Positions 1 through 61,139 of a stretch of DNA of 61,139 bases are shown piece by piece; position 1 is the stretch's first letter; each line of letters begins with the position of its first letter. Below the pieces are notes generated by a model that saw only the letters and a list, made by a program, of their open reading frames with translations, was not told the origin of the DNA and did no database searches. The stretch comes from a virus, in the IMG/VR virus record IMGVR_UViG_3300020141_000099, positions 1 to 61,139 of that record. One strand, written 5' to 3'. The translations under genes were made by a program, and so were the position numbers.

Positions 1-314
1 ACGTCTGCTTCACCATCTACATATTTTTCAACATCTCTACTGCTTAAGGCACGTTGATAGTTTTCCAAATACTTTTTAAAGGTCTTCGAACGAAGCCTAC
101 GTAGTTCAATGTTTAGATATTCGAGAACGCCTTCAATTTCTTGAAGCTGATTGAATCGATGAGCTACAATGCCAGGCAAAGCCGCAGAGGCCTTTTCCAT
201 GTTTCCATAGACCTTGACCTCTTTCTTGGCTTCGTCTAGCTCTGCGTAGTAGTAATCGATGCATCCTGGCAAATGGGCAATGTCTTTGCTGACTTTGCTA
301 TACCAGTTCATCAT
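1..314 (-). CDS. uvsY: UvsY-like recombination mediator, C-terminus cut by window edge
   Basis: The reading frame is open from an ATG at 314 to the left edge, so only about the first 104 residues are present. UvsY of T4 loads the UvsX recombinase onto gp32-coated single-stranded DNA. What is seen is a lysine- and glutamate-rich helical protein ending near the edge with SSRDVEKYVDGE, which I recognise from UvsY proteins of aquatic T4-like phages. The ATG overlaps the stop of the upstream 82-aa gene (TAATG), and a second in-frame ATG lies at 311. The position two genes downstream of uvsX supports the call. The fold is inferred from recollection of the family, not from an alignment. Confidence 0.72.
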   Translation of the reverse strand, partial: MMNWYSKVSKDIAHLPGCIDYYYAELDEAKKEVKVYGNMEKASAALPGIVAHRFNQLQEIEGVLEYLNIELRRLRSKTFKKYLENYQRALSSRDVEKYVDGEAD

Positions 315-562
315 TAGTCCTCATCTTCCTCGTAATAACCGTCTTCATCTTCGCCGTCTTCCCATTCTTTAGTTTCATCTATCACTGCTTTGATAGCATC
401 ATCAAGATGGGGATCATAGCCCATGAGGCCTTCTAGCACAGATGTATCGACATCTTTACCGAGCAAGAAATCGACATATTGATTTGCAGCCATTTCTTTG
501 TTTTTGTCAGGGATATATTCACGGAAGGTATCCCAAACTTCCATAATTAAACTTTCTTCCAT
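314..562 (-). CDS. Small acidic protein between uvsX and uvsY
   Basis: This is an 82-aa protein of unknown function. It starts with hydrophobic and aromatic residues (LIMEVWDTF) and ends in a strongly acidic tail of Glu, Asp and Tyr. Its ATG overlaps the uvsX stop codon (TAATG), with a GAGGAAG ribosome-binding site inside the end of uvsX, and its own stop overlaps the uvsY start. Translational coupling to both recombination genes suggests a role in the same presynaptic complex or in its regulation, but that is inference. I recall similar small proteins at this position in other aquatic T4-like phages. The acidic tail could mimic DNA or bind an SSB-type partner. Confidence 0.8.
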   Translation of the reverse strand: MEESLIMEVWDTFREYIPDKNKEMAANQYVDFLLGKDVDTSVLEGLMGYDPHLDDAIKAVIDETKEWEDGEDEDGYYEEDED

Positions 563-1614
563 TATGCTTCCTCAGTTTCTTCCACTAAAACAGCGGTAAC
601 AGCTGACTCATCCCATTCTGTCATAATCACTGAAAGTTTTTCTTCTGTCCAGTTTTTACGAAACTCTGAAAAGACTTCACCTGTCGCTTTACTTATATAT
701 TGTAACTTATTTCCGCTCTTTGTCAAAATACCTTTTCCTTCAAAAAGCTCAACTAGTCCACTAGCTGGGCTCATTCCTGTCAAATAAGGAATTTCAACTT
801 GTACCGATTCAAATGGTTTAGAATAACGAGTTTTCATAATCTTACAGGCTGCACGGATACCGTTAACAGTCGTAGTCTTATTACCATCAGCGTCAGTTTT
901 CAATTTCAATTTCTTCATAGCAACTACGATAGAACTTGCGTAAACAAACCCTTGTCCACCGCTGATCTTGTCATCTGGATCAAACATGTCCTGTGACGCA
1001 TAAGTGTGATTAGTACAAACTAATCCAACATTATAACTACCAAACATGTTTACGCAGTTACGAACAAGTGAAGTGAGTGCTTTAGGTTTACGACCCATGT
1101 CACCTTTCATTTCGCCTGCTTCAAACTGATTAACATCAGTAGGAGTCAATAACATACCTAGTGAATCAATAACAAACAATATTTTAGGACGCTCTTCAGA
1201 AGGCATCGCTTTATATTCTTTCATAAATTCACTAATGGTTTTTGCCACATCGTCAATCATAGCCATGTTGAGTTTTAACAACTTTTGATCGCTAGTATCA
1301 ACGCCCAATGCGTGTAACCATGCTTCGTCTAGAGCATTTTCGCTATCAACTAGGATAACATAAATGCCTTGTTCCTGTGCGTGACGGATAATATTACCTG
1401 AACAGATATAACTCTTTCCTGCGCCACTTTCTCCAGCAAATACTGTAACTTTGCCAAGGGGGACTCCCTTGTTGAAGTCCCCCGAGATCAAATAGTTAAG
1501 AGCATAGTTACCGGTGCTTATCCAGTCTGTAGGATCGTTAAATCCAATACCTAGTCCTTCAATAGACTTGGTGATAGATTTACGAAACTTAGAGATATCA
1601 AATGCTTTTCCCAT
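562..1614 (-). CDS. uvsX: UvsX RecA-like recombinase
   Basis: The protein is 350 aa, close to T4 UvsX (391). UvsX is the RecA-family ATPase that forms filaments on single-stranded DNA and carries out strand exchange for recombination-dependent replication. The Walker A motif GESGAGKS is at residues 61-68 and the Walker B ILFVID at about 145-150. A glutamate-containing segment (VDSENAL) near 90 and an NHTY segment near 215 fit the RecA core. An AGGAGAT ribosome-binding site precedes the ATG. It lies 14 bases downstream of gene 32 and is coupled to the 82-aa gene, forming a compact recombination operon. Confidence 0.96.
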   Translation of the reverse strand: MGKAFDISKFRKSITKSIEGLGIGFNDPTDWISTGNYALNYLISGDFNKGVPLGKVTVFAGESGAGKSYICSGNIIRHAQEQGIYVILVDSENALDEAWLHALGVDTSDQKLLKLNMAMIDDVAKTISEFMKEYKAMPSEERPKILFVIDSLGMLLTPTDVNQFEAGEMKGDMGRKPKALTSLVRNCVNMFGSYNVGLVCTNHTYASQDMFDPDDKISGGQGFVYASSIVVAMKKLKLKTDADGNKTTTVNGIRAACKIMKTRYSKPFESVQVEIPYLTGMSPASGLVELFEGKGILTKSGNKLQYISKATGEVFSEFRKNWTEEKLSVIMTEWDESAVTAVLVEETEEA

Positions 1615-1628
1615 TCTGATCTCCTAGA

Positions 1629-2624
1629 TTAAGCGGTTGCGTTACGTGCTTTGATCTTCGCTAGAATATCTTGTGCTCGTGAACTTGCTTCGCTACCGCC
1701 AGTACTTACCGGTGCTGCCTTTGGAGCATCTGGTTCAAAAGGTGGATCTTCATCTTCTGCTACAGGTGTAGCTACAGGTGCTGATACAGGAGTAGCTTTA
1801 ACTGCTCTTGTGTTATCTGCTGAAGAATTGCCGCCGCCAAAGCCAGCTGGTTTGAAGTATTGTCCCCAACGTTCCATGTCAAATGCTTCACCGTCTACTG
1901 ACGCTTCAAACATTTCTTTCATGACCTTGAGTTCTACTTCGCCTGGCTTCTTAGGTAAGAAGTCCTTAAGATTAAAAGAACCATACTGTTTAACAGCACC
2001 TTGTTCTTCATCGTTTAGAGCACGTTCACGACGAGCCCATTGTGATGTAGAGTAGTCAGCATAGCCGCCTTTGCTAGTTTTAACAATACGGAAATCTACG
2101 CCACGCAGGCTGTCAGTTGGCATTTCTTCCATATCAGGATCAAGCAAAGCTGCCTTGATAATGTTGAAGATTTGACTGCCGATGATGAATCTACGGATTG
2201 GATTCTCTGGAGTCTTACCATCTTCCTTGTACTGGCTATCAACAACGAAGCCTTGGAATAGATATGACTTTTTCTTCCAGTACTTACGACCCATGTCTTC
2301 CAAAGACTTGTCTTTGAACCATGGACGAACTTCTGTTAAGATTGGGCAAGTTTCTCCCCACATTTCCATACAAGGAACTTGCACAGTTACGGGCTTGGAA
2401 TTTGCTTCACCTTTAACGCCGGCGAAGGGCAATTTGATCATTGCTCGTTCAATCCAGAAGAAAGTGTTGTTTGGATCTGCGTCAGGTAAGAAACGAACCG
2501 TTGCGGTTTGTCCTTCTGCGATATTCCAATGGGGGTAAATTGCGTTGTCTCCGCCGGACGAGCCGCCGCCGTTTTGTTGAGATGCTTGTTGAAGTTTTGC
2601 TCGAATTTCTGCTAACGTTGCCAT
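1629..2624 (-). CDS. 32: gp32-type single-stranded DNA-binding protein
   Basis: The protein is 331 aa (T4 gp32 is 301). It coats single-stranded DNA during replication, recombination and repair. The N-terminus is short, basic and Gln-rich; the OB-fold core contains the aromatic-rich stretch KKSYLFQGFV. The C-terminal region is acidic (EDEDPPFEPD) followed by a conserved-looking basic tail ending QDILAKIKARN. Only two cysteines are visible (PCMEMWGETCPIL), so the four-ligand zinc site of T4 gp32 looks incomplete. An AAGGAAATC ribosome-binding site supports the ATG. A strong hairpin terminator upstream separates it from the 641-aa gene, so it probably has its own promoter. Confidence 0.93.
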   Translation of the reverse strand: MATLAEIRAKLQQASQQNGGGSSGGDNAIYPHWNIAEGQTATVRFLPDADPNNTFFWIERAMIKLPFAGVKGEANSKPVTVQVPCMEMWGETCPILTEVRPWFKDKSLEDMGRKYWKKKSYLFQGFVVDSQYKEDGKTPENPIRRFIIGSQIFNIIKAALLDPDMEEMPTDSLRGVDFRIVKTSKGGYADYSTSQWARRERALNDEEQGAVKQYGSFNLKDFLPKKPGEVELKVMKEMFEASVDGEAFDMERWGQYFKPAGFGGGNSSADNTRAVKATPVSAPVATPVAEDEDPPFEPDAPKAAPVSTGGSEASSRAQDILAKIKARNATA

Positions 2625-2684
2625 AATGATTTCCTTATAAATGTTTTATTATGCCTCTTCTTTAAAGCCCACTGACTAAAAAGA

Positions 2685-2718
2685 AAAACTGTGCATAGCG
2701 TTAACTATACACAGTTTT
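2685..2718 (-). terminator. Intrinsic terminator after the 641-aa gene
   Basis: A 14-bp stem (AAAACTGTGTATAG paired with CTATGCACAGTTTT, one G-U wobble) encloses a 6-base loop and is followed on the minus strand by TTCTTTTT. It lies in the 132-base gap between the 641-aa gene and gene 32. The only other things seen in this gap are a GATAAATA octamer at 2718-2725, which partly overlaps the hairpin, and the gp32 ribosome-binding site. Confidence 0.8.
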
Positions 2719-2756
2719 ATTTATCAACGCAACCTCAACGGCTGCTATTTTTGATT

Positions 2757-4682
2757 TTATTTCACCAAACCAGCAAGACGTCTAATGTCTTCGTATTGTT
2801 GTTGTGCGGCCATCATGCCTTCGCGGGCTTGACCTTGTTGGCTTAAATGAGCTACTAATCTTTCGGCTAATGCGCCGCCTTGATCGCCAAACATTTTCCT
2901 ACAATGCGTAACCACTCCAGTTTCGCCTTTTGGAAACTTACCTGTTTCACGGTCGTAAAATGATTTTACCACTTCAGCAATTTCTTTAGTGTTTGGTCTT
3001 TCTTGTTCTGGTTCAGCATTGGACATTGTTTCTTCGCCCATGTGCTGTAGTTCACTCATTGTATCGGATAGGAAGTCTTCATCATAGCTGATTAAATGTT
3101 TTGCCTGCTTTGGGCTCATTCCTAGTTCTTTAATTAGGACCATACCAATGGCGCTGATTAGATCTTTTTCTTTAGAAGGATCATATTCGATTCCCTTATC
3201 ATGTAGAACTTTAGCAACTTGGAATGATGTACGATCTTCTGGAGATTCTGCCATTGGCTCTTCAACCGGAGCCATTGCCGGGTCTTCAACCGGAGCAGGT
3301 GCCGGAGCAGGTGCTGGGGGTTGTCCGCCGAATAACTCGTTTGCCGCCTCTGGATCTTCTTTTTGTAACCATGCTACGATAGTAGGTGTTGGATCTGACT
3401 CTGGGTTCAATTCTGCGGCTGCTTCTAATGCTGTTTCCGATGAATCGTTATGTACGCCAATACCTTGTAATGCTTCAATAGCACTAACGGCGTCAGCACC
3501 CAAAGTTAATCCGCTGTCTAACAAATCTTTTAATGCCATAATTGTATCTGGCTCTAATGTGCCTTCAGATACAGAGTGCGCCCAAGATTCAAATTGACTG
3601 AAGTCGTCTGTTGTTTCGTTAACTTCTTCGCTATGAACAGGACACGTATCTTCATCTTTTTCGCAAGTACATTCTTCAGAACCTTCGTCTACATATTGTT
3701 CTAAATCAACAGTTCCTGCTTCTTGCATGATGCTATGTATTAATGGAAAATATTGTGCTAAATCTTCTTTAAAGTTTCTCACAGTAAACTTTGATTTATA
3801 ATCTTCCATAGTAGCTTGATCCATTACAAATCCATCGTCTTGTTGAGGAGCATGGTTTTCACAGTATGCTTCGTAAAACTTTTGTCCTGACATACACTCA
3901 ACTGTCTTGCGTAATTGATTTAATTTACCTTGACTGCGTTCGATGATTTCATTTACTTCTTGGTTCATCTGATCGTGTTGACCAACATGACGCTTAAATG
4001 CTGTAAGTTGAGCAATTTGCTCGCTCATCCCAATAATAGAATTGCCAACATCATCATATGGACGACCGCCGTTGGCCACGTGACGTTGCATTGCTTTAGC
4101 GCCTGCTAGATGAATGAACGGATATTTGAAACGCTCGCCTTCTGAGTTTTCAATAAAAATTGCGCTGATATTTCTGCTACGAGAACCTTTTTGGTTTTCG
4201 TCAACTACCTTGCTATGACGAACACGTAGAAGTGTATTTTCTAATTTGCGAAGACTTGTCTTTGGGCCTCCGTACATTGCAGACTCATTCATGTTATTTT
4301 CCTTAGTTCCGTTTTGGGCCAGATATTGATAATCATTTTTGTTTAGATTGCCCTTTGTAATATCTCTTGTATCAAATCTCAGCAGTCTACGTTTAGCAAA
4401 GTATCGCATTTCTTTTAAGAAATCGTACCACATATCTAACGTAATACTATCAACTCCTTCAGTTATACCTTGGCTATAAAAAACTTTCAGGCTTCCTAAT
4501 TCACCTAGCGAGATGCTAACGCGACCCAAGGTATTGCCTTCTACAGCAAAGTCGAAGTCAAAAAATCGTGCGTCTTTTGAGTTATTTGTAATAGACCCTG
4601 ATTCATCGCCCATTTCTACATTTTCGAATCGGCCGCGAATTTTGTCAAAGACGTCTTGTGCTATAATTTCGATGATATTCAT
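2757..4682 (-). CDS. Conserved phage protein with C-terminal IRRLAGL motif, unknown function
   Basis: The protein is 641 aa with the start at 4682 (MNIIEII). An upstream in-frame ATG at 4733 would overlap the terminase gene by 41 bases and is not preferred. The N-terminal 240 residues look like a compact domain rich in charged residues (RRLLRFDTRDITK). The middle is acidic, with two Cys-containing segments around CTCEKDEDTCPV, and a Pro-Ala stretch with PAPAPAPAP lies near residue 460. The last residues, DIRRLAGLVK, resemble the end of gp22 in this window (DIRKLAGLK). I have seen similar proteins in uncultured aquatic T4-like phages without a known function. The octamer CATAAATA stands 7 bases before the ATG with no ribosome-binding site. 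A head-related or internal role is possible but unproven. Confidence 0.82.
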   Translation of the reverse strand: MNIIEIIAQDVFDKIRGRFENVEMGDESGSITNNSKDARFFDFDFAVEGNTLGRVSISLGELGSLKVFYSQGITEGVDSITLDMWYDFLKEMRYFAKRRLLRFDTRDITKGNLNKNDYQYLAQNGTKENNMNESAMYGGPKTSLRKLENTLLRVRHSKVVDENQKGSRSRNISAIFIENSEGERFKYPFIHLAGAKAMQRHVANGGRPYDDVGNSIIGMSEQIAQLTAFKRHVGQHDQMNQEVNEIIERSQGKLNQLRKTVECMSGQKFYEAYCENHAPQQDDGFVMDQATMEDYKSKFTVRNFKEDLAQYFPLIHSIMQEAGTVDLEQYVDEGSEECTCEKDEDTCPVHSEEVNETTDDFSQFESWAHSVSEGTLEPDTIMALKDLLDSGLTLGADAVSAIEALQGIGVHNDSSETALEAAAELNPESDPTPTIVAWLQKEDPEAANELFGGQPPAPAPAPAPVEDPAMAPVEEPMAESPEDRTSFQVAKVLHDKGIEYDPSKEKDLISAIGMVLIKELGMSPKQAKHLISYDEDFLSDTMSELQHMGEETMSNAEPEQERPNTKEIAEVVKSFYDRETGKFPKGETGVVTHCRKMFGDQGGALAERLVAHLSQQGQAREGMMAAQQQYEDIRRLAGLVK

Positions 4683-4689
4683 ATTAGCG

Positions 4690-4697
4690 TATTTATG
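4690..4697 (-). promoter_or_regulatory. Late-promoter-like octamer CATAAATA, 641-aa gene
   Basis: It matches the T4 late consensus TATAAATA in seven of eight positions and ends 7 bases before the ATG at 4682. It lies within the last codons of the terminase gene. No Shine-Dalgarno sequence intervenes. Confidence 0.5.
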
Positions 4698-6282
4698 TAA
4701 AACTATTGATAAAGATTGGCATAGGCAAATCAAGGTCTTCTAATGCCCTATCTTGTACCATTCTGTCGTAGATTACAGGATCCCAATCACCTAGCATACT
4801 AACCATGCGTACTGCTAATAGCATACTTGATACAAGATCGTCCGTTTCGTTAACTTTTGCTTCAAAACTGATGCCTTTTGCGATATAAGTTTTGAGTTCG
4901 CTTATCAGAGCATTGCTGTGTATTTTTAATCGCTTTTGTTCAATTAGCTGTTTAAGTTTAGCACAGGCTGCGATTTTACTGATGTTAGTAGTGTTGAACC
5001 CCCTGCGGAATCGGCGCACGTGGCCTTTCTTAATAGGCTCACTTAGAAATAGTCCAGGGATGCTTTCTTCACCCATTTCGTTAATTGCTACAAGGGCGGC
5101 TTCTCCTAGGGTGTTGTTTTCTACACTGTAATAAATCTGTCCTTTTAAGTCAGCACTAGAGCATTCTGCATCGAGAAACTTACATATATCTCTCATGATT
5201 CTAACTTGACTTTGTACAGGGGTAGTGTTATGACTCCACTCTCCTATCTGTTGAAAACTTGGAACTTCTAATACCTGTATAGCTGCCGGATCACCGCCCG
5301 TACCTAAACTAGGGTCTAGTGCTACTACGTAAATGCTGTTAGGATCGATCTTTTTATACCATCGCACCTGTCCCATTTTCATCAAGGGTTCTATACCCTC
5401 CATTCCGGACAACACGATAGAGTCAATTAATGTTTCATCAAAGATCAAGAATTCGCATTCGTGTTCACGACGGAACCGTTCTTCGCCAATACGTGATTTT
5501 TCAGTATCGGCCCAGGCTTGGTCTCTATCAGGGTGTTCACTCCAATGTGCCCTGAACGGAAAGAATCCGTTCTTTCCTATCTCTTGTTCGTTGCCGTATT
5601 CGTCAAACTTTTTATTTGCTTCTTTCCAAATTGTAGCAAACTGATCCTCGTCACTGTTTGGCGTACTGGTGATAATTGCTTTACCACCAGTTGCTAGTGT
5701 AGGGCTGATAGAAGTCCAGAATTCTACAGCAATGTTTGGTTCAACGAACGCAAACTCGTCAGCATATAGTAGTGATAATGACATACCACGACCAGTTGTT
5801 GGAGTAGTTGTCTGCGCTACAATACGTGATCCATTGTCGAATTCAATACTTTGTTTGTTATAACTTTTAACACCGCATCGAATATGGTCAGGACACAATT
5901 CATATGCGTAGCGTATACGACTCATAATTTCCTGAGCACCTGTGTACTTGTGCGCCGCTACAAGAATAGTGCTATCAGGTATAAACATGGCAAACCACAA
6001 GAGATAACCTGCAGCAGTTGTTGTTTTACCTGTTTGTCGCGGAAGCAAATTAACATTAAATCTGTGATCGTGATAAGAATCAATTAGCCTACGTTGATAA
6101 TCAAACGCAACATACTTCATCTTTCCTTTAACAGGATGTTGGATATAAAAAAAGTTATCTAAGAAATAGTGAGGACCAACTGCTTGATCTTGACATTTCA
6201 TCAAATCCTCAATATCTTGCTCACTCCACTTTTGTGTAGTATGAGGTTTCTTAATTAAGGTATCGAATTTATTAACGGCCAT
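4693..6282 (-). CDS. 17: Terminase large subunit (gp17)
   Basis: This 529-aa protein is the DNA-packaging motor and headful nuclease; T4 gp17 is 610 aa. The ATPase domain has Walker A PRQTGKTT at about 81-88, Walker B LLYADE at 171-176 and the coupling motif TSTP at 206-209. The RNase H-like nuclease domain begins near VVALDPSLGTGGD (first catalytic Asp at about 323) and ends with a conserved DD pair near residue 487. The gene follows a strong terminator and the octamer ATTAAATA, which lies 5 bases from the ATG; no ribosome-binding site is visible. Its 3' end overlaps the promoter region of the 641-aa gene. Confidence 0.97.
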   Translation of the reverse strand: MAVNKFDTLIKKPHTTQKWSEQDIEDLMKCQDQAVGPHYFLDNFFYIQHPVKGKMKYVAFDYQRRLIDSYHDHRFNVNLLPRQTGKTTTAAGYLLWFAMFIPDSTILVAAHKYTGAQEIMSRIRYAYELCPDHIRCGVKSYNKQSIEFDNGSRIVAQTTTPTTGRGMSLSLLYADEFAFVEPNIAVEFWTSISPTLATGGKAIITSTPNSDEDQFATIWKEANKKFDEYGNEQEIGKNGFFPFRAHWSEHPDRDQAWADTEKSRIGEERFRREHECEFLIFDETLIDSIVLSGMEGIEPLMKMGQVRWYKKIDPNSIYVVALDPSLGTGGDPAAIQVLEVPSFQQIGEWSHNTTPVQSQVRIMRDICKFLDAECSSADLKGQIYYSVENNTLGEAALVAINEMGEESIPGLFLSEPIKKGHVRRFRRGFNTTNISKIAACAKLKQLIEQKRLKIHSNALISELKTYIAKGISFEAKVNETDDLVSSMLLAVRMVSMLGDWDPVIYDRMVQDRALEDLDLPMPIFINSFT

Positions 6283-6287
6283 ATTAT

Positions 6288-6295
6288 TATTTAAT
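6288..6295 (-). promoter_or_regulatory. Late-promoter-like octamer ATTAAATA, gp17
   Basis: It lies between the terminator of the 409-aa gene and the gp17 ATG. Five bases separate its last A from the ATG, so a T4-like start site would fall on the ATG itself. Confidence 0.55.
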
Positions 6296-6324
6296 GAAAA
6301 AAATAGCCTCCTAAGAGGCTATTT
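6294..6324 (-). terminator. Intrinsic terminator after the 409-aa gene
   Basis: The perfect 10-bp stem AAATAGCCTC / GAGGCTATTT has a CTAA loop (6301-6324). On the minus strand it continues into a run of seven T. It ends transcripts of the 409-aa gene immediately before the gp17 promoter-like site. Confidence 0.9.
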
Positions 6325-6341
6325 GGTTATACCATTTTAAA

Positions 6342-7571
6342 TTAACGCTTAATACCAGCGGCATTTAATGCGGCTGCTCTATCGGCGTAACCTTTAACAC
6401 CTGGCTTAATATCTTTAGATGCTTTACCAATGGCAGCTTTTACCTTAGGAGAAGCGTCACTAGCATTAACGTGTTTCATGGTAACATTAGCTTGATGACT
6501 TGCCTCATCATACTTATTGTATTTGTCTCTAACTTTATCTAAGTCTTTACCTTCGCGACCTGCTTTAGCCAGAGCCTGCATACCTGCCTTGCCATACTTT
6601 TCATGACCTTTGGCCGCACGACTCATAGTTCTTTGTTCGCTGTCTTCTTCAACAAACTTTTTGTACTCGTTCATTAATTTAGATTCAAAAGCGGCTAACG
6701 GGTCAACTGTTTCTTCTTTCTTGTTATCTGGCATTGGATTAGAGCCGCTGTTAGCAGGAGTTGTAGTCATGTCTGCTGAACGAACTTTATTAATAATATT
6801 GGCAAAATCGTTGCCATCACCGTAACCTTTTGTTTCTGGTTTTGGAGCATTATCATAGCTCTCGTCTTTTTCTTCTTCATCGCTAGCAGAAGGACCGTCG
6901 CCACCGATTTTGTTTAGCTTGTCAGTTGTGCCTTTGATGGGCTCGTCGCTTGTAACTTTAACAGGCATGTCTGTAGTAATTTTAACAGGCTCTCCTGTTC
7001 TAATTTTCTTCATCATGTCAGCAAGCTCATCAGAACCGCTGTCGTCTACTGCTCCGTCATCGTCGCCAAAAGTTGGACCGCTAACTGCTGGACCACCTGT
7101 TAACACATCGTCACGCTCCATGTCGTGTTCCATACCATGATCGGCCATGTCGTGATCACCGTCCCGATCTAGGTCGCCCATCATCTTAGGCATTGGTGCG
7201 CCCATTGTTGGCATCATAGATTGACTAGGAACATCACCTTTAGCTAGATCCATAATGCCGCGCATCATGGCAACAATTTCACCTGCGTTACCAGCACTCA
7301 TGTTTAAGCTAGCTGGTAGTGACGGCATTGGTGCGCCCATAGGCATCATTCCGCACTCTGCGATTGTGGATTCTGTTAATTTTGTTTTAAAACCAGACAG
7401 CGCTCTTAGATCTCCGAGATTAGGTTCTGGTAATTTTGGAAGATTAATATCCTTCTTACCTTCAGTAATCATTTCATCAACGTGTGCTGTTTCGGCAACC
7501 ATTGGATTAACTACATTTGGATTGCCCTTGTCTAAGTCGGCTAATCTTTTCATTACATCTATCATTTGCAT
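6342..7571 (-). CDS. Met- and Asp-rich hypothetical protein, possible processed head protein
   Basis: This 409-aa protein is of unknown function. The N-terminal 75 residues contain three LxE/IxE sites (ITE at 35-37, LTE at 65-67, IAE at 70-72), the type cleaved by the T4 prohead protease. A Met-Pro-Gly-rich stretch follows, then an acidic His/Met segment near 130-150 (DRDGDHDMADHGMEHDM). Around 195-225 there are three imperfect 8-residue repeats (VKITTDMP, VKVTSDEP, IKGTTDKL). A basic C-terminus contains KYGKAGMQALAKAGREGK. An AAGGAAAAT ribosome-binding site lies before the ATG, and the gene starts almost at the end of the 192-aa gene. The disordered composition and the location between gp16 and gp17 suggest an internal or scaffold protein; this is inference. 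Confidence 0.82.
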   Translation of the reverse strand: MQMIDVMKRLADLDKGNPNVVNPMVAETAHVDEMITEGKKDINLPKLPEPNLGDLRALSGFKTKLTESTIAECGMMPMGAPMPSLPASLNMSAGNAGEIVAMMRGIMDLAKGDVPSQSMMPTMGAPMPKMMGDLDRDGDHDMADHGMEHDMERDDVLTGGPAVSGPTFGDDDGAVDDSGSDELADMMKKIRTGEPVKITTDMPVKVTSDEPIKGTTDKLNKIGGDGPSASDEEEKDESYDNAPKPETKGYGDGNDFANIINKVRSADMTTTPANSGSNPMPDNKKEETVDPLAAFESKLMNEYKKFVEEDSEQRTMSRAAKGHEKYGKAGMQALAKAGREGKDLDKVRDKYNKYDEASHQANVTMKHVNASDASPKVKAAIGKASKDIKPGVKGYADRAAALNAAGIKR

Positions 7572-7573
7572 AA

Positions 7574-8152
7574 TTATTTTCCTTTGCCGCTGATCGGGCT
7601 ATGTGAGCTAGCTTCTGTGTCGGTACTGTATTTTGCGGCACCTTCTGACGCAACTACTTCGCCCCTAGCCTTACGTCTTTCAGCCGCATCGGACTGAAGA
7701 GATTTTAAAAACGTTGTGTTATATTTTGCGCCATAATAGTCTGTTGAATCTATTTTTGGTTGTTCAGAATAGTTAGGATCATTTAATAATGCTCCTGTGC
7801 GCTTTTCTGTTGGTGTTTGATATTCTTCAAGTGGTTCGCCTGGTTTGCGTACCACAATATTTTCATTAGTGATTCTTAAACCGCTAGAGAGATACTCTGT
7901 TAATTCAAACTGTGTTGTTGGATATTCTAATGTTACTTCGTATATAGTAACTTCTATATTTTTTAATTTTGGAAAATCTAAAGGCAAGTCTTGTATTGGC
8001 GTTTTGCCTATTTTCTTGAAACCAGCTACGCTGAAACGTTCTAATAACCCCTTTAGCTTTGCTTCATGTTCAGTGGTGCACTCACCCGCAATTTTAATGC
8101 GAAAGTCGTACGTTTTTTTAGATTCTGTTAAATGTTCTTTAAATGATCTCAT
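7574..8152 (-). CDS. Putative internal head protein with capsid-targeting N-terminus
   Basis: This 192-aa protein begins MRSFKEHLTES. The pattern (basic, S/T, aromatic, x, Glu, x, L/I, x, Glu) matches the N-terminal capsid-targeting sequence of T4 internal proteins, MKTYQEFIAEA, which gp21 protease cuts after the final Glu. Here the expected cut is after E10. The rest has an alpha/beta-looking region (residues 14-95) and a disordered charged C-terminus. An AGGAAAC ribosome-binding site supports the start. It lies between gp16 and the 409-aa gene in the packaging cluster. The function is unknown; delivery with the DNA into the host is the inference from the N-terminus. Confidence 0.8.
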   Translation of the reverse strand: MRSFKEHLTESKKTYDFRIKIAGECTTEHEAKLKGLLERFSVAGFKKIGKTPIQDLPLDFPKLKNIEVTIYEVTLEYPTTQFELTEYLSSGLRITNENIVVRKPGEPLEEYQTPTEKRTGALLNDPNYSEQPKIDSTDYYGAKYNTTFLKSLQSDAAERRKARGEVVASEGAAKYSTDTEASSHSPISGKGK

Positions 8153-8168
8153 CGCGGTTTCCTATGCT

Positions 8169-8651
8169 TTATTTATTCATATTTTTAAGTTTTTCCAGGA
8201 GACTGTTACGATCTGTAATCAAATAACCTTCTGCCTGTATTGCCCCTTGCTCTTGATCGCCGTTCTTTTTATCTACAGCATATTTTTTAAGCTGTAGTTC
8301 TACCATTTTTAGCTTTTTATCAATCTTGTTAGATTTAGCTGTAATAGCGGCCTGTAGCATAGTTCCTGCTACTTCAAACATTCGGGCGCCGTATCTTGCT
8401 TCTACATTCATGCCCAAATCCATTAGGTCGTCGTAGGCTTTTTCTGCTTTATTTGCTAGAGCATCTAGTTCAGCATCACTAATATCGCCTAGCCCTTTAA
8501 CACGGGGAAGAGCTGATGAAATTTTGTCAAATTCTTCTAATTTTTCTTGTAATGATATTACAGGAACATCGTGCGCTTCATTAGGAGACTCTACGGGCTC
8601 TGTAGTTTCTTCCGGGGGCAAATTAAAAAGTTCTTCAAGTTTCTTTGTCAT
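8169..8651 (-). CDS. 16: Terminase small subunit (gp16-like)
   Basis: This 160-aa protein matches the size and design of T4 gp16 (164 aa): a disordered acidic N-terminus, a central helical and coiled-coil segment (RYGARMFEVAGTMLQAAITA, then a Lys-rich helix) and a flexible C-terminus. gp16 forms a ring that regulates the gp17 motor and initiates packaging. Residues AGTMLQAAITAKSNKIDKK resemble the oligomerisation helix of phage small terminases. The ORF starts 8 bases after gp4; only a weak ribosome-binding site is seen. The assignment rests on composition, helix pattern and location, not on an alignment. Confidence 0.75.
   Translation of the reverse strand: MTKKLEELFNLPPEETTEPVESPNEAHDVPVISLQEKLEEFDKISSALPRVKGLGDISDAELDALANKAEKAYDDLMDLGMNVEARYGARMFEVAGTMLQAAITAKSNKIDKKLKMVELQLKKYAVDKKNGDQEQGAIQAEGYLITDRNSLLEKLKNMNK
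8170..8177 (-). promoter_or_regulatory. Late-promoter-like octamer AATAAATA, 192-aa gene
   Basis: It overlaps the stop codon of gp16 and lies 17 bases before the ATG at 8152, with AGGAAAC between. It could be a coding coincidence (Asn-Lys-stop). Confidence 0.4.
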
Positions 8652-8659
8652 AATATTAC

Positions 8660-9100
8660 TTATCGCTTTTTACTGCCATTATGGAAAATATCACGCTCGC
8701 TAATAACTCTAAACTGTATTCCGTATTTTTTACACCAAGCTGTGGCAGCTTCCCATTTGGCTAAATTGCGTATATACTGTGCTTGATTTAATTTGTTTTT
8801 TCCCACAGCTTCTAATGTAGCTTGATTATTAGGTTTTATTTCTATCAGTTCTGCGTGTTTTTTTTGATTTCGATCCAAATATACAATTAAAAAATCTGGG
8901 ACATAGACAGTATTTTTACCAGTTAACGGATCTCTATAGGGTATTTTTACACTTTCGCTAGCCCAATGTTCCACAGCAGGATTGTTATCACAAAACATCA
9001 TAAAGGTAAGTTCCCAACTTGATCTATAAGTAGGGTCTCCCATACCTTGATATTTTTCTGGGTTCTTAGGTACAAATTTTCCTCTAGCAGTATTTCTCAT
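8660..9100 (-). CDS. 4: Head completion protein gp4, nuclease fold
   Basis: The protein is 146 aa; T4 gp4 is 150. It has a TnsA-like PD-(D/E)XK core: Glu30 in YRSSWELTF, Asp69 in VPDF and the EIK pair at about 87-89 in ELIEIKP. In T4, gp4 acts on the packaged DNA end or head vertex before tail joining, and heads lacking it cannot accept tails. The aromatic WELTFMMFCD and the HWASESVKIPY segment are typical of the family. The start codon shares its last base with the stop of the 123-aa gene, indicating co-translation. Confidence 0.9.
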   Translation of the reverse strand: MRNTARGKFVPKNPEKYQGMGDPTYRSSWELTFMMFCDNNPAVEHWASESVKIPYRDPLTGKNTVYVPDFLIVYLDRNQKKHAELIEIKPNNQATLEAVGKNKLNQAQYIRNLAKWEAATAWCKKYGIQFRVISERDIFHNGSKKR

Positions 9101-9471
9101 TATGCTAGTATGTTGCGTTTTACAGAATCAACCGGTGTTATACTTTGAATAGATCCTAACACACTGGTTTTAAATCTATTGTAATTTAATACCTCAGCGA
9201 TAATTTGGCTTAGATCGTTCTCACCGAGGTTTTTCATGCTATCTAAAATAGTCAATGGATTGTAATTATCTCGCTTTGCCTGGATCATGATCGTTATAGA
9301 AATTGACTCGGCAGCGTCTTCACTAAATCCTCTGTTTTCTAACATACCTTTCATCGCAGTTAGAACAGTTTGATCTAGCTCAACTGGAATGTCGTTGTAT
9401 TGAGTAAATGTCTTGTTAGTAGCATCACTAGATGATACTGCTTGTTTTTTTATAGGTAGATTAGTAAGCAT
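9100..9471 (-). CDS. Hypothetical small virion-cluster protein
   Basis: This 123-aa protein is unrecognised by function. The N-terminal 25 residues look flexible. The remainder looks helical: ENRGFSEDAAESISITIMIQA, then DNYNPLTILDSMKNL and a C-terminus ending VDSVKRNILA. I recall related proteins beside tail tube genes in other aquatic T4-like phages. It is directly coupled to gp4 (1-base overlap) and starts 3 bases after the tube-like gene. A tail or neck assembly role is an inference from position. Confidence 0.78.
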   Translation of the reverse strand: MLTNLPIKKQAVSSSDATNKTFTQYNDIPVELDQTVLTAMKGMLENRGFSEDAAESISITIMIQAKRDNYNPLTILDSMKNLGENDLSQIIAEVLNYNRFKTSVLGSIQSITPVDSVKRNILA

Positions 9472-9473
9472 GA

Positions 9474-11084
9474 TTAATAATATTGTTGTGTAACAACTGT
9501 GTTATCTGTATAAGTTACGTTTGTTTGTCTTACTAGATCGGGATTTCCGGCAACATTATAAACATCTTCGCTACTGACACCAAGAGTAGTAGTATCAACG
9601 TTTAACGTTGAATTTGGAATTTCGATTGCTACGGCTTCAGCGATCATAGTATCTAATGCGACAATATTTTGATTTACAGAATTAAGCTGTTCTGTTAATT
9701 TATTAGGATCGGTATAACCAGACGCATCAAGTTGATTATATATTGAATCTAACATTGCTGTATCGTTAGTCGCTTGGGCAACTGCGAGAGACTCAGCTAC
9801 TCGATCTTGTATAGCTTGATTTGCTGCAATTTGTGCTGTTAGTGTGTCTGCTATCGCTGACTGTTCTACTTGTACTGCTAACAGTCCGGCACTTGTTGAA
9901 GGCAACGATGCTGGTAATAATCCTTTTAGGGTATTTCCAATTTTTGAAATACCTGCTGAAAACCCTGCTGCCACATTTCCCAACGTTGCTCCGAGATTAA
10001 ATCCTCCACCGCCGGCACCTTGTGATCTAGGTACTGCTGTTGTAGGCTGTTCTCCGGGTAGTGTTGCTAGACTTAAACCGGATGGGCTTGTTCCTGATAG
10101 CGCATCTGGGAGTTTACCTGTCCTTGCTACTTTATCTAATAAACCAAATCCTTCTGACAGTACACTTGCCCTAGTTATGTTTTTTACATTATTAACTAGA
10201 CTAGTAGCACCTCTGGCTGTTCTAACTAGGCCAAATATACTTGTATCTCCGCTACTGCCGAATACTTCACCTAGCCCCGGGATAACACCGCCAGCGCCTA
10301 AAATACTATTGTTGCCGCCGCCGAAAATACTCAAGGGGCCTTGCTCATTATCGTAATGAAGGGTGGCAAAACCATTTGGCTCTCCCTTTTTAACTTTCCC
10401 GGTACCGTATAACACAGTTTCATATGCTACTGTCATTTTATTTTCTAGTAGTTTGCTTTGTGATTGATCCATTTGATCATGACTCCAGTCAGTGATGATT
10501 GGATTAACTAACACAAATCCTGTAAACTGTTGTCTGTTTAATTGATATATTTCTATGCTGTTAAAAAACGGGTCCGTTTGATTATTATTAAGACCATACG
10601 TAGTACTCTCGTTAACGCTAGTACCTAGTGTTTTATATTTTGTATCAGTGAAACTTTTAGGAACGCTTAAACCATTTGTATTTTTACCGTCGGCAAAATA
10701 GTAATTGTAATAGGCTTTCCAGAGCCCGGTTGTGGTATTATTGTGATCATCATGGAACGAAATATTAACTGGCTGATAATCAATTTTACTTTGTACAATA
10801 GTCTTCTTATTATACTGATTCATAGTTTCAGTTGACATTTTAAACTTTGGAAGATCTGATGCTTTTACTAGGACACCTAGTTCTCTACCGTTCCTGTCCA
10901 TGTATTCTTGGATGATAGGATTGTTGTTCCTGTTAATATTAAAAACAACATAGTAAAGGAAGCCAGCCTTTGGCGCTAGTCTAAAATAATCATCAACATA
11001 TAACCTTGCGGCATGTCGATAATCTTTAACCTGCGTATTAGAGCTGAGTGTTTGCCCTAAAAAGTTTGTAAATGCGTTTGACAT
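9474..11084 (-). CDS. Tail-tube-like baseplate or tail protein with long C-terminal extension
   Basis: The start at 11084 (MSNAFTNF) gives 536 aa. An upstream ATG at 11114 lies in the loop of a terminator hairpin and is rejected. Residues 1-230 look like a tail-tube-type domain: LVKASDLPKFKMSTETMNQY, INISFHDD-type and FVLVNPIITDW strands, ending near VAYETVLYGTG. The C-terminal half has Gly-rich linkers and a helical segment around 400-480 rich in Ala and Gln. It follows gp19, so it could be the tube initiator or cap (T4 gp54 or gp48) or a relative; I cannot choose. The octamer ACTAAATA lies 5 bases from the ATG with no ribosome-binding site. Confidence 0.72.
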   Translation of the reverse strand: MSNAFTNFLGQTLSSNTQVKDYRHAARLYVDDYFRLAPKAGFLYYVVFNINRNNNPIIQEYMDRNGRELGVLVKASDLPKFKMSTETMNQYNKKTIVQSKIDYQPVNISFHDDHNNTTTGLWKAYYNYYFADGKNTNGLSVPKSFTDTKYKTLGTSVNESTTYGLNNNQTDPFFNSIEIYQLNRQQFTGFVLVNPIITDWSHDQMDQSQSKLLENKMTVAYETVLYGTGKVKKGEPNGFATLHYDNEQGPLSIFGGGNNSILGAGGVIPGLGEVFGSSGDTSIFGLVRTARGATSLVNNVKNITRASVLSEGFGLLDKVARTGKLPDALSGTSPSGLSLATLPGEQPTTAVPRSQGAGGGGFNLGATLGNVAAGFSAGISKIGNTLKGLLPASLPSTSAGLLAVQVEQSAIADTLTAQIAANQAIQDRVAESLAVAQATNDTAMLDSIYNQLDASGYTDPNKLTEQLNSVNQNIVALDTMIAEAVAIEIPNSTLNVDTTTLGVSSEDVYNVAGNPDLVRQTNVTYTDNTVVTQQYY

Positions 11085-11089
11085 AGTAA

Positions 11090-11097
11090 TATTTAGT
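11090..11097 (-). promoter_or_regulatory. Late-promoter-like octamer ACTAAATA, tube-like gene
   Basis: It is preceded by the gp19 terminator and followed after TTACT by the ATG at 11084. The 5-base spacing equals the distance from the octamer to the transcript start in T4, so the mRNA would start at the ATG. Confidence 0.58.
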
Positions 11098-11100
11098 CGT

Positions 11101-11130
11101 AAAAAAAGACCCATAAAAGGGTCTTTTTTC
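11101..11130 (-). terminator. Intrinsic terminator after gp19
   Basis: The perfect 11-bp stem AAAAAAGACCC / GGGTCTTTTTT has a 6-base loop (11113-11118) and continues with T on the minus strand. It lies between the gp19 stop and the next late-promoter-like octamer. By sequence it could also work on the plus strand. Confidence 0.9.
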
Positions 11131-11142
11131 TAGCTTCTGTTA

Positions 11143-11781
11143 TTAACCAGTTGCTAAGGAAGATAGTGTTCTTCCTACTGTAGCTCCGAGTCCCACTGGT
11201 GCGCCTGTTGCGCCTACCTGTAGTGCGTTATCGAACACGATTGTTAAAGCGATTTCCATTGGAGCACTTTCAGCATAAGCTAATTCGTTATAATTAACCT
11301 GCTGTAGATAGCATCCATAGCATTCCCATGTTTCTAAAACATTAGGTGCCCATGTGCCGTTATCTCCGTTACCACCGTCTAACATTTCGATTCTTGTTAG
11401 GAATTTGTATTCGGCTCCTGATGCAGCACTTGCCTGCTCGAAGAAGTCGAATTGTTTCTGTAACTGTTCGCCAATTAGCTTGGTTACGTTTCCGCCGACG
11501 TCATCACGGATACTAATTGTCATTGGTTGCCATGAGTGCTTACCAGCATAGTGGATCTGGCTGTTGTAAACGTGAATAACCTGATCTTCAAACTGTACTT
11601 GCGGTCTTGCGGCAGTTACGACTTGCTTAGTTAGTTCTGTCGTAGGCTTTGTTACACCAAAGTTTTCTAATGATACTCTAAAACGATATTTCAGCTTTGG
11701 CATCAATAGACCTTGGCTGGTGCTACTTTGACCACCTGCTGCCAACGGTACTGTGAATTTACTTAAACTTGCAATTGCCAT
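11143..11781 (-). CDS. 19: Tail tube protein gp19
   Basis: The protein is 212 aa (T4 gp19 is 163). It polymerises as the inner tube of the contractile tail. The N-terminus has LMPKLKYRFRVSLENFG, the usual opening strand, followed by TKQVVTAARPQVQFEDQ and NSQIHYAGKHSWQPMTISIRDD-type strands, and a C-terminal MEIALTIVFDNA strand. It directly follows the sheath gene gp18, the universal order in T4-like phages. An AAGGAGC ribosome-binding site lies upstream, together with a GGTAAATA octamer in the 33-base gap. Confidence 0.93.
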   Translation of the reverse strand: MAIASLSKFTVPLAAGGQSSTSQGLLMPKLKYRFRVSLENFGVTKPTTELTKQVVTAARPQVQFEDQVIHVYNSQIHYAGKHSWQPMTISIRDDVGGNVTKLIGEQLQKQFDFFEQASAASGAEYKFLTRIEMLDGGNGDNGTWAPNVLETWECYGCYLQQVNYNELAYAESAPMEIALTIVFDNALQVGATGAPVGLGATVGRTLSSLATG

Positions 11782-11804
11782 CTTATTTGCTCCTTGTCCT
11801 TATA

Positions 11805-11812
11805 TATTTACC
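11805..11812 (-). promoter_or_regulatory. Possible late-promoter octamer GGTAAATA, gp19
   Basis: It sits in the 33-base gap between gp18 and gp19, followed by the AAGGAGC ribosome-binding site. It matches the core TAAATA but diverges at the first two bases. Confidence 0.4.
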
Positions 11813-11814
11813 CA

Positions 11815-14800
11815 TTATAGTCCGGCCTTGATGTCACCAGTATTTTTCAAGCGTAGAGGAATGTAAATAAATTCCACTGCTTTTACTGGTTCGACGGCAA
11901 TGTCTAACCATAGTTCTGAACGATCAATTCTTGTAGGTGTGTTGTTTGATTCATCACATACTACTAAGAAGTCGTACAATGCTCTTTGTCCTACTAACTC
12001 TAATAGGAAACTTTCTGTTGCTTGTTTGATTTCGTTACGTGTAATTCTGTCGTTAGGTTCAAACAAGAATGGTTTGACCAATAACGCCATTTGTCTACGT
12101 AAGTACGCAACTAATCGGGATACATTAATTCTATCTAGAGCACTTGCGTTTCTAGCGCGAGTGTATTGTCCAAAGTTAACAATGCCAGCACCTGGAATTG
12201 TTGCGATTGGGTTAACCTTAACTCCTGCTAGTACGTCACGCAGGCTTTGTGGTAGAGCTGTTGTTTTGAACTCTCCGTTTAGCAAGTAACCTACTGCTGT
12301 AGCATTGTCAACACCGCCACGACGTGTTCCTGCTGGAGCAAACCATTGGAAGCTCTTCTGATCGCTCATTGCGATTGTACGTAGCATCATGTGACTTGGT
12401 GGAACAACAATGAAGTTTCCGCTGTTGTCGTTTGTGTAACCACTTGGATAGAACATAGCCATGTATTCGTCATAGCTAACTGCGCCATCTTCACCGTTGT
12501 CAAACGCTAGGGCTGTGTTGCTACCCCAGTTGTTTAGTTCTGTGCCGCTTGGCTGTAATCTAAACGGTGTGTCACCGATTACAAACGCTGTTAATCCGCG
12601 ATCTGTATTTAGAGCAACCATGTTTTGAATTGCTTCTGGATATCCAGGAGTAGCAATCAAGTTAAAGATTACTGTGTCAGTGTCACGAACACTTTGATTT
12701 GTGTCAATTACACTCTTCAATGCCGCAACAATAAATCCGCGTTGAGCAAAGCGACCGAAGCTACCTTGACCGACTGCGTTGTTAGGGCTTACTGTGATCC
12801 AACGATCTGAAACGTATGGAGTAGTTGAGTTAGAGCCGTCCATTTGTTCGTCGCCAAAGCGCGAGTTCTTACCGTCTGTAGCATTGATGTTGATATGATC
12901 AACAACATACTTCTTGACGTTGAAACCGCTACGGCGTAGATTCCATAACTTCATACCACGTGGGTATAATGCTGGATCTGGAGCGTCTGGGTCTAGGTAA
13001 TTGCTAGTTAGCAAGTCTGTGATAGCTGACATCTCTGCGCTTGTACCAGAAGTACCCCAACGTGCGTCAGCAAACAACCAACCGTTTGGTGTTGTTTGAT
13101 CAGCAGTATCTTGTAATACCCACTTACCATCTTTACGTACATATACGTCCATGCCGTACATGTCAATGTCAGCTGTGCTGATCCAAATATCATTGTCAAC
13201 TAAAGGATCGCCGTTTACCTGTGTTGTTGGAGCAACACTGGCAATCTGAGGACCAGTAGCATCTGTTGTTGGATATAGACTTCTATAACCCTTCCATGTA
13301 GTTCCGTTGTGGACCATGATATCTACTTCGTCAACAACTGAACTATACCATAATTGGCCGTCAGCTGGTGTTGTTTCAGGAGCCTGTAGTTTAGCTTCGT
13401 AAACTAATGGTTTCCAGTTACTTGCGAAGTAAGTGATGTTTCTAGCATCGTTCGTTACCTTGGCATACAAATTCTTTGTGCCTGTTTCTATTCCGGCGTT
13501 ATCTCTTGCCCAAGCTGAATATCCTAAGAAACTGTTCAATGGAGTAGCAGTTCCATCTGTTAATAGAATTTCGCCACCCTTTTTGTGTTGAATAGTTAGA
13601 CTTGTAGCGTTTCCACTAGTGTCATATGATGCAGCAATCGCTTCAACGTTGGTCATATTCAAGTTATTGATTGCGCTAATGATTTGATCAACAGTATTGC
13701 CAGCTGTTAAAGTTACAGGATAAGCTGTGCTAAAATCAGCGACGCCGTCTACTGAAGTTGCTAGGCCTTCATATAACGTAAATGATGAGCTAGTAGACAC
13801 TGTTCCGGTTGTTGCTACAGAAGTAATTTTTGTAAAGCCTGTAGCATTTCTACGCCATACTTTAAATTCTACCAATGATGGTGTGTTTGTAGTTGTAGAA
13901 GATGTGCCTGCTCCTAGCATAGCATTCTGTTGGACATAAACTGAACCAACAGCAATATCACCTGTAGAGTTAATTGCGTTGATAGCACTTTGTGGCTCGG
14001 CATAAATTGGAGCAGATTTTAGTGTCCACTCACTTGTTGCTTCGTTATAAACTTTAACATACCAATCGGCGCCGCTGTTAGGACTTGTTGTCTTAACATA
14101 TACAGAACCACTTGCTTTGTCTGTAAAGTCTGGAAACTTAAAATGTGGTCCTTGGAATAGTTCTACTTTGTCAAAAGTTCCAGCTGTCAATCCAACTGCT
14201 GTTAACATGGCAAGTAGGCCTGTTCCGACTTCAATTTTAACTTTACCGTCAATTAGAGTACCGTTGCTCTTAGCACGAGCATCTGCGTAGATTTCTAAGA
14301 AGCCAGCAGTATTAATCTTAGCACCAACTCCTCTTGTACGCATTGCAGTGTTGATAGCTGTTACTAGGTCACTTAGGTTATTACCACTTAGTGTAATTTC
14401 TTGTCCGTTGATTTTTAAGTTACTACCAGAGTAGGACACTAACGCACCAGATGCTACAGTCTTAGTACCTGTAACGACTGGCCAGCTGGTCTTCCAGCAG
14501 GTGCTGGTAAATGTCACACTTGAAGTAAATCCTAATTCAACATCAGAACCAACTTGTACCCAATTACCATTTGTATTTTTATACCATAGTGTATTATCAT
14601 TGTTGCTGGTTACAACAATTGCATACTGTCCGTTAGAACCATAGCTTGGCTTAGGTGTTACACCTAGACCGCTAACTGTAGCAGTTGCTAAATTTGTGTT
14701 ATCAATGACTAATGGAGTTTTAGCAGTAAAAGCACCATCTGTCTTGTTCCATTGGAATACTCCAAATTTTGTATTTGATGTATCAACCCAATATGTACCA

Positions 14801-15195
14801 TTAACAGGAGTTCCTACTGGCTCGCTAGCAGTAGCAACTAATTGACTTGTGTCAATATTAGCACGAGCAATAAAAGCACGACTACTTACCCCAAGCAAGC
14901 TATAAGCCGCTTGTAGTCCGTATTCGTTCAGCTCGCCACCGTGTACTGGATTGCCGTTGGCATCAGTGTAAAATTGTGGTGTTCCGAATGTGTCGGTTAA
15001 ATCACGCTGGCTTGTGATTAAATACACTTTACCAGCATTTGCCGCTGTAGTACCAGGTGCTGTTCCTGTGCCACTAGCATTTTGTTTGTCGGCTGCGGAT
15101 GTGACAAAGATCAAAGGTACGGTGCTTGGAGCAGCCGGTAGATAGAAACTTTCGTCGATTACGCTTACTTGTACGCCTGGTGAACTTAGAGCCAT
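11815..15195 (-). CDS. 18: Tail sheath protein gp18 with very large central insertion
   Basis: The protein is 1126 aa, against 659 in T4. It forms the contractile sheath. The N-terminus (SPGVQVSVIDESFY) and the last 350 residues are typical of gp18: FIVVPPSHMMLRTIA, the NPIATIPGAG segment, LRRQMALLVKPFLFEPND and VEFIYIPLRL at the end. Between about residues 130 and 760 lie extra beta-rich segments full of short Trp-containing motifs such as WYVKVYN, QLWYSS and DIWISTAD, probably surface domains on the sheath. A GGGAGATT ribosome-binding site precedes the ATG. The gene has its own ACTAAATA octamer about 35 bases upstream. Confidence 0.94.
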   Translation of the reverse strand: MALSSPGVQVSVIDESFYLPAAPSTVPLIFVTSAADKQNASGTGTAPGTTAANAGKVYLITSQRDLTDTFGTPQFYTDANGNPVHGGELNEYGLQAAYSLLGVSSRAFIARANIDTSQLVATASEPVGTPVNGTYWVDTSNTKFGVFQWNKTDGAFTAKTPLVIDNTNLATATVSGLGVTPKPSYGSNGQYAIVVTSNNDNTLWYKNTNGNWVQVGSDVELGFTSSVTFTSTCWKTSWPVVTGTKTVASGALVSYSGSNLKINGQEITLSGNNLSDLVTAINTAMRTRGVGAKINTAGFLEIYADARAKSNGTLIDGKVKIEVGTGLLAMLTAVGLTAGTFDKVELFQGPHFKFPDFTDKASGSVYVKTTSPNSGADWYVKVYNEATSEWTLKSAPIYAEPQSAINAINSTGDIAVGSVYVQQNAMLGAGTSSTTTNTPSLVEFKVWRRNATGFTKITSVATTGTVSTSSSFTLYEGLATSVDGVADFSTAYPVTLTAGNTVDQIISAINNLNMTNVEAIAASYDTSGNATSLTIQHKKGGEILLTDGTATPLNSFLGYSAWARDNAGIETGTKNLYAKVTNDARNITYFASNWKPLVYEAKLQAPETTPADGQLWYSSVVDEVDIMVHNGTTWKGYRSLYPTTDATGPQIASVAPTTQVNGDPLVDNDIWISTADIDMYGMDVYVRKDGKWVLQDTADQTTPNGWLFADARWGTSGTSAEMSAITDLLTSNYLDPDAPDPALYPRGMKLWNLRRSGFNVKKYVVDHININATDGKNSRFGDEQMDGSNSTTPYVSDRWITVSPNNAVGQGSFGRFAQRGFIVAALKSVIDTNQSVRDTDTVIFNLIATPGYPEAIQNMVALNTDRGLTAFVIGDTPFRLQPSGTELNNWGSNTALAFDNGEDGAVSYDEYMAMFYPSGYTNDNSGNFIVVPPSHMMLRTIAMSDQKSFQWFAPAGTRRGGVDNATAVGYLLNGEFKTTALPQSLRDVLAGVKVNPIATIPGAGIVNFGQYTRARNASALDRINVSRLVAYLRRQMALLVKPFLFEPNDRITRNEIKQATESFLLELVGQRALYDFLVVCDESNNTPTRIDRSELWLDIAVEPVKAVEFIYIPLRLKNTGDIKAGL

Positions 15196-15230
15196 TTGTT
15201 AATCTCCCATAAATGGTTTTTTATTAAACA

Positions 15231-15238
15231 TATTTAGT
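15231..15238 (-). promoter_or_regulatory. Late-promoter-like octamer ACTAAATA, gp18
   Basis: It gives a leader of about 30 bases containing GGGAGATT. It forms a divergent pair with the CTTAAATA site of the HNH-like gene in the 103-base gap. Confidence 0.58.
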
Positions 15239-15260
15239 GTGAATGGAGGAAAAATACCCG

Positions 15261-15268
15261 CTTAAATA
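15261..15268 (+). promoter_or_regulatory. Late-promoter-like octamer CTTAAATA, HNH-like gene
   Basis: It lies about 30 bases upstream of the plus-strand HNH-like ATG, with AAAAGGG as ribosome-binding site in between. This is consistent with late expression of that gene. Confidence 0.45.
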
Positions 15269-15298
15269 CAAGATAAAAGGGAACTAAAAGGGCGGTGT

Positions 15299-15634
15299 AT
15301 GCGGGATCTATGTAAAAAATGTCAAAGAAGACCTGTTGCTATCAACTATCGTAAAGAAGGTAAAATATTCTTTAGATCAATGTGTGATCACTGTGCTAAG
15401 AATTACAAGACGGCTCGACCCACTTGGCTTTCTACTGGATATAAAAAGAAAACCACATGCGATAGATGTGGTTTTGTAGGAACTGAGTCAGAGCAGTTCG
15501 ATGTTTATCACGCAGATGGTGATATTAATAATTGTAAATACAGTAACTTAAAAACTGTATGTGCCAATTGTCAGAGACTTTTACACAAACTCAAGGTACC
15601 GTGGCGCAGGGGAGACCTTACACCTGATTTTTAA
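15299..15634 (+). CDS. Orphan HNH-like zinc-binding protein
   Basis: This 111-aa protein has four CxxC pairs (C5/C8, C29/C32, C54/C57, C88/C91). Its HNH-like core around 69-84 reads VYHADGDINNCKYSNL. HNH enzymes cut DNA with a beta-beta-alpha metal fold; here the usual first His or Asp of the (H/D)H pair is Tyr, while His71, Asp73, Asn78 and Asn83 are kept. It may be an active or decayed free-standing homing-type endonuclease, or only a DNA-binding protein. It is alone on the plus strand between minus-strand genes and its 3' end overlaps the dNMP kinase gene by 17 bases tail to tail. That isolation suits an inserted mobile gene. Confidence 0.72.
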   Translation: MRDLCKKCQRRPVAINYRKEGKIFFRSMCDHCAKNYKTARPTWLSTGYKKKTTCDRCGFVGTESEQFDVYHADGDINNCKYSNLKTVCANCQRLLHKLKVPWRRGDLTPDF

Positions 15635-16244
15635 TTGCTAGAAAAAGTTCGTCGATTGATCCGTCATTAGTGATAGTAACATCAATGTCGCCGCCTACCC
15701 AAGCAGTTTCGCTTGCGTGTATTTTTAAAGTTTCTAACCGTTTTTTACCAATTGCCCAGCCCATGTATTTGTCACCGGCGTTAGCATTAGCGGCATCATC
15801 ATACCACTCGGGTTCAGGCCCTCGCTTGATGCGTATTACTTTGCCGCCAGCATTGTGGATGGCTTTGATTTCATTTGGGAATCGAACATCACTAATAACA
15901 ATATTGTCTTTTGAATTGCGAAGTTTACTTTCTAAGCTGGCAATCCAAATGTCATCATGGAATGCTTTGCGACAAACTTCAGTACCCCAATATTGTAGGA
16001 TCCAGCGTGGTGTTAGATTGGGCATTTTAAGACGTTCTGCCCACCAAGGATCTACTTGTTCACGCCATTCACGGGCCATTTTTGTGCGGCCTTCGAGCAT
16101 GGTACGGTCCCAACCGAATACAGCGGCTACAGCATCTTTTAATGTGTTAGCAAACGAGTCACGTCTAAATTCGTGAAAGTTAACCAAATAGTCTGCGGCA
16201 GTATCTTTGCCTGAACCGATAAAACCTACAAAACCAATAATCAT
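15618..16244 (-). CDS. 1: Deoxynucleoside monophosphate kinase (gp1-like)
   Basis: The protein is 208 aa (T4 gp1 is 241). It phosphorylates dNMPs for phage DNA synthesis. The P-loop GFIGSGKDT is at residues 7-15. ISDVRFPNE near 118-126 and the following VIRIKR are typical of the gp1 family and related kinases; the Trp-rich region EWREQVDPWWAERL is also seen in such phage kinases. A GGGGGAT ribosome-binding site precedes the ATG. It lies 30 bases downstream of gp13 in an otherwise structural neighbourhood. Substrate range cannot be read from sequence. Confidence 0.9.
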   Translation of the reverse strand: MIIGFVGFIGSGKDTAADYLVNFHEFRRDSFANTLKDAVAAVFGWDRTMLEGRTKMAREWREQVDPWWAERLKMPNLTPRWILQYWGTEVCRKAFHDDIWIASLESKLRNSKDNIVISDVRFPNEIKAIHNAGGKVIRIKRGPEPEWYDDAANANAGDKYMGWAIGKKRLETLKIHASETAWVGGDIDVTITNDGSIDELFLAIKNQV

Positions 16245-16274
16245 AGCATCCCCCAGTAGATACTATATTTTATC

Positions 16275-17033
16275 TTATCCTATGACAAATGTCAATGGTT
16301 GTTGGTTATCTTTGTTATTAATTAGATCCAATTCGAGCATATCAATTTCGGCTTTGCCTTCGGATTTTAGGGCAGTTCCGTTTAGGCTTGTTCCACCTTG
16401 TGGACTTGCGATAGTCTGAAACTTTTCGCGAGCTTCACCTAACATCATTTTACAAGTTGCTAGAGCATAGTCACGCAACCATATGCCAGAGTTAGGATCT
16501 TGGAATAGTACAAAATCTGGTTTGTGATTGTACATCCATAGTAAAACATGTTCTTCGCCCCTAGGACGTTGGGTAATTCTTAAACGCTTACTAGTCGGGT
16601 TCCAATCAAAGTTGATATAAGAACCAAACATTTTACCAACTTCTTTTTGGTAACTTGCGAACATGTAGTAGGTGCTCAGACCGCCCATGTTACTGGAACT
16701 CATCAAATAGGTATTAGTGTAGGCCAAGTTAAACGGTTCAAATAAAGTACCGCCATCGCCGCCGCCTGTTCTAGAACCAATACTTCGTCTAAAAACTTGA
16801 CGAACTTGCATTACTTCTTGTGATAAAGTATATTCATTTACGTCAGTTTGTAAAGTTAAAAATCCAAAACTCTCTTCAACGCTGTTACTACTACGTTGAC
16901 GATATTTTAATAATGCTCTATCTATAGCAGTATTGTAATGTTTAGGATCTAGTTCAACATCGACCATGCCGTCGCCGAGCATAGTACGGACGTATTCTAT
17001 GACTTTTTGTTTTTCTGTTTCAAGTTCGCTCAT
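16275..17033 (-). CDS. 13: Neck protein gp13
   Basis: The protein is 252 aa (T4 gp13 is 309). It forms the neck ring below the portal with gp14 and allows tail joining. Typical segments are the N-terminal helix VIEYVRTMLGDGMVDVEL, YNTAIDRALLKYRQRSSN, and RLRITQRPRGEEHVLLWMYN followed by WLRDYALATCKMMLGEARE. These match neck proteins of aquatic T4-like phages. It is divergent from gp14 with a 28-base spacer that holds a back-to-back promoter pair. GCTAAATA lies 5 bases from the ATG and no ribosome-binding site is present. Confidence 0.9.
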   Translation of the reverse strand: MSELETEKQKVIEYVRTMLGDGMVDVELDPKHYNTAIDRALLKYRQRSSNSVEESFGFLTLQTDVNEYTLSQEVMQVRQVFRRSIGSRTGGGDGGTLFEPFNLAYTNTYLMSSSNMGGLSTYYMFASYQKEVGKMFGSYINFDWNPTSKRLRITQRPRGEEHVLLWMYNHKPDFVLFQDPNSGIWLRDYALATCKMMLGEAREKFQTIASPQGGTSLNGTALKSEGKAEIDMLELDLINNKDNQQPLTFVIG

Positions 17034-17038
17034 GTCAA

Positions 17039-17046
17039 TATTTAGC
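17039..17046 (-). promoter_or_regulatory. Late-promoter-like octamer GCTAAATA, gp13
   Basis: It is half of a back-to-back pair with the gp14 octamer; five bases (TTGAC) lie between it and the gp13 ATG. There is no space for a Shine-Dalgarno sequence. Confidence 0.58.
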
Positions 17047-17054
17047 TATAAATA
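17047..17054 (+). promoter_or_regulatory. Exact T4 late consensus TATAAATA, gp14-gp15-Nudix operon
   Basis: This is the perfect TATAAATA octamer, 7 bases before the gp14 ATG and directly abutting the oppositely oriented gp13 octamer. It would drive the plus-strand operon. Confidence 0.65.
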
Positions 17055-17061
17055 TAAGACT

Positions 17062-18264
17062 ATGCCAAGACTCTCACTTTACCGTCCTGAAAAGGGACCC
17101 GATTTCCGCTTCCTAGATCGAACCATTAACGAACAGTTTCAGGTTGGGGGCACCGATATCTTAATTCATAAGTATCTGGGACCGCAAGATCCTTTAGACG
17201 GGACCGCAACACCTGCGACACCTGTTAATGGAAACCCTATTCCTGAACTAGGAATACAGGATGTTCTGTTCATGGAAAACAGAGATAGGAAATACGCCAA
17301 AGATATCTACGTGTCTCGTGGAATTTATACCATGCAAGACATAGATTTTAATCTAAGTCAGTTTGGATTTTTCCTATCTAACGATAACATAATGATCACG
17401 TTTCATTTAAGAAGTACTGTAGAGTTATTGGGACGTAAAATTATGGCAGGCGATGTACTAGAATTGCCGCACTTAAAGGACGAATACGCTTTAGACGATG
17501 CCAGCGTGGCACTAAAACGTTTTTATGTTGTTACCGATGTAGCAAGGCCTGCTACAGGTTACAGTCAAACTTGGTATCCACACTTGCTACGTGCGAAATG
17601 TGAGCCATTAGTAGACACACAAGAGTTTGCTCAAATACTTGATCAGCCTGCTGAAGACGGCACTGATAATACTTTGAGAGATGTATTGTCGATCTACAAT
17701 AAAAATATTGAAATTAACAATCAAATTCTTGCCCAGGCAGAAGAAGATGCCGGTCTTAGCGGTTACGATACTCAGCAATTTTATACACTTCCTGTAAATG
17801 ATCAAGGATTGTTAGACATTGCCGATGTAACAGATGACCGAGATGCCAGCGAAGATGATCATACAGTAGATGCTAGTTCAGTATATGTAAATCCTATGAA
17901 GGATGTTTACGTAGGATACTTAACAGGTGACGGTATTCCTCCAAACGGAGCACCGTATACCTTTGGAATATCTTTTCCTTTTGGACCAACCGAAGGAGCG
18001 TTTCACTTACGAACAGATCACTTACCCAACAGATTGTTTAGATTTAACGGAAACACTTGGGTATTTGTTGAAAGTAACGTTAGAACCACAATGACTAATA
18101 AGCCAGTCAACGGATTACCGGCGGCACCTGCGTTAACTAGACATAATCAAGTTGGAAGTTTTATTAACAATAATAATACCGCTACTATTGCCGGAAAAGT
18201 TGTTGAAGAAAGACAGAGTCTTAGCAAAGCACTAAAGAAACAAAAACCACAGGCAGATAATTAA
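17062..18264 (+). CDS. 14: Neck protein gp14
   Basis: The protein is 400 aa from the ATG at 17062 (MPRLSLYRPEKGPDF); T4 gp14 is 256. An upstream in-frame ATG at 16966 lies inside gp13 and is rejected. gp14 acts with gp13 at the neck. It has the family pattern GTDILIHKYLGP near the N-terminus, LFMENRDRKYAKDIYVSRG, LSQFGFFLSNDNIMITFHLRS and GDVLELPHL. The C-terminal 150 residues are acidic and linker-like. Its stop overlaps the gp15 ATG (TAATG). TATAAATA ends only 7 bases upstream of the ATG. Confidence 0.9.
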   Translation: MPRLSLYRPEKGPDFRFLDRTINEQFQVGGTDILIHKYLGPQDPLDGTATPATPVNGNPIPELGIQDVLFMENRDRKYAKDIYVSRGIYTMQDIDFNLSQFGFFLSNDNIMITFHLRSTVELLGRKIMAGDVLELPHLKDEYALDDASVALKRFYVVTDVARPATGYSQTWYPHLLRAKCEPLVDTQEFAQILDQPAEDGTDNTLRDVLSIYNKNIEINNQILAQAEEDAGLSGYDTQQFYTLPVNDQGLLDIADVTDDRDASEDDHTVDASSVYVNPMKDVYVGYLTGDGIPPNGAPYTFGISFPFGPTEGAFHLRTDHLPNRLFRFNGNTWVFVESNVRTTMTNKPVNGLPAAPALTRHNQVGSFINNNNTATIAGKVVEERQSLSKALKKQKPQADN

Positions 18265-19691
18265 TGGAACATTTTTACGACGGGCAGATTCGCCGATACT
18301 TAAATCAATTTATGAGGCTTATGAGCGGCTTTGGGTATAAAGACGGTCGTGGCAATATTGTACAAATTCCTGTTAGATATGGTGACATGTCCAGGCAGGT
18401 TGCCAGTGTCTTGAAAAAGAATAGTGAAAATATTTTAAACTCTGCTCCTTTTATTGCCTGCTATATTAAGACTTTAGATTTTGCTAGAGATAGATTACAA
18501 GATCCAACATACATAGGTAAAATGCACATTCGTGAAAGACAGTTTGGATACATTGATGAGAATCCCAACAGTCCTACGTTTGGTCAAACGATAGAAGATT
18601 ACGCTAATGTACAGGGAGAAAATTATACTGTTGAAAGATTAATGCCGAGTCCCTATAATATAACGTTTTCAGCAGACATATGGTCAACTAACACTGATCA
18701 AAAGTTACAAATTTTAGAACAGATACTAGTATTGTTTCGTCCTGCCATGGAGATACAAACTACCAGTAACTATATTGACTGGACTAGTTTAAGCTATGTT
18801 GAACTAACTGGAGTTAATTGGTCTAGCAGACAGATTCCCCAGGGTACAGAAAACGATATAGATATCGCTACACTAACATTCACAACTCCTGTATGGATTA
18901 CTCCTCCTGCTAAAGTTAAAAAATTAGGAATCATTACCAAGATTATTGCCAACGTGTTTGTAGAACCAACAGGAACAATTGGTACTGGTGATCTTGTGTT
19001 TAGTAATCCGGTCGCTCCTGTAGTTGTTACTCCTGGTAATTTTTCTATATTGTTATCAAACAACACAGGAAAGTTAATGGCACCGGGTGAAAATTTAATC
19101 ATTAATGAATTGGGCACTATTCCTGTTAAAGGTGGAGTTAAAGTCAATTGGCAAACATTGCTTGATTTATATCCGGGTAACTTTAGAGCAGGCTTAAGCC
19201 ACATAGAACTTACTAAACCCGATGGTGGGAAAATCGTAGGTTATCTAAGCATGAATCCGCTCGACGAATCAGACATGGAAATAATGAGCATTACATTTGA
19301 CGGAGAAACATTGTTAAATTCTGATATTGCTGATTTAACAAGTTCTATAACTCGAGGATCAATAAACGCCATCATTGATCCTACTACATTTAATCCTGGT
19401 CAAACACCGAGTATAGATACTCGATATCTTATTTTAGAAGACATCGTAGCAACAGTTGACGGTCCGTCTGCGTGGCAAGAGGGGCAAGGTCAACCATTTA
19501 ATGCCACAGCCAATGACATCATACAATTTGACGGCACAAAATGGAATGTTATTTTCAATTCATCAACAGTCACCGACGTTACATATATAACTAACTCATA
19601 TACAGGTATACAATACAAATGGGACGGAGAACAATGGTCCAAGAGTATCGACGGCATGTATGACCCAGGAGAATGGCGTTTAGTTTTATGA
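18264..19691 (+). CDS. 15: Proximal tail sheath stabiliser gp15
   Basis: The protein is 475 aa, against 272 in T4. gp15 caps the sheath and joins tail to head. The N-terminal 210 residues carry the family pattern: FYDGQIRRYLNQFMRLMSGF, VPVRYGD-type segment IPVRYGDMSRQVAS, an RDRL segment, YNITFSADIWSTN and PVWITPPAKVKKLGII. After residue 230 there is a family-atypical beta-rich extension of about 240 residues ending in a Trp-rich repeat (WDGEQWSK). It is coupled to gp14 upstream and to the Nudix gene downstream through ATGA. Confidence 0.92.
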   Translation: MEHFYDGQIRRYLNQFMRLMSGFGYKDGRGNIVQIPVRYGDMSRQVASVLKKNSENILNSAPFIACYIKTLDFARDRLQDPTYIGKMHIRERQFGYIDENPNSPTFGQTIEDYANVQGENYTVERLMPSPYNITFSADIWSTNTDQKLQILEQILVLFRPAMEIQTTSNYIDWTSLSYVELTGVNWSSRQIPQGTENDIDIATLTFTTPVWITPPAKVKKLGIITKIIANVFVEPTGTIGTGDLVFSNPVAPVVVTPGNFSILLSNNTGKLMAPGENLIINELGTIPVKGGVKVNWQTLLDLYPGNFRAGLSHIELTKPDGGKIVGYLSMNPLDESDMEIMSITFDGETLLNSDIADLTSSITRGSINAIIDPTTFNPGQTPSIDTRYLILEDIVATVDGPSAWQEGQGQPFNATANDIIQFDGTKWNVIFNSSTVTDVTYITNSYTGIQYKWDGEQWSKSIDGMYDPGEWRLVL

Positions 19692-20116
19692 CAGAAATTA
19701 TTTGTAGCGGTGGTTTGTTCTTTGCTAAAGATACGAAAAGATTTTTATTTCTTTTACGTAATCAAGGAAAGACAGCAGGCACATGGGGCATTGTTGGCGG
19801 CAAAAAAGAACCCGAAGATGCTACAGTTTATGATGGCCTAAAAAGAGAGATTGAAGAAGAAGTAGGTAAGACTCCTACTATTAAAAAAGTTATTCCGCTT
19901 GAATTATTCACTAGCGAAGATCAACATTTCCAATTTAATACATATATGTTGATAGTTGAAAAAGAATTTATTCCTGTGCTGAACGACGAGCATGTGGGAT
20001 ATGCTTGGTGTGATTTAAACTACTGGCCTAAGCCCTTACATCAGGGTGTAAAAAGAAGTCTGTCAAATAAAACTAACAGAACAAAAATAGAATTGCTATT
20101 AGAAATCCTTAGTTAA
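19688..20116 (+). CDS. Nudix hydrolase
   Basis: The protein is 142 aa from the ATG at 19688, which overlaps the gp15 stop as ATGA; an in-frame ATG at 19673 inside gp15 is less likely. The Nudix box is at about 37-60, beginning GGKKEPED and ending REIEEEVG. It carries the catalytic REUxEExG core, with the loop between the first Glu and the Arg one or two residues off the standard length. Nudix enzymes hydrolyse nucleoside diphosphates linked to another group; the substrate here is unknown (dNTP, NAD, RNA cap or ADP-ribose types are possible). It is the only enzyme in the gp14-gp15 operon, so it is a late gene, and it ends exactly against the stop of the 107-aa gene. Confidence 0.9.
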   Translation: MTEIICSGGLFFAKDTKRFLFLLRNQGKTAGTWGIVGGKKEPEDATVYDGLKREIEEEVGKTPTIKKVIPLELFTSEDQHFQFNTYMLIVEKEFIPVLNDEHVGYAWCDLNYWPKPLHQGVKRSLSNKTNRTKIELLLEILS

Positions 20117-20440
20117 TTACCAAGGTTTGTTTAGTGTAACAGTTGCCGGAACTACCTGTTGTTGGATTTGATTTGCTAGGTTATCTTTAAAGTCTTGTAG
20201 TACTTCTTCTCCTAGCGCAGATTCAACCCAGACTTGTACGAGATTTTGTGTTAGATAATTGAATTCTCTAAACTCCATAGAGTCGGGTTCTGATATTCCT
20301 ACATTTCCAAAAAGTTGAGCGCCGTGACCTTCACCGTCTGTTGCGGATAGGATGTATTCAACATTGTGAACAACATTAGACATCCCGTTTAATGTTGGAT
20401 GAGCTAGAAATCGGGGAAATTCCCATGTGTAAGTAATCAT
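20117..20440 (-). CDS. Small virion-type protein, member of a three-copy family (copy A)
   Basis: The protein is 107 aa from the ATG at 20440 (MITYTWEFP). An upstream ATG at 20476 lies within the oxygenase gene and is rejected. It belongs with the 122-aa and 148-aa proteins nearby. All have TYTW or TFKW at the N-terminus, a VV/VVY strand with TATD or TGTD, a motif ending in a P-x-x-x-x-F or similar strand, a helix with WV or WI, and a C-terminal hydrophobic end. I do not know its function. A fibre-associated structural role fits the position. The GATAAATA octamer overlaps the stop of the oxygenase gene, 5 bases from this ATG. Confidence 0.75.
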   Translation of the reverse strand: MITYTWEFPRFLAHPTLNGMSNVVHNVEYILSATDGEGHGAQLFGNVGISEPDSMEFREFNYLTQNLVQVWVESALGEEVLQDFKDNLANQIQQQVVPATVTLNKPW

Positions 20441-20445
20441 AATTT

Positions 20446-20453
20446 TATTTATC
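20446..20453 (-). promoter_or_regulatory. Late-promoter-like octamer GATAAATA, 107-aa gene
   Basis: Its TAA is the stop codon of the oxygenase gene. AAATT separates it from the ATG at 20440. GGAG lies 12 bases from the ATG, too far for normal Shine-Dalgarno pairing. Confidence 0.5.
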
Positions 20454-21015
20454 TCCAGTGAGCACCTTCGTACCACCCTGCTAGACTGTATCTAATACCA
20501 GATGTTACCGGCTTAACTTCGTGATATATTAAACTGGGAAACACGCAAACGGTGCCCTTTGCTCTTAAATTTTCTGCGTTTGGTTTATGGTTTACATCTA
20601 TAAACTCTAGATCTCCGCCATCGTAACTAGTTGGGTCAGATAACTGTACAGTAAAACTTAATTTCCTATGTGTTTTTAAAGGACTTATAAAGTGTGTATC
20701 TTTATGCTGTTTATAGCATCCTTGGTTTTTAGAGTCGTAAGAAGCAAATTGTATTTCTGGCAAATATCTGTAGTCTACGCCGAACCAGGAATTATTAGCT
20801 GCCGCTACTAGTTTGTCTAGTTCGCTGTATAACCAGTTCCATTCGTTTGATCTACGTATCCATCTTACAGAGCTTCTGCGATAATCGTCGCTGGTACGAG
20901 TACTTTGAGGGCCTAGTGTAGCAGGCTCTTCAGTAATTTCTAAAGATTTTTTAATTATTTTGTCGCAAATTTCTGAACTAAAATGTTCTTTAAAATACGA
21001 CCACTCGCCGATCAT
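20449..21015 (-). CDS. 2-oxoglutarate/Fe(II) oxygenase, prolyl-4-hydroxylase-like
   Basis: This 188-aa enzyme uses 2-oxoglutarate, O2 and Fe(II) to hydroxylate a substrate, typically a protein side chain. The iron ligands are HxD at His104-Lys-Asp106 (KQHKDTHF) and distal His165 (SLIYHEVKPV). Arg175 (SGIRYSLAGW) binds 2-oxoglutarate. The YDGGDLEF segment is typical of P4H-like phage enzymes. It sits in a run of small structural genes just downstream of the collagen-like 2506-aa fibre, suggesting a virion protein as substrate; this is inference. No clear ribosome-binding site is seen; its start lies 6 bases after the 122-aa gene, so coupling is likely. Confidence 0.9.
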   Translation of the reverse strand: MIGEWSYFKEHFSSEICDKIIKKSLEITEEPATLGPQSTRTSDDYRRSSVRWIRRSNEWNWLYSELDKLVAAANNSWFGVDYRYLPEIQFASYDSKNQGCYKQHKDTHFISPLKTHRKLSFTVQLSDPTSYDGGDLEFIDVNHKPNAENLRAKGTVCVFPSLIYHEVKPVTSGIRYSLAGWYEGAHWR

Positions 21016-21021
21016 CGTCTA

Positions 21022-21390
21022 TTATGGAGTTACAGGACCGTCTGCCTCTGCCTTAGATATCGCAATTTGTTCAGTGACAGTGACATTAGTTGTTGTACTA
21101 TCAGCAAAAGAAAGAGTCTTTATGTTAGGCATTAGCGAATTTTCAATTACTGTGACGGCAACTTTTGATTTAACCCATTCAATGATTTGTTCTTTAGTTA
21201 CCTGGTCAGCTGGTCTGAAATCTGTGATATTATCGATATCTAATTCAACTACACCCATTTGGCTTTTTGTTTTTCCCGAATCGGATGTAGCTGTGCACTG
21301 CCAGACAACACGATATACTACATCCTCATTTCCTTCATGAGAATCTAGTAAATCTACATTTTGTAATGACCATGTATAGGTTGTTGCCAT
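21022..21390 (-). CDS. Small virion-type protein, three-copy family (copy B)
   Basis: This 122-aa protein starts MATTYTWSLQNV. It shares with copies A and C the TYTW-type start, a middle strand pair with a Trp (VYRVVWQCTATSD), a QVTKEQIIEWVKSKV helix like EMVLSWIQPI of copy C, and a C-terminal strand. It has a CTGGAGAT ribosome-binding site and a GATAAATA octamer overlapping the stop of the 63-aa gene. Function is unknown; a fibre-associated or assembly role is inferred from the position. Confidence 0.78.
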   Translation of the reverse strand: MATTYTWSLQNVDLLDSHEGNEDVVYRVVWQCTATSDSGKTKSQMGVVELDIDNITDFRPADQVTKEQIIEWVKSKVAVTVIENSLMPNIKTLSFADSTTTNVTVTEQIAISKAEADGPVTP

Positions 21391-21415
21391 TTCTTATCTC
21401 CAGTAATTAAGCTAA

Positions 21416-21423
21416 TATTTATC
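21416..21423 (-). promoter_or_regulatory. Late-promoter-like octamer GATAAATA, 122-aa gene
   Basis: It overlaps the stop codon of the 63-aa gene (the TAA of TAAATA). The leader is about 20 bases and contains CTGGAGAT. Confidence 0.55.
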
Positions 21424-21610
21424 CTTCTGAACCGGGTCCCATTGGGCCGTTACCGGAAGGTTGTTGTTGCTGTACTTGTGGTCCAGCCTGTTGACGAATA
21501 GCATCGACCACTAAAAAACATGTTTCGTACGGCAGTTTGCCTAGGCCGGCCATTACGGTGTTTAGTTCATTAAGGTCTAATGTTAAAGTGATTTTTTGTT
21601 CTTGTGTCAT
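21419..21610 (-). CDS. 63-aa hypothetical protein
   Basis: This small protein has a compact N-terminal region (KITLTLDLNELNTVMAGLGK, then LPYETCFLVVDAI) and a flexible Gln/Gly/Pro tail. I recall similar short proteins in related phages, with no function. A clear CAGGAG ribosome-binding site and an exact TATAAATA octamer upstream show that it is expressed, probably late. Confidence 0.75.
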   Translation of the reverse strand: MTQEQKITLTLDLNELNTVMAGLGKLPYETCFLVVDAIRQQAGPQVQQQQPSGNGPMGPGSEG

Positions 21611-21634
21611 GTTGGAAAACTCCTGTTATAGTAT

Positions 21635-21642
21635 TATTTATA
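21635..21642 (-). promoter_or_regulatory. Exact T4 late consensus TATAAATA, 63-aa gene
   Basis: The perfect octamer lies 24 bases upstream of the ATG, with CAGGAG in the leader, inside the 50-base gap between the 148-aa and 63-aa genes. Confidence 0.68.
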
Positions 21643-21660
21643 TACGCAGTTAATAGGTGT

Positions 21661-22107
21661 TTAAATATCGGTTCTAGCAGGTTCTGCTACTGTAGGGATC
21701 GGAGTTACATTTGGATCCTGCCATGGCATTCTTTGAACTTGACGTTTGATATTTAAGTTTACGCCAATTTTTGCGGCGATTGAGTCGTTAATGTGAGCGC
21801 GATAATTTGGCTCTTCAGCTATTGGTTGAATCCAACTTAGTACCATTTCTTCTGTTAACTCGTCGTAAGGTACAAATTCGCCTTCGGGAACATCGACAGA
21901 TGTAAAAGGTGTAGCACCGTCAAATTTTCCTTCATTTCCGTTTTCGTCCGTACCAGTTTTACGCCAGTAAGTTTGTACCACCGCGTTGCTGTTTGAGCCC
22001 TCATCTGAAACTTTCATCCCAGTTACTTCCCATTTAAATGTGACGGTAGAAGTTATGCCCCCTGGCCAACTCATTACGATTGATGCTGTTGTTGCTGTTG
22101 TTGACAC
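21661..22107 (-). CDS. Small virion-type protein, three-copy family (copy C), GTG start
   Basis: The protein is 148 aa. The start is GTG at 22107, supported by AGGAGACT 4-11 bases upstream; a later ATG (residue 12) has no such site. Features are the TFKWEVTGM strand, VVQTYWRKTGTDENGNEG, a DxxxFTSVDVPEG turn, an EMVLSWIQPI helix and a Pro-rich C-terminus. Proteins with the YWxKxGTDENGNxG segment are common near tail fibre genes of aquatic T4-like phages, without known function. It follows the 2506-aa fibre gene by 14 bases. Confidence 0.8.
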   Translation of the reverse strand: MSTTATTASIVMSWPGGITSTVTFKWEVTGMKVSDEGSNSNAVVQTYWRKTGTDENGNEGKFDGATPFTSVDVPEGEFVPYDELTEEMVLSWIQPIAEEPNYRAHINDSIAAKIGVNLNIKRQVQRMPWQDPNVTPIPTVAEPARTDI

Positions 22108-22121
22108 AATAGTCTCCTGAT

Positions 22122-29642
<7,521 letters not shown>

Positions 29643-29663
29643 AGCTTATGACTTGTTATCCAA

Positions 29664-29671
29664 TATTTATC
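29664..29671 (-). promoter_or_regulatory. Late-promoter-like octamer GATAAATA, 2506-aa fibre gene
   Basis: It lies in the 36-base gap before the fibre gene and 22 bases before its ATG. Confidence 0.58.
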
Positions 29672-29678
29672 TGTAAAT

Positions 29679-30377
29679 TTATGTTGTGATTTCCACAGTT
29701 TCGACTCTTGCTACAAACCTTACAGGGTTTGAATCTGCGGCAGTTGCTACTACTTGAAGTCCTCCGTATACTGTATCTGCTATGACATTGACGTCATAGG
29801 CAGCATTGCTTGACCAAATTTTTGTTTTGTTTACTACTTTTACAGCAGTAGAAGCAGTTCCTGTTACTTTAGAAATTATTCCATTAAATTCCCAAGCACC
29901 TTCGTTAGCAGATGTTGTGGCTTTTGCTGTAACTAAAATTTTAAAAGAAAACGCAGAATTATTTGGTAGTATAATTTGATTAGTCGTTCCTGCCGCAGTT
30001 CCATCTGTAGTTAATGCGGTTGCTATTGCGGCGGCTACTTGTCTACGTAGTATATAAAATCCTGCTTGAGCATCTCCGTCAAACTGGAAATTGCCCGAAG
30101 AGATTATATGAGCATAGTTAATGTTTCTAGTAATAGCACCAGGGCCTACTACAAGATTGCCAGCGATACCGGCTCCGCCATACACAACCAATCCGCCTGT
30201 AGCAGTACTAGTAGCATTTGTAGAAGTAGTTACAATTACTCTTTTAGCAGTAAACGGATCTAAGCTGGTAATTGCTGATTGAATCTGCCAGGCGTTGCCG
30301 TTCCAGACCCAGGTCCTGGTTCCTATATTATAGGTATCGCCTACATTGGGATTTGAGGGAAAATTTAAATCTGCCAT
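29679..30377 (-). CDS. 232-aa fibre-related structural protein
   Basis: The N-terminus has the common fibre-end element NVGDTYNIGTRTWVWNGNAW (residues 12-31). Next comes one TGGLVVYGGAGIAGNLVVG repeat, the type repeated many times in the neighbouring 1858- and 1088-aa proteins. A C-terminal beta domain of about 140 residues follows (FQFDGDAQAGFYILRRQ onward). It lies between two fibre genes and has a GTTAAATA octamer just upstream. It may be a short fibre, a cap or a joining piece. Confidence 0.8.
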   Translation of the reverse strand: MADLNFPSNPNVGDTYNIGTRTWVWNGNAWQIQSAITSLDPFTAKRVIVTTSTNATSTATGGLVVYGGAGIAGNLVVGPGAITRNINYAHIISSGNFQFDGDAQAGFYILRRQVAAAIATALTTDGTAAGTTNQIILPNNSAFSFKILVTAKATTSANEGAWEFNGIISKVTGTASTAVKVVNKTKIWSSNAAYDVNVIADTVYGGLQVVATAADSNPVRFVARVETVEITT

Positions 30378-30393
30378 AATTAATTAACCGTTC

Positions 30394-30401
30394 TATTTAA
30401 C
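30394..30401 (-). promoter_or_regulatory. Possible late-promoter octamer GTTAAATA, 232-aa gene
   Basis: It lies in the 25-base gap and 17 bases before the ATG, leaving a leader of about 11 bases without a good ribosome-binding site. Confidence 0.42.
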
Positions 30402-30402
30402 A

Positions 30403-33400
30403 TTACATGGCTCCTGTAAATTGGATCCAATAGTACCGTGTACCACTCCATATCCACTGATACTCAACGCCAATGCTTGGATCAATCCAAAAATCGCCCA
30501 ACCTGTTAGTTGATGTTGTAGGTGGAGTAGTTGATACTGTTACCCTTGGTGTATATAACGGTGTTCCCCCTTGACTATAAACATCTCCTTGTATATAAAC
30601 ATCACCTGTAACGCCTATACCGCCCGATACTTGGACAGCATTACCTGCTACAGTTGATGTAGAATTGCCTGTGTTTGTAAACGAAACTATATTCGTAGTT
30701 GTAGCGCCACGGTTTGTTATACTCTGTAACGTGCTTGTATTCCATACAGTAACCGCGCCAGTTGAAGTGCTAATCGCTGTATCTGTTCCAGCAGTTATGA
30801 AGCTTACATAACTACCAACACCGCCTGTTCCTGATGTTAAAACTTCGTATCCAGCAACGAATAATTTTTCACCAATATAAACTGTTCCGCCAATGCCTGC
30901 CCCGCCAATGATAGTTATTGCTCCGGTCAGTGTGCTTGTTGCCGAAGTAGAGTTGACTAATTCTAAAGAACCAAATTTAGCAGATCCCCATGTTCCTGTA
31001 TTAGAGAAAGCAGCCGGATAGTTTTCAACTCCGCCGGGATAGACATTAGTTTTATAAACTAATTTTTGAGTAGCATTATCCATACCTAAGAAGGCATGGT
31101 TATCATAGGCAGTATTAAGTGTGCTTGTTGTGTTATAGTGAAGTACTAGACCTCTATCGTACCCGTCGTTAATGCCTAATAGCGTATCGTTGGCACCAGC
31201 GCCTAACTCGATAACAGGATCAGTTATATAAGTTTGTGTAGAATTTACAAAAGTTTGACTACCAAATACCTGTAACGAACCATTAATTACTGCGTTACCG
31301 TTGACATTTAGTGCCCCGCCAATACCTACGCCACCAGTTACAACTAATGCTCCGTTGGTTGTAGCAGTACTTGCCGTAGCATTAGTAATACGAATAGCGT
31401 TATTAGTTGTAGATCCTCTATTCGTGACACTTTGTAAAGTACTAGTATTCGAGATTGTAATAGTACCGGTATTGGATGTAACTGAAAGATCAGCACCTGC
31501 TGTTAGAGTTTGAACACCTAAGTTAGTAATGGTAACAATACCGGTACCGGAATTTACACCTATATAGGTCGAACCTTGTATAGCAATTACACCGGTGTTG
31601 TCAATAGTAAATGAAGTTGCTGTGCCAACAGTGACAGCACCGGATCTAATACTAATTCCTGTTCCGCCAACTGGGGTAACACTTGTTACGACTCGATTTG
31701 ATTGATCGTAAAGGGCACCTGCGAATACGTTTCCTGCTATTCCTGCGCCACCTGCTATAATTACAGCACCGGTACTTGTGCTTATTGAAGCAGTAGTAGC
31801 AGTTACATTAAGAATGCCGGAAACGTTAACAGTATTTAGATTTGAAGTAAGGAGAACGTCTAGAGTATTACCAATAGTTGCGTTACCTTGCGGAATGCTA
31901 AGTCCGCCAATAATGATTGAATTAGTGGTAGAATTTCCTCTGGAGGTAACAGCGGTAAGGTCGTCAATACTTTGAATTATTACGTTACCGGTACTGGTAT
32001 TAATAGAAATACCGCCACCCGATGCTGTGTTAATAGATGTTACACCATAAGTTCCTAGGGTAGCATTTGTAATTACTAAACTTCCATTAGCATAGATGTT
32101 GTTAGCTTTAATATCTCCACCAACTTCTAGCTGTGCAGTAGCAGTGGTTACATTGATACCAACAAAATTTGAACCAAATCCTCCTTGTTGGACACGAATA
32201 ACTTCATTTGGTCCAAGTGCTAAACCTAAAGCACTGTTTACATTTAGAGAAAAATATCCTGTTGAATTTGTTCCTGTAAAGTATAGATCTAATAATCCGC
32301 CAGTTGAATCGTTCCATGATTGGAGACGATAATTTCCGTTTACGTTTAATGGGGATCTCGAATCAACGCCACCGTCTCCAACAGTTACTTCTCCAGTTAC
32401 ATACGTTCGTTTAGCAACATACAATCCGCCGGATAACTGTACGGCAAATTGACTTCCGTTAATTGTAGCTTGAGATGTATTAGAGAATGTTATTGCTCTA
32501 TCAGTTGTTGCCCCGCGCTGTGTAACTAATTGAAGAGTATCAGTTTCTGTCGTTAATGTCTTAACGCCATTTGAGTAAATGTCCTTGGCCCAAATGTCTC
32601 CAGTGACTCCGATACCGCCTGCTACTGTTAGTGCTCCAGTAGTAGTAGAAGTAGACGACGTAGCATTAGTAATGTTTATAGCATTAGTAGTAGTAAATCC
32701 TCTACCGGTCACTGTCTGCAAGGTGCTATTATTCCAAACATACACTTGTCCAGTTTGACTACTTACCGAAGTATCAGTGCCGGCATATAGTGCTGTTATA
32801 CCTAAACTGCCGATGCTACCTTGAGTAACAACTAAGCTACCGTCTGAATAGAGATTGGCACCGTAAATATCGCCGCCGACACCTAATCCGCCAACTATAG
32901 TGACCGCACCAGTTATTGTACTAGTTGCCTGAGAAGTATTTGTAAATTGTACTACAACGTTAGTAGAACTTCCTCTACTGGTTACGGTCTGTAATGTGCT
33001 TGTAGTCCATACGGTTACTGCTCCAGTTGAAGTGTTTACCGCGGTATCTGTTCCGGCAGTAAGAGTTGTTACAGCATACTGAGGAATAGTTACAATAGAA
33101 ATTAACTTGCCGTCGACGTCATAAAAGTTAGCGCCGCTATAAACTCTCTTGGCAAAGTATGCTCCACCGTTGGATATTAGTGAGCCAGAACCACTACCGC
33201 TAGAATCGCCAGTACTTTCTAATTTTAGTGTACCAAATCTTGCGGCACCCCACGTTCCTAAACTAAGGAATGAAGGAGTAATTTGACTAAATGGTCCAGT
33301 GGCTACTCCAGTTTTAAAGATCAACGTTTCTGATGCGTTGTCCATACCAAAGAAGCTTCGTCTGTATGTTGCTGTGCTAATGACCGCGCTAGGATTATAG

Positions 33401-35979
33401 TGGAATAATAAACCTCGATCAAATCCGTCGTTTATTAAGATATCAGAATTGTCTGGGTTAGTACCTAAATCTATTACAGGGTCTGCGATAGAAGTCTGAG
33501 TACTGTTCACTATTGTGGTCGTACCTTTAACAGTTAGGTTACCAACAACAGTAGCACTTCCACCCACATAGATATCTTTGCCAATACCTACGCCACCGTT
33601 AACAACAATAGCACCGGTGGTGGTCGATACAGCATTATCCATGCTGGTAGCAAACAACTGATTAGTAAAGTTTAAACTGCCGTTTACCTGTAGATCGCTT
33701 TCGATTGTGGTCAATGACCCCGATGGATCTAATACAAGATTACCGCTAATTGTTTGAACTCTGTTTGACGAGAATAATAATGAACCAACCTGAATACTTG
33801 TTGGCTGAAGCACTGACGCATTAACGCCGTCACTGATTGTTAAACTTGATAACGGTCCTAATCTAAAGTTGGCCGTTCCAAAATCCACGTTGCCTGAACG
33901 CTGATTAATACGGAACTGATCGCCGACACGGAAATCTCCAAGTTGATCAACTGTTTGATAGTAAACTTTTGCGCCGTTTAGTTTGACAATTTCATTATCT
34001 TGTACAGTTAGTGTCGGATCGTTGGTAAAATCTTTTCCTGAGCCAATGAAGCTCATGTTAAACGCAATGGCTTTTATGTCAATACCTTCACCGTCGGCAT
34101 AGATACCATAATTTCCGTAGCAGGCTGCGCTGCCGATACATCTTAACTCACCACCAAACTGTCTGTAGTCTGCTAGAGTAATCTGAAGGGCGCTGGCAAC
34201 AACTGTGGCTGTATAAGAAGCAGTTGTTGAATAGATATTTTGTGCGCCCTGCCCATCATCTTTAAAATCTATACTGGTAGTGGCTCCATCTGCGTGGATC
34301 AATATTGTAGTATAAACATCAGAATTATAAGCAGTAGTGCTAGGAGTAAACGTGGTGGTGTTTCTACAAATGTTACTAACACGGATTTCATCCATGTAAC
34401 CCTTTAACGATACACTAGGTACTACTCCGTTACCACCAATTTCTAAAGCATCGCTGTTAGTGATACTGGCTGTTGCTGTGGTAGTTCCTTCTAGAACACC
34501 GTTAACAAACAATCTGTTGGTGTTAAACGCATCTCGAGACATTTGCACATGATACCAACTGCCTGCGCTCAATGCTGTAGTTGCTGTGAATAGGATAGTA
34601 CCGTGTTGGCCGACTAGCTTATTGTCGGCTCCAATGTACATACCAAAGGTAGTCGAAGGTGCCGACCCTTTGTTAAACAGTTGTTGTTTAGCATTAATGG
34701 AATCTAAATAGACCCAAGATTCTAACGTGTAGGCGTTTAGGCCGTACTGTAAATCACTGTCACTAACAATGTTTAATAAGTCGCCGTTGGTTGTAAAATG
34801 TGCTGATGCTGTTCCAATTTTACGTTGGAAGCTGTCCATTGCTACATTACCGTAGACATTAATTACTTTGCCGCTACGATCTTGTGCTTCAACAAAGCCG
34901 CTGGCCTTGCCAGTTAGATATATGTATTCTGGAGTTACTTCATTAATAACGCCACTAGCCGCTACGGTACCTGTAGAGCTGATGTAATATAAATTATGCC
35001 CTACGGTGAATGTACCTGTGCTGTTGGCTAATCGTAATCGTGTACGGCCGGCGCCGCCCCAACCGGCTGATCCACTTTCGTAATGGATTCCTTTGTTGGC
35101 AAAATAGCTAAAGCCGTTTAGTAACTCTACTCGTGTACCGTTAGTAACATATACTGCGGTAGCATTTGGAGTAATGAATGTTGCTTCGTTGAATAAAAAT
35201 GCCGCTTCAAGACTGGTAGAATCTACAAGAGCACCATCTAAGTATGCGCCGCCACCAGCATCTGTGCTGTCGTAGCCATATGGATCGCCTGATACAGGAT
35301 TAGATCCTTTTGTAATAACACTAACTCGTTCTACATAGGGACTACGTGTTGTAATTTTCATTCCAGGATCGTATTCAAACGCATAACCTGGTTTATAAAA
35401 TCCGCCAACTGTAAGGTCGCTGATTGTAGTTTCGCCATTTAATAAAAATGCTGAACTGGTATTTGTTGCTGTAGTAGGTTTTACATATACTTGTCGAAGG
35501 CCTGCGCCACGAACACTGACTCCGGTAGGAACAGTTAGTGGAAATTGTTCAGTATAGGTACCAGCAAGGATGTGTACAACTGCATTTTCTCCCACTGCGC
35601 CCGCAAGCTCTAAACCTTGCTTAATTGTTTGTACTGCGCTCTGAGGAATTTTTCCGTTAGCAGTATCATCACCTTGTTCGGAAACATAAAATACATGTTG
35701 GTCGGCTCGAAGGATATCCGTACCTTGTATTCTTAGTGTTCCGCCAATGTTTACATCACTGGAAAAGCCAACGCCGCCTAAAACTGTTAGGGCACCAGAA
35801 GTTGAATTCGTCGAAGAAGTAGTGGAAACAATGTTTAGCGGGCCGCCAAACGTAGATTGGCCAGATAGGCCTATGCCCCCTTTGATTATTAGGGCACCTG
35901 TAGTTGTGCTTGTCGATGTGGCAGTTAATCCGTTAAGGACTACCGCACCGTTTTTAACGATGAAATCACTTTGTGCCAT
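30403..35979 (-). CDS. 1858-aa modular fibre or adhesin with beta-helix and LamG-like domain
   Basis: The order is: two TGALxxxGG repeats (1-90); a pectate-lyase-type beta-helix (115-330, FYVSEQGDDTANG start); a LamG/concanavalin-like domain (about 380-550) with TLESWVYL, HVQMSRD and YMDEIRVSN; the NGAKVYYQTVDQLGDFRVGD module (660-700); then repeated TGALVVxGGVGIGG units. It also has two copies of a DPVIDLG/FFGMDN module and four or more copies of an AGTDTAVNTSTGAVTVW module. The end has a Trp-rich tip (WIDPSIGVEYQWIWSG). It follows a terminator and a GATAAATA octamer, and has a GGAAAGGGAAA ribosome-binding site. Sugar binding through LamG is an inference. Confidence 0.88.
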   Translation of the reverse strand: MAQSDFIVKNGAVVLNGLTATSTSTTTGALIIKGGIGLSGQSTFGGPLNIVSTTSSTNSTSGALTVLGGVGFSSDVNIGGTLRIQGTDILRADQHVFYVSEQGDDTANGKIPQSAVQTIKQGLELAGAVGENAVVHILAGTYTEQFPLTVPTGVSVRGAGLRQVYVKPTTATNTSSAFLLNGETTISDLTVGGFYKPGYAFEYDPGMKITTRSPYVERVSVITKGSNPVSGDPYGYDSTDAGGGAYLDGALVDSTSLEAAFLFNEATFITPNATAVYVTNGTRVELLNGFSYFANKGIHYESGSAGWGGAGRTRLRLANSTGTFTVGHNLYYISSTGTVAASGVINEVTPEYIYLTGKASGFVEAQDRSGKVINVYGNVAMDSFQRKIGTASAHFTTNGDLLNIVSDSDLQYGLNAYTLESWVYLDSINAKQQLFNKGSAPSTTFGMYIGADNKLVGQHGTILFTATTALSAGSWYHVQMSRDAFNTNRLFVNGVLEGTTTATASITNSDALEIGGNGVVPSVSLKGYMDEIRVSNICRNTTTFTPSTTAYNSDVYTTILIHADGATTSIDFKDDGQGAQNIYSTTASYTATVVASALQITLADYRQFGGELRCIGSAACYGNYGIYADGEGIDIKAIAFNMSFIGSGKDFTNDPTLTVQDNEIVKLNGAKVYYQTVDQLGDFRVGDQFRINQRSGNVDFGTANFRLGPLSSLTISDGVNASVLQPTSIQVGSLLFSSNRVQTISGNLVLDPSGSLTTIESDLQVNGSLNFTNQLFATSMDNAVSTTTGAIVVNGGVGIGKDIYVGGSATVVGNLTVKGTTTIVNSTQTSIADPVIDLGTNPDNSDILINDGFDRGLLFHYNPSAVISTATYRRSFFGMDNASETLIFKTGVATGPFSQITPSFLSLGTWGAARFGTLKLESTGDSSGSGSGSLISNGGAYFAKRVYSGANFYDVDGKLISIVTIPQYAVTTLTAGTDTAVNTSTGAVTVWTTSTLQTVTSRGSSTNVVVQFTNTSQATSTITGAVTIVGGLGVGGDIYGANLYSDGSLVVTQGSIGSLGITALYAGTDTSVSSQTGQVYVWNNSTLQTVTGRGFTTTNAINITNATSSTSTTTGALTVAGGIGVTGDIWAKDIYSNGVKTLTTETDTLQLVTQRGATTDRAITFSNTSQATINGSQFAVQLSGGLYVAKRTYVTGEVTVGDGGVDSRSPLNVNGNYRLQSWNDSTGGLLDLYFTGTNSTGYFSLNVNSALGLALGPNEVIRVQQGGFGSNFVGINVTTATAQLEVGGDIKANNIYANGSLVITNATLGTYGVTSINTASGGGISINTSTGNVIIQSIDDLTAVTSRGNSTTNSIIIGGLSIPQGNATIGNTLDVLLTSNLNTVNVSGILNVTATTASISTSTGAVIIAGGAGIAGNVFAGALYDQSNRVVTSVTPVGGTGISIRSGAVTVGTATSFTIDNTGVIAIQGSTYIGVNSGTGIVTITNLGVQTLTAGADLSVTSNTGTITISNTSTLQSVTNRGSTTNNAIRITNATASTATTNGALVVTGGVGIGGALNVNGNAVINGSLQVFGSQTFVNSTQTYITDPVIELGAGANDTLLGINDGYDRGLVLHYNTTSTLNTAYDNHAFLGMDNATQKLVYKTNVYPGGVENYPAAFSNTGTWGSAKFGSLELVNSTSATSTLTGAITIIGGAGIGGTVYIGEKLFVAGYEVLTSGTGGVGSYVSFITAGTDTAISTSTGAVTVWNTSTLQSITNRGATTTNIVSFTNTGNSTSTVAGNAVQVSGGIGVTGDVYIQGDVYSQGGTPLYTPRVTVSTTPPTTSTNRLGDFWIDPSIGVEYQWIWSGTRYYWIQFTGAM
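30560..35930 (-). repeat. TGALVVxGGVGIGG beta-repeat units (about 11 copies)
   Basis: Each unit is a Ser/Thr-rich stretch, TGA(L/I/V), a hydrophobic strand, GG(V/I/A/L)G(I/V), and a short strand ending VGG. They occur in the 1858-aa protein and again in the 1088-, 581- and 232-aa proteins. Spacing varies because other modules lie between copies. Confidence 0.8.
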
Positions 35980-36018
35980 TCAGTTTCCCTTTCCACGTGA
36001 AGGCGGCTTTAATAGAAA

Positions 36019-36026
36019 TATTTATC
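36019..36026 (-). promoter_or_regulatory. Late-promoter-like octamer GATAAATA, 1858-aa gene
   Basis: It lies between the terminator of the 1088-aa gene and the ATG at 35979, with a GGAAAGGGAAA ribosome-binding site in the leader. Confidence 0.62.
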
Positions 36027-36032
36027 CGTATG

Positions 36033-36056
36033 TTAAAAAGGGCTCCTAAGAGCCCT
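36033..36056 (-). terminator. Intrinsic terminator after the 1088-aa gene
   Basis: The 7-bp stem AGGGCTC / GAGCCCT has a 4-base loop and is followed on the minus strand by TTTTTAAC. It separates two fibre transcription units. Confidence 0.87.
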
Positions 36057-36061
36057 AAGTG

Positions 36062-39000
36062 TTAGGTTACAATAGCCATTCGTAACGCTCGTATGTTCAT
36101 ACTCACCGGAGTATAGTTAGGAGTAAAGACCACTTGTATATCACCTGTGTTATAGCTAACATCAAATGCTCCAAGTTCTCCTGTGTTGGTAAGAATGCCA
36201 TACTGACTGATGTACACGCCATTTTGTGTTGCGCTTCCGTCGTAAGTTACCATCAACTCTACTACATGGAATTTATTAGGTGTACCAGTATCAGTCACTT
36301 GAACTAGATATTTTGCTGTTGTAAATTGATTTCCTACATAAGTATCGATCAATACTGGACTAGTATCATTTTTACCCGCTACTTTAGAAGAACTAATTTT
36401 GTTAGAATCAGCCGCTGTTCCAGTACCAATTAATAGAGACCCTGCTTTAGCATAGCCGCCGGCAGTAATGTTTCCGCTGATACCTACGCCACCAAATACC
36501 TGTAATGCTCCAGTTGCTGTAGTACCGTCGTTTCCGCTAGATGTATTGATCCTTACATCACCGTTGGAAACGTATAATGCCCATTTCTTAGTAGCAGTTG
36601 CGCCGCCAGTAAATGTTGGAGCATTATCGATATATAATGTGGTAGCATTGTCCCAGTTAGGCGCAAGTGTACCAAGTATTGTCGGTTGACCCAAACTGTG
36701 AATTGCTAAAGTACCGGCATTTGCTCCGATTGTTGTTAAATCAACATATGAAGAAGCAGGCAATGATAAACCTGCGCCAGTTGTTCCAATGACAGATTTT
36801 GATACTGTGCCGTTTCTTGTGATAGATCCGCCAATGTAAACATCTTTAGCAATGCCCGCACCGCCATCAACAATTATCGCACCGCTATTTGTTCCAATGG
36901 ATGTTGTTGTAGACTGTACACGTATGTTTCCGCCGATCCAAACATCTTGTCCAATACCTACTCCGCCAACAACAGTTAAATCTCCTGTAGTCGTCGATAC
37001 AGCATTTGATCCGCTGGTGATACTAGCAGTCTCAATATTGATTCTGGTAGCATTAATGGTCTTGCCAACGCCCAATCCACCGGCAATTACAATGGCACCT
37101 GTAGTTTTATCAGTACTATCAATAGTACTTAATACATCTAAACGTTCAACAGTCAATGTATTAACAACACTAACCAATCCACCAACGTTTAAATCACCGT
37201 AAATGCCTGCGCCACCTTGTACAACCAATGCGCCTGTGTCGGAACTAGTGCTTTCTGTAGCATCGTATATTCTTGTTTGGCCGCCAACATTAAGTCTCTT
37301 GCCAATGCCAACACCGCCATCAACTACTAACGCACCGCTAGCGGTATTATAGGACTCTGTTAGATTGTAAACATGTATCGTACCTGTAGTAGTTACACTG
37401 CCGCCAATGTTAAGATCTTGACCAATACCAACGCCACCATTAATAATAACAGCACCGGTGCTAGTACCATATGACGGAGTTTGATTCGAGAAGTAGAATG
37501 TATTGGTAAATTCACCGCCAATTCCTGCGTTAACTGTACCGGTTGTTAAAATTTGTGCGCCGTTGATCCAGCCTTGATCGGCTACATACAAATACTTTGT
37601 GCCAATGCCGCCGTCTGGAACTTTTATAGCATTATTTTCAATGCTGGTTATGCTCCAATGCTCGGCTGTATTTGTTACAGTATTGGCAAATATAGAATTA
37701 TTGCCAAAGTATGCTCCGCCTGTTACTCTTAAGGTGCCTGTTAAGTTGTCTGTTGAAACATTATTGTCTCGTAAAACTAAACTACCAGCTTCTAAAGTAC
37801 TCCAGGTCCCTGAGTTGTAGTAATCACCATACGGATCGTTACCGCCTACATCTGAATCGATGCCTTGTTTAAAAATAAAGCGTTGTGTAGTATTTTCTAA
37901 ACCTAAGAAAGCTCTAAAATCACTTGCTGTGTTGACAGCAGTTTGATAATGAATTAATAAACCCTTGTCATAGATATCTGGTACTGTTAAGATACCTTTA
38001 TTAGGAGCACCGCCAATATCAATTACAGGATCAACAATATATGTATTTGTAGAATTAACTGTTACCTGTGTACCTTGACCTAATAGTAATAAGTCGCCTT
38101 CAATTATGGCGCTGCCTTTAACTGTTAGATCTCTACCTACCCAAGCACCTCCAGCAACTACTAATGCATTTGACGCTTCTGTTCCTGTAGAAGTAGCAGT
38201 ACTTCCAATGATTAAATTCTTACCTATTCCAACGCCACCTGCTACAGTAAAAGGTGCTGTCGCAGAATCAGTAGCAATGGTATCATTAACAACTTTAATT
38301 GTATCGGCTGTTAAGTTTCTTCCAACAGCAACACCACCAGTTACTACTAATGCGCCTACACCTTGACCTATTGAGTCCGTATTATCGGAAATTTGTATAA
38401 GACTTTCGAATCTCGATGGACCAGCAACTCCAATACCACCAGAAGTTATTTGAACAGCATTGCCGCCTACAGTTGATGTACTGCCTTGATTAGATGTAAA
38501 GAATCCTCGTTGAGCCCATATGTCTTGTCCAACTCCGAGGCCGCCGTTAATAACAAGTGCGCCTGTTGAAGTTGATACAGCATTTTGTGTACTTTGAATA
38601 GTGGCCGTAGTTAGGACAGCAAGATAGCCACCAACATAAACATTACCGCTGATGCCTGCTCCACCGCCTTTAGACAGTATCAACGCACCGGTTTGTGTAC
38701 TAACTGCCTGCGTACTTGTGGAAATTAAGATACCGTCGGGGAATTCTGCCAAACCTACGTTTGCTGTAGCACGAGTTAAAATTTCGCTGTCGTTTAATTG
38801 GAACGGACCGTAAAAGCTGCCGCCGCCTTGACCGTAAATTCCGTTACCAAAACTAATACCGCCATTAACCTGTAGGGCTTGGCCTGCTGCAGTTGATGTA
38901 CTGCCTTTTGTTTCGCCGATGAAGACTGTACCAGAAGTAATATAAACTGACCAGGCTTTTTCAATTGTTAAATTGGCGCCACCTGTTGGTGCGCCTTTAA

Positions 39001-39328
39001 TATATAAACTTGTTGCGTTTGTATAGGTTGCGTTTTCACTAACTGCGTCTAAAACACTGCTACCAAAGTAGTTTACAACGCCCCAGGCTGTTCTACCAGA
39101 TGTTAAACTATCTGTAAATGTGGCATCGCCTAAGGCAAATTGGGCACCCAGGTTATGATTAATACCAGTTACATTACCTGTTCGTTTGATGGAACCTGCA
39201 ATGTTAACATCTTTTGCGATTCCTGCTCCGCCGTAGACAATTAAAGCGCCGCTAGTAGTGTTGGTAGATTGGGTTACCCCTTCTATCTGCAGGCCTTCCT
39301 TGACAACGAAATCTTTATATAGTGCCAT
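36062..39328 (-). CDS. 1088-aa fibre protein of TGALVVxGG repeats
   Basis: The protein is almost wholly built from about 16 units of the TGALVVxGGVGIGxDLNVGG type. Inserted pieces include two related short domains (FALGDATFTDSLTSGRTAWG and the later TTIGANAGTLAIHSLGQ) and one copy of the DPVID/AFLGLEN module near 430-520. The last 95 residues (KYLVQVTD, NKFHVVELMVTYDG, SQYGILTNTG, LGAFDVSY) match the end of the 581-aa protein, suggesting a shared C-terminal foldon or tip. It starts with GLQIEGVTQ and has an AAGGAT ribosome-binding site. It lies in the same unit as the 581-aa gene. Confidence 0.86.
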   Translation of the reverse strand: MALYKDFVVKEGLQIEGVTQSTNTTSGALIVYGGAGIAKDVNIAGSIKRTGNVTGINHNLGAQFALGDATFTDSLTSGRTAWGVVNYFGSSVLDAVSENATYTNATSLYIKGAPTGGANLTIEKAWSVYITSGTVFIGETKGSTSTAAGQALQVNGGISFGNGIYGQGGGSFYGPFQLNDSEILTRATANVGLAEFPDGILISTSTQAVSTQTGALILSKGGGAGISGNVYVGGYLAVLTTATIQSTQNAVSTSTGALVINGGLGVGQDIWAQRGFFTSNQGSTSTVGGNAVQITSGGIGVAGPSRFESLIQISDNTDSIGQGVGALVVTGGVAVGRNLTADTIKVVNDTIATDSATAPFTVAGGVGIGKNLIIGSTATSTGTEASNALVVAGGAWVGRDLTVKGSAIIEGDLLLLGQGTQVTVNSTNTYIVDPVIDIGGAPNKGILTVPDIYDKGLLIHYQTAVNTASDFRAFLGLENTTQRFIFKQGIDSDVGGNDPYGDYYNSGTWSTLEAGSLVLRDNNVSTDNLTGTLRVTGGAYFGNNSIFANTVTNTAEHWSITSIENNAIKVPDGGIGTKYLYVADQGWINGAQILTTGTVNAGIGGEFTNTFYFSNQTPSYGTSTGAVIINGGVGIGQDLNIGGSVTTTGTIHVYNLTESYNTASGALVVDGGVGIGKRLNVGGQTRIYDATESTSSDTGALVVQGGAGIYGDLNVGGLVSVVNTLTVERLDVLSTIDSTDKTTGAIVIAGGLGVGKTINATRINIETASITSGSNAVSTTTGDLTVVGGVGIGQDVWIGGNIRVQSTTTSIGTNSGAIIVDGGAGIAKDVYIGGSITRNGTVSKSVIGTTGAGLSLPASSYVDLTTIGANAGTLAIHSLGQPTILGTLAPNWDNATTLYIDNAPTFTGGATATKKWALYVSNGDVRINTSSGNDGTTATGALQVFGGVGISGNITAGGYAKAGSLLIGTGTAADSNKISSSKVAGKNDTSPVLIDTYVGNQFTTAKYLVQVTDTGTPNKFHVVELMVTYDGSATQNGVYISQYGILTNTGELGAFDVSYNTGDIQVVFTPNYTPVSMNIRALRMAIVT
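36100..39290 (-). repeat. TGALVVxGGVGIGG repeat array in the 1088-aa protein (about 16 copies)
   Basis: I counted about 16 degenerate copies by eye in the translation. Spacings range from about 35 residues in dense runs to over 100 where other modules intervene. Typical copies are SGALVVDGGVGIGKRLNVGG and TGALVVQGGAGIYGDLNVGG. Confidence 0.8.
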
Positions 39329-39348
39329 TTCTTTTTAATCCTTAAAGT

Positions 39349-41094
39349 TTACCTACTGATGCCGGTTTTTATAACCTTAACCTGTTTAACTGAAGCCTGA
39401 TTTGCCGTGAACAACAATCTTACTAGCCCATTTCCACTTATGTTATAATCCACGTCAAACACTCCAACTGCCCCTCCTGTAGTAATAATACCGTATTCTG
39501 ACTTATAAACGTTGCCATCGTTGTCCACTAATACGACTATTTCAACTACGTGAAATTTTGCCCCAGGTCCTACGCCATCAGCTATTTGAATTAAGTTCTT
39601 GGAAGTCCTATAACTCGAAGCAGGAAAACTGTCTATTACCGTAGTACTTGTGTTATTTATGCTGGTACTGCGTGTAAACAGCTGACCGTCTCCAAAACGG
39701 ATGCTTCCCGAGACCTGTAATTTGTCTACGCCATTGTCGATCTGTGGGCCTAATAGTAAATTTCCGCTTGATTTTACAACTGCTAGCCTGACGGTGTTGG
39801 CAGTATCGCTGTAAAGTGTTAAACCACCTTCGAATAGATTGGTGCCGCCCTGTCCTGAAAAGTTATTTCCGCCAACTTGCCATGTGTAACTCTGTCCGTT
39901 TGTGGCAGTATTACGCATTCTAAAGTAGACTCTGTCTGTTGCTATGTTACTTTCTAAAGTAATGCTTTTTCCAACAAATAAATCACCGCCAATTCCAACT
40001 CCGCCCCATACTTGGACGGCTCCAGTTTGCGTACTTGTAGCTAGAGCAGGGTTGTTAACTTTGAATGGAGCAGTAATTGTACCACCATTCCAATATAGAT
40101 TGTCTAACGGAACGCCTTCGGAGAAATATCGTTGAGCAAAAACATCGCCATTAACACCAAGTCCGCCGCCAACTTGTAGTGCTCCAGTAAAGGTACTTGT
40201 GGCAGATGTAAGGTCGTATATTTTTACTGGGCCGCCAATATTCATGTTGCCGCCAATACCTACGCCGCCGGCAACTACTAACGCACCACTATCTGTAGTT
40301 GTTGATGTTTCTGTGCTGGTTAATCTTAGTTTACTAGCCTGAAAAGTTCCAGTTGAAGAAATTTCAGTAAAGAAACCTTTTCCAGGAATTTTAACACCAA
40401 TGTCAGTTGCGTTAATTTGTTTATTTGTAATGTCCTGACTTAAGGTATCGCCTACTAATTGAAACCAGTAAACAGGATCTGTATCTAAAATTTCTTGTTC
40501 AGTAAACGTAGTATAATAATATCTACCCTTGTACAGAGTACCGTTAGATACGTAAACTATAGCACCAGATAGTTTAGCAGATGTATTAGCATCTGTTGAT
40601 CTTGTCCAAGTTCCGTTTGTGCCAATTCCTAAATTAGAAACTATATAGATACCATTTTCAACAGGATCGTCCTGCTGAGAAACTAAAACACGATCATCTT
40701 TTAATAAAGAAACTCCGTCAACTTCAATAGGAGCACCTCCTACCAAGTCAATCGTTCCGGTAGTTGCGGCTTTTACTGGACCTTTGAACGCAGTAACTGC
40801 ATTTAATTGAGGAATGCTTACAGGCCCGTTGATAGTAAATGTTCCGGTCCCGTTTGGATTGTAAACTACATCCCCATTTGGTATTAAGCTCTGTATGAAT
40901 GTTGCCGTTGTAGTTGCGCTAAAGTTAATAAATCCTAAACTAGTTGCGTAGGTAGTTTGAGAATTTACTGTAACGATTGTAAAACCAGTAGACGTACTCG
41001 GAGTATTACCCAACGCAGCCTGAGTTTGTTGTAGTGTAATAAACCCGGTCGGTGATGTAGGGTTTCTAACTGATCCGCTTAATAATATTGCCAC
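39349..41094 (-). CDS. 581-aa fibre protein sharing a C-terminal domain with the 1088-aa protein, GTG start
   Basis: The start is GTG at 41094, preceded by GGAGCATAAC and one base after the stop of the 2444-aa gene. The N-terminal 110 residues are beta-rich. A domain with TIDLVGGAPIEVDGVSLL and DRVLVSQQDDPVENGIY follows, then WTRSTDANTSAKLSGA and YYTTF, a pattern common in phage tail fibres. Three TGALxVxGG repeats and a TWQVGGNNFSGQGG segment come next. The last 95 residues match the C-terminus of the 1088-aa protein (HVVEIVVLVDNDGN, SEYGIITTGG, VGVFDVDY). It is likely a short fibre. Confidence 0.85.
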   Translation of the reverse strand: MAILLSGSVRNPTSPTGFITLQQTQAALGNTPSTSTGFTIVTVNSQTTYATSLGFINFSATTTATFIQSLIPNGDVVYNPNGTGTFTINGPVSIPQLNAVTAFKGPVKAATTGTIDLVGGAPIEVDGVSLLKDDRVLVSQQDDPVENGIYIVSNLGIGTNGTWTRSTDANTSAKLSGAIVYVSNGTLYKGRYYYTTFTEQEILDTDPVYWFQLVGDTLSQDITNKQINATDIGVKIPGKGFFTEISSTGTFQASKLRLTSTETSTTTDSGALVVAGGVGIGGNMNIGGPVKIYDLTSATSTFTGALQVGGGLGVNGDVFAQRYFSEGVPLDNLYWNGGTITAPFKVNNPALATSTQTGAVQVWGGVGIGGDLFVGKSITLESNIATDRVYFRMRNTATNGQSYTWQVGGNNFSGQGGTNLFEGGLTLYSDTANTVRLAVVKSSGNLLLGPQIDNGVDKLQVSGSIRFGDGQLFTRSTSINNTSTTVIDSFPASSYRTSKNLIQIADGVGPGAKFHVVEIVVLVDNDGNVYKSEYGIITTGGAVGVFDVDYNISGNGLVRLLFTANQASVKQVKVIKTGISR

Positions 41095-41095
41095 G

Positions 41096-44000
41096 TTATG
41101 CTCCTACCACCAAGATGAACGGTGTCATAGTTGCGTACAAACTCTTTTCAAAGGTTCGTCCAGCAAGTACACCAGTACTCTGACTAATAACTAATGTTGG
41201 TCCGATTCTAAAATCTCCGTTTTGGTCTGTTGATGTAAAGAACACCTTACCGTTATTTAATTGAACCACTTCTTTGTTCTGTTGTGGGTCAGCAGTACCT
41301 ACTTGAGGCAGAGCACCGTATTGTGTACCAGCACCTACATACTCAAATAAGTATCCAGACGCTGAAATGTAACTCTGTTGATAGAATCTTACTGTAGCAC
41401 CATCGATGAATAATGTTGGGTCTGTTACGTTTTGTTCTAGTCGAACAATGTGATACTGTCCTTTTCGATTAAAGTAACCGTTACCTGTGTTTACAGAATT
41501 ATAATTTCCACCGTATATTAAATCGTATCCTACCGCATCAATGATTGCTCCAACATCTCGATAACACTTATCTTTAGGATAATTTGGAGCGTCGGTAAAC
41601 GCAGTATCAATATACGCAATAACTTCAGCTTTGATAAAATCTCTATTTGCCAATAGTAAGTCAAATGCGTTGATAACTTGAGTACTTGTACTTGCTACTT
41701 GACTAATTGGTTGTTTTGCTGGTGCTACTCCGGGACCATTGTTAATAATATTTGTAATATTATCTATTTTATCTTGTACTAAGGAAACTTCGATACTAGT
41801 TCCAGTTGACGCAGATAATACTTGCGGAACTTTAAATTGGTAAGTGTTATCTAATGATGTTCCGGTAATAATATTACCGACTATGGTCTTAATATAGTCA
41901 TACGCGGCAGTTGTTTGAGGAATTTGATCGTCAATGGCAGTATCAGCGGCATTAAATCCGTAGTAGTATACGCCGCTGGTAATACTTTGCCTGTTGCCGC
42001 CGTGTAATAGATCAAAACTTAATGAATCGACTATGTACCCAACATCTCTATAACAAATTTCTCTATCGTAACTAAACTCTTGATTATCTAAATCTATACG
42101 AGCAATAACTTCATCTTGAATAAATGCTTTATTAGCTCTTAATATATCGTAACTTGCTAGTATATTGGTGCTAGTTGAAACTACTCCGTTTGGAACAATT
42201 AAGTCAGTTACTCCAGTAGTTCCACCTGTCAATATTGACAGAATTAAATCAACATTATTTTGTACTGTTTGAGAAATCTTAACAGTACCCGTAGATAAAT
42301 TTAACACTTGTGCTGTAGAAGTTGTAGCATCTACCGGTTCGTTGACTATGACTTTGCCTACTAATTCTTTAATATATCTTATAGCATTTGTAGTTGTTGT
42401 TAGTTGTGAAATTATTTCTCCAGTATAGGCATCTTGGTTCCAGTACTGTAATCCGGCAAACGTGCTTTCAGTTGTACCTTCGTACAACAAATCAAAAGCA
42501 ATACTATCGATAATTAAACCAGTGTCTCTCTTACATTTTGTTTTATCATATAAAAATCCAGTGTTGTAAGTGTTATTAATATAGGCAATAGTTTCTGCTC
42601 TAATAAAATCTCTATTAGCATTTAATAGTTTAACAGCGTTGACAGTAGAAGTGCTGGTGCTTGCTGTTACAGAAATTGATTCTTTAACCGTAACTTCGTC
42701 TGGACCGCGCTCAATAATATTATTAATTAAATTAACATTATTCTTAACTATTTGTGCTTCGACTGTTGTTCCAGTCTGTGTACTAATAACCTGAGTGATT
42801 AATGTTTGTTGTGGGTCCGTAATTAAAGTTCCCGTAACAATATTTTCAACAATACTTTCAATGAAATTATAAGCACTGGTAGTCTGTGGAATTTCTTTAG
42901 GTATTGCTGTGTCTTCTCCGTTATATCCGTAATAGTATACACCGCTTTGAACAGCTTGTTTGTTACCACCGTAGAGTAAATCAACGCTTACGCTGTCGAT
43001 CATATAACCTATATCTCGGAAACATTTTTCTTTGTCGTAAACAAACCCTGTAAAATTACTGTTAATATAAGAAACAATTTCGTCTTGAATAAATGTTCTA
43101 TTGGCTAACAATAAATCAAAAGCATAAGTTGAGTTAATGTCACTGCTCGCAGTTAAACTAATAGAAGTTAATGTTCCGGCAATCGCAGGTCCATTGTTGA
43201 TAATATTTGTGATTTTATCAACCTTTGCTTTGGCCTTTGTTATTGTAGTACTATTAGCAGGCAACATATAAGTTATCTGATTTGTAGTATTTCCTGCGCT
43301 AGGAATAATTTCAACTCCGCTGATAATATTACCAAGTATGTCTTTTAGTCGATTATAAGCGGCTGTAGTTTGGGGAATTTCATTTAAAATAGCTGTAGAC
43401 GTACTAATATATCCGTAATACAACACTCCGCTCTGAATACTCTGCTTATTGCCGCCGTGTAGTAGATCAAATGCCACACTGTCAATCATGTATCCTGCGT
43501 CTCTTTGGCATTTAGCAGAGTCGTAAGTAAATCCACTTGTCTTAGTAGTTTCAACATAGGCAATAACTTCAGCTATTAGATATTCTTTGTTAGAAAGTAA
43601 CAAATTATAAGCATAGTTTGTATTTGTAGAAGAACGTCTTTTTCCGTTAGGAACAATAATATCAGTGACTCCGTTAGTTCCGGTGTTTAAAATATCAATA
43701 ATAAAACCAAAGTTATTTCCAACAACAGCCGATTCGTTTGATGTTGCCACTAATGTTGAAGTAGTTTGTGTAACGGTACTTTGATATCTTGTGCCGCTCT
43801 GATTATTAACTACAACTTTTTGCGCCAATGAGCTAAGGTATATAATAGCGTTAGTAGTAGTTGTTATTTCGTTGGCAATATTTCCAACATAACTATTTTG
43901 ATTCCAATATTGGATTCCGGCAAATGTACTTTGACTATCGTTAGTTGACGGATATAATAGATCAAACGCAATACTGTCAACAATTAATCCTGTATCTCTC

Positions 44001-47000
44001 AAACACTTGGCCTGATCATATACAAAGTTAGATGTTTGATCAACATAGGCAACAACTTCATGTTGTAGATATTCCTTATTTGCCTGAAGTAAAGTATATG
44101 CCGAAATTGTTGAAGTGGACGTACTCGCAGTTATTCCGTTTGGTACAATTATGTCTGTTACGCCTTCGGTACCGTTTTCAAGAATAGTTAAGATTACATC
44201 AAAATCCTTCCCTACATTGGCAGCAACAATTGATGTGGAACTAGTTATTGTACTAGTCACTTGAGTAACAGTACTTTGATATCTATATCCAGATGTATTA
44301 TTACGAACAACTTGTTGTGCTAGAGACTTTAAGTAACTAATTGCTCTAGTTGTAGTGGTTTCTTCACCAGGAATAACACTTGCGTTTTGGTTCCAATATT
44401 GAAGGCCGGCAAATGTACTCTGGCTTGTTCCTTGGAATAATAAATCCTGTGCTAGAGAATCAACGATCAGTCCTGTATCTCGACTGCACTTAGCAGGATC
44501 GTAACTAAATTTACTTGGCCATAGATCGTCAACAAATGCTACAGTTTCTTCTTGGATAAATCTTCTATTCTTATCAAGCAACTTTTTAGCATTTAATATA
44601 TTGATGTTAGGGTCAACATATTGTCTAGGTCGAGTAATTTCTGGACTACTAGTAGATCCGTCTTTGATTATATTAGCGATAATGTCAAATTTAGATCCTA
44701 GAGATCCGACAGCATCGATTCCGCCAGTTAAAGTTGAATCAAATATCTGTGAATACGCAGTTTGATACGTTCCAAGATCGTTGGTAGAATTAATATAGGC
44801 AATTACTTCTTCTTGGATAAATGATCGATTAGCTTGTAAGGCAAGATACGCATTATAATCTTCCGGAATTAACGATTCTGTTAAAGAAACAGGAACCTTA
44901 GCGTTGGCCGCATTGGGTCCGTTGTTAATAATATCAACAATAAGATCAATGCTATCTTGTAATTTTGTTACTTCTGTTATTGTGGCAGTAGAAATATTTG
45001 TTATTTGAGGAACAAAAGTCTGATAAGTAGAAGTTGTTATTCCTTGTACTACATACGGAATTAATTGTCGGATATAATTATAGGCCGCAGTAGTTGCTGG
45101 GATCTCATTAGCTATCGCAGTTGAAGAAGAATTGTATCCGTAGTAACTAACGCCACTTTGAATAGCCTGTCTGTTACTCGACACATCTCCGTACGGATGT
45201 AGCAAATCAAACGCTACGCTGTCAATCATATACCCTACGTCTCGATAGCAAAGGCCGGCATCGTAAGTAAATCCAGAAGTTTTTGTTGTTTCAACATAGG
45301 CAATCGCTTCTTCTTGGATATATGTTTTATTACCTAATAATAAATTATAAGCCTTTGTTCTTTCTTCTGTTCCTGATATTTCACCGTTAGGAATAATTTT
45401 ATCAGTTACTCCTGCAACTCCATCAACGATGATATCTAATATTACCTCAAAATCATTTCCTACGATTGTAGCGGCTACGATCGAAGCAGGTGGCGGAGAA
45501 ATATTTTGTGTAACAGTAGATTGGTAACGAGTTCCTGAGCTAACGCTACCTGTTATATTTTGAACAATTTCTTGTGCTAACTGCTTAACATACCTAATGG
45601 CATTAGTAGTAGTGGTCAGTTCGTTGGCAATGGTGCCAATATACTGATCTTGATTCCAGTATTGAAGACCGCTAAAATTACTCTGACTTAGTTCAGTTGT
45701 TGGGTATAACAGATCTACGGCAATAGAGTCAATTATTAGTCCAGTGTCTCTCTTACATTTTGCCTGATTATATACTAATCCGGCGACCGGTTCATTTTGT
45801 ATTACTCGAAGAGCGAGATTTTTAGCATAGCTAACTGCTAAAGATGTGGTTGTTTCTTGGCCAGGAACAAGTGTCACTTGATTTGTAACAGTTGACGACA
45901 ATGACTCGTCGACTATACTTGACAATACTGTATAATATGCGTTACCACAGAAATATAAATTAAAAAACGCATCGTAATTTAAGTCTTGATACCCGGATAC
46001 TATTGGACGGTCTAAAGTTATCGATCTAAAATTGACATCAATTACCTGTGTACCAGTAGTGATATAAGGAATGCCTGTATCTGGATTTACAGAGTTTCCA
46101 AAAACATCAGTCACATAAAGTGTATGACCGACTGCGACGTCAGTTACATCGATATCATTGATAGTGTAACTGTTAGTAACAAGGGTGTTAGTGTTAATTG
46201 TGGCAATCAGGTATCCTGGATATCCTGCTGAATTAACGTAAGGAACCCTATCACCATTGTAATCAAGGTAAGTATCAGGGGCAACAACTTCCATAACTTG
46301 CCCGATGTGTGGACGATCTCTATCGTTAGGAATAAAGACTTCCATTCTTTGTTTGTTTGGCCAAAAACCTAATGGGTAGAAATCACTGTTAGGTACGTTT
46401 GTAGGATACGCAGGGTTTCTAACAAATCCTGCGAATGCCAATTTGCCTAAACCTTTTGCCGTTAAACAAGTATCACCAAAGTTTGCGTTAGAGTTAGTAA
46501 TAGAAGCAATGCCGCCGTTCTCAACAATAACAGCCTGACTACACATAATAGTAAACACAGAAACTAACTGTGCGTATCCGTTATTAATAATGTGGACTCC
46601 GATACCGCCTTGTGTAACTTGCGTGAACGCATCAAACACAAAAGATTGAATAGGTGATCGTATACTCGGAGCGTTCCCGTCAACTAATGCGCCACCCCCA
46701 GACCCTATAGGATCAAGTCTACGATCAGCATACTTGTCTCCGTCATTTACAGTCCATGCTGTGGGTATATCAGCATCTAAGAACGGATATACCGAAGTTT
46801 CTCCAAAATAGATTGTTGCGTTATCGCTAGGACTTACAGTAGGAGAACTTAATGTAATTAAGTATACATTATCTGACACGGTTGTGATCGCAGTTATTGT
46901 AGACGCATTATTAACGCCATTGGGACTTAGACCAGTTGGATATATTAATCCGTAAAGATCTTCTTTAGGATTTGGAACACTGCTTTCGCCGCTTTGGATG

Positions 47001-48430
47001 ATTGATGAAATTAAATTAAAACTTTCAATTATTCTAGTATTAACAACTTGACCGTTGTCTAAATTTAAATTGATAACCTGGAAGGTAGAAGTATCAAATA
47101 AATTAGTTACAGTATTATTGACAATAATATCTACTGATAAATCTCTAATATAATTAATTGCCGCGATTGTTTGAAATTGTTCTCCGGAAATTAAACTGGT
47201 ATTCCCGGACCAATAGGCTAGCCCTGCTTCGATACTTCTTTTGTTCCCGCCGAATCGAGCGTCACCAGCAACCGCATCAACGATATATCCTACATCGCGA
47301 TAACACTTAACTTGATTATATACTAAATCTGGAAATTGATCTTCTACGAATGCAACAGCTTGTGTTTGTAGAAATATCCTATTCTTTTCTAGTAACAACT
47401 GAGCATTTCTATATCCTTCGTTGGCAGCATCATTGACTGCCATACCTACAGAAATAGTACCTGTATATACAGAAACTACAATTTGATTTTGATCTGCTGT
47501 CCAGGTTGATGTTCCTGCGGCTAACGGAATTTGTATTGTTTGATTTGGGTTAAACATTGTCCCGTCTTTCAACCACGGACCACTTTGATTGGTACAGTTT
47601 TGAATGTACGGAGAATGATATAAATCTATAGGATTTTCTAAGTTAGGAGGAAACGCACACATGTATGCGCCAGTTGTGTATGTACCTTGACCTCCGGGAG
47701 CATATCTTTCAACACTTCCTCTACGTAGATTACGCATTTGCATTTGTGCAATGTATACACCAGAATTAACATGGAATAAATCTAAATCTTTATTCAATGG
47801 TTCAACAAAAGTAGTTCTTAAGTCATTACCAACCACCGAAGTGTATGCCTTTAGAGGTATTGGGTTATCTTCAAAATAAGTACCTGCGGCAACTCTAATT
47901 GTTGTGCCTTCGGTATACAATGGACTACGAACAGCTCCACTGATTGTTCTACATGCTCTTGTAGAATCAAGCGCAGATCCGTCATTATTATCATTTCCGT
48001 TTGGAGTAACATATAGGGTCAACGGATTAATTGGAAATGTTCCTAGAGGAATACCGCTTACAGTAAAATCCCCGGTTACCGAACCGTCGCCAGTTACTGC
48101 TAAATCTTGTTCAATGTCTACATCACCTGCTATTTGAACTTTCTGAAATGGTGTTAGTATAATATTTGAGTTAGAGTCTACACCGTTAATTTCAATTTCA
48201 GTGCCATTTTGCGTGGATCTAATAACCTGACTTGTGAAACTTAGTTTACCTAAAGTATTTGTAAAAGTAGCTTTACCACTATCGTCTGTTTGTAACGTAT
48301 AACCAGTATTAGACTCCGGAGCAACGCCGAGCGCAGGCTGAGCATTATCTACTCCTAGATAATCCCATCTATCTGGTTTTAAATTCTCTGGGCGAGGAAC
48401 CGGTTTTCTATTACTTAATAAACGTGGCAT
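41096..48430 (-). CDS. 2444-aa giant repeat protein with ten KCxRDxG repeats
   Basis: Residues 1-130 form a beta region. About 133-300 form a pectate-lyase-like beta-helix (YVTPNGNDNNDG start, FHVNSGVYIAQMQMRNL). About 350-400 hold the first repeat, followed by a central module (RSPIQSFVFDAFTQVTQGGI) and then nine more repeats of about 160 residues. Each repeat has the YDxxKCxRDxGYIVDSVxFDLL core, either YYYGY or GLQYWNQ, an IPQTTAAYNYI or TTTTNAI helix, an INNGP turn and an LLxANRxFIQxEVIAYI helix. The last 100 residues (GAGTQYGALPQVG, TDQNGDFRIGPTLVISQ) match the 2190-aa protein. I know no function; a giant virion fibre or adhesin is inferred. Confidence 0.88.
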   Translation of the reverse strand: MPRLLSNRKPVPRPENLKPDRWDYLGVDNAQPALGVAPESNTGYTLQTDDSGKATFTNTLGKLSFTSQVIRSTQNGTEIEINGVDSNSNIILTPFQKVQIAGDVDIEQDLAVTGDGSVTGDFTVSGIPLGTFPINPLTLYVTPNGNDNNDGSALDSTRACRTISGAVRSPLYTEGTTIRVAAGTYFEDNPIPLKAYTSVVGNDLRTTFVEPLNKDLDLFHVNSGVYIAQMQMRNLRRGSVERYAPGGQGTYTTGAYMCAFPPNLENPIDLYHSPYIQNCTNQSGPWLKDGTMFNPNQTIQIPLAAGTSTWTADQNQIVVSVYTGTISVGMAVNDAANEGYRNAQLLLEKNRIFLQTQAVAFVEDQFPDLVYNQVKCYRDVGYIVDAVAGDARFGGNKRSIEAGLAYWSGNTSLISGEQFQTIAAINYIRDLSVDIIVNNTVTNLFDTSTFQVINLNLDNGQVVNTRIIESFNLISSIIQSGESSVPNPKEDLYGLIYPTGLSPNGVNNASTITAITTVSDNVYLITLSSPTVSPSDNATIYFGETSVYPFLDADIPTAWTVNDGDKYADRRLDPIGSGGGALVDGNAPSIRSPIQSFVFDAFTQVTQGGIGVHIINNGYAQLVSVFTIMCSQAVIVENGGIASITNSNANFGDTCLTAKGLGKLAFAGFVRNPAYPTNVPNSDFYPLGFWPNKQRMEVFIPNDRDRPHIGQVMEVVAPDTYLDYNGDRVPYVNSAGYPGYLIATINTNTLVTNSYTINDIDVTDVAVGHTLYVTDVFGNSVNPDTGIPYITTGTQVIDVNFRSITLDRPIVSGYQDLNYDAFFNLYFCGNAYYTVLSSIVDESLSSTVTNQVTLVPGQETTTSLAVSYAKNLALRVIQNEPVAGLVYNQAKCKRDTGLIIDSIAVDLLYPTTELSQSNFSGLQYWNQDQYIGTIANELTTTTNAIRYVKQLAQEIVQNITGSVSSGTRYQSTVTQNISPPPASIVAATIVGNDFEVILDIIVDGVAGVTDKIIPNGEISGTEERTKAYNLLLGNKTYIQEEAIAYVETTKTSGFTYDAGLCYRDVGYMIDSVAFDLLHPYGDVSSNRQAIQSGVSYYGYNSSSTAIANEIPATTAAYNYIRQLIPYVVQGITTSTYQTFVPQITNISTATITEVTKLQDSIDLIVDIINNGPNAANAKVPVSLTESLIPEDYNAYLALQANRSFIQEEVIAYINSTNDLGTYQTAYSQIFDSTLTGGIDAVGSLGSKFDIIANIIKDGSTSSPEITRPRQYVDPNINILNAKKLLDKNRRFIQEETVAFVDDLWPSKFSYDPAKCSRDTGLIVDSLAQDLLFQGTSQSTFAGLQYWNQNASVIPGEETTTTRAISYLKSLAQQVVRNNTSGYRYQSTVTQVTSTITSSTSIVAANVGKDFDVILTILENGTEGVTDIIVPNGITASTSTSTISAYTLLQANKEYLQHEVVAYVDQTSNFVYDQAKCLRDTGLIVDSIAFDLLYPSTNDSQSTFAGIQYWNQNSYVGNIANEITTTTNAIIYLSSLAQKVVVNNQSGTRYQSTVTQTTSTLVATSNESAVVGNNFGFIIDILNTGTNGVTDIIVPNGKRRSSTNTNYAYNLLLSNKEYLIAEVIAYVETTKTSGFTYDSAKCQRDAGYMIDSVAFDLLHGGNKQSIQSGVLYYGYISTSTAILNEIPQTTAAYNRLKDILGNIISGVEIIPSAGNTTNQITYMLPANSTTITKAKAKVDKITNIINNGPAIAGTLTSISLTASSDINSTYAFDLLLANRTFIQDEIVSYINSNFTGFVYDKEKCFRDIGYMIDSVSVDLLYGGNKQAVQSGVYYYGYNGEDTAIPKEIPQTTSAYNFIESIVENIVTGTLITDPQQTLITQVISTQTGTTVEAQIVKNNVNLINNIIERGPDEVTVKESISVTASTSTSTVNAVKLLNANRDFIRAETIAYINNTYNTGFLYDKTKCKRDTGLIIDSIAFDLLYEGTTESTFAGLQYWNQDAYTGEIISQLTTTTNAIRYIKELVGKVIVNEPVDATTSTAQVLNLSTGTVKISQTVQNNVDLILSILTGGTTGVTDLIVPNGVVSTSTNILASYDILRANKAFIQDEVIARIDLDNQEFSYDREICYRDVGYIVDSLSFDLLHGGNRQSITSGVYYYGFNAADTAIDDQIPQTTAAYDYIKTIVGNIITGTSLDNTYQFKVPQVLSASTGTSIEVSLVQDKIDNITNIINNGPGVAPAKQPISQVASTSTQVINAFDLLLANRDFIKAEVIAYIDTAFTDAPNYPKDKCYRDVGAIIDAVGYDLIYGGNYNSVNTGNGYFNRKGQYHIVRLEQNVTDPTLFIDGATVRFYQQSYISASGYLFEYVGAGTQYGALPQVGTADPQQNKEVVQLNNGKVFFTSTDQNGDFRIGPTLVISQSTGVLAGRTFEKSLYATMTPFILVVGA
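41500..47400 (-). repeat. Ten KCxRDxG repeats (period about 160 aa) in the 2444-aa protein
   Basis: The KCxRDxG cores are at about 41565, 42035, 42520, 43015, 43500, 43995, 44475, 45235, 45750 and 47290. Neighbouring copies are 470-515 bases apart, except for two larger steps: one holds a partial unit and one holds the central module. Two subtypes alternate irregularly: YYYGY/IPQTTAAY and GLQYWNQ/TTTTNAI. Confidence 0.85.
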
Positions 48431-48451
48431 CGTTTTCTCTTATGTTTTATT

Positions 48452-48838
48452 TTAATTGTTTGCTGTTTCTAACACGCTTAATACAAGTTTACACGAGCCG
48501 GCTGCGTCTGAATAAGCTCTGATACTATCTTGACTTTCGAGAATCATCTTGCCAGTAATTAACGATGCTGAGTCATTGGGCGGAATTGGGAAGTTCATTA
48601 CCAACTCCGATGTTGTATTTGGCTCTTGTGCGTTATTACCTTGGGCGTCAGGAAGAACTCTAAATCTTCTATGATGACTGAAAGTAACAGTATGTGTAGC
48701 TTGACTATCAACGTTGGCCACCTGTGCCATCAAGATAATAGAAGTAACTCCGATTGGTGCTACATAAACAGTAGCAGTAGTATTAGTATCTAAAATCTTT
48801 GTCTTTGTCTTAAACGTGTTTAATGGAATTAATGCCAT
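48452..48838 (-). CDS. 128-aa beta-rich structural protein, paralogue of the 105-aa protein
   Basis: The protein has short beta strands: VYVAPIGVTSIILMAQVAN, then THTVTFSHHR, SELVMNFPIPPNDSASLI, and MILESQDSIRAYSDAAG with a C-terminal LVLSVLE strand. The same order (V-x-x-A/G, PxxxxxS, FILxxxDSxxA) is seen in the 105-aa protein near 56277-56594. It lies between the two giant repeat genes with an AAGGAG ribosome-binding site. It may be a small coat, fibre base or connecting protein; no family is recognised. Confidence 0.8.
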   Translation of the reverse strand: MALIPLNTFKTKTKILDTNTTATVYVAPIGVTSIILMAQVANVDSQATHTVTFSHHRRFRVLPDAQGNNAQEPNTTSELVMNFPIPPNDSASLITGKMILESQDSIRAYSDAAGSCKLVLSVLETANN

Positions 48839-48849
48839 GTATTTCTCCT

Positions 48850-51800
48850 TTATTCGCTGCCGCCCGCTTCAACAGCTAAGATGAATGGTGTCATCTGGGC
48901 AAACAAGCTCTTTTCAAATGTCCTGCCAGACAACACACCTGTTGCCTGACTAATCACTAATGTTGGACCGATACGGAAATCTCCGTTTTGGTCTGTTGAA
49001 GTAAAGAACACCTTACCATTATTTAACTGAACAACTTCTTTGGTCTGTTCGGGGTCAACTCTTCCTACTTGAGGCAAGGCACCGTATTGTGTTCCTGCTC
49101 CGCAATATTCAAACAAGTAGCCTGACGCACTTTGATAACTTCGTTGATAGAAGTTAACTGTACTACCGTCAACAAATAACAATTGATTTCTTACGTTATC
49201 TTCCAAAGTAGCGATATGGTAAGTACCTTCTCTTGTGTAATATGTCTTAGCTGCCTCGACACTCCTAAAGTTGCCCCCAGTTTGTAAATCCGCTATGAGA
49301 GCATCGATCATTAAGCCGGCATCTCTTCGACATTTTTGTTTATTGTATACAAACGTTTGAGGGAACGTTTCATTGATATAGGCAATCGTTTCTGCTTTGA
49401 TAAATTCTTTATTAGCAAGTAATAACGCAAATGCTTTTAATCTATTCGGATTAGCATTTTGTACAAGACCAACTGGTACCTTTTCGCCTGCTTCGTCTGG
49501 GCCGTTTCTAATAATATCAGTTATAATATCAACCTTTGACTGAAGTACTGCAGCTTCTGCTAAAGTGGCAGGGTTTAAATTAGTTACCTGAGGTACTGCT
49601 GTTTGGAAATTTGGAGATGTTGGAGTACCAGTTACAATATCTCCAACAATGGCTTTGATAAAATTATAGGCAGCTTCTGTTTGTGGAATTTGATTATCAA
49701 TCGCAGAGTCGGCAGGGTTAAATCCGTAGTAGTAAACTCCTGACATGATACTTTGTCTGTTACCGCCATGAAGCATATCAAAGCAAACTGAGTCTACAAT
49801 ATATCCAACATCTCGGCGACACTTAGTTTCATCGTAGCTAAAACCGCCGCCGTAAGTTGAAGTTATGTAGTTAATAACTTGTGTTTTGTAAGATTCTTTG
49901 CTTGCTTGGACGTTGGCTACTGCTGTCAATGCTGTAAAGTCAGTAGTTTTAAAACCGTTTGGAACGATATCATCTGATATTCCAACAATTCCGTTATCTA
50001 ATATGTCAAGTATGTTGTCAAAACGTTGGCCAGCAACTACACCTGGTGCGCCGCCAGCAGTTGATACTACTAACGATTTTAGATAAGCAATCGCGCCCCT
50101 AGTCTGTACGATTTGATCAATAATATCTCCAGTATAGCTGTCTTGATTCCAATATTGTAATCCAGCAAATGTACTTTGAGAAATGCTATCGTAAAGCATG
50201 TCAATAGCAATACTGTCAACAATCAACCCTGTATCTCTTGAACACTTGGCTTCATCGTAAGTAAATCCTCCGTAGATAGCATCTACATAGCTTACAGTTT
50301 CGTTCATTAGAAAGATTTTATTCTTTTTAAGCAAAGCAATAGCATCATTTTTTCCAGCAACTGCAGTTCCTGTAGTCTTAACTTGCGGTGCGGCCTGTGG
50401 TCCAGCTAGTATTACTCCTGTAATAATACCTAGACTATCACTAATAAATCCAGTTGAATTATTTCCTGACGGAAAACCATTGTCAATAGTTTGAGCTACA
50501 CTAGTGCTGTATGTAGCAGTCATTAAAATATTTGATACTACATTGTTAGATATGTCTCTTAGATAGTTAATAGCGTCAATTGTTTCGGTCTCTTGGCCTA
50601 ATATTTTACTTTGACCAGTTGGATACGGACTAGTAACTGTTTTGCTACTTAAAATGTTATAGTATGCGTTTCCACAGCAATAGATATTAAAATAATTTCC
50701 GTTGCCGTATTGGCCGCCACCTTGTAGAATAGGGTTACTCAGTGTAATTGATTGATAATTAACTTCGGTGATTGTCGTACCTGTTGTTAAGTAAGCAACT
50801 CCGTCACCGTTATCATCTGCTTCATATCCAAACTGATCTCTTATATAAACAGTCTGTCCTACTGAAACTCCCGTTACATCAATTCCATCAACTGTATAAC
50901 TGCTGGTCGTTAAACTAGATGTGTTGACAATGGCTGTTAAAAATCCCGGAAATCCTTGTTCGTTAATGTACGGAACAGTTATTCCGTCGTAGTTTACATA
51001 TTCGTCTGGAGGAACAACTTCCATCACTAAACTAATGTGTGGTCTATTGGCAGGATCTGGCACAAACACACATACCTGCTGGCTAGTAGGGAAATAGCCT
51101 TGTGGATAATATTCGTTAGCTTCAAAGCTATTTGTTAACTCGTTATAGGCAACGTTGGCCGGATTGTAAATTGTTCCTCCAAATTTACGTCTTCCATACC
51201 CTCGAGATAAAAGACATAAGTCACCAAAGTTATTATTTGAGTTGGTAATAGAAGCAATACCGCCGGCATCAGTTTCAACAGCAATGTTACAGAAAATTGT
51301 AAACACAGATACTAACTGAGCATAGCCTTCATTGATAATATGAATTCCTCTTCCACCTTGGGTAATTTGTGTAAACGCATCAAACACAAAAGATTGAATT
51401 GGACTTCTAGTAGATGGCGCAAATCCGTCGACGAGAGCACCGCCACCGGAGCCGTTAGGATCAATTCTTCTATCAGCAAATCCGTCAAGACTCCATTCGC
51501 CTGGCATATTTTTATCTTCTTCTGGGTATACTGTCGTATAACCAATATACATAATATCATTTGTTGCTGACGCAATCGTTGAAGTACTTAGATGTAGAAT
51601 GAACTGAGTTAATGTGGAATTTGTACTAGGAGGTGCGAAAGGTGGACCATTTTCTATAATAGTAGCGATAGCATCAAAATTGTTTCTTACTAAATCTCTA
51701 GCAACATAACCGCCATTCAATTGACTGTTAATAAGTTGCGGTACAACGATTGTAGCAGTAGTTGAGCTTGAACCAGGGACTGTAATTTGTTTGGATGTTT

Positions 51801-54800
51801 GGTATAAAGAAGTTACTGGATTATTAGCAATAACTTCTAATGCTAGATTTTTAAAATATAAGATAGCGCCAGCAGTTTCTTTTGTTTGTCCTTCGATTAC
51901 ACTAACCGCATTATCCCAGTAGGCATATCCTGCTTCTAAAGATTTAATATTTGATCGATTAACAATATCTTGAGCAACAGCATCCACGATTAACCCAACA
52001 TCTCTAAAACATTTTTCTTCATTGTACTTGAATACGTAAGGGTTGATAAATGTAGTATTAACAAACTCAACTACTTCGGCAACAATAAAATCTCTGTTTG
52101 CTACTAGTAGATCATATGCTCGAAGAACTGATGTTGATGTGCTAATATCTAAACCTATCGATGATAGCTCCGGAGCAGCCGATGGTCCGTATTTTATAAT
52201 TTTTCTAATTAAGTCAATGTTATCGCCAACCGCTCGAGACTCATCAGCAGTTGCTGCCAGATAGTCTGTATTTTGTAAAATATTAGGCTGATATGTTCTT
52301 GTAGCAGTTATACGTTGAACAACTTTGTCAACTAACGCTTTCATGTACTTGTAAGCCGCCATGGTCTGCGGTATTTCATTTATAAGAACTGTGCTGGTGG
52401 AGTTATATCCGTAATAAGAAACTCCTGCTTGTACGCTTTGTCTATTGCCGCCGCGTAATAAATCCATAGTAACGCTGTTTACTATGTACCCAGCATCTCT
52501 TCTACATTTTGTTTGATCGTATACAAAACCGCTTGGTTTATTTGCTTCAACATACGCCACTACCTCATCTTGAATAAATGACTTATTATTTTTTAAAGTT
52601 TGAACAGCATATAATACATCAACATCTGTAGATACAGCACCGTTTGGTACGATTGTATCAGTGACCCCTGCTGTACCAACTGTTAAAATATTCAATATTA
52701 CATCATATTTGTCAACAAGATCAGACACGACTGTGACACTAGTAGCCGTTACTGAGGTATCTTGTATAGCTGTGCTTAGTTTGCTAACAGTAAAATTTTG
52801 TACTATTTGTTCTGATATCTGTTTAGCATAATTAAAAGCATTTCTTGTAATAGTCTCTTCGCCAGGTATCTCAGTTGTGCCTTGATTCCAATATTGTAGT
52901 CCGGCAAAAGTTGATTGGCTTGATCCTCCATATACTAGATCTAACGTTAAGCCGTCTAAAATTAATCCAGTATCTCGTTCGCAATGTGATTCATTGTAAA
53001 CAAAATCTAATTTTGTAAAAGTAGTATCAACATAGGCCACTACTTCGTGTTGTAAGAATTCTTTATTAGCTACTAAAAGATCGTAGCTGTTAACAATTTC
53101 CGATATTGTGCTAGGATTAACACTATTAGAAACTAAAGATGAAGTTTGCTTTCCTTGAATTCGGCGATTGATTAATACAATATTCCTGCTAACAAGTTCA
53201 ACGGCAGCATTTGTGCCGGTAGTTAAATTGACAATCTGTGTAACTGTTGATTGATAACTGTCTAATAGTTGATTTTTTAATATTACATCTCTAACGATTG
53301 AACCTAGATAAGTTATTGCTGAAACTGTTTCGTCTATTTGGTTCGCTATTACTGCTCCGTTAGAGTAACTTGCGCCAGCGGCAGTTGATTGCTCATTGCC
53401 ACCATATAGCAAGTCAGTTGCTAAGGCATCGATTAATAGTCCAGTATCTCTAAAACATTTTGATCTATCGTAGGTAAAACTTGGAATTGATTGTCCTACG
53501 TAAGTTTCATTTACAAATGATACTACTTCCGCTTGTAAGAATCCTCTATTAGCATTTAACAATGCCGCGGCATTTTCGTAACCTGGTTGATTTTCTAGAA
53601 TGTCTACTAGTAAACTAATCGAGTTATCAATTCCGCCTACTACTACTGAGCCGCCATTAGATGCTGTATTAAATGATTGAAATGCTATCGTACCTGTAGT
53701 TTTTGTAACAGTTACATTAGATACGATATCTTTAGCAATAACTCCAATCCTATTAAACGCTGCAATAGTTGCAGTAGTTTCGTTGCCTAAAATTTGAACA
53801 TTGTTTACATAATAAGATTTACCAGCAGTAACAATACTTTCGTTGCCGCCTAAAATAACATCATTAACAAGAGCATCTACAACATAACCAACGTCTCTTC
53901 TACATTTTACTCTGTCATAAACAAGATCTGAATAAAAGAAATCTACATATGAAACAACTTCGTCTTGTATAAAAGATTTATTATCTACTAATAATCCTTT
54001 AGCAGTTTGAAAATTTGGATCAGGATTTTCAATAGCGTCAATAGTGGCGACTAGTATATCTGGATCAATTAAAATACCTTTTCCGTTAATAGACATTCCT
54101 ATCTCGGGCATCTGACCTGAAATTTCAGGGAGTATGTTTACAGTTATAACCGTGGTGTTGATTACGTATGTGGATGTAGCAACTACTAATGGAACTTGAA
54201 CTGTTTGATTTGGCACAAACATTGTTCCATCAAACAGCCACGGACCTGATTGATTAGTACAGTTTTGAATATAGGGACTGTGAAATACGTCAATTGGATT
54301 ATCTAGCTTAGGTGGAAAGGCAACACAATACGCACCGGTTGTGTATGTGCCAGCACCGCCCGGCACGTAGCGAGTAACTTCTCCTCGACGAAGGTCTCGC
54401 ATGGTCATCCCAGTAATATAAACACCGCTGTTTACATGGAACAAATCAACTGCGTTGTTTAATGGAAATACAAAAACTCCCCTTAAGCTGTCTCCATATA
54501 CAGATGTGTAAGGCAACAATTCAATAGGATTGTCTTCGTAATATTTTCCAGGAGCAACTTTAATAACAGTACCTTGTTTGTAATAAGGACTTTTAGTTGC
54601 TCCACTAATCGTACGGCAAGCACGGCTTGAGTCCATGGCTCTACCATCATTTTCGTCACTACCGTTTTCGTTTACGTATAGTATATTATTAACAACAGGG
54701 GCAGTTCCAATTGGATTTCCGCCGTAGACTCGAATGTCTCCGTTAATTTGTACGCTCTTGTTTAGGGTTCTTTCTAGTAGAGGTATATCTGGAAAGAATT

Positions 54801-55422
54801 GAACGTTAGTATATGTACCAACAGTATCTACTTGCTTAGTAAAAATATTTTCTAAGTAAGCACTCTTCCAGTAAGAAGTAGTATTACCGATACTGTAATC
54901 AGAAATAATATTAGTATTGGTAATAAATTCTGTTACTGTAAATCCGTTAGTAACTGTGGTAACAAATGTCCCGGAACTTAGATAGGGTAATAGATCAGTA
55001 TCAATCTCTCCAAGTAGACTAATCGTGTCGCTTGATGTAGTATCGCCTAATTTAATATTTCCTTGGGCAAAGAAATTTCCTGTAGCAAATACATCACCGT
55101 CAACTCGTAGGTCAGAGTTGATAAATGTATCATCTGTACCGCCTGGTGTAATATTAAATGGACCGTAGATGGTCGAAACTGTGCTACTAGATGTTGAGCT
55201 TTCTATGGTTATTAAACCGATAGTAGCGGTATTAAGGATTATTTTGGCAGCTCTAATTGTGCCTGTGTTAACATCTAACTCGTATGCCGGAGCAGATTGT
55301 CTAATACCAATTCGGCCGTTTACAACGTCAACATATAGCAAATCATCGTCAATTGCTATGTCTATGCCGTCTCGTCGCAAGTTGCTTGCGAGTAACGGAC
55401 CAGTAATGCGACCAATGGCCAT
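48850..55422 (-). CDS. 2190-aa giant repeat protein with eight KCxRDxG repeats
   Basis: It has the same plan as the 2444-aa protein: an N-terminal region, a pectate-lyase-like beta-helix (YVNENGSDENDG start), five KCxRDxG repeats, a central module (RSPIQSFVFDAFTQITQGGR), three more repeats, and the same C-terminal domain (GAGTQYGALPQVG, TDQNGDFRIGPTLVISQ). The central module is placed after repeat five here but after repeat one in the 2444-aa protein. The ATG has an AAGGAGC ribosome-binding site. Upstream is a leader of about 85 bases with an AATAAATA octamer and a TGCCAAA/TTTGGCA hairpin. Confidence 0.88.
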   Translation of the reverse strand: MAIGRITGPLLASNLRRDGIDIAIDDDLLYVDVVNGRIGIRQSAPAYELDVNTGTIRAAKIILNTATIGLITIESSTSSSTVSTIYGPFNITPGGTDDTFINSDLRVDGDVFATGNFFAQGNIKLGDTTSSDTISLLGEIDTDLLPYLSSGTFVTTVTNGFTVTEFITNTNIISDYSIGNTTSYWKSAYLENIFTKQVDTVGTYTNVQFFPDIPLLERTLNKSVQINGDIRVYGGNPIGTAPVVNNILYVNENGSDENDGRAMDSSRACRTISGATKSPYYKQGTVIKVAPGKYYEDNPIELLPYTSVYGDSLRGVFVFPLNNAVDLFHVNSGVYITGMTMRDLRRGEVTRYVPGGAGTYTTGAYCVAFPPKLDNPIDVFHSPYIQNCTNQSGPWLFDGTMFVPNQTVQVPLVVATSTYVINTTVITVNILPEISGQMPEIGMSINGKGILIDPDILVATIDAIENPDPNFQTAKGLLVDNKSFIQDEVVSYVDFFYSDLVYDRVKCRRDVGYVVDALVNDVILGGNESIVTAGKSYYVNNVQILGNETTATIAAFNRIGVIAKDIVSNVTVTKTTGTIAFQSFNTASNGGSVVVGGIDNSISLLVDILENQPGYENAAALLNANRGFLQAEVVSFVNETYVGQSIPSFTYDRSKCFRDTGLLIDALATDLLYGGNEQSTAAGASYSNGAVIANQIDETVSAITYLGSIVRDVILKNQLLDSYQSTVTQIVNLTTGTNAAVELVSRNIVLINRRIQGKQTSSLVSNSVNPSTISEIVNSYDLLVANKEFLQHEVVAYVDTTFTKLDFVYNESHCERDTGLILDGLTLDLVYGGSSQSTFAGLQYWNQGTTEIPGEETITRNAFNYAKQISEQIVQNFTVSKLSTAIQDTSVTATSVTVVSDLVDKYDVILNILTVGTAGVTDTIVPNGAVSTDVDVLYAVQTLKNNKSFIQDEVVAYVEANKPSGFVYDQTKCRRDAGYIVNSVTMDLLRGGNRQSVQAGVSYYGYNSTSTVLINEIPQTMAAYKYMKALVDKVVQRITATRTYQPNILQNTDYLAATADESRAVGDNIDLIRKIIKYGPSAAPELSSIGLDISTSTSVLRAYDLLVANRDFIVAEVVEFVNTTFINPYVFKYNEEKCFRDVGLIVDAVAQDIVNRSNIKSLEAGYAYWDNAVSVIEGQTKETAGAILYFKNLALEVIANNPVTSLYQTSKQITVPGSSSTTATIVVPQLINSQLNGGYVARDLVRNNFDAIATIIENGPPFAPPSTNSTLTQFILHLSTSTIASATNDIMYIGYTTVYPEEDKNMPGEWSLDGFADRRIDPNGSGGGALVDGFAPSTRSPIQSFVFDAFTQITQGGRGIHIINEGYAQLVSVFTIFCNIAVETDAGGIASITNSNNNFGDLCLLSRGYGRRKFGGTIYNPANVAYNELTNSFEANEYYPQGYFPTSQQVCVFVPDPANRPHISLVMEVVPPDEYVNYDGITVPYINEQGFPGFLTAIVNTSSLTTSSYTVDGIDVTGVSVGQTVYIRDQFGYEADDNGDGVAYLTTGTTITEVNYQSITLSNPILQGGGQYGNGNYFNIYCCGNAYYNILSSKTVTSPYPTGQSKILGQETETIDAINYLRDISNNVVSNILMTATYSTSVAQTIDNGFPSGNNSTGFISDSLGIITGVILAGPQAAPQVKTTGTAVAGKNDAIALLKKNKIFLMNETVSYVDAIYGGFTYDEAKCSRDTGLIVDSIAIDMLYDSISQSTFAGLQYWNQDSYTGDIIDQIVQTRGAIAYLKSLVVSTAGGAPGVVAGQRFDNILDILDNGIVGISDDIVPNGFKTTDFTALTAVANVQASKESYKTQVINYITSTYGGGFSYDETKCRRDVGYIVDSVCFDMLHGGNRQSIMSGVYYYGFNPADSAIDNQIPQTEAAYNFIKAIVGDIVTGTPTSPNFQTAVPQVTNLNPATLAEAAVLQSKVDIITDIIRNGPDEAGEKVPVGLVQNANPNRLKAFALLLANKEFIKAETIAYINETFPQTFVYNKQKCRRDAGLMIDALIADLQTGGNFRSVEAAKTYYTREGTYHIATLEDNVRNQLLFVDGSTVNFYQRSYQSASGYLFEYCGAGTQYGALPQVGRVDPEQTKEVVQLNNGKVFFTSTDQNGDFRIGPTLVISQATGVLSGRTFEKSLFAQMTPFILAVEAGGSE
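49250..53950 (-). repeat. Eight KCxRDxG repeats in the 2190-aa protein
   Basis: The cores are at about 49310, 49805, 50230, 51990, 52490, 52970, 53450 and 53890. Most are 425-500 bases apart; the 1.76-kb step holds the central module. Copies near 49805, 50230 and 52490 are closest to those of the 2444-aa protein. Confidence 0.85.
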
Positions 55423-55512
55423 TCTAGCTCCTTATACACCGAGTTTCACGGATAACCACCTTGCATTGCGGGTTTACCACAGTATAATCCTGCCAAAAAT
55501 TTGGCATCGTTG

Positions 55513-55520
55513 TATTTATT
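55513..55520 (-). promoter_or_regulatory. Late-promoter-like octamer AATAAATA, 2190-aa gene
   Basis: It lies in the 127-base gap before the 2190-aa gene. The resulting leader of about 85 bases has a small perfect inverted repeat (TGCCAAA, TTTGGCA) and ends with AAGGAGC. No terminator is evident in this gap. Confidence 0.5.
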
Positions 55521-55549
55521 TGGAAAGCAATATTTGTGCCGTATAGGCG

Positions 55550-56272
55550 TTAGCCTGGAGGGAAATATCCGTCGTATCCAAGCATTGCTACTACTGGCTT
55601 TGCTGGCACTGGTCCGGAGAAAGTTATATAACTTCCAGTATTAAATGTAAATGTTAATGCTGTACCTTCTGTCAGTGTTCCAGTTAACGCATTAGAGATT
55701 GTAATGTTAAATGTATTGTCTAAAGTTCCTAACACCACAGTTCCGTTTGGTATAGACGAGTCGCCTGTGACTGTTGTTCCTGGTTGAACGTTAAACACAT
55801 TGTCGAGTTGTAGTATTGTATTTCCGGCAGTAGTTGTTGCTGTAGTTGTAGCCGAAGCTGGGTTAGGATCTGTTGTTAGATCGTAGTTAGTTCCGGGAAT
55901 TTGAAATACGTTATCAACATAGACCATAACGTTTTGAGCGCCGGCATCGTATGACGGTTGATAATCTTGGTTTAATGGTCCAAACAAATTGCTATAATAA
56001 TTTCCACTTCCTAAATTTTGAGCCACGATCGTAGCCGGTCGTACCATTCTAACTCTTTCCCAAACATTATTTGATAGAGCTTCAAACTCTAGCATTGTTA
56101 AATTATGTCTAATTTGGCCCGGAGTTACGTCAAGCGGAAGTTCTTGAGTTGTTCCAGATGGCAGTCTTAAACTTTGTGTGGTATCGATAATAGCACGGCC
56201 ATCTTGCTCTACAGCAAGAGTATTGCTTTGCGGACTATGAGAATCTAAATTTAGTCTTTTATAAAATTTCAT
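55550..56272 (-). CDS. 240-aa fibre-cluster structural protein
   Basis: The protein has an N-terminal 80-residue region (TLAVEQDGRAIIDTTQSLRL, PGQIRHNLTMLEFEALSNN) of a type that often caps phage tail fibres. The middle (VMVYVDNVFQIPGTNYDL) and the Thr/Val-rich C-terminus (GTTVTGDSSIPNGTVVLG) look like beta-sheet domains. It follows the 105-aa gene by 4 bases; only a weak ribosome-binding site (TAGG) is seen. Function is unknown; an attachment or cap role is inferred from the position. Confidence 0.78.
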   Translation of the reverse strand: MKFYKRLNLDSHSPQSNTLAVEQDGRAIIDTTQSLRLPSGTTQELPLDVTPGQIRHNLTMLEFEALSNNVWERVRMVRPATIVAQNLGSGNYYSNLFGPLNQDYQPSYDAGAQNVMVYVDNVFQIPGTNYDLTTDPNPASATTTATTTAGNTILQLDNVFNVQPGTTVTGDSSIPNGTVVLGTLDNTFNITISNALTGTLTEGTALTFTFNTGSYITFSGPVPAKPVVAMLGYDGYFPPG

Positions 56273-56276
56273 AGTA

Positions 56277-56594
56277 TTAACCTACTAGAACATAGCTACA
56301 TGTGCAGGTAATAATTGTATTTTGACTTGCCTGAGCTTGCACGCTGTCACCGTCTTGTAAAATAAATCTTTCTGTGTCCATGCTAAAAGTTTCTCCGGCC
56401 GGAACAGAAATTTGATTTAAAATTATATTTGCGTCACCTGCGGCAATAGCAGACGGTACCATCCATACGCTCACTGTTGCGTCAACAGTTAAACTTGAAT
56501 TACAAAATATTAAGCAGGTAACAGCGTTTTCTCCGTTGGCTACAAAGACTTCTGTTTTTTGTGATGCGCTTAATTGCGAGTTAGTGATTGCCAT
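56277..56594 (-). CDS. 105-aa beta-rich structural protein, paralogue of the 128-aa protein
   Basis: The strands are TEVFVANGENAVTCLIFCN, DATVSVWMVPSA, NIILNQISVPAGETFSM, FILQDGDSVQAQASQ and a CTCSYVLVG end. The pattern parallels the 128-aa protein, whose central FPIPPNDS and SQDSIRAYSD lie at equal spacing. It has an AAGGAAT ribosome-binding site. Function is unknown. Confidence 0.8.
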   Translation of the reverse strand: MAITNSQLSASQKTEVFVANGENAVTCLIFCNSSLTVDATVSVWMVPSAIAAGDANIILNQISVPAGETFSMDTERFILQDGDSVQAQASQNTIITCTCSYVLVG

Positions 56595-56603
56595 ATAAAT
56601 TCC

Positions 56604-57632
56604 TTATCCAAATATAATGCTGTATACCAATGCTTTTCTAGCCGATACTAGTTCACCTGTAACTGTAACGTCTGGATTAGCACCCACGTCAATTGTTTTA
56701 AAGAACAATCCAGTGCCGCCTGCTCCAGGAGTTGATGTTGTATAAACTTTAACTACACCGTATTCTGCTTGAGGCGGTGTGTTAGACATTCCGACTGACA
56801 GTCCATTATTTACAACTGTTGTACCTGTTCCGATAGTTGTCAAGAACAAGTTTGCGTTTGGTGCTAGTGTTCTAAGAGTTGTTCCTACAACTGCTAGGCT
56901 TCCTAATTGGATACTACTGCCTTGAACAATCATAGTTCCTACACCATCAATGTAGGTTGTTATTTTACTAGGTACACCTGTAACGCTATCGTCTGCGACA
57001 GTGATATAAGTATTACCTTGTCTTAATTCTAAAGATGTTAGAGCATTAGTAGCGGTGCCTCGTAAAGCCGAGTTATCAACGTAGTATTTGTTTGGAATGT
57101 CATCGTCATGGACAACACGACTAGCGTAATTAGTTTGGCCTGCTACAGATAACACCGCGGCTGATCCTCGACCTAAGAAGTTAAGGGTGCGTCTATTAAA
57201 TCCGTCTAGCGGAGCACTACTTGATAGTACGATTCCACCAACTTCGATCGCTGTACCAGTGCTTCCAGACTTTATTGTCCAAAGTCCTTGAGTTGTTTTA
57301 TTAGTTTGCGTAGAAGCAACAATTGACCAAGACCTAGCATCGTCATATAAGAACGTAGCGGCTGTAATTAAACTACCGTTATTTCCTCTATCAACTAAAA
57401 TACCAGCTTGTCCTAGTGTTACGTAGTTGTTACTTTCACCAGAGTTTAAAACTAAGATGTTATCTCTAACATTGGTATTTGTAGACGAGATAGCTGTTTG
57501 AACGCCACGGACGTCAAGGTTTCCTGTAATAATTACAGTACCGGTATTAACACCAGTGTCAAGAGTCAGTATACCGGCATTGCCAGTTTTGATCTTTAGA
57601 TCACCAGAATATGATAAAACGTCTAAGGCCAT
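56604..57632 (-). CDS. 342-aa fibre-related protein with a single DPVI-type module
   Basis: The N-terminal 130 residues hold a variant of the module seen in the 1858- and 1088-aa proteins (SSTNTNVRDNILVLN, GQAGILVDRG, ATFLYDDARSWSI). The protein continues with FNRRTLNFLGRGSA and DDIPNKYYVDN, then a C-terminal domain ending GGTGLFFKTIDVG and ELVSARKALVYSIIFG, which occurs at the end of many uncultured phage fibres. It has a GCTAAATA octamer and an AAGGAAG ribosome-binding site upstream and is the first gene after a terminator, so it probably begins a long fibre transcript. Confidence 0.83.
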   Translation of the reverse strand: MALDVLSYSGDLKIKTGNAGILTLDTGVNTGTVIITGNLDVRGVQTAISSTNTNVRDNILVLNSGESNNYVTLGQAGILVDRGNNGSLITAATFLYDDARSWSIVASTQTNKTTQGLWTIKSGSTGTAIEVGGIVLSSSAPLDGFNRRTLNFLGRGSAAVLSVAGQTNYASRVVHDDDIPNKYYVDNSALRGTATNALTSLELRQGNTYITVADDSVTGVPSKITTYIDGVGTMIVQGSSIQLGSLAVVGTTLRTLAPNANLFLTTIGTGTTVVNNGLSVGMSNTPPQAEYGVVKVYTTSTPGAGGTGLFFKTIDVGANPDVTVTGELVSARKALVYSIIFG

Positions 57633-57650
57633 GTATTCTTCCTTTATACA

Positions 57651-57658
57651 TATTTAGC
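57651..57658 (-). promoter_or_regulatory. Late-promoter-like octamer GCTAAATA, 342-aa gene
   Basis: It sits just after the terminator of the 238-aa gene; a leader of about 13 bases carries AAGGAAG. Confidence 0.62.
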
Positions 57659-57664
57659 AGATCA

Positions 57665-57690
57665 TAAGAAAAGGGCCAAAGCCCTTTTCT
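57665..57690 (-). terminator. Terminator after the 238-aa gene
   Basis: The perfect 10-bp stem AGAAAAGGGC / GCCCTTTTCT (57667-57676 and 57681-57690) has a 4-base loop and a T-rich end on the minus strand. Confidence 0.85.
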
Positions 57691-57706
57691 GTTGTGCTAA
57701 TACAAA

Positions 57707-58423
57707 TTAATTATTAGCCAAAGTAACGGTGTCATTGGTTACTGCAGTAGTGATATTCCACTTGACCCAAGACTCGTCAGCAAATTCGTGACCAGCTGAA
57801 CCATATTGTTTTAGTTTTGCCTTGCGGCCATTTAACTTCATAACATAGTATGTTTTACCGGCATAGTCAGTTGCTGTTAAATCAGCTTCGCCGGCTGCGT
57901 CGGCAACACCATCATACACTAATTTAACACGGCCAACACCTTCTGATGTAGCTACTAGATATTTGTTACTGCCTGTTTGACGGATAATATCGCCTAATAG
58001 ACGTGCTGTTCCACCAGTACCGGATACTAGACCAGCGGTACCACTAGCAGGAATATAAGCATATATAGCAAGACCGTTAGCACGAGCAGCCGCTGTTAAA
58101 CCAATTGCGTATGTGGCAGCAGATCCAGTTGTTGCTGGACTTACTGTTACAGTAACACTACCTGTTGAAGTATAACCACTACCTGCGTTTCCGACACTAA
58201 ATGCTGTTACGCGACGATCGGTGCCGATAGTTAATGTACCAGTGGCAGCTTGGCCGCCGGCAATTTGAGGTGTTGAACCTGCCCATGTATAGTTTGTTGT
58301 AGTAGAATATAGTGTACCTGTTGTAACTACCGCTACTGAAGCAAATCCTTCTCCGCCTACGCCTTCACCGTCTAACGCTACGTTAGTGTTGGCAAAAAAT
58401 TTCTTTTGAATTGGACGTCCCAT
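57707..58423 (-). CDS. 238-aa virion-type protein next to the capsid genes
   Basis: The protein starts MGRPIQKKFFANTN and has a Gly/Val-rich N-terminal region (GGEGFASVAVVTTG), then beta-strands, a Thr/Gly-rich domain (60-140), and a C-terminal 90 residues with YVMKLNGRKAKLKQYG and HEFADESWVKWN. I recall relatives with the same MGRPI start beside gp23 in uncultured phages, without function. Its own terminator and promoter with a structured leader mark it as a strong separate unit, like an abundant virion component. Head decoration is a guess. Confidence 0.8.
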   Translation of the reverse strand: MGRPIQKKFFANTNVALDGEGVGGEGFASVAVVTTGTLYSTTTNYTWAGSTPQIAGGQAATGTLTIGTDRRVTAFSVGNAGSGYTSTGSVTVTVSPATTGSAATYAIGLTAAARANGLAIYAYIPASGTAGLVSGTGGTARLLGDIIRQTGSNKYLVATSEGVGRVKLVYDGVADAAGEADLTATDYAGKTYYVMKLNGRKAKLKQYGSAGHEFADESWVKWNITTAVTNDTVTLANN

Positions 58424-58440
58424 TTTTTTCTCCTTATTTG

Positions 58441-58490
58441 GCTACAGGGCGTTCTATGCCCATACGCGGTGGGGACCGCATAACTGTAGT
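58441..58490 (-). promoter_or_regulatory. Structured 5' leader (three-way junction) of the 238-aa gene
   Basis: In the minus-strand RNA, CTACAG pairs with CTGTAG to enclose two hairpins: an 8-bp stem with a CCCC loop (TATGCGGT / ACCGCGTA, one G-U pair) and a GGGC/GCCC hairpin. It is GC-rich compared with its surroundings and lies between the GTTAAATA octamer and the AAGGAG ribosome-binding site. Confidence 0.55.
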
Positions 58491-58494
58491 CGTG

Positions 58495-58502
58495 TATTTA
58501 AC
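58495..58502 (-). promoter_or_regulatory. Late-promoter-like octamer GTTAAATA, 238-aa gene
   Basis: It immediately follows the gp23 terminator and precedes a structured leader of about 66 bases. It is the only promoter-like site in the 130-base gap. Confidence 0.5.
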
Positions 58503-58529
58503 AAAAAACCCGCCGAAGCGGGTTTTTTG
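58502..58529 (-). terminator. Strong intrinsic terminator after gp23
   Basis: The 11-bp stem AAAAAACCCGC / GCGGGTTTTTT (58503-58513 and 58518-58528) has, on the minus strand, a TTCG loop, the very stable UUCG tetraloop, followed by T. It ends the capsid transcript. Confidence 0.95.
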
Positions 58530-58553
58530 ATTGGTTTAAAGTAACTTTTCGAA

Positions 58554-59732
58554 TTAACGGAAAGAAACGTTTGCGCTTGTGATAGCAACTTTGCCTAGGT
58601 AGTCAGCTGCATTACCTAGAGAAGAAGCAGTGTTTGTCAACTCAACATAGCCGTAGCGTGTTAAGAAGCCAACTACTGGTTCGAATGTTGCTGGGTCTAG
58701 AACAACACCAGAACTCATTAGAGGAATGTAAGGGCAATAGAATGCCGCTGCATCAGCCTCGGAAGGTCCTTTGTAACCAATTAGACATTGGTTGTTGTCG
58801 TCTGTATCGCTTAGATAAGCATCAACATAGATTCTCATGCTGTTATTCAATGTACCAACAAACTTAGTGTTTGTAGGAGCTTCGAATGTACCTTCTGTTG
58901 TACGAGCAAATGCGCTTGTAGTAGCAGATTGTAGGATTGTCAAAGCCTGGTTAGAAATAACTGCCCAGTTAGCAGAACCACGACGTGTACGCTGAGCGAT
59001 CAAGTTAGCAACACGGTTGATCTGAACTGCCAATGCGGCATGCTCGTCACCAACGAATGTAGCTGTACCAGATACAGCGGCTTGGTCATAAGTTTGTTCA
59101 ACTGTGCCTAGAGCACGTAAAGAACCTAGAATTTCTTGGTCGATTTCAGCAGTAATTTCTTGTGCTAAAGCGGCCATGATTTCTGCTTCGATGTCAATAC
59201 CTTGCATAGCTTGAGCATCTTGTGCTGCCTCGAAAGTCCAACGAGCGCTTAGTTTACGAGACTTAGCTTCGACTGGTGCTTTCAAGATTTGAATGCTCAT
59301 ACGCTTGCCTGGTTGGCCTTCTAAGATAGAAGTTGTTTGAGCTTTCGGTGTTGCATTGTTGTTACCGGAGTAACCAGCTGCAATCTTGAATGGGCTTAGT
59401 GCCTCATCTCCAGCTACCACGGAATCGCCGCTTGATGTATCAGCGTAACGAACACGTAGAGTATGGATTTGTGCTACTGGGCCTGTCATTGGTTGAACAC
59501 CAACGATTTCGTTAGCAATAACGGTTGGCATAACACGACGAATAACTGGAAGAATAACGCGGTTTAAAGTTGCGATATTACCAGTGCTTGTAGCACCTGC
59601 GGATGCAGATTCTGCCAAGTACTTGCGTGTGTTTTCCAAGCAAACTGCCATTGAAGACTTACGTGTACCGGATAGGCCTTCAAGCAGAGCTTCTTTGGTC
59701 TCTGACCATCTTTCATTTAATAATTGTGACAT
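58554..59732 (-). CDS. 23: Major capsid protein gp23
   Basis: The protein is 392 aa (T4 gp23 is 521; those of aquatic relatives are shorter). It builds the capsid lattice. The HK97-type region is recognised by NRVILPVIRRVMPTVIANEI, VGVQPMTGPVAQIHTLRVRY, LSARWTFEAAQDAQAMQGID, QEITAEIDQEIL and NWAVISNQALTILQ. KYLAE (LAE, E41) near the N-terminus fits the LxE rule of gp21 protease cleavage, so the mature protein would start at Ser42. An AAGGAGAAG ribosome-binding site is present. It lies downstream of gp22 and is followed by a strong terminator. Confidence 0.97.
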   Translation of the reverse strand: MSQLLNERWSETKEALLEGLSGTRKSSMAVCLENTRKYLAESASAGATSTGNIATLNRVILPVIRRVMPTVIANEIVGVQPMTGPVAQIHTLRVRYADTSSGDSVVAGDEALSPFKIAAGYSGNNNATPKAQTTSILEGQPGKRMSIQILKAPVEAKSRKLSARWTFEAAQDAQAMQGIDIEAEIMAALAQEITAEIDQEILGSLRALGTVEQTYDQAAVSGTATFVGDEHAALAVQINRVANLIAQRTRRGSANWAVISNQALTILQSATTSAFARTTEGTFEAPTNTKFVGTLNNSMRIYVDAYLSDTDDNNQCLIGYKGPSEADAAAFYCPYIPLMSSGVVLDPATFEPVVGFLTRYGYVELTNTASSLGNAADYLGKVAITSANVSFR

Positions 59733-59758
59733 TTTATGTCTTCTCCTTGAATATTAAA

Positions 59759-60859
59759 TTATTTTAGTCCCGCTAATTTGCGGATATCTAAAATATTATC
59801 TGAGCCTACCTGTGGCTGTTTGTTTTCACGATCTCCAGTTACAACTGCGCTTTCAGATAGCATTTCTGGGGCTTTCGCCTTTACTGCTTTCTTCATACCG
59901 CCTTCCATAACTGCTGGTAGGTATTTGTCAAATGCTTCATTCAGTTTTGCAGTCTGTACAGACTCTAGCAATTCTTTCATGATTCCCTTTTTGTCAGCAC
60001 TTAGTGGTGCTAACAATTCCGCCATTACTTCTTTGCGATTAGCAACGTCATGAGCAACGCGGATTTCGCGGTCTTTAGACTCTACTAATTTTGCCTTTTC
60101 AGTAACAACAGATCTTGCTTCAGCTAGCTCTAGCTCTTTCTTTTCGATAACCTTTAACAGTTTTGATGTTTCAGATTTTTCGTTCAAGTAGCTTGTGCTG
60201 AACTCTTGAGCAAACGCTTCAAATAAACGACGACCGAATGAGTTTTCACGAGCTGAGTCGATGTCTTCCTTGAGCTGTTTCATCTCTTTGGTCAATGTCT
60301 TCTTAACTGTTTCTTCAACAATTCCGGCGCTACGTTTAATAAACTTAGCTCTAACTTCTTCAAATTTGCCTTTAGCTTCGCGGACTAGACGAACTTTAGC
60401 TTCAGCTAAATCGCGCTTGTCTACAGCAAACTCGTTTATTTCTCTTGCTAGAGCAGTTACAATGAACTGTTCTAACTTAGCAAAATTCTCACTAACTTTC
60501 TTACGATCGCTTTGGAACTCTACCATTTCCTTACCTAGCTGTTTTAGAATAAATGATTCCATAACTTTGGCATCACTACCCATCTTGCGTTGATAAGCAA
60601 CCTTAGCTTCCGCTAATGCTTTTTTATCTTCAGCAAGTTCAGCCATTTCAACGGCCAATCTCTCACCGACCATCTTGTCAAGTGCTTCAACCATTACGCT
60701 CTTATCATGAGAATAACGTTGAGCAAACTCTTCACGAAGTTCAGCAGTGACTTGGTCGCGATTCTCTTGAATCTTCTGATTTAAAGCAGATTCAATCATA
60801 GACTTATCGTCTTCTGACATCATGCCACTTTCGACCAGCTTATTGAATGCGTCCAACAT
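59759..60859 (-). CDS. 22: Prohead core scaffold gp22-like
   Basis: The protein is 366 aa (T4 gp22 is 269). It is very rich in charged residues and forms long coiled-coil helices (for example ELREEFAQRY, EMKQLKEDID, KLLKVIEKKELEL), as expected for the main scaffold that is degraded by gp21. Candidate protease sites include LVE at 8-10 and IQE at 30-32. The end DIRKLAGLK resembles the end of the 641-aa protein. It lies between gp21 and gp23, the T4 order, with an AAGGAGAC ribosome-binding site. Confidence 0.9.
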   Translation of the reverse strand: MLDAFNKLVESGMMSEDDKSMIESALNQKIQENRDQVTAELREEFAQRYSHDKSVMVEALDKMVGERLAVEMAELAEDKKALAEAKVAYQRKMGSDAKVMESFILKQLGKEMVEFQSDRKKVSENFAKLEQFIVTALAREINEFAVDKRDLAEAKVRLVREAKGKFEEVRAKFIKRSAGIVEETVKKTLTKEMKQLKEDIDSARENSFGRRLFEAFAQEFSTSYLNEKSETSKLLKVIEKKELELAEARSVVTEKAKLVESKDREIRVAHDVANRKEVMAELLAPLSADKKGIMKELLESVQTAKLNEAFDKYLPAVMEGGMKKAVKAKAPEMLSESAVVTGDRENKQPQVGSDNILDIRKLAGLK

Positions 60860-60871
60860 CGCTTTGTCTCC

Positions 60872-61139
60872 TTAGGGTTTTAACCCATTAATAATATTAA
60901 GCATCGCCTCGCGGAGATACTTCTGGGCCTTTGGATCTTGTTTTACCTCTTGCGCCACCCTAAACGCTCTACTACCGCCTCTCATATTCATAAGATGCTC
61001 GTAGACTGGTGTAGGATAAGCTCCTGGCGCACTTGGCTGGGCAACAATGTCCACAGTTACAATTTCAAAATCGCTAACGGTCCCTGAGGATTCATTAACA
61101 TTTCCGCTACCACGACTGCTTACACCTAATTTAACACCA
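60872..61139 (-). CDS. 21: Prohead protease gp21, C-terminal part
   Basis: The frame is open to the right edge and gives about 88 residues; the N-terminus is outside the window. The end LGVSSRGSG (near 61110) contains the serine region typical of the T4 prohead protease, followed by VDIVAQPSAP and a helix (KAQKYLREAMLNIINGLKP). gp21 cleaves gp22, gp23 and internal proteins after LxE-type sites during head maturation. An apparent GTG start at 61054 is not real because the upstream codons match the family. It ends 12 bases before gp22. Confidence 0.88.
   Translation of the reverse strand, partial: GVKLGVSSRGSGNVNESSGTVSDFEIVTVDIVAQPSAPGAYPTPVYEHLMNMRGGSRAFRVAQEVKQDPKAQKYLREAMLNIINGLKP

Follow-up and report, generated by a model that had tools for sequence, protein, structure and literature searches.

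Two giant proteins encoded in the viral DNA considered here carry tandem copies of a unit that almost certainly has the phycobiliprotein fold and is remotely homologous to the phycobiliproteins. The window, meaning the whole stretch that was analysed, comprises 61,139 nucleotides (positions 1 to 61,139 of IMG/VR record IMGVR_UViG_3300020141_000099). The best explanation overall, in which we place somewhat better than even confidence, is that the two are giant tail-fibre or baseplate proteins of a T4-like phage with arrays of phycobiliprotein-fold units, whose Cys-x-Arg-Asp (CxRD) motif may serve as a working bilin pocket. The proteins, designated A and B, are composed as follows (residue numbers after the protein name).

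41096..48430, minus strand: giant protein A, an ORF of 2444 aa matching PHROG tail fiber, short tail fiber and virion structural families
47507..48040, minus strand: A 131-308, half 1 of a split beta-helix-like domain (homology among A, B and relatives; mostly strands in model 2)
46982..47407, minus strand: A 342-483, lone unit inside the split beta-helix (profile; phycobiliprotein matches of model 2)
45851..46810, minus strand: A 541-860, half 2 of the beta-helix-like domain (homology among A, B and relatives; strands in model 2)
41429..45781, minus strand: A 884-2334, downstream array of seven full units and one near-full unit, small pieces and a terminal half unit (profile, model 1)
41099..41428, minus strand: A 2335-2444, C-terminal domain with FTSTDQNGDFRIG motif (motif; poorly modelled)
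48452..48838, minus strand: small protein of 128 aa between A and B, function unknown (match to phrog_1276)
48850..55422, minus strand: giant protein B, an ORF of 2190 aa (PHROGs)
54172..54705, minus strand: B 240-417, half 1 of the beta-helix-like domain (homology among A, B and relatives)
51643..54003, minus strand: B 474-1260, five units between the beta-helix halves (profile)
50587..51549, minus strand: B 1292-1612, half 2 of the beta-helix-like domain (homology among A, B and relatives)
49210..50343, minus strand: B 1694-2071, downstream array of three units (profile)
48853..49209, minus strand: B 2072-2190, C-terminal domain (motif)

An earlier note on this DNA had reported 18 copies of the repeat, 10 in one protein and 8 in the other, and both ORFs bear out that count: the motif C.RD.G occurs 10 times in A and 8 times in B, as against means of 0.0025 (A) and 0.004 (B) and a maximum of one in 2000 shuffles per protein. 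The final copy in each protein is, however, the first half of a unit only, running into the shared C-terminal domain, and by profile A contains eight full and five partial units, and B six full and three partial, with a unit length of ~163 aa. The motifs are regularly spaced at 141-169 aa, and the larger gaps (516, 254 and 589 aa) are the sites of a beta-helix half or of a Cys-less piece, such pieces being located by profile at A 851-882, 1193-1217 and 1221-1259 and at B 1603-1676. The last of these, a half unit, stands ahead of the downstream array of B, in which unit 1 is incomplete (profile 2-97 of 147), unit 2 full and unit 3 half. Among related proteins, the beta-helix-like domain is broken at a single point by 1 to 12 units, a number that is predictable from the length of the insert in 83/83 proteins, and further units are appended downstream of the domain. 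Of 94 repeat-bearing ORFs, 64 have the FTSTDQNGDFRIG motif (62 viral plus the two of the window), and 28 of the other 30 stop where the locus ends. The idea of a fast-changing, recombining array was rejected, as units at equal positions are mutual best matches across relatives; when only hits covering profile positions 20-75 were compared, position-matched best hits numbered 9/9 for L001, 9/9 for L017 (in order, with a gap), 8/8 for B versus L007 (one near tie) and 8/9 for L009 (order shifted, one near tie and the final unit out of order). Of 135 IMG/VR relatives the 80 best were used, with L073-L080, which are the window itself, excluded from family counts and the near-identical contig L006 retained. 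Alignments A1 (92 rows), A2 (127) and A3 (150, from 578 full units) were chosen after k-mer removal of near-duplicates, and A4 holds 55 phycobiliproteins. Aligning repeats and short C-terminal segments together misplaced repeat halves over the C-terminal domain, and such alignments were discarded; as the alignment that was kept has few rows there, the C-terminal domain of A mostly has pLDDT <50 in model 1.

Structure prediction gave folded units rather than disorder, with AlphaFold2 pLDDT mostly 85-98 for the two middle units of model 1 and 80-96 for the inserted unit of model 2. With pTM values of 0.52 (model 1) and 0.38 (model 2), the models do not show how the domains are arranged. Each unit is predicted to be a compact domain of the phycobiliprotein (bilin-binding globin) type that is devoid of the N-terminal helices. 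In VIA-align, each of the 50 matches listed for model 2 is a phycobiliprotein or a phycobilisome chain, if 8u0f (titled 'bacterial fluorescent protein', an engineered phycobiliprotein) is included; these have Z 14.5-16.2 and rmsd 1.9-5.9 Å, the tighter alignments giving 1.9-2.3 Å over 117-133 residues. The stretch of model 2 that matches phycobiliproteins in the structure comparison, residues 211-354, corresponds to A 336-479. With model 1, ranks 1-27 are all of the phycobiliprotein type (Z 14.1-16.5) and the next row falls to Z 7.0; the alignments span residues 1..635, and thus this model may have exchanged helices between units. Foldseek assigned probability 1.00 for model 2, with phycobiliproteins making up 49/50 of the matches listed, and returned nothing from the PDB at E<=0.001 for either model; for model 1, phycobiliproteins appear at E 0.8 and worse, ranked by E under long alignments of low probability, and their separation comes from probability and then from VIA-align, not from E. 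The earlier note had envisaged an all-helical folded repeat of ~160 residues, which agrees with the models, and an alpha-solenoid or continuous helical rod, which does not. That second idea, although it would suit tandem all-helical units of near-constant length, is scarcely credible, since even the lone unit inside the beta-helix-like domain is predicted to be closed and globular.

The lead to the phycobiliproteins came from profile searches, not from whole-protein searches; the Pfam scan of whole A and B gave only two sub-threshold DUFs, and phmmer of the whole proteins against the PDB one chance hit. When 150 single units were scanned, PF00502 (Phycobilisome) was matched by 31 at E<=10 (best E 1.9e-5) and every other family by two units at most, with chance Pfam hits of single units reaching E 2.2e-4. 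PF00502 had no match in the window at E<=0.001, and its curated threshold was not reached. The view that the repeat is not a named domain therefore stands insofar as no Pfam model passes its cut-off in the whole-protein scan, but it gives way once fold and remote homology are considered, for which PF00502 is the named family. Against the PDB (177,635 sequences, E<=10), the profile had two matches, both phycocyanin alpha, with CxRD on CxRD at E 0.02; with profile A1, two cytolysins (E 0.024) are level with phycocyanin (0.028). In a ranking of 719 cyanobacterial ORFs, places 1-91 are all taken by phycobiliproteins (169 in the set, many near-identical). Profile-profile alignment by hhalign gave 91.9% (score 44) to phycocyanin alpha as against at most 0.46% for 13 decoys, 84.8% (score 39.4) to alpha and beta combined, for which 100 column shuffles scored at most 23.5, and 5.4% to phycobiliprotein beta chains alone. 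In the reverse scan, 38/55 phycobiliproteins match phrog_701, a family that also matches A and B, at E<=10 (best 0.0042), and the next family is matched by eight. An unrelated six-helix bundle that resembles globins and bears CxRDxG by chance is very improbable. It would account for the weak individual E-values (0.02 versus PDB) and for identities of only 9-18% to phycobiliproteins in the structural alignments, and the VIA tool itself cautions that Z ~14 can be reached by mostly helical models with no clear match; but structure, profile-profile, Pfam and reverse PHROG comparisons all lead to one family, in register at the motif, the next unrelated row of model 1 lies ~7 Z units lower, and rank 50 of model 2 still has Z 14.5, compared with the tool's figure of ~6 (up to 13) for helical models.

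Like the phycobiliproteins (phycocyanin, phycoerythrin; PF00502), the units have a predicted globin-type fold over most of the chain and a length of ~160 residues, and the two groups are remotely similar to each other. The CxRD motif starts the third helix of the unit, and phycocyanin alpha has a similar pattern, K-C-x-R-D-[IV]-G...G-G. The differences lie at the N terminus, where the tight alignments leave residues 1 to 23-34 of the phycobiliprotein chain unmatched and begin at 24-35; loose alignments (rmsd 2.8-5.9 Å) reach chain residues 5-21 via strand residues of the model. The N-terminal helices and the residues D13/R93, invariant in A4, are not retained as a set in the units. Whereas phycobiliproteins are antenna subunits, the units stand in tandem in giant tail proteins and their bilin is putative. 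PMC10151467 (PNAS 2023) describes a clade of bilin-binding globins that includes the phycobiliproteins as well as bilin biosynthesis-associated globins (BBAGs), which are bacterial, occur outside cyanobacteria and lie next to bilin-synthesis genes; there, CXRD is the bilin motif, and the BBAG-1 and BBAG-3 proteins examined have it and bind bilins without a lyase. The units, tandem viral domains, differ from BBAGs in their neighbourhood, with the bilin reductase family PF05996 (FDBR) in 0/42 related viral records.

The KCxRD of the repeat aligns on the bilin-attachment motif CXRD of phycocyanin. That Cys, Arg and Asp are kept in nearly all copies, as had been noted, is correct in the wider family too, where Cys-x-Arg-Asp is intact in 571/594 distinct motif-covering units (558/578 when a fixed search stretch is used instead of the alignment), the individual values being C 97.1%, R 97.8% and D 99.2%. 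Moreover, RD is lost in 7/17 Cys-less units versus 6/577 Cys-bearing units (p=6e-9, a value weakened by sequence kinship), with Arg and Asp still present in the other 10/17; 12 other conserved columns give p>=0.02 against Cys loss, two of them hardly varying. The position of phycobiliprotein R93 holds Asp in 471/594 units and Arg in five, so that the chromophore triad is the part that persists in this helix. For the repeat Cys, correspondence to the Cys that attaches the bilin is a better explanation than a disulphide between repeats, which the earlier note had offered as one possibility. Such disulphides, between units or chains, belong with haem, metal or a redox thiol among the other ligands or chemistries that the triad might serve, in keeping with a globin-type fold that has one conserved Cys in each unit; but the motif, its spacing and its position in the fold are those of a bilin site, which makes this alternative unlikely.

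It is quite possible, if somewhat short of probable, that the units bind a bilin. Across the 42 of 72 loci whose records exceed 40 kb, some of which may be fragments, families for bilin reductase, CpeT and psbA/D were found in 0/42, and a chromophore would therefore need a host source; for bilin reductase and CpeT, this result also suits a ligand other than bilin. Bilin reductase genes are carried by P-SSM2 (PMC2984593), and by profile this phage has no unit, meaning that phage bilin genes and units are not simply paired. These observations favour a chromophore-free co-option, in which fold and ancestry are the same and the unit is a stackable spacer or adhesin that uses Cys, Arg and Asp for packing or folding. 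Also on its side are a phage core of the heterotroph type, the replacement of Arg in 9/33 readable cyanophage units, and the fact that the two residues conserved best overall, Asp +14 (594/594) and Tyr +30 (99.8%), lie outside the triad. Yet packing alone does not readily account for a Cys that is kept at 97% and tends to disappear along with Arg and Asp, the 12 other columns have no such strong tie to it, and the triad stays where the R93 position is not kept. Co-option free of pigment is a serious possibility, though less likely than not.

A and B are very probably located in the tail, as giant tail-fibre or baseplate proteins. They match tail PHROGs 5342, 4527 and 17885, and the window also encodes baseplate wedge, tail fibre, sheath, tube and capsid proteins. 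A and B are already covered by PHROGs, as tail or virion structural proteins. The capsid and terminase are closest to those of jumbo phages of heterotrophs and thus do not point to a cyanobacterial host. In a search with the repeat only, 296 phage records were found, all cyanophages by name; among 40 of these, the label is tail, baseplate or structural in 22 and hypothetical in the other 18, and the domain is named in none. Five cyanophages have the full triad in 23/33 readable units (Cys 32/33, Asp 33/33), two units of P-SSM4 being only partly readable, one of them with Leu instead of Cys. By profile, S-PM2 carries units; its giants S-PM2p091/S-PM2d088 and S-PM2d218 share the unit with the window proteins (PHROGs 5342, 4527 and 701), and S-PM2d088 occupies a tail-module position between gp8 and gp13. 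Each of the S-PM2 and Sf-FR1 giants scanned has between 3 and 5 profile hits, which are more divergent, and the annotations of cyanophage giants (hypothetical, structural or tail fiber) leave the domain unnamed. Both repeat-bearing giants of S-PM2d, 088 and 218, acquired mutations early in host-phage chemostats (PMC9910659), in keeping with a role in the tail; a comparison of S-PM2 with the passaged S-PM2d sequence, made to place them, showed no difference. The tail fibre of Agrobacterium phage 7-7-1 (9rkv) is a partial Foldseek match to model 2 (probability 1.00, 102 columns), presumably through the beta-helix-like part. The literature surveyed (titles and the starts of abstracts, with few subscription papers or bioRxiv preprints covered) contained no description of a phycobiliprotein-like phage-tail domain.

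Under the favoured explanation, each giant of the T4-like phage would consist of a beta-helix-like domain and tandem phycobiliprotein-fold units, the latter lengthening and spacing the fibre and offering binding surfaces at adsorption. In the CxRD pocket, the Cys would form a covalent bond to a linear tetrapyrrole made by the host (biliverdin or a phycobilin), with Arg and Asp as its hydrogen-bond partners, as in phycobiliproteins and the lyase-independent bacterial bilin-binding globins. Adsorption of S-PM2 is reportedly light-dependent. Light-dependent adsorption is described for several marine cyanomyoviruses in PMC2984593, and according to PMC7112961, P-HM2, which carries units, fails to adsorb in the dark and P-SSP7, which has none, infects in the dark; P-SSP7 is of another phage type, and hence the pair is no test of a role for light. 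Virion-borne photoreceptors, i.e. fibre units with host-derived covalent bilins, in which absorbed light switches or powers fibre deployment, perhaps with phage enzymes such as CpeT aiding bilin loading in some cyanophages, are quite improbable, the presence of bilin reductases without any unit in P-SSM2 counting slightly against them. If this were true, it would provide a molecular basis for light-dependent cyanophage adsorption.

Giant phage tail proteins thus appear to be built mainly from a light-harvesting-type domain, and since the pigment-holding residues are retained, phage tails may carry, or may once have carried, a light-absorbing molecule. The units are a concrete candidate for the light-dependence of adsorption in some cyanophages and a possible use for some phage bilin genes. 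They also extend the bilin-binding globins, a group whose non-cyanobacterial origin is being studied, by a viral branch. If pigment-free, they would still represent a new use of the globin fold, stackable and with copy number changing in whole-domain steps.

Besides head and tail genes of T4-like type (capsid, terminase, tail tubes, sheath, baseplate wedge and tail fibre), the 61-kb window holds the genes for two giant proteins, A and B, which are separated by one small gene and have the following features.

41096..48430, minus strand: giant protein A, 2444 aa
48850..55422, minus strand: giant protein B, 2190 aa
A residues 131-308 and 541-860, B residues 240-417 and 1292-1612: two-piece domain, conserved between A, B and relatives

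The KCxRDxG repeat that the earlier note had picked out in both proteins is real: A has 10 occurrences of C.RD.G and B has 8, versus 0.0025 and 0.004 in shuffled sequences. A profile built from the copies resolves 8 full units and 5 partial ones in A, and 6 full and 3 partial in B. An IMG/VR scan, from which the best 80 of 135 stretches yielded 72 loci, gave with the window (its own loci removed) 94 repeat-bearing ORFs; a single ORF carries 20 profile hits. Both small proteins flanking B match phrog_1276 (48452-48838, E 1e-11; 56277-56594, E 7e-4), and may therefore be paralogues that act as partners of the giant fibres or as their chaperones. Downstream of A, the protein at 39349-41094 has head-decoration/tail-fibre PHROG matches and a weak match to the T4 gp9/gp10 C-terminus (E 0.0035, below cut-off), and another giant tail-fibre protein (22122-29642, 2506 aa) has 33 PHROG matches, including collagen-like and tail-fibre families.

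The unit is very likely a remote homologue of phycobiliproteins. Against 177,635 PDB sequences, all nine sequences matched at E ≤1 by a 127-row repeat alignment are phycocyanins or phycoerythrocyanins; an alignment of single units (150 of 578 full units) found only two matches at E ≤10; both are phycocyanin alpha, and the repeat's KCxRD falls on phycocyanin KC-x-RD. A 92-row alignment has three matches, one to a phycocyanin (E 0.028) and two to cytolysins (E 0.024); taken alone, such PDB profile E-values prove nothing. Phycobiliprotein alignments came from 80 cyanobacterial loci obtained with a phycocyanin fragment. Among 719 cyanobacterial ORFs, including 169 phycobiliproteins, the repeat profile placed phycobiliproteins in all of positions 1-91, and in 24 whole cyanobacterial genomes it gave six matches at E ≤1 (best 0.02), five of them phycobiliproteins and the sixth an unrelated 637-aa frame. 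By hhalign, the comparison with phycocyanin alpha reached 91.9% over 56 columns (112 columns when forced, with little confidence beyond the core), and that with alpha and beta combined 84.8% at a score of 39.4, where 100 column shuffles of the same alignment scored at most 23.5; beta chains alone gave only 5.4%, and 13 decoy families a maximum of 0.46%. In a scan of 24,736 Pfam families at E ≤10, 31 of the 150 units match Phycobilisome (best 1.9e-5) and at most two match any other family, with single chance matches down to 2.2e-4. In the reverse scan of 38,880 families, phrog_701, which matches A and B at E < 1e-48, is matched by 38 of 55 phycobiliproteins (E ≤10, best 0.0042) and the runner-up family by 8.

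The predicted fold points the same way. AlphaFold2 models of four units plus the C-terminus (model 1) and of the two-piece domain with a single inserted unit (model 2) give an all-helical unit, with six helices in the inserted one; hence the helical character proposed in the earlier note stands, whereas its rod or solenoid gives way to a predicted phycobiliprotein-type domain. In model 1 the two middle units mostly reach pLDDT 85-98 and the two outer units less, and the inserted unit of model 2 has 80-96; pTM is low (0.52 for model 1 and 0.38 for model 2). VIA-align places phycobiliproteins at ranks 1-27 for model 1 (Z 14.1-16.5; next row 7.0) and in all 50 rows shown for model 2 (Z 14.5-16.2, mostly residues 211-354, and still 14.5 at rank 50), values to be read with the cautions that Z below about 13 is possibly of little meaning where the structure is a helical bundle, and that a helical model with no clear match has a best Z of about 14 and a rank-50 Z of about 6, up to 13. 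One row in each list, counted among the phycobiliproteins, is 8u0f, titled 'bacterial fluorescent protein', which we take to be engineered from a phycobiliprotein. Foldseek gave a probability of 1.00, but every E was at least 0.001. Tight structural matches begin at residue 24-35 of the phycobiliprotein chain, indicating that the units lack the phycobiliprotein N-terminal helices.

In phycobiliproteins, as described in PMC10151467, CXRD holds the bilin, covalently through Cys and by hydrogen bonds through the other two residues. Over 594 distinct units, Cys is retained in 97.1%, Arg in 97.8% and Asp in 99.2%, and the only residues more conserved than this triad are, counted from Cys, Asp at +14 (594/594) and Tyr at +30 (99.8%), for neither of which was a phycobiliprotein counterpart seen in the alignments. 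Of 17 units without Cys, 7 have also lost Arg or Asp, versus 6 of the 577 that keep Cys (p=6e-9), a co-loss that, as the sequences are related, is support rather than proof; for 12 other conserved columns, two of them nearly invariant and hence uninformative, the association with Cys loss has p ≥0.02. In five cyanophages, 33 readable units (drawn from 36 units of six cyanophages) retain Cys in 32, Asp in 33 and Arg in 24. Arg93, in contrast, is invariant in 55 aligned phycobiliproteins and mostly Asp in the units. The unit fails on the curated family model, on the N-terminal helices and on R93, and is therefore not filed under PF00502.

The two-piece domain is predicted to be mostly beta strands and beta-helix-like. 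Units sit between its pieces in all 83 proteins having both (not counting three copies of the window), with 1 to 12 units in each. The inserts measure 233 to 2029 aa; their lengths show a best period of 163 aa (strength R 0.88 for all inserts and 0.77 for 25 distinct lengths, neither reached by any of 2000 random sets) and predict the unit number in 83/83 proteins. Hence units have been both acquired and lost as wholes at this single site. Downstream of the second piece, 74 of the 83 proteins carry additional units; the remaining nine terminate no more than 25 aa beyond it. Units of two kinds, GLQYWNQ and YYYGY, succeed each other irregularly. Same-position units in related proteins are reciprocal best matches, and the units are thus old and conserved one by one. 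Two repeat-bearing giants with differing insert lengths also occur together at the related loci L034, L027, L026, L017 and L024. The final unit of A and of B is a half unit that continues into a C-terminal domain, whose motif is found in 64 of the 94 repeat-bearing ORFs, 28 of the other 30 stopping at the locus end. This domain may serve several tail proteins as a module for attachment or folding. A 41-residue stretch (41% identity, E 1.3e-5) is common to that of B (2125-2165) and the baseplate wedge protein (30403-35979; at 33883-34005).

A repeat-only tblastn search matches 296 of 50,697 phage records, every one of which has Synechococcus, Cyanophage or Prochlorococcus in its name, a count that distant cases escape because tblastn was used. 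The profile finds the unit in S-PM2, Sf-FR1, P-HM1, P-HM2, P-SSM4, Syn9 and S-RSM4, and finds none in P-SSM2, HTVC008M, T4, PA5oct, Phosso, Vibrio 2.275, GAP32, CBB, P-SSP7 or S-TIM5. The closest relatives of the window's capsid and terminase are jumbo phages of heterotrophs. The capsid is 70.7% identical to that of Sinorhizobium phage Phosso and the terminase 54.4% to those of PA5oct-like phages, and ancestry across the window is mixed, with jumbo-type capsid and terminase and tail giants that have cyanophage relatives in the phage collection.

Two roles are proposed. The arrays would most likely lengthen and space a receptor-contacting fibre in the baseplate region. In favour of a role in adsorption are the tail families among the PHROG matches of A and B, the placement of S-PM2d088 between gp8 and gp13, a neck gene, and early mutations that PMC9910659 reports in S-PM2d 088 (#9, #11) and 218 (#54), both repeat-bearing giants of that phage; according to the same paper, most of the early mutations reached 100% and were present in all three chemostats, and they also struck other large or structural proteins (PMC9910659). 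Every unit, moreover, would most likely carry, or have formerly carried, a linear tetrapyrrole. Families for psbA/D, bilin reductase and CpeT were found in none of 42 related viral records, so that any bilin would have to come from the host, and the lyase-independent bilin-binding globins that PMC10151467 describes from non-photosynthetic bacteria make a host-made bilin on the units possible. CpeT is matched by 66 phage records, of which 65 bear cyanophage names. In Synechococcus phage S-PM2d (L084:17409-30724), the repeat-bearing giant S-PM2d218 has cpeT (S-PM2d215) upstream of it, with three annotated protein genes (250, 216 and 217) and several tRNAs intervening. Bilin reductases are present in P-SSM2, as stated in PMC2984593, and the lack of the unit in that phage counts against a link between CpeT or bilin genes and the units. 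In the dark, P-HM2 cannot adsorb and P-SSP7 infects, as noted in PMC7112961; P-HM2 has units and P-SSP7 has none, though as two phages of differing type they are no test of a link to light. This pair and the cpeT neighbourhood are leads for a photoreceptor reading, not evidence. Within the bilin-binding globin superfamily the unit represents a distant viral branch and, though no member of PF00502, may work like the light-harvesting phycobiliproteins, with presumed binding of bilin.
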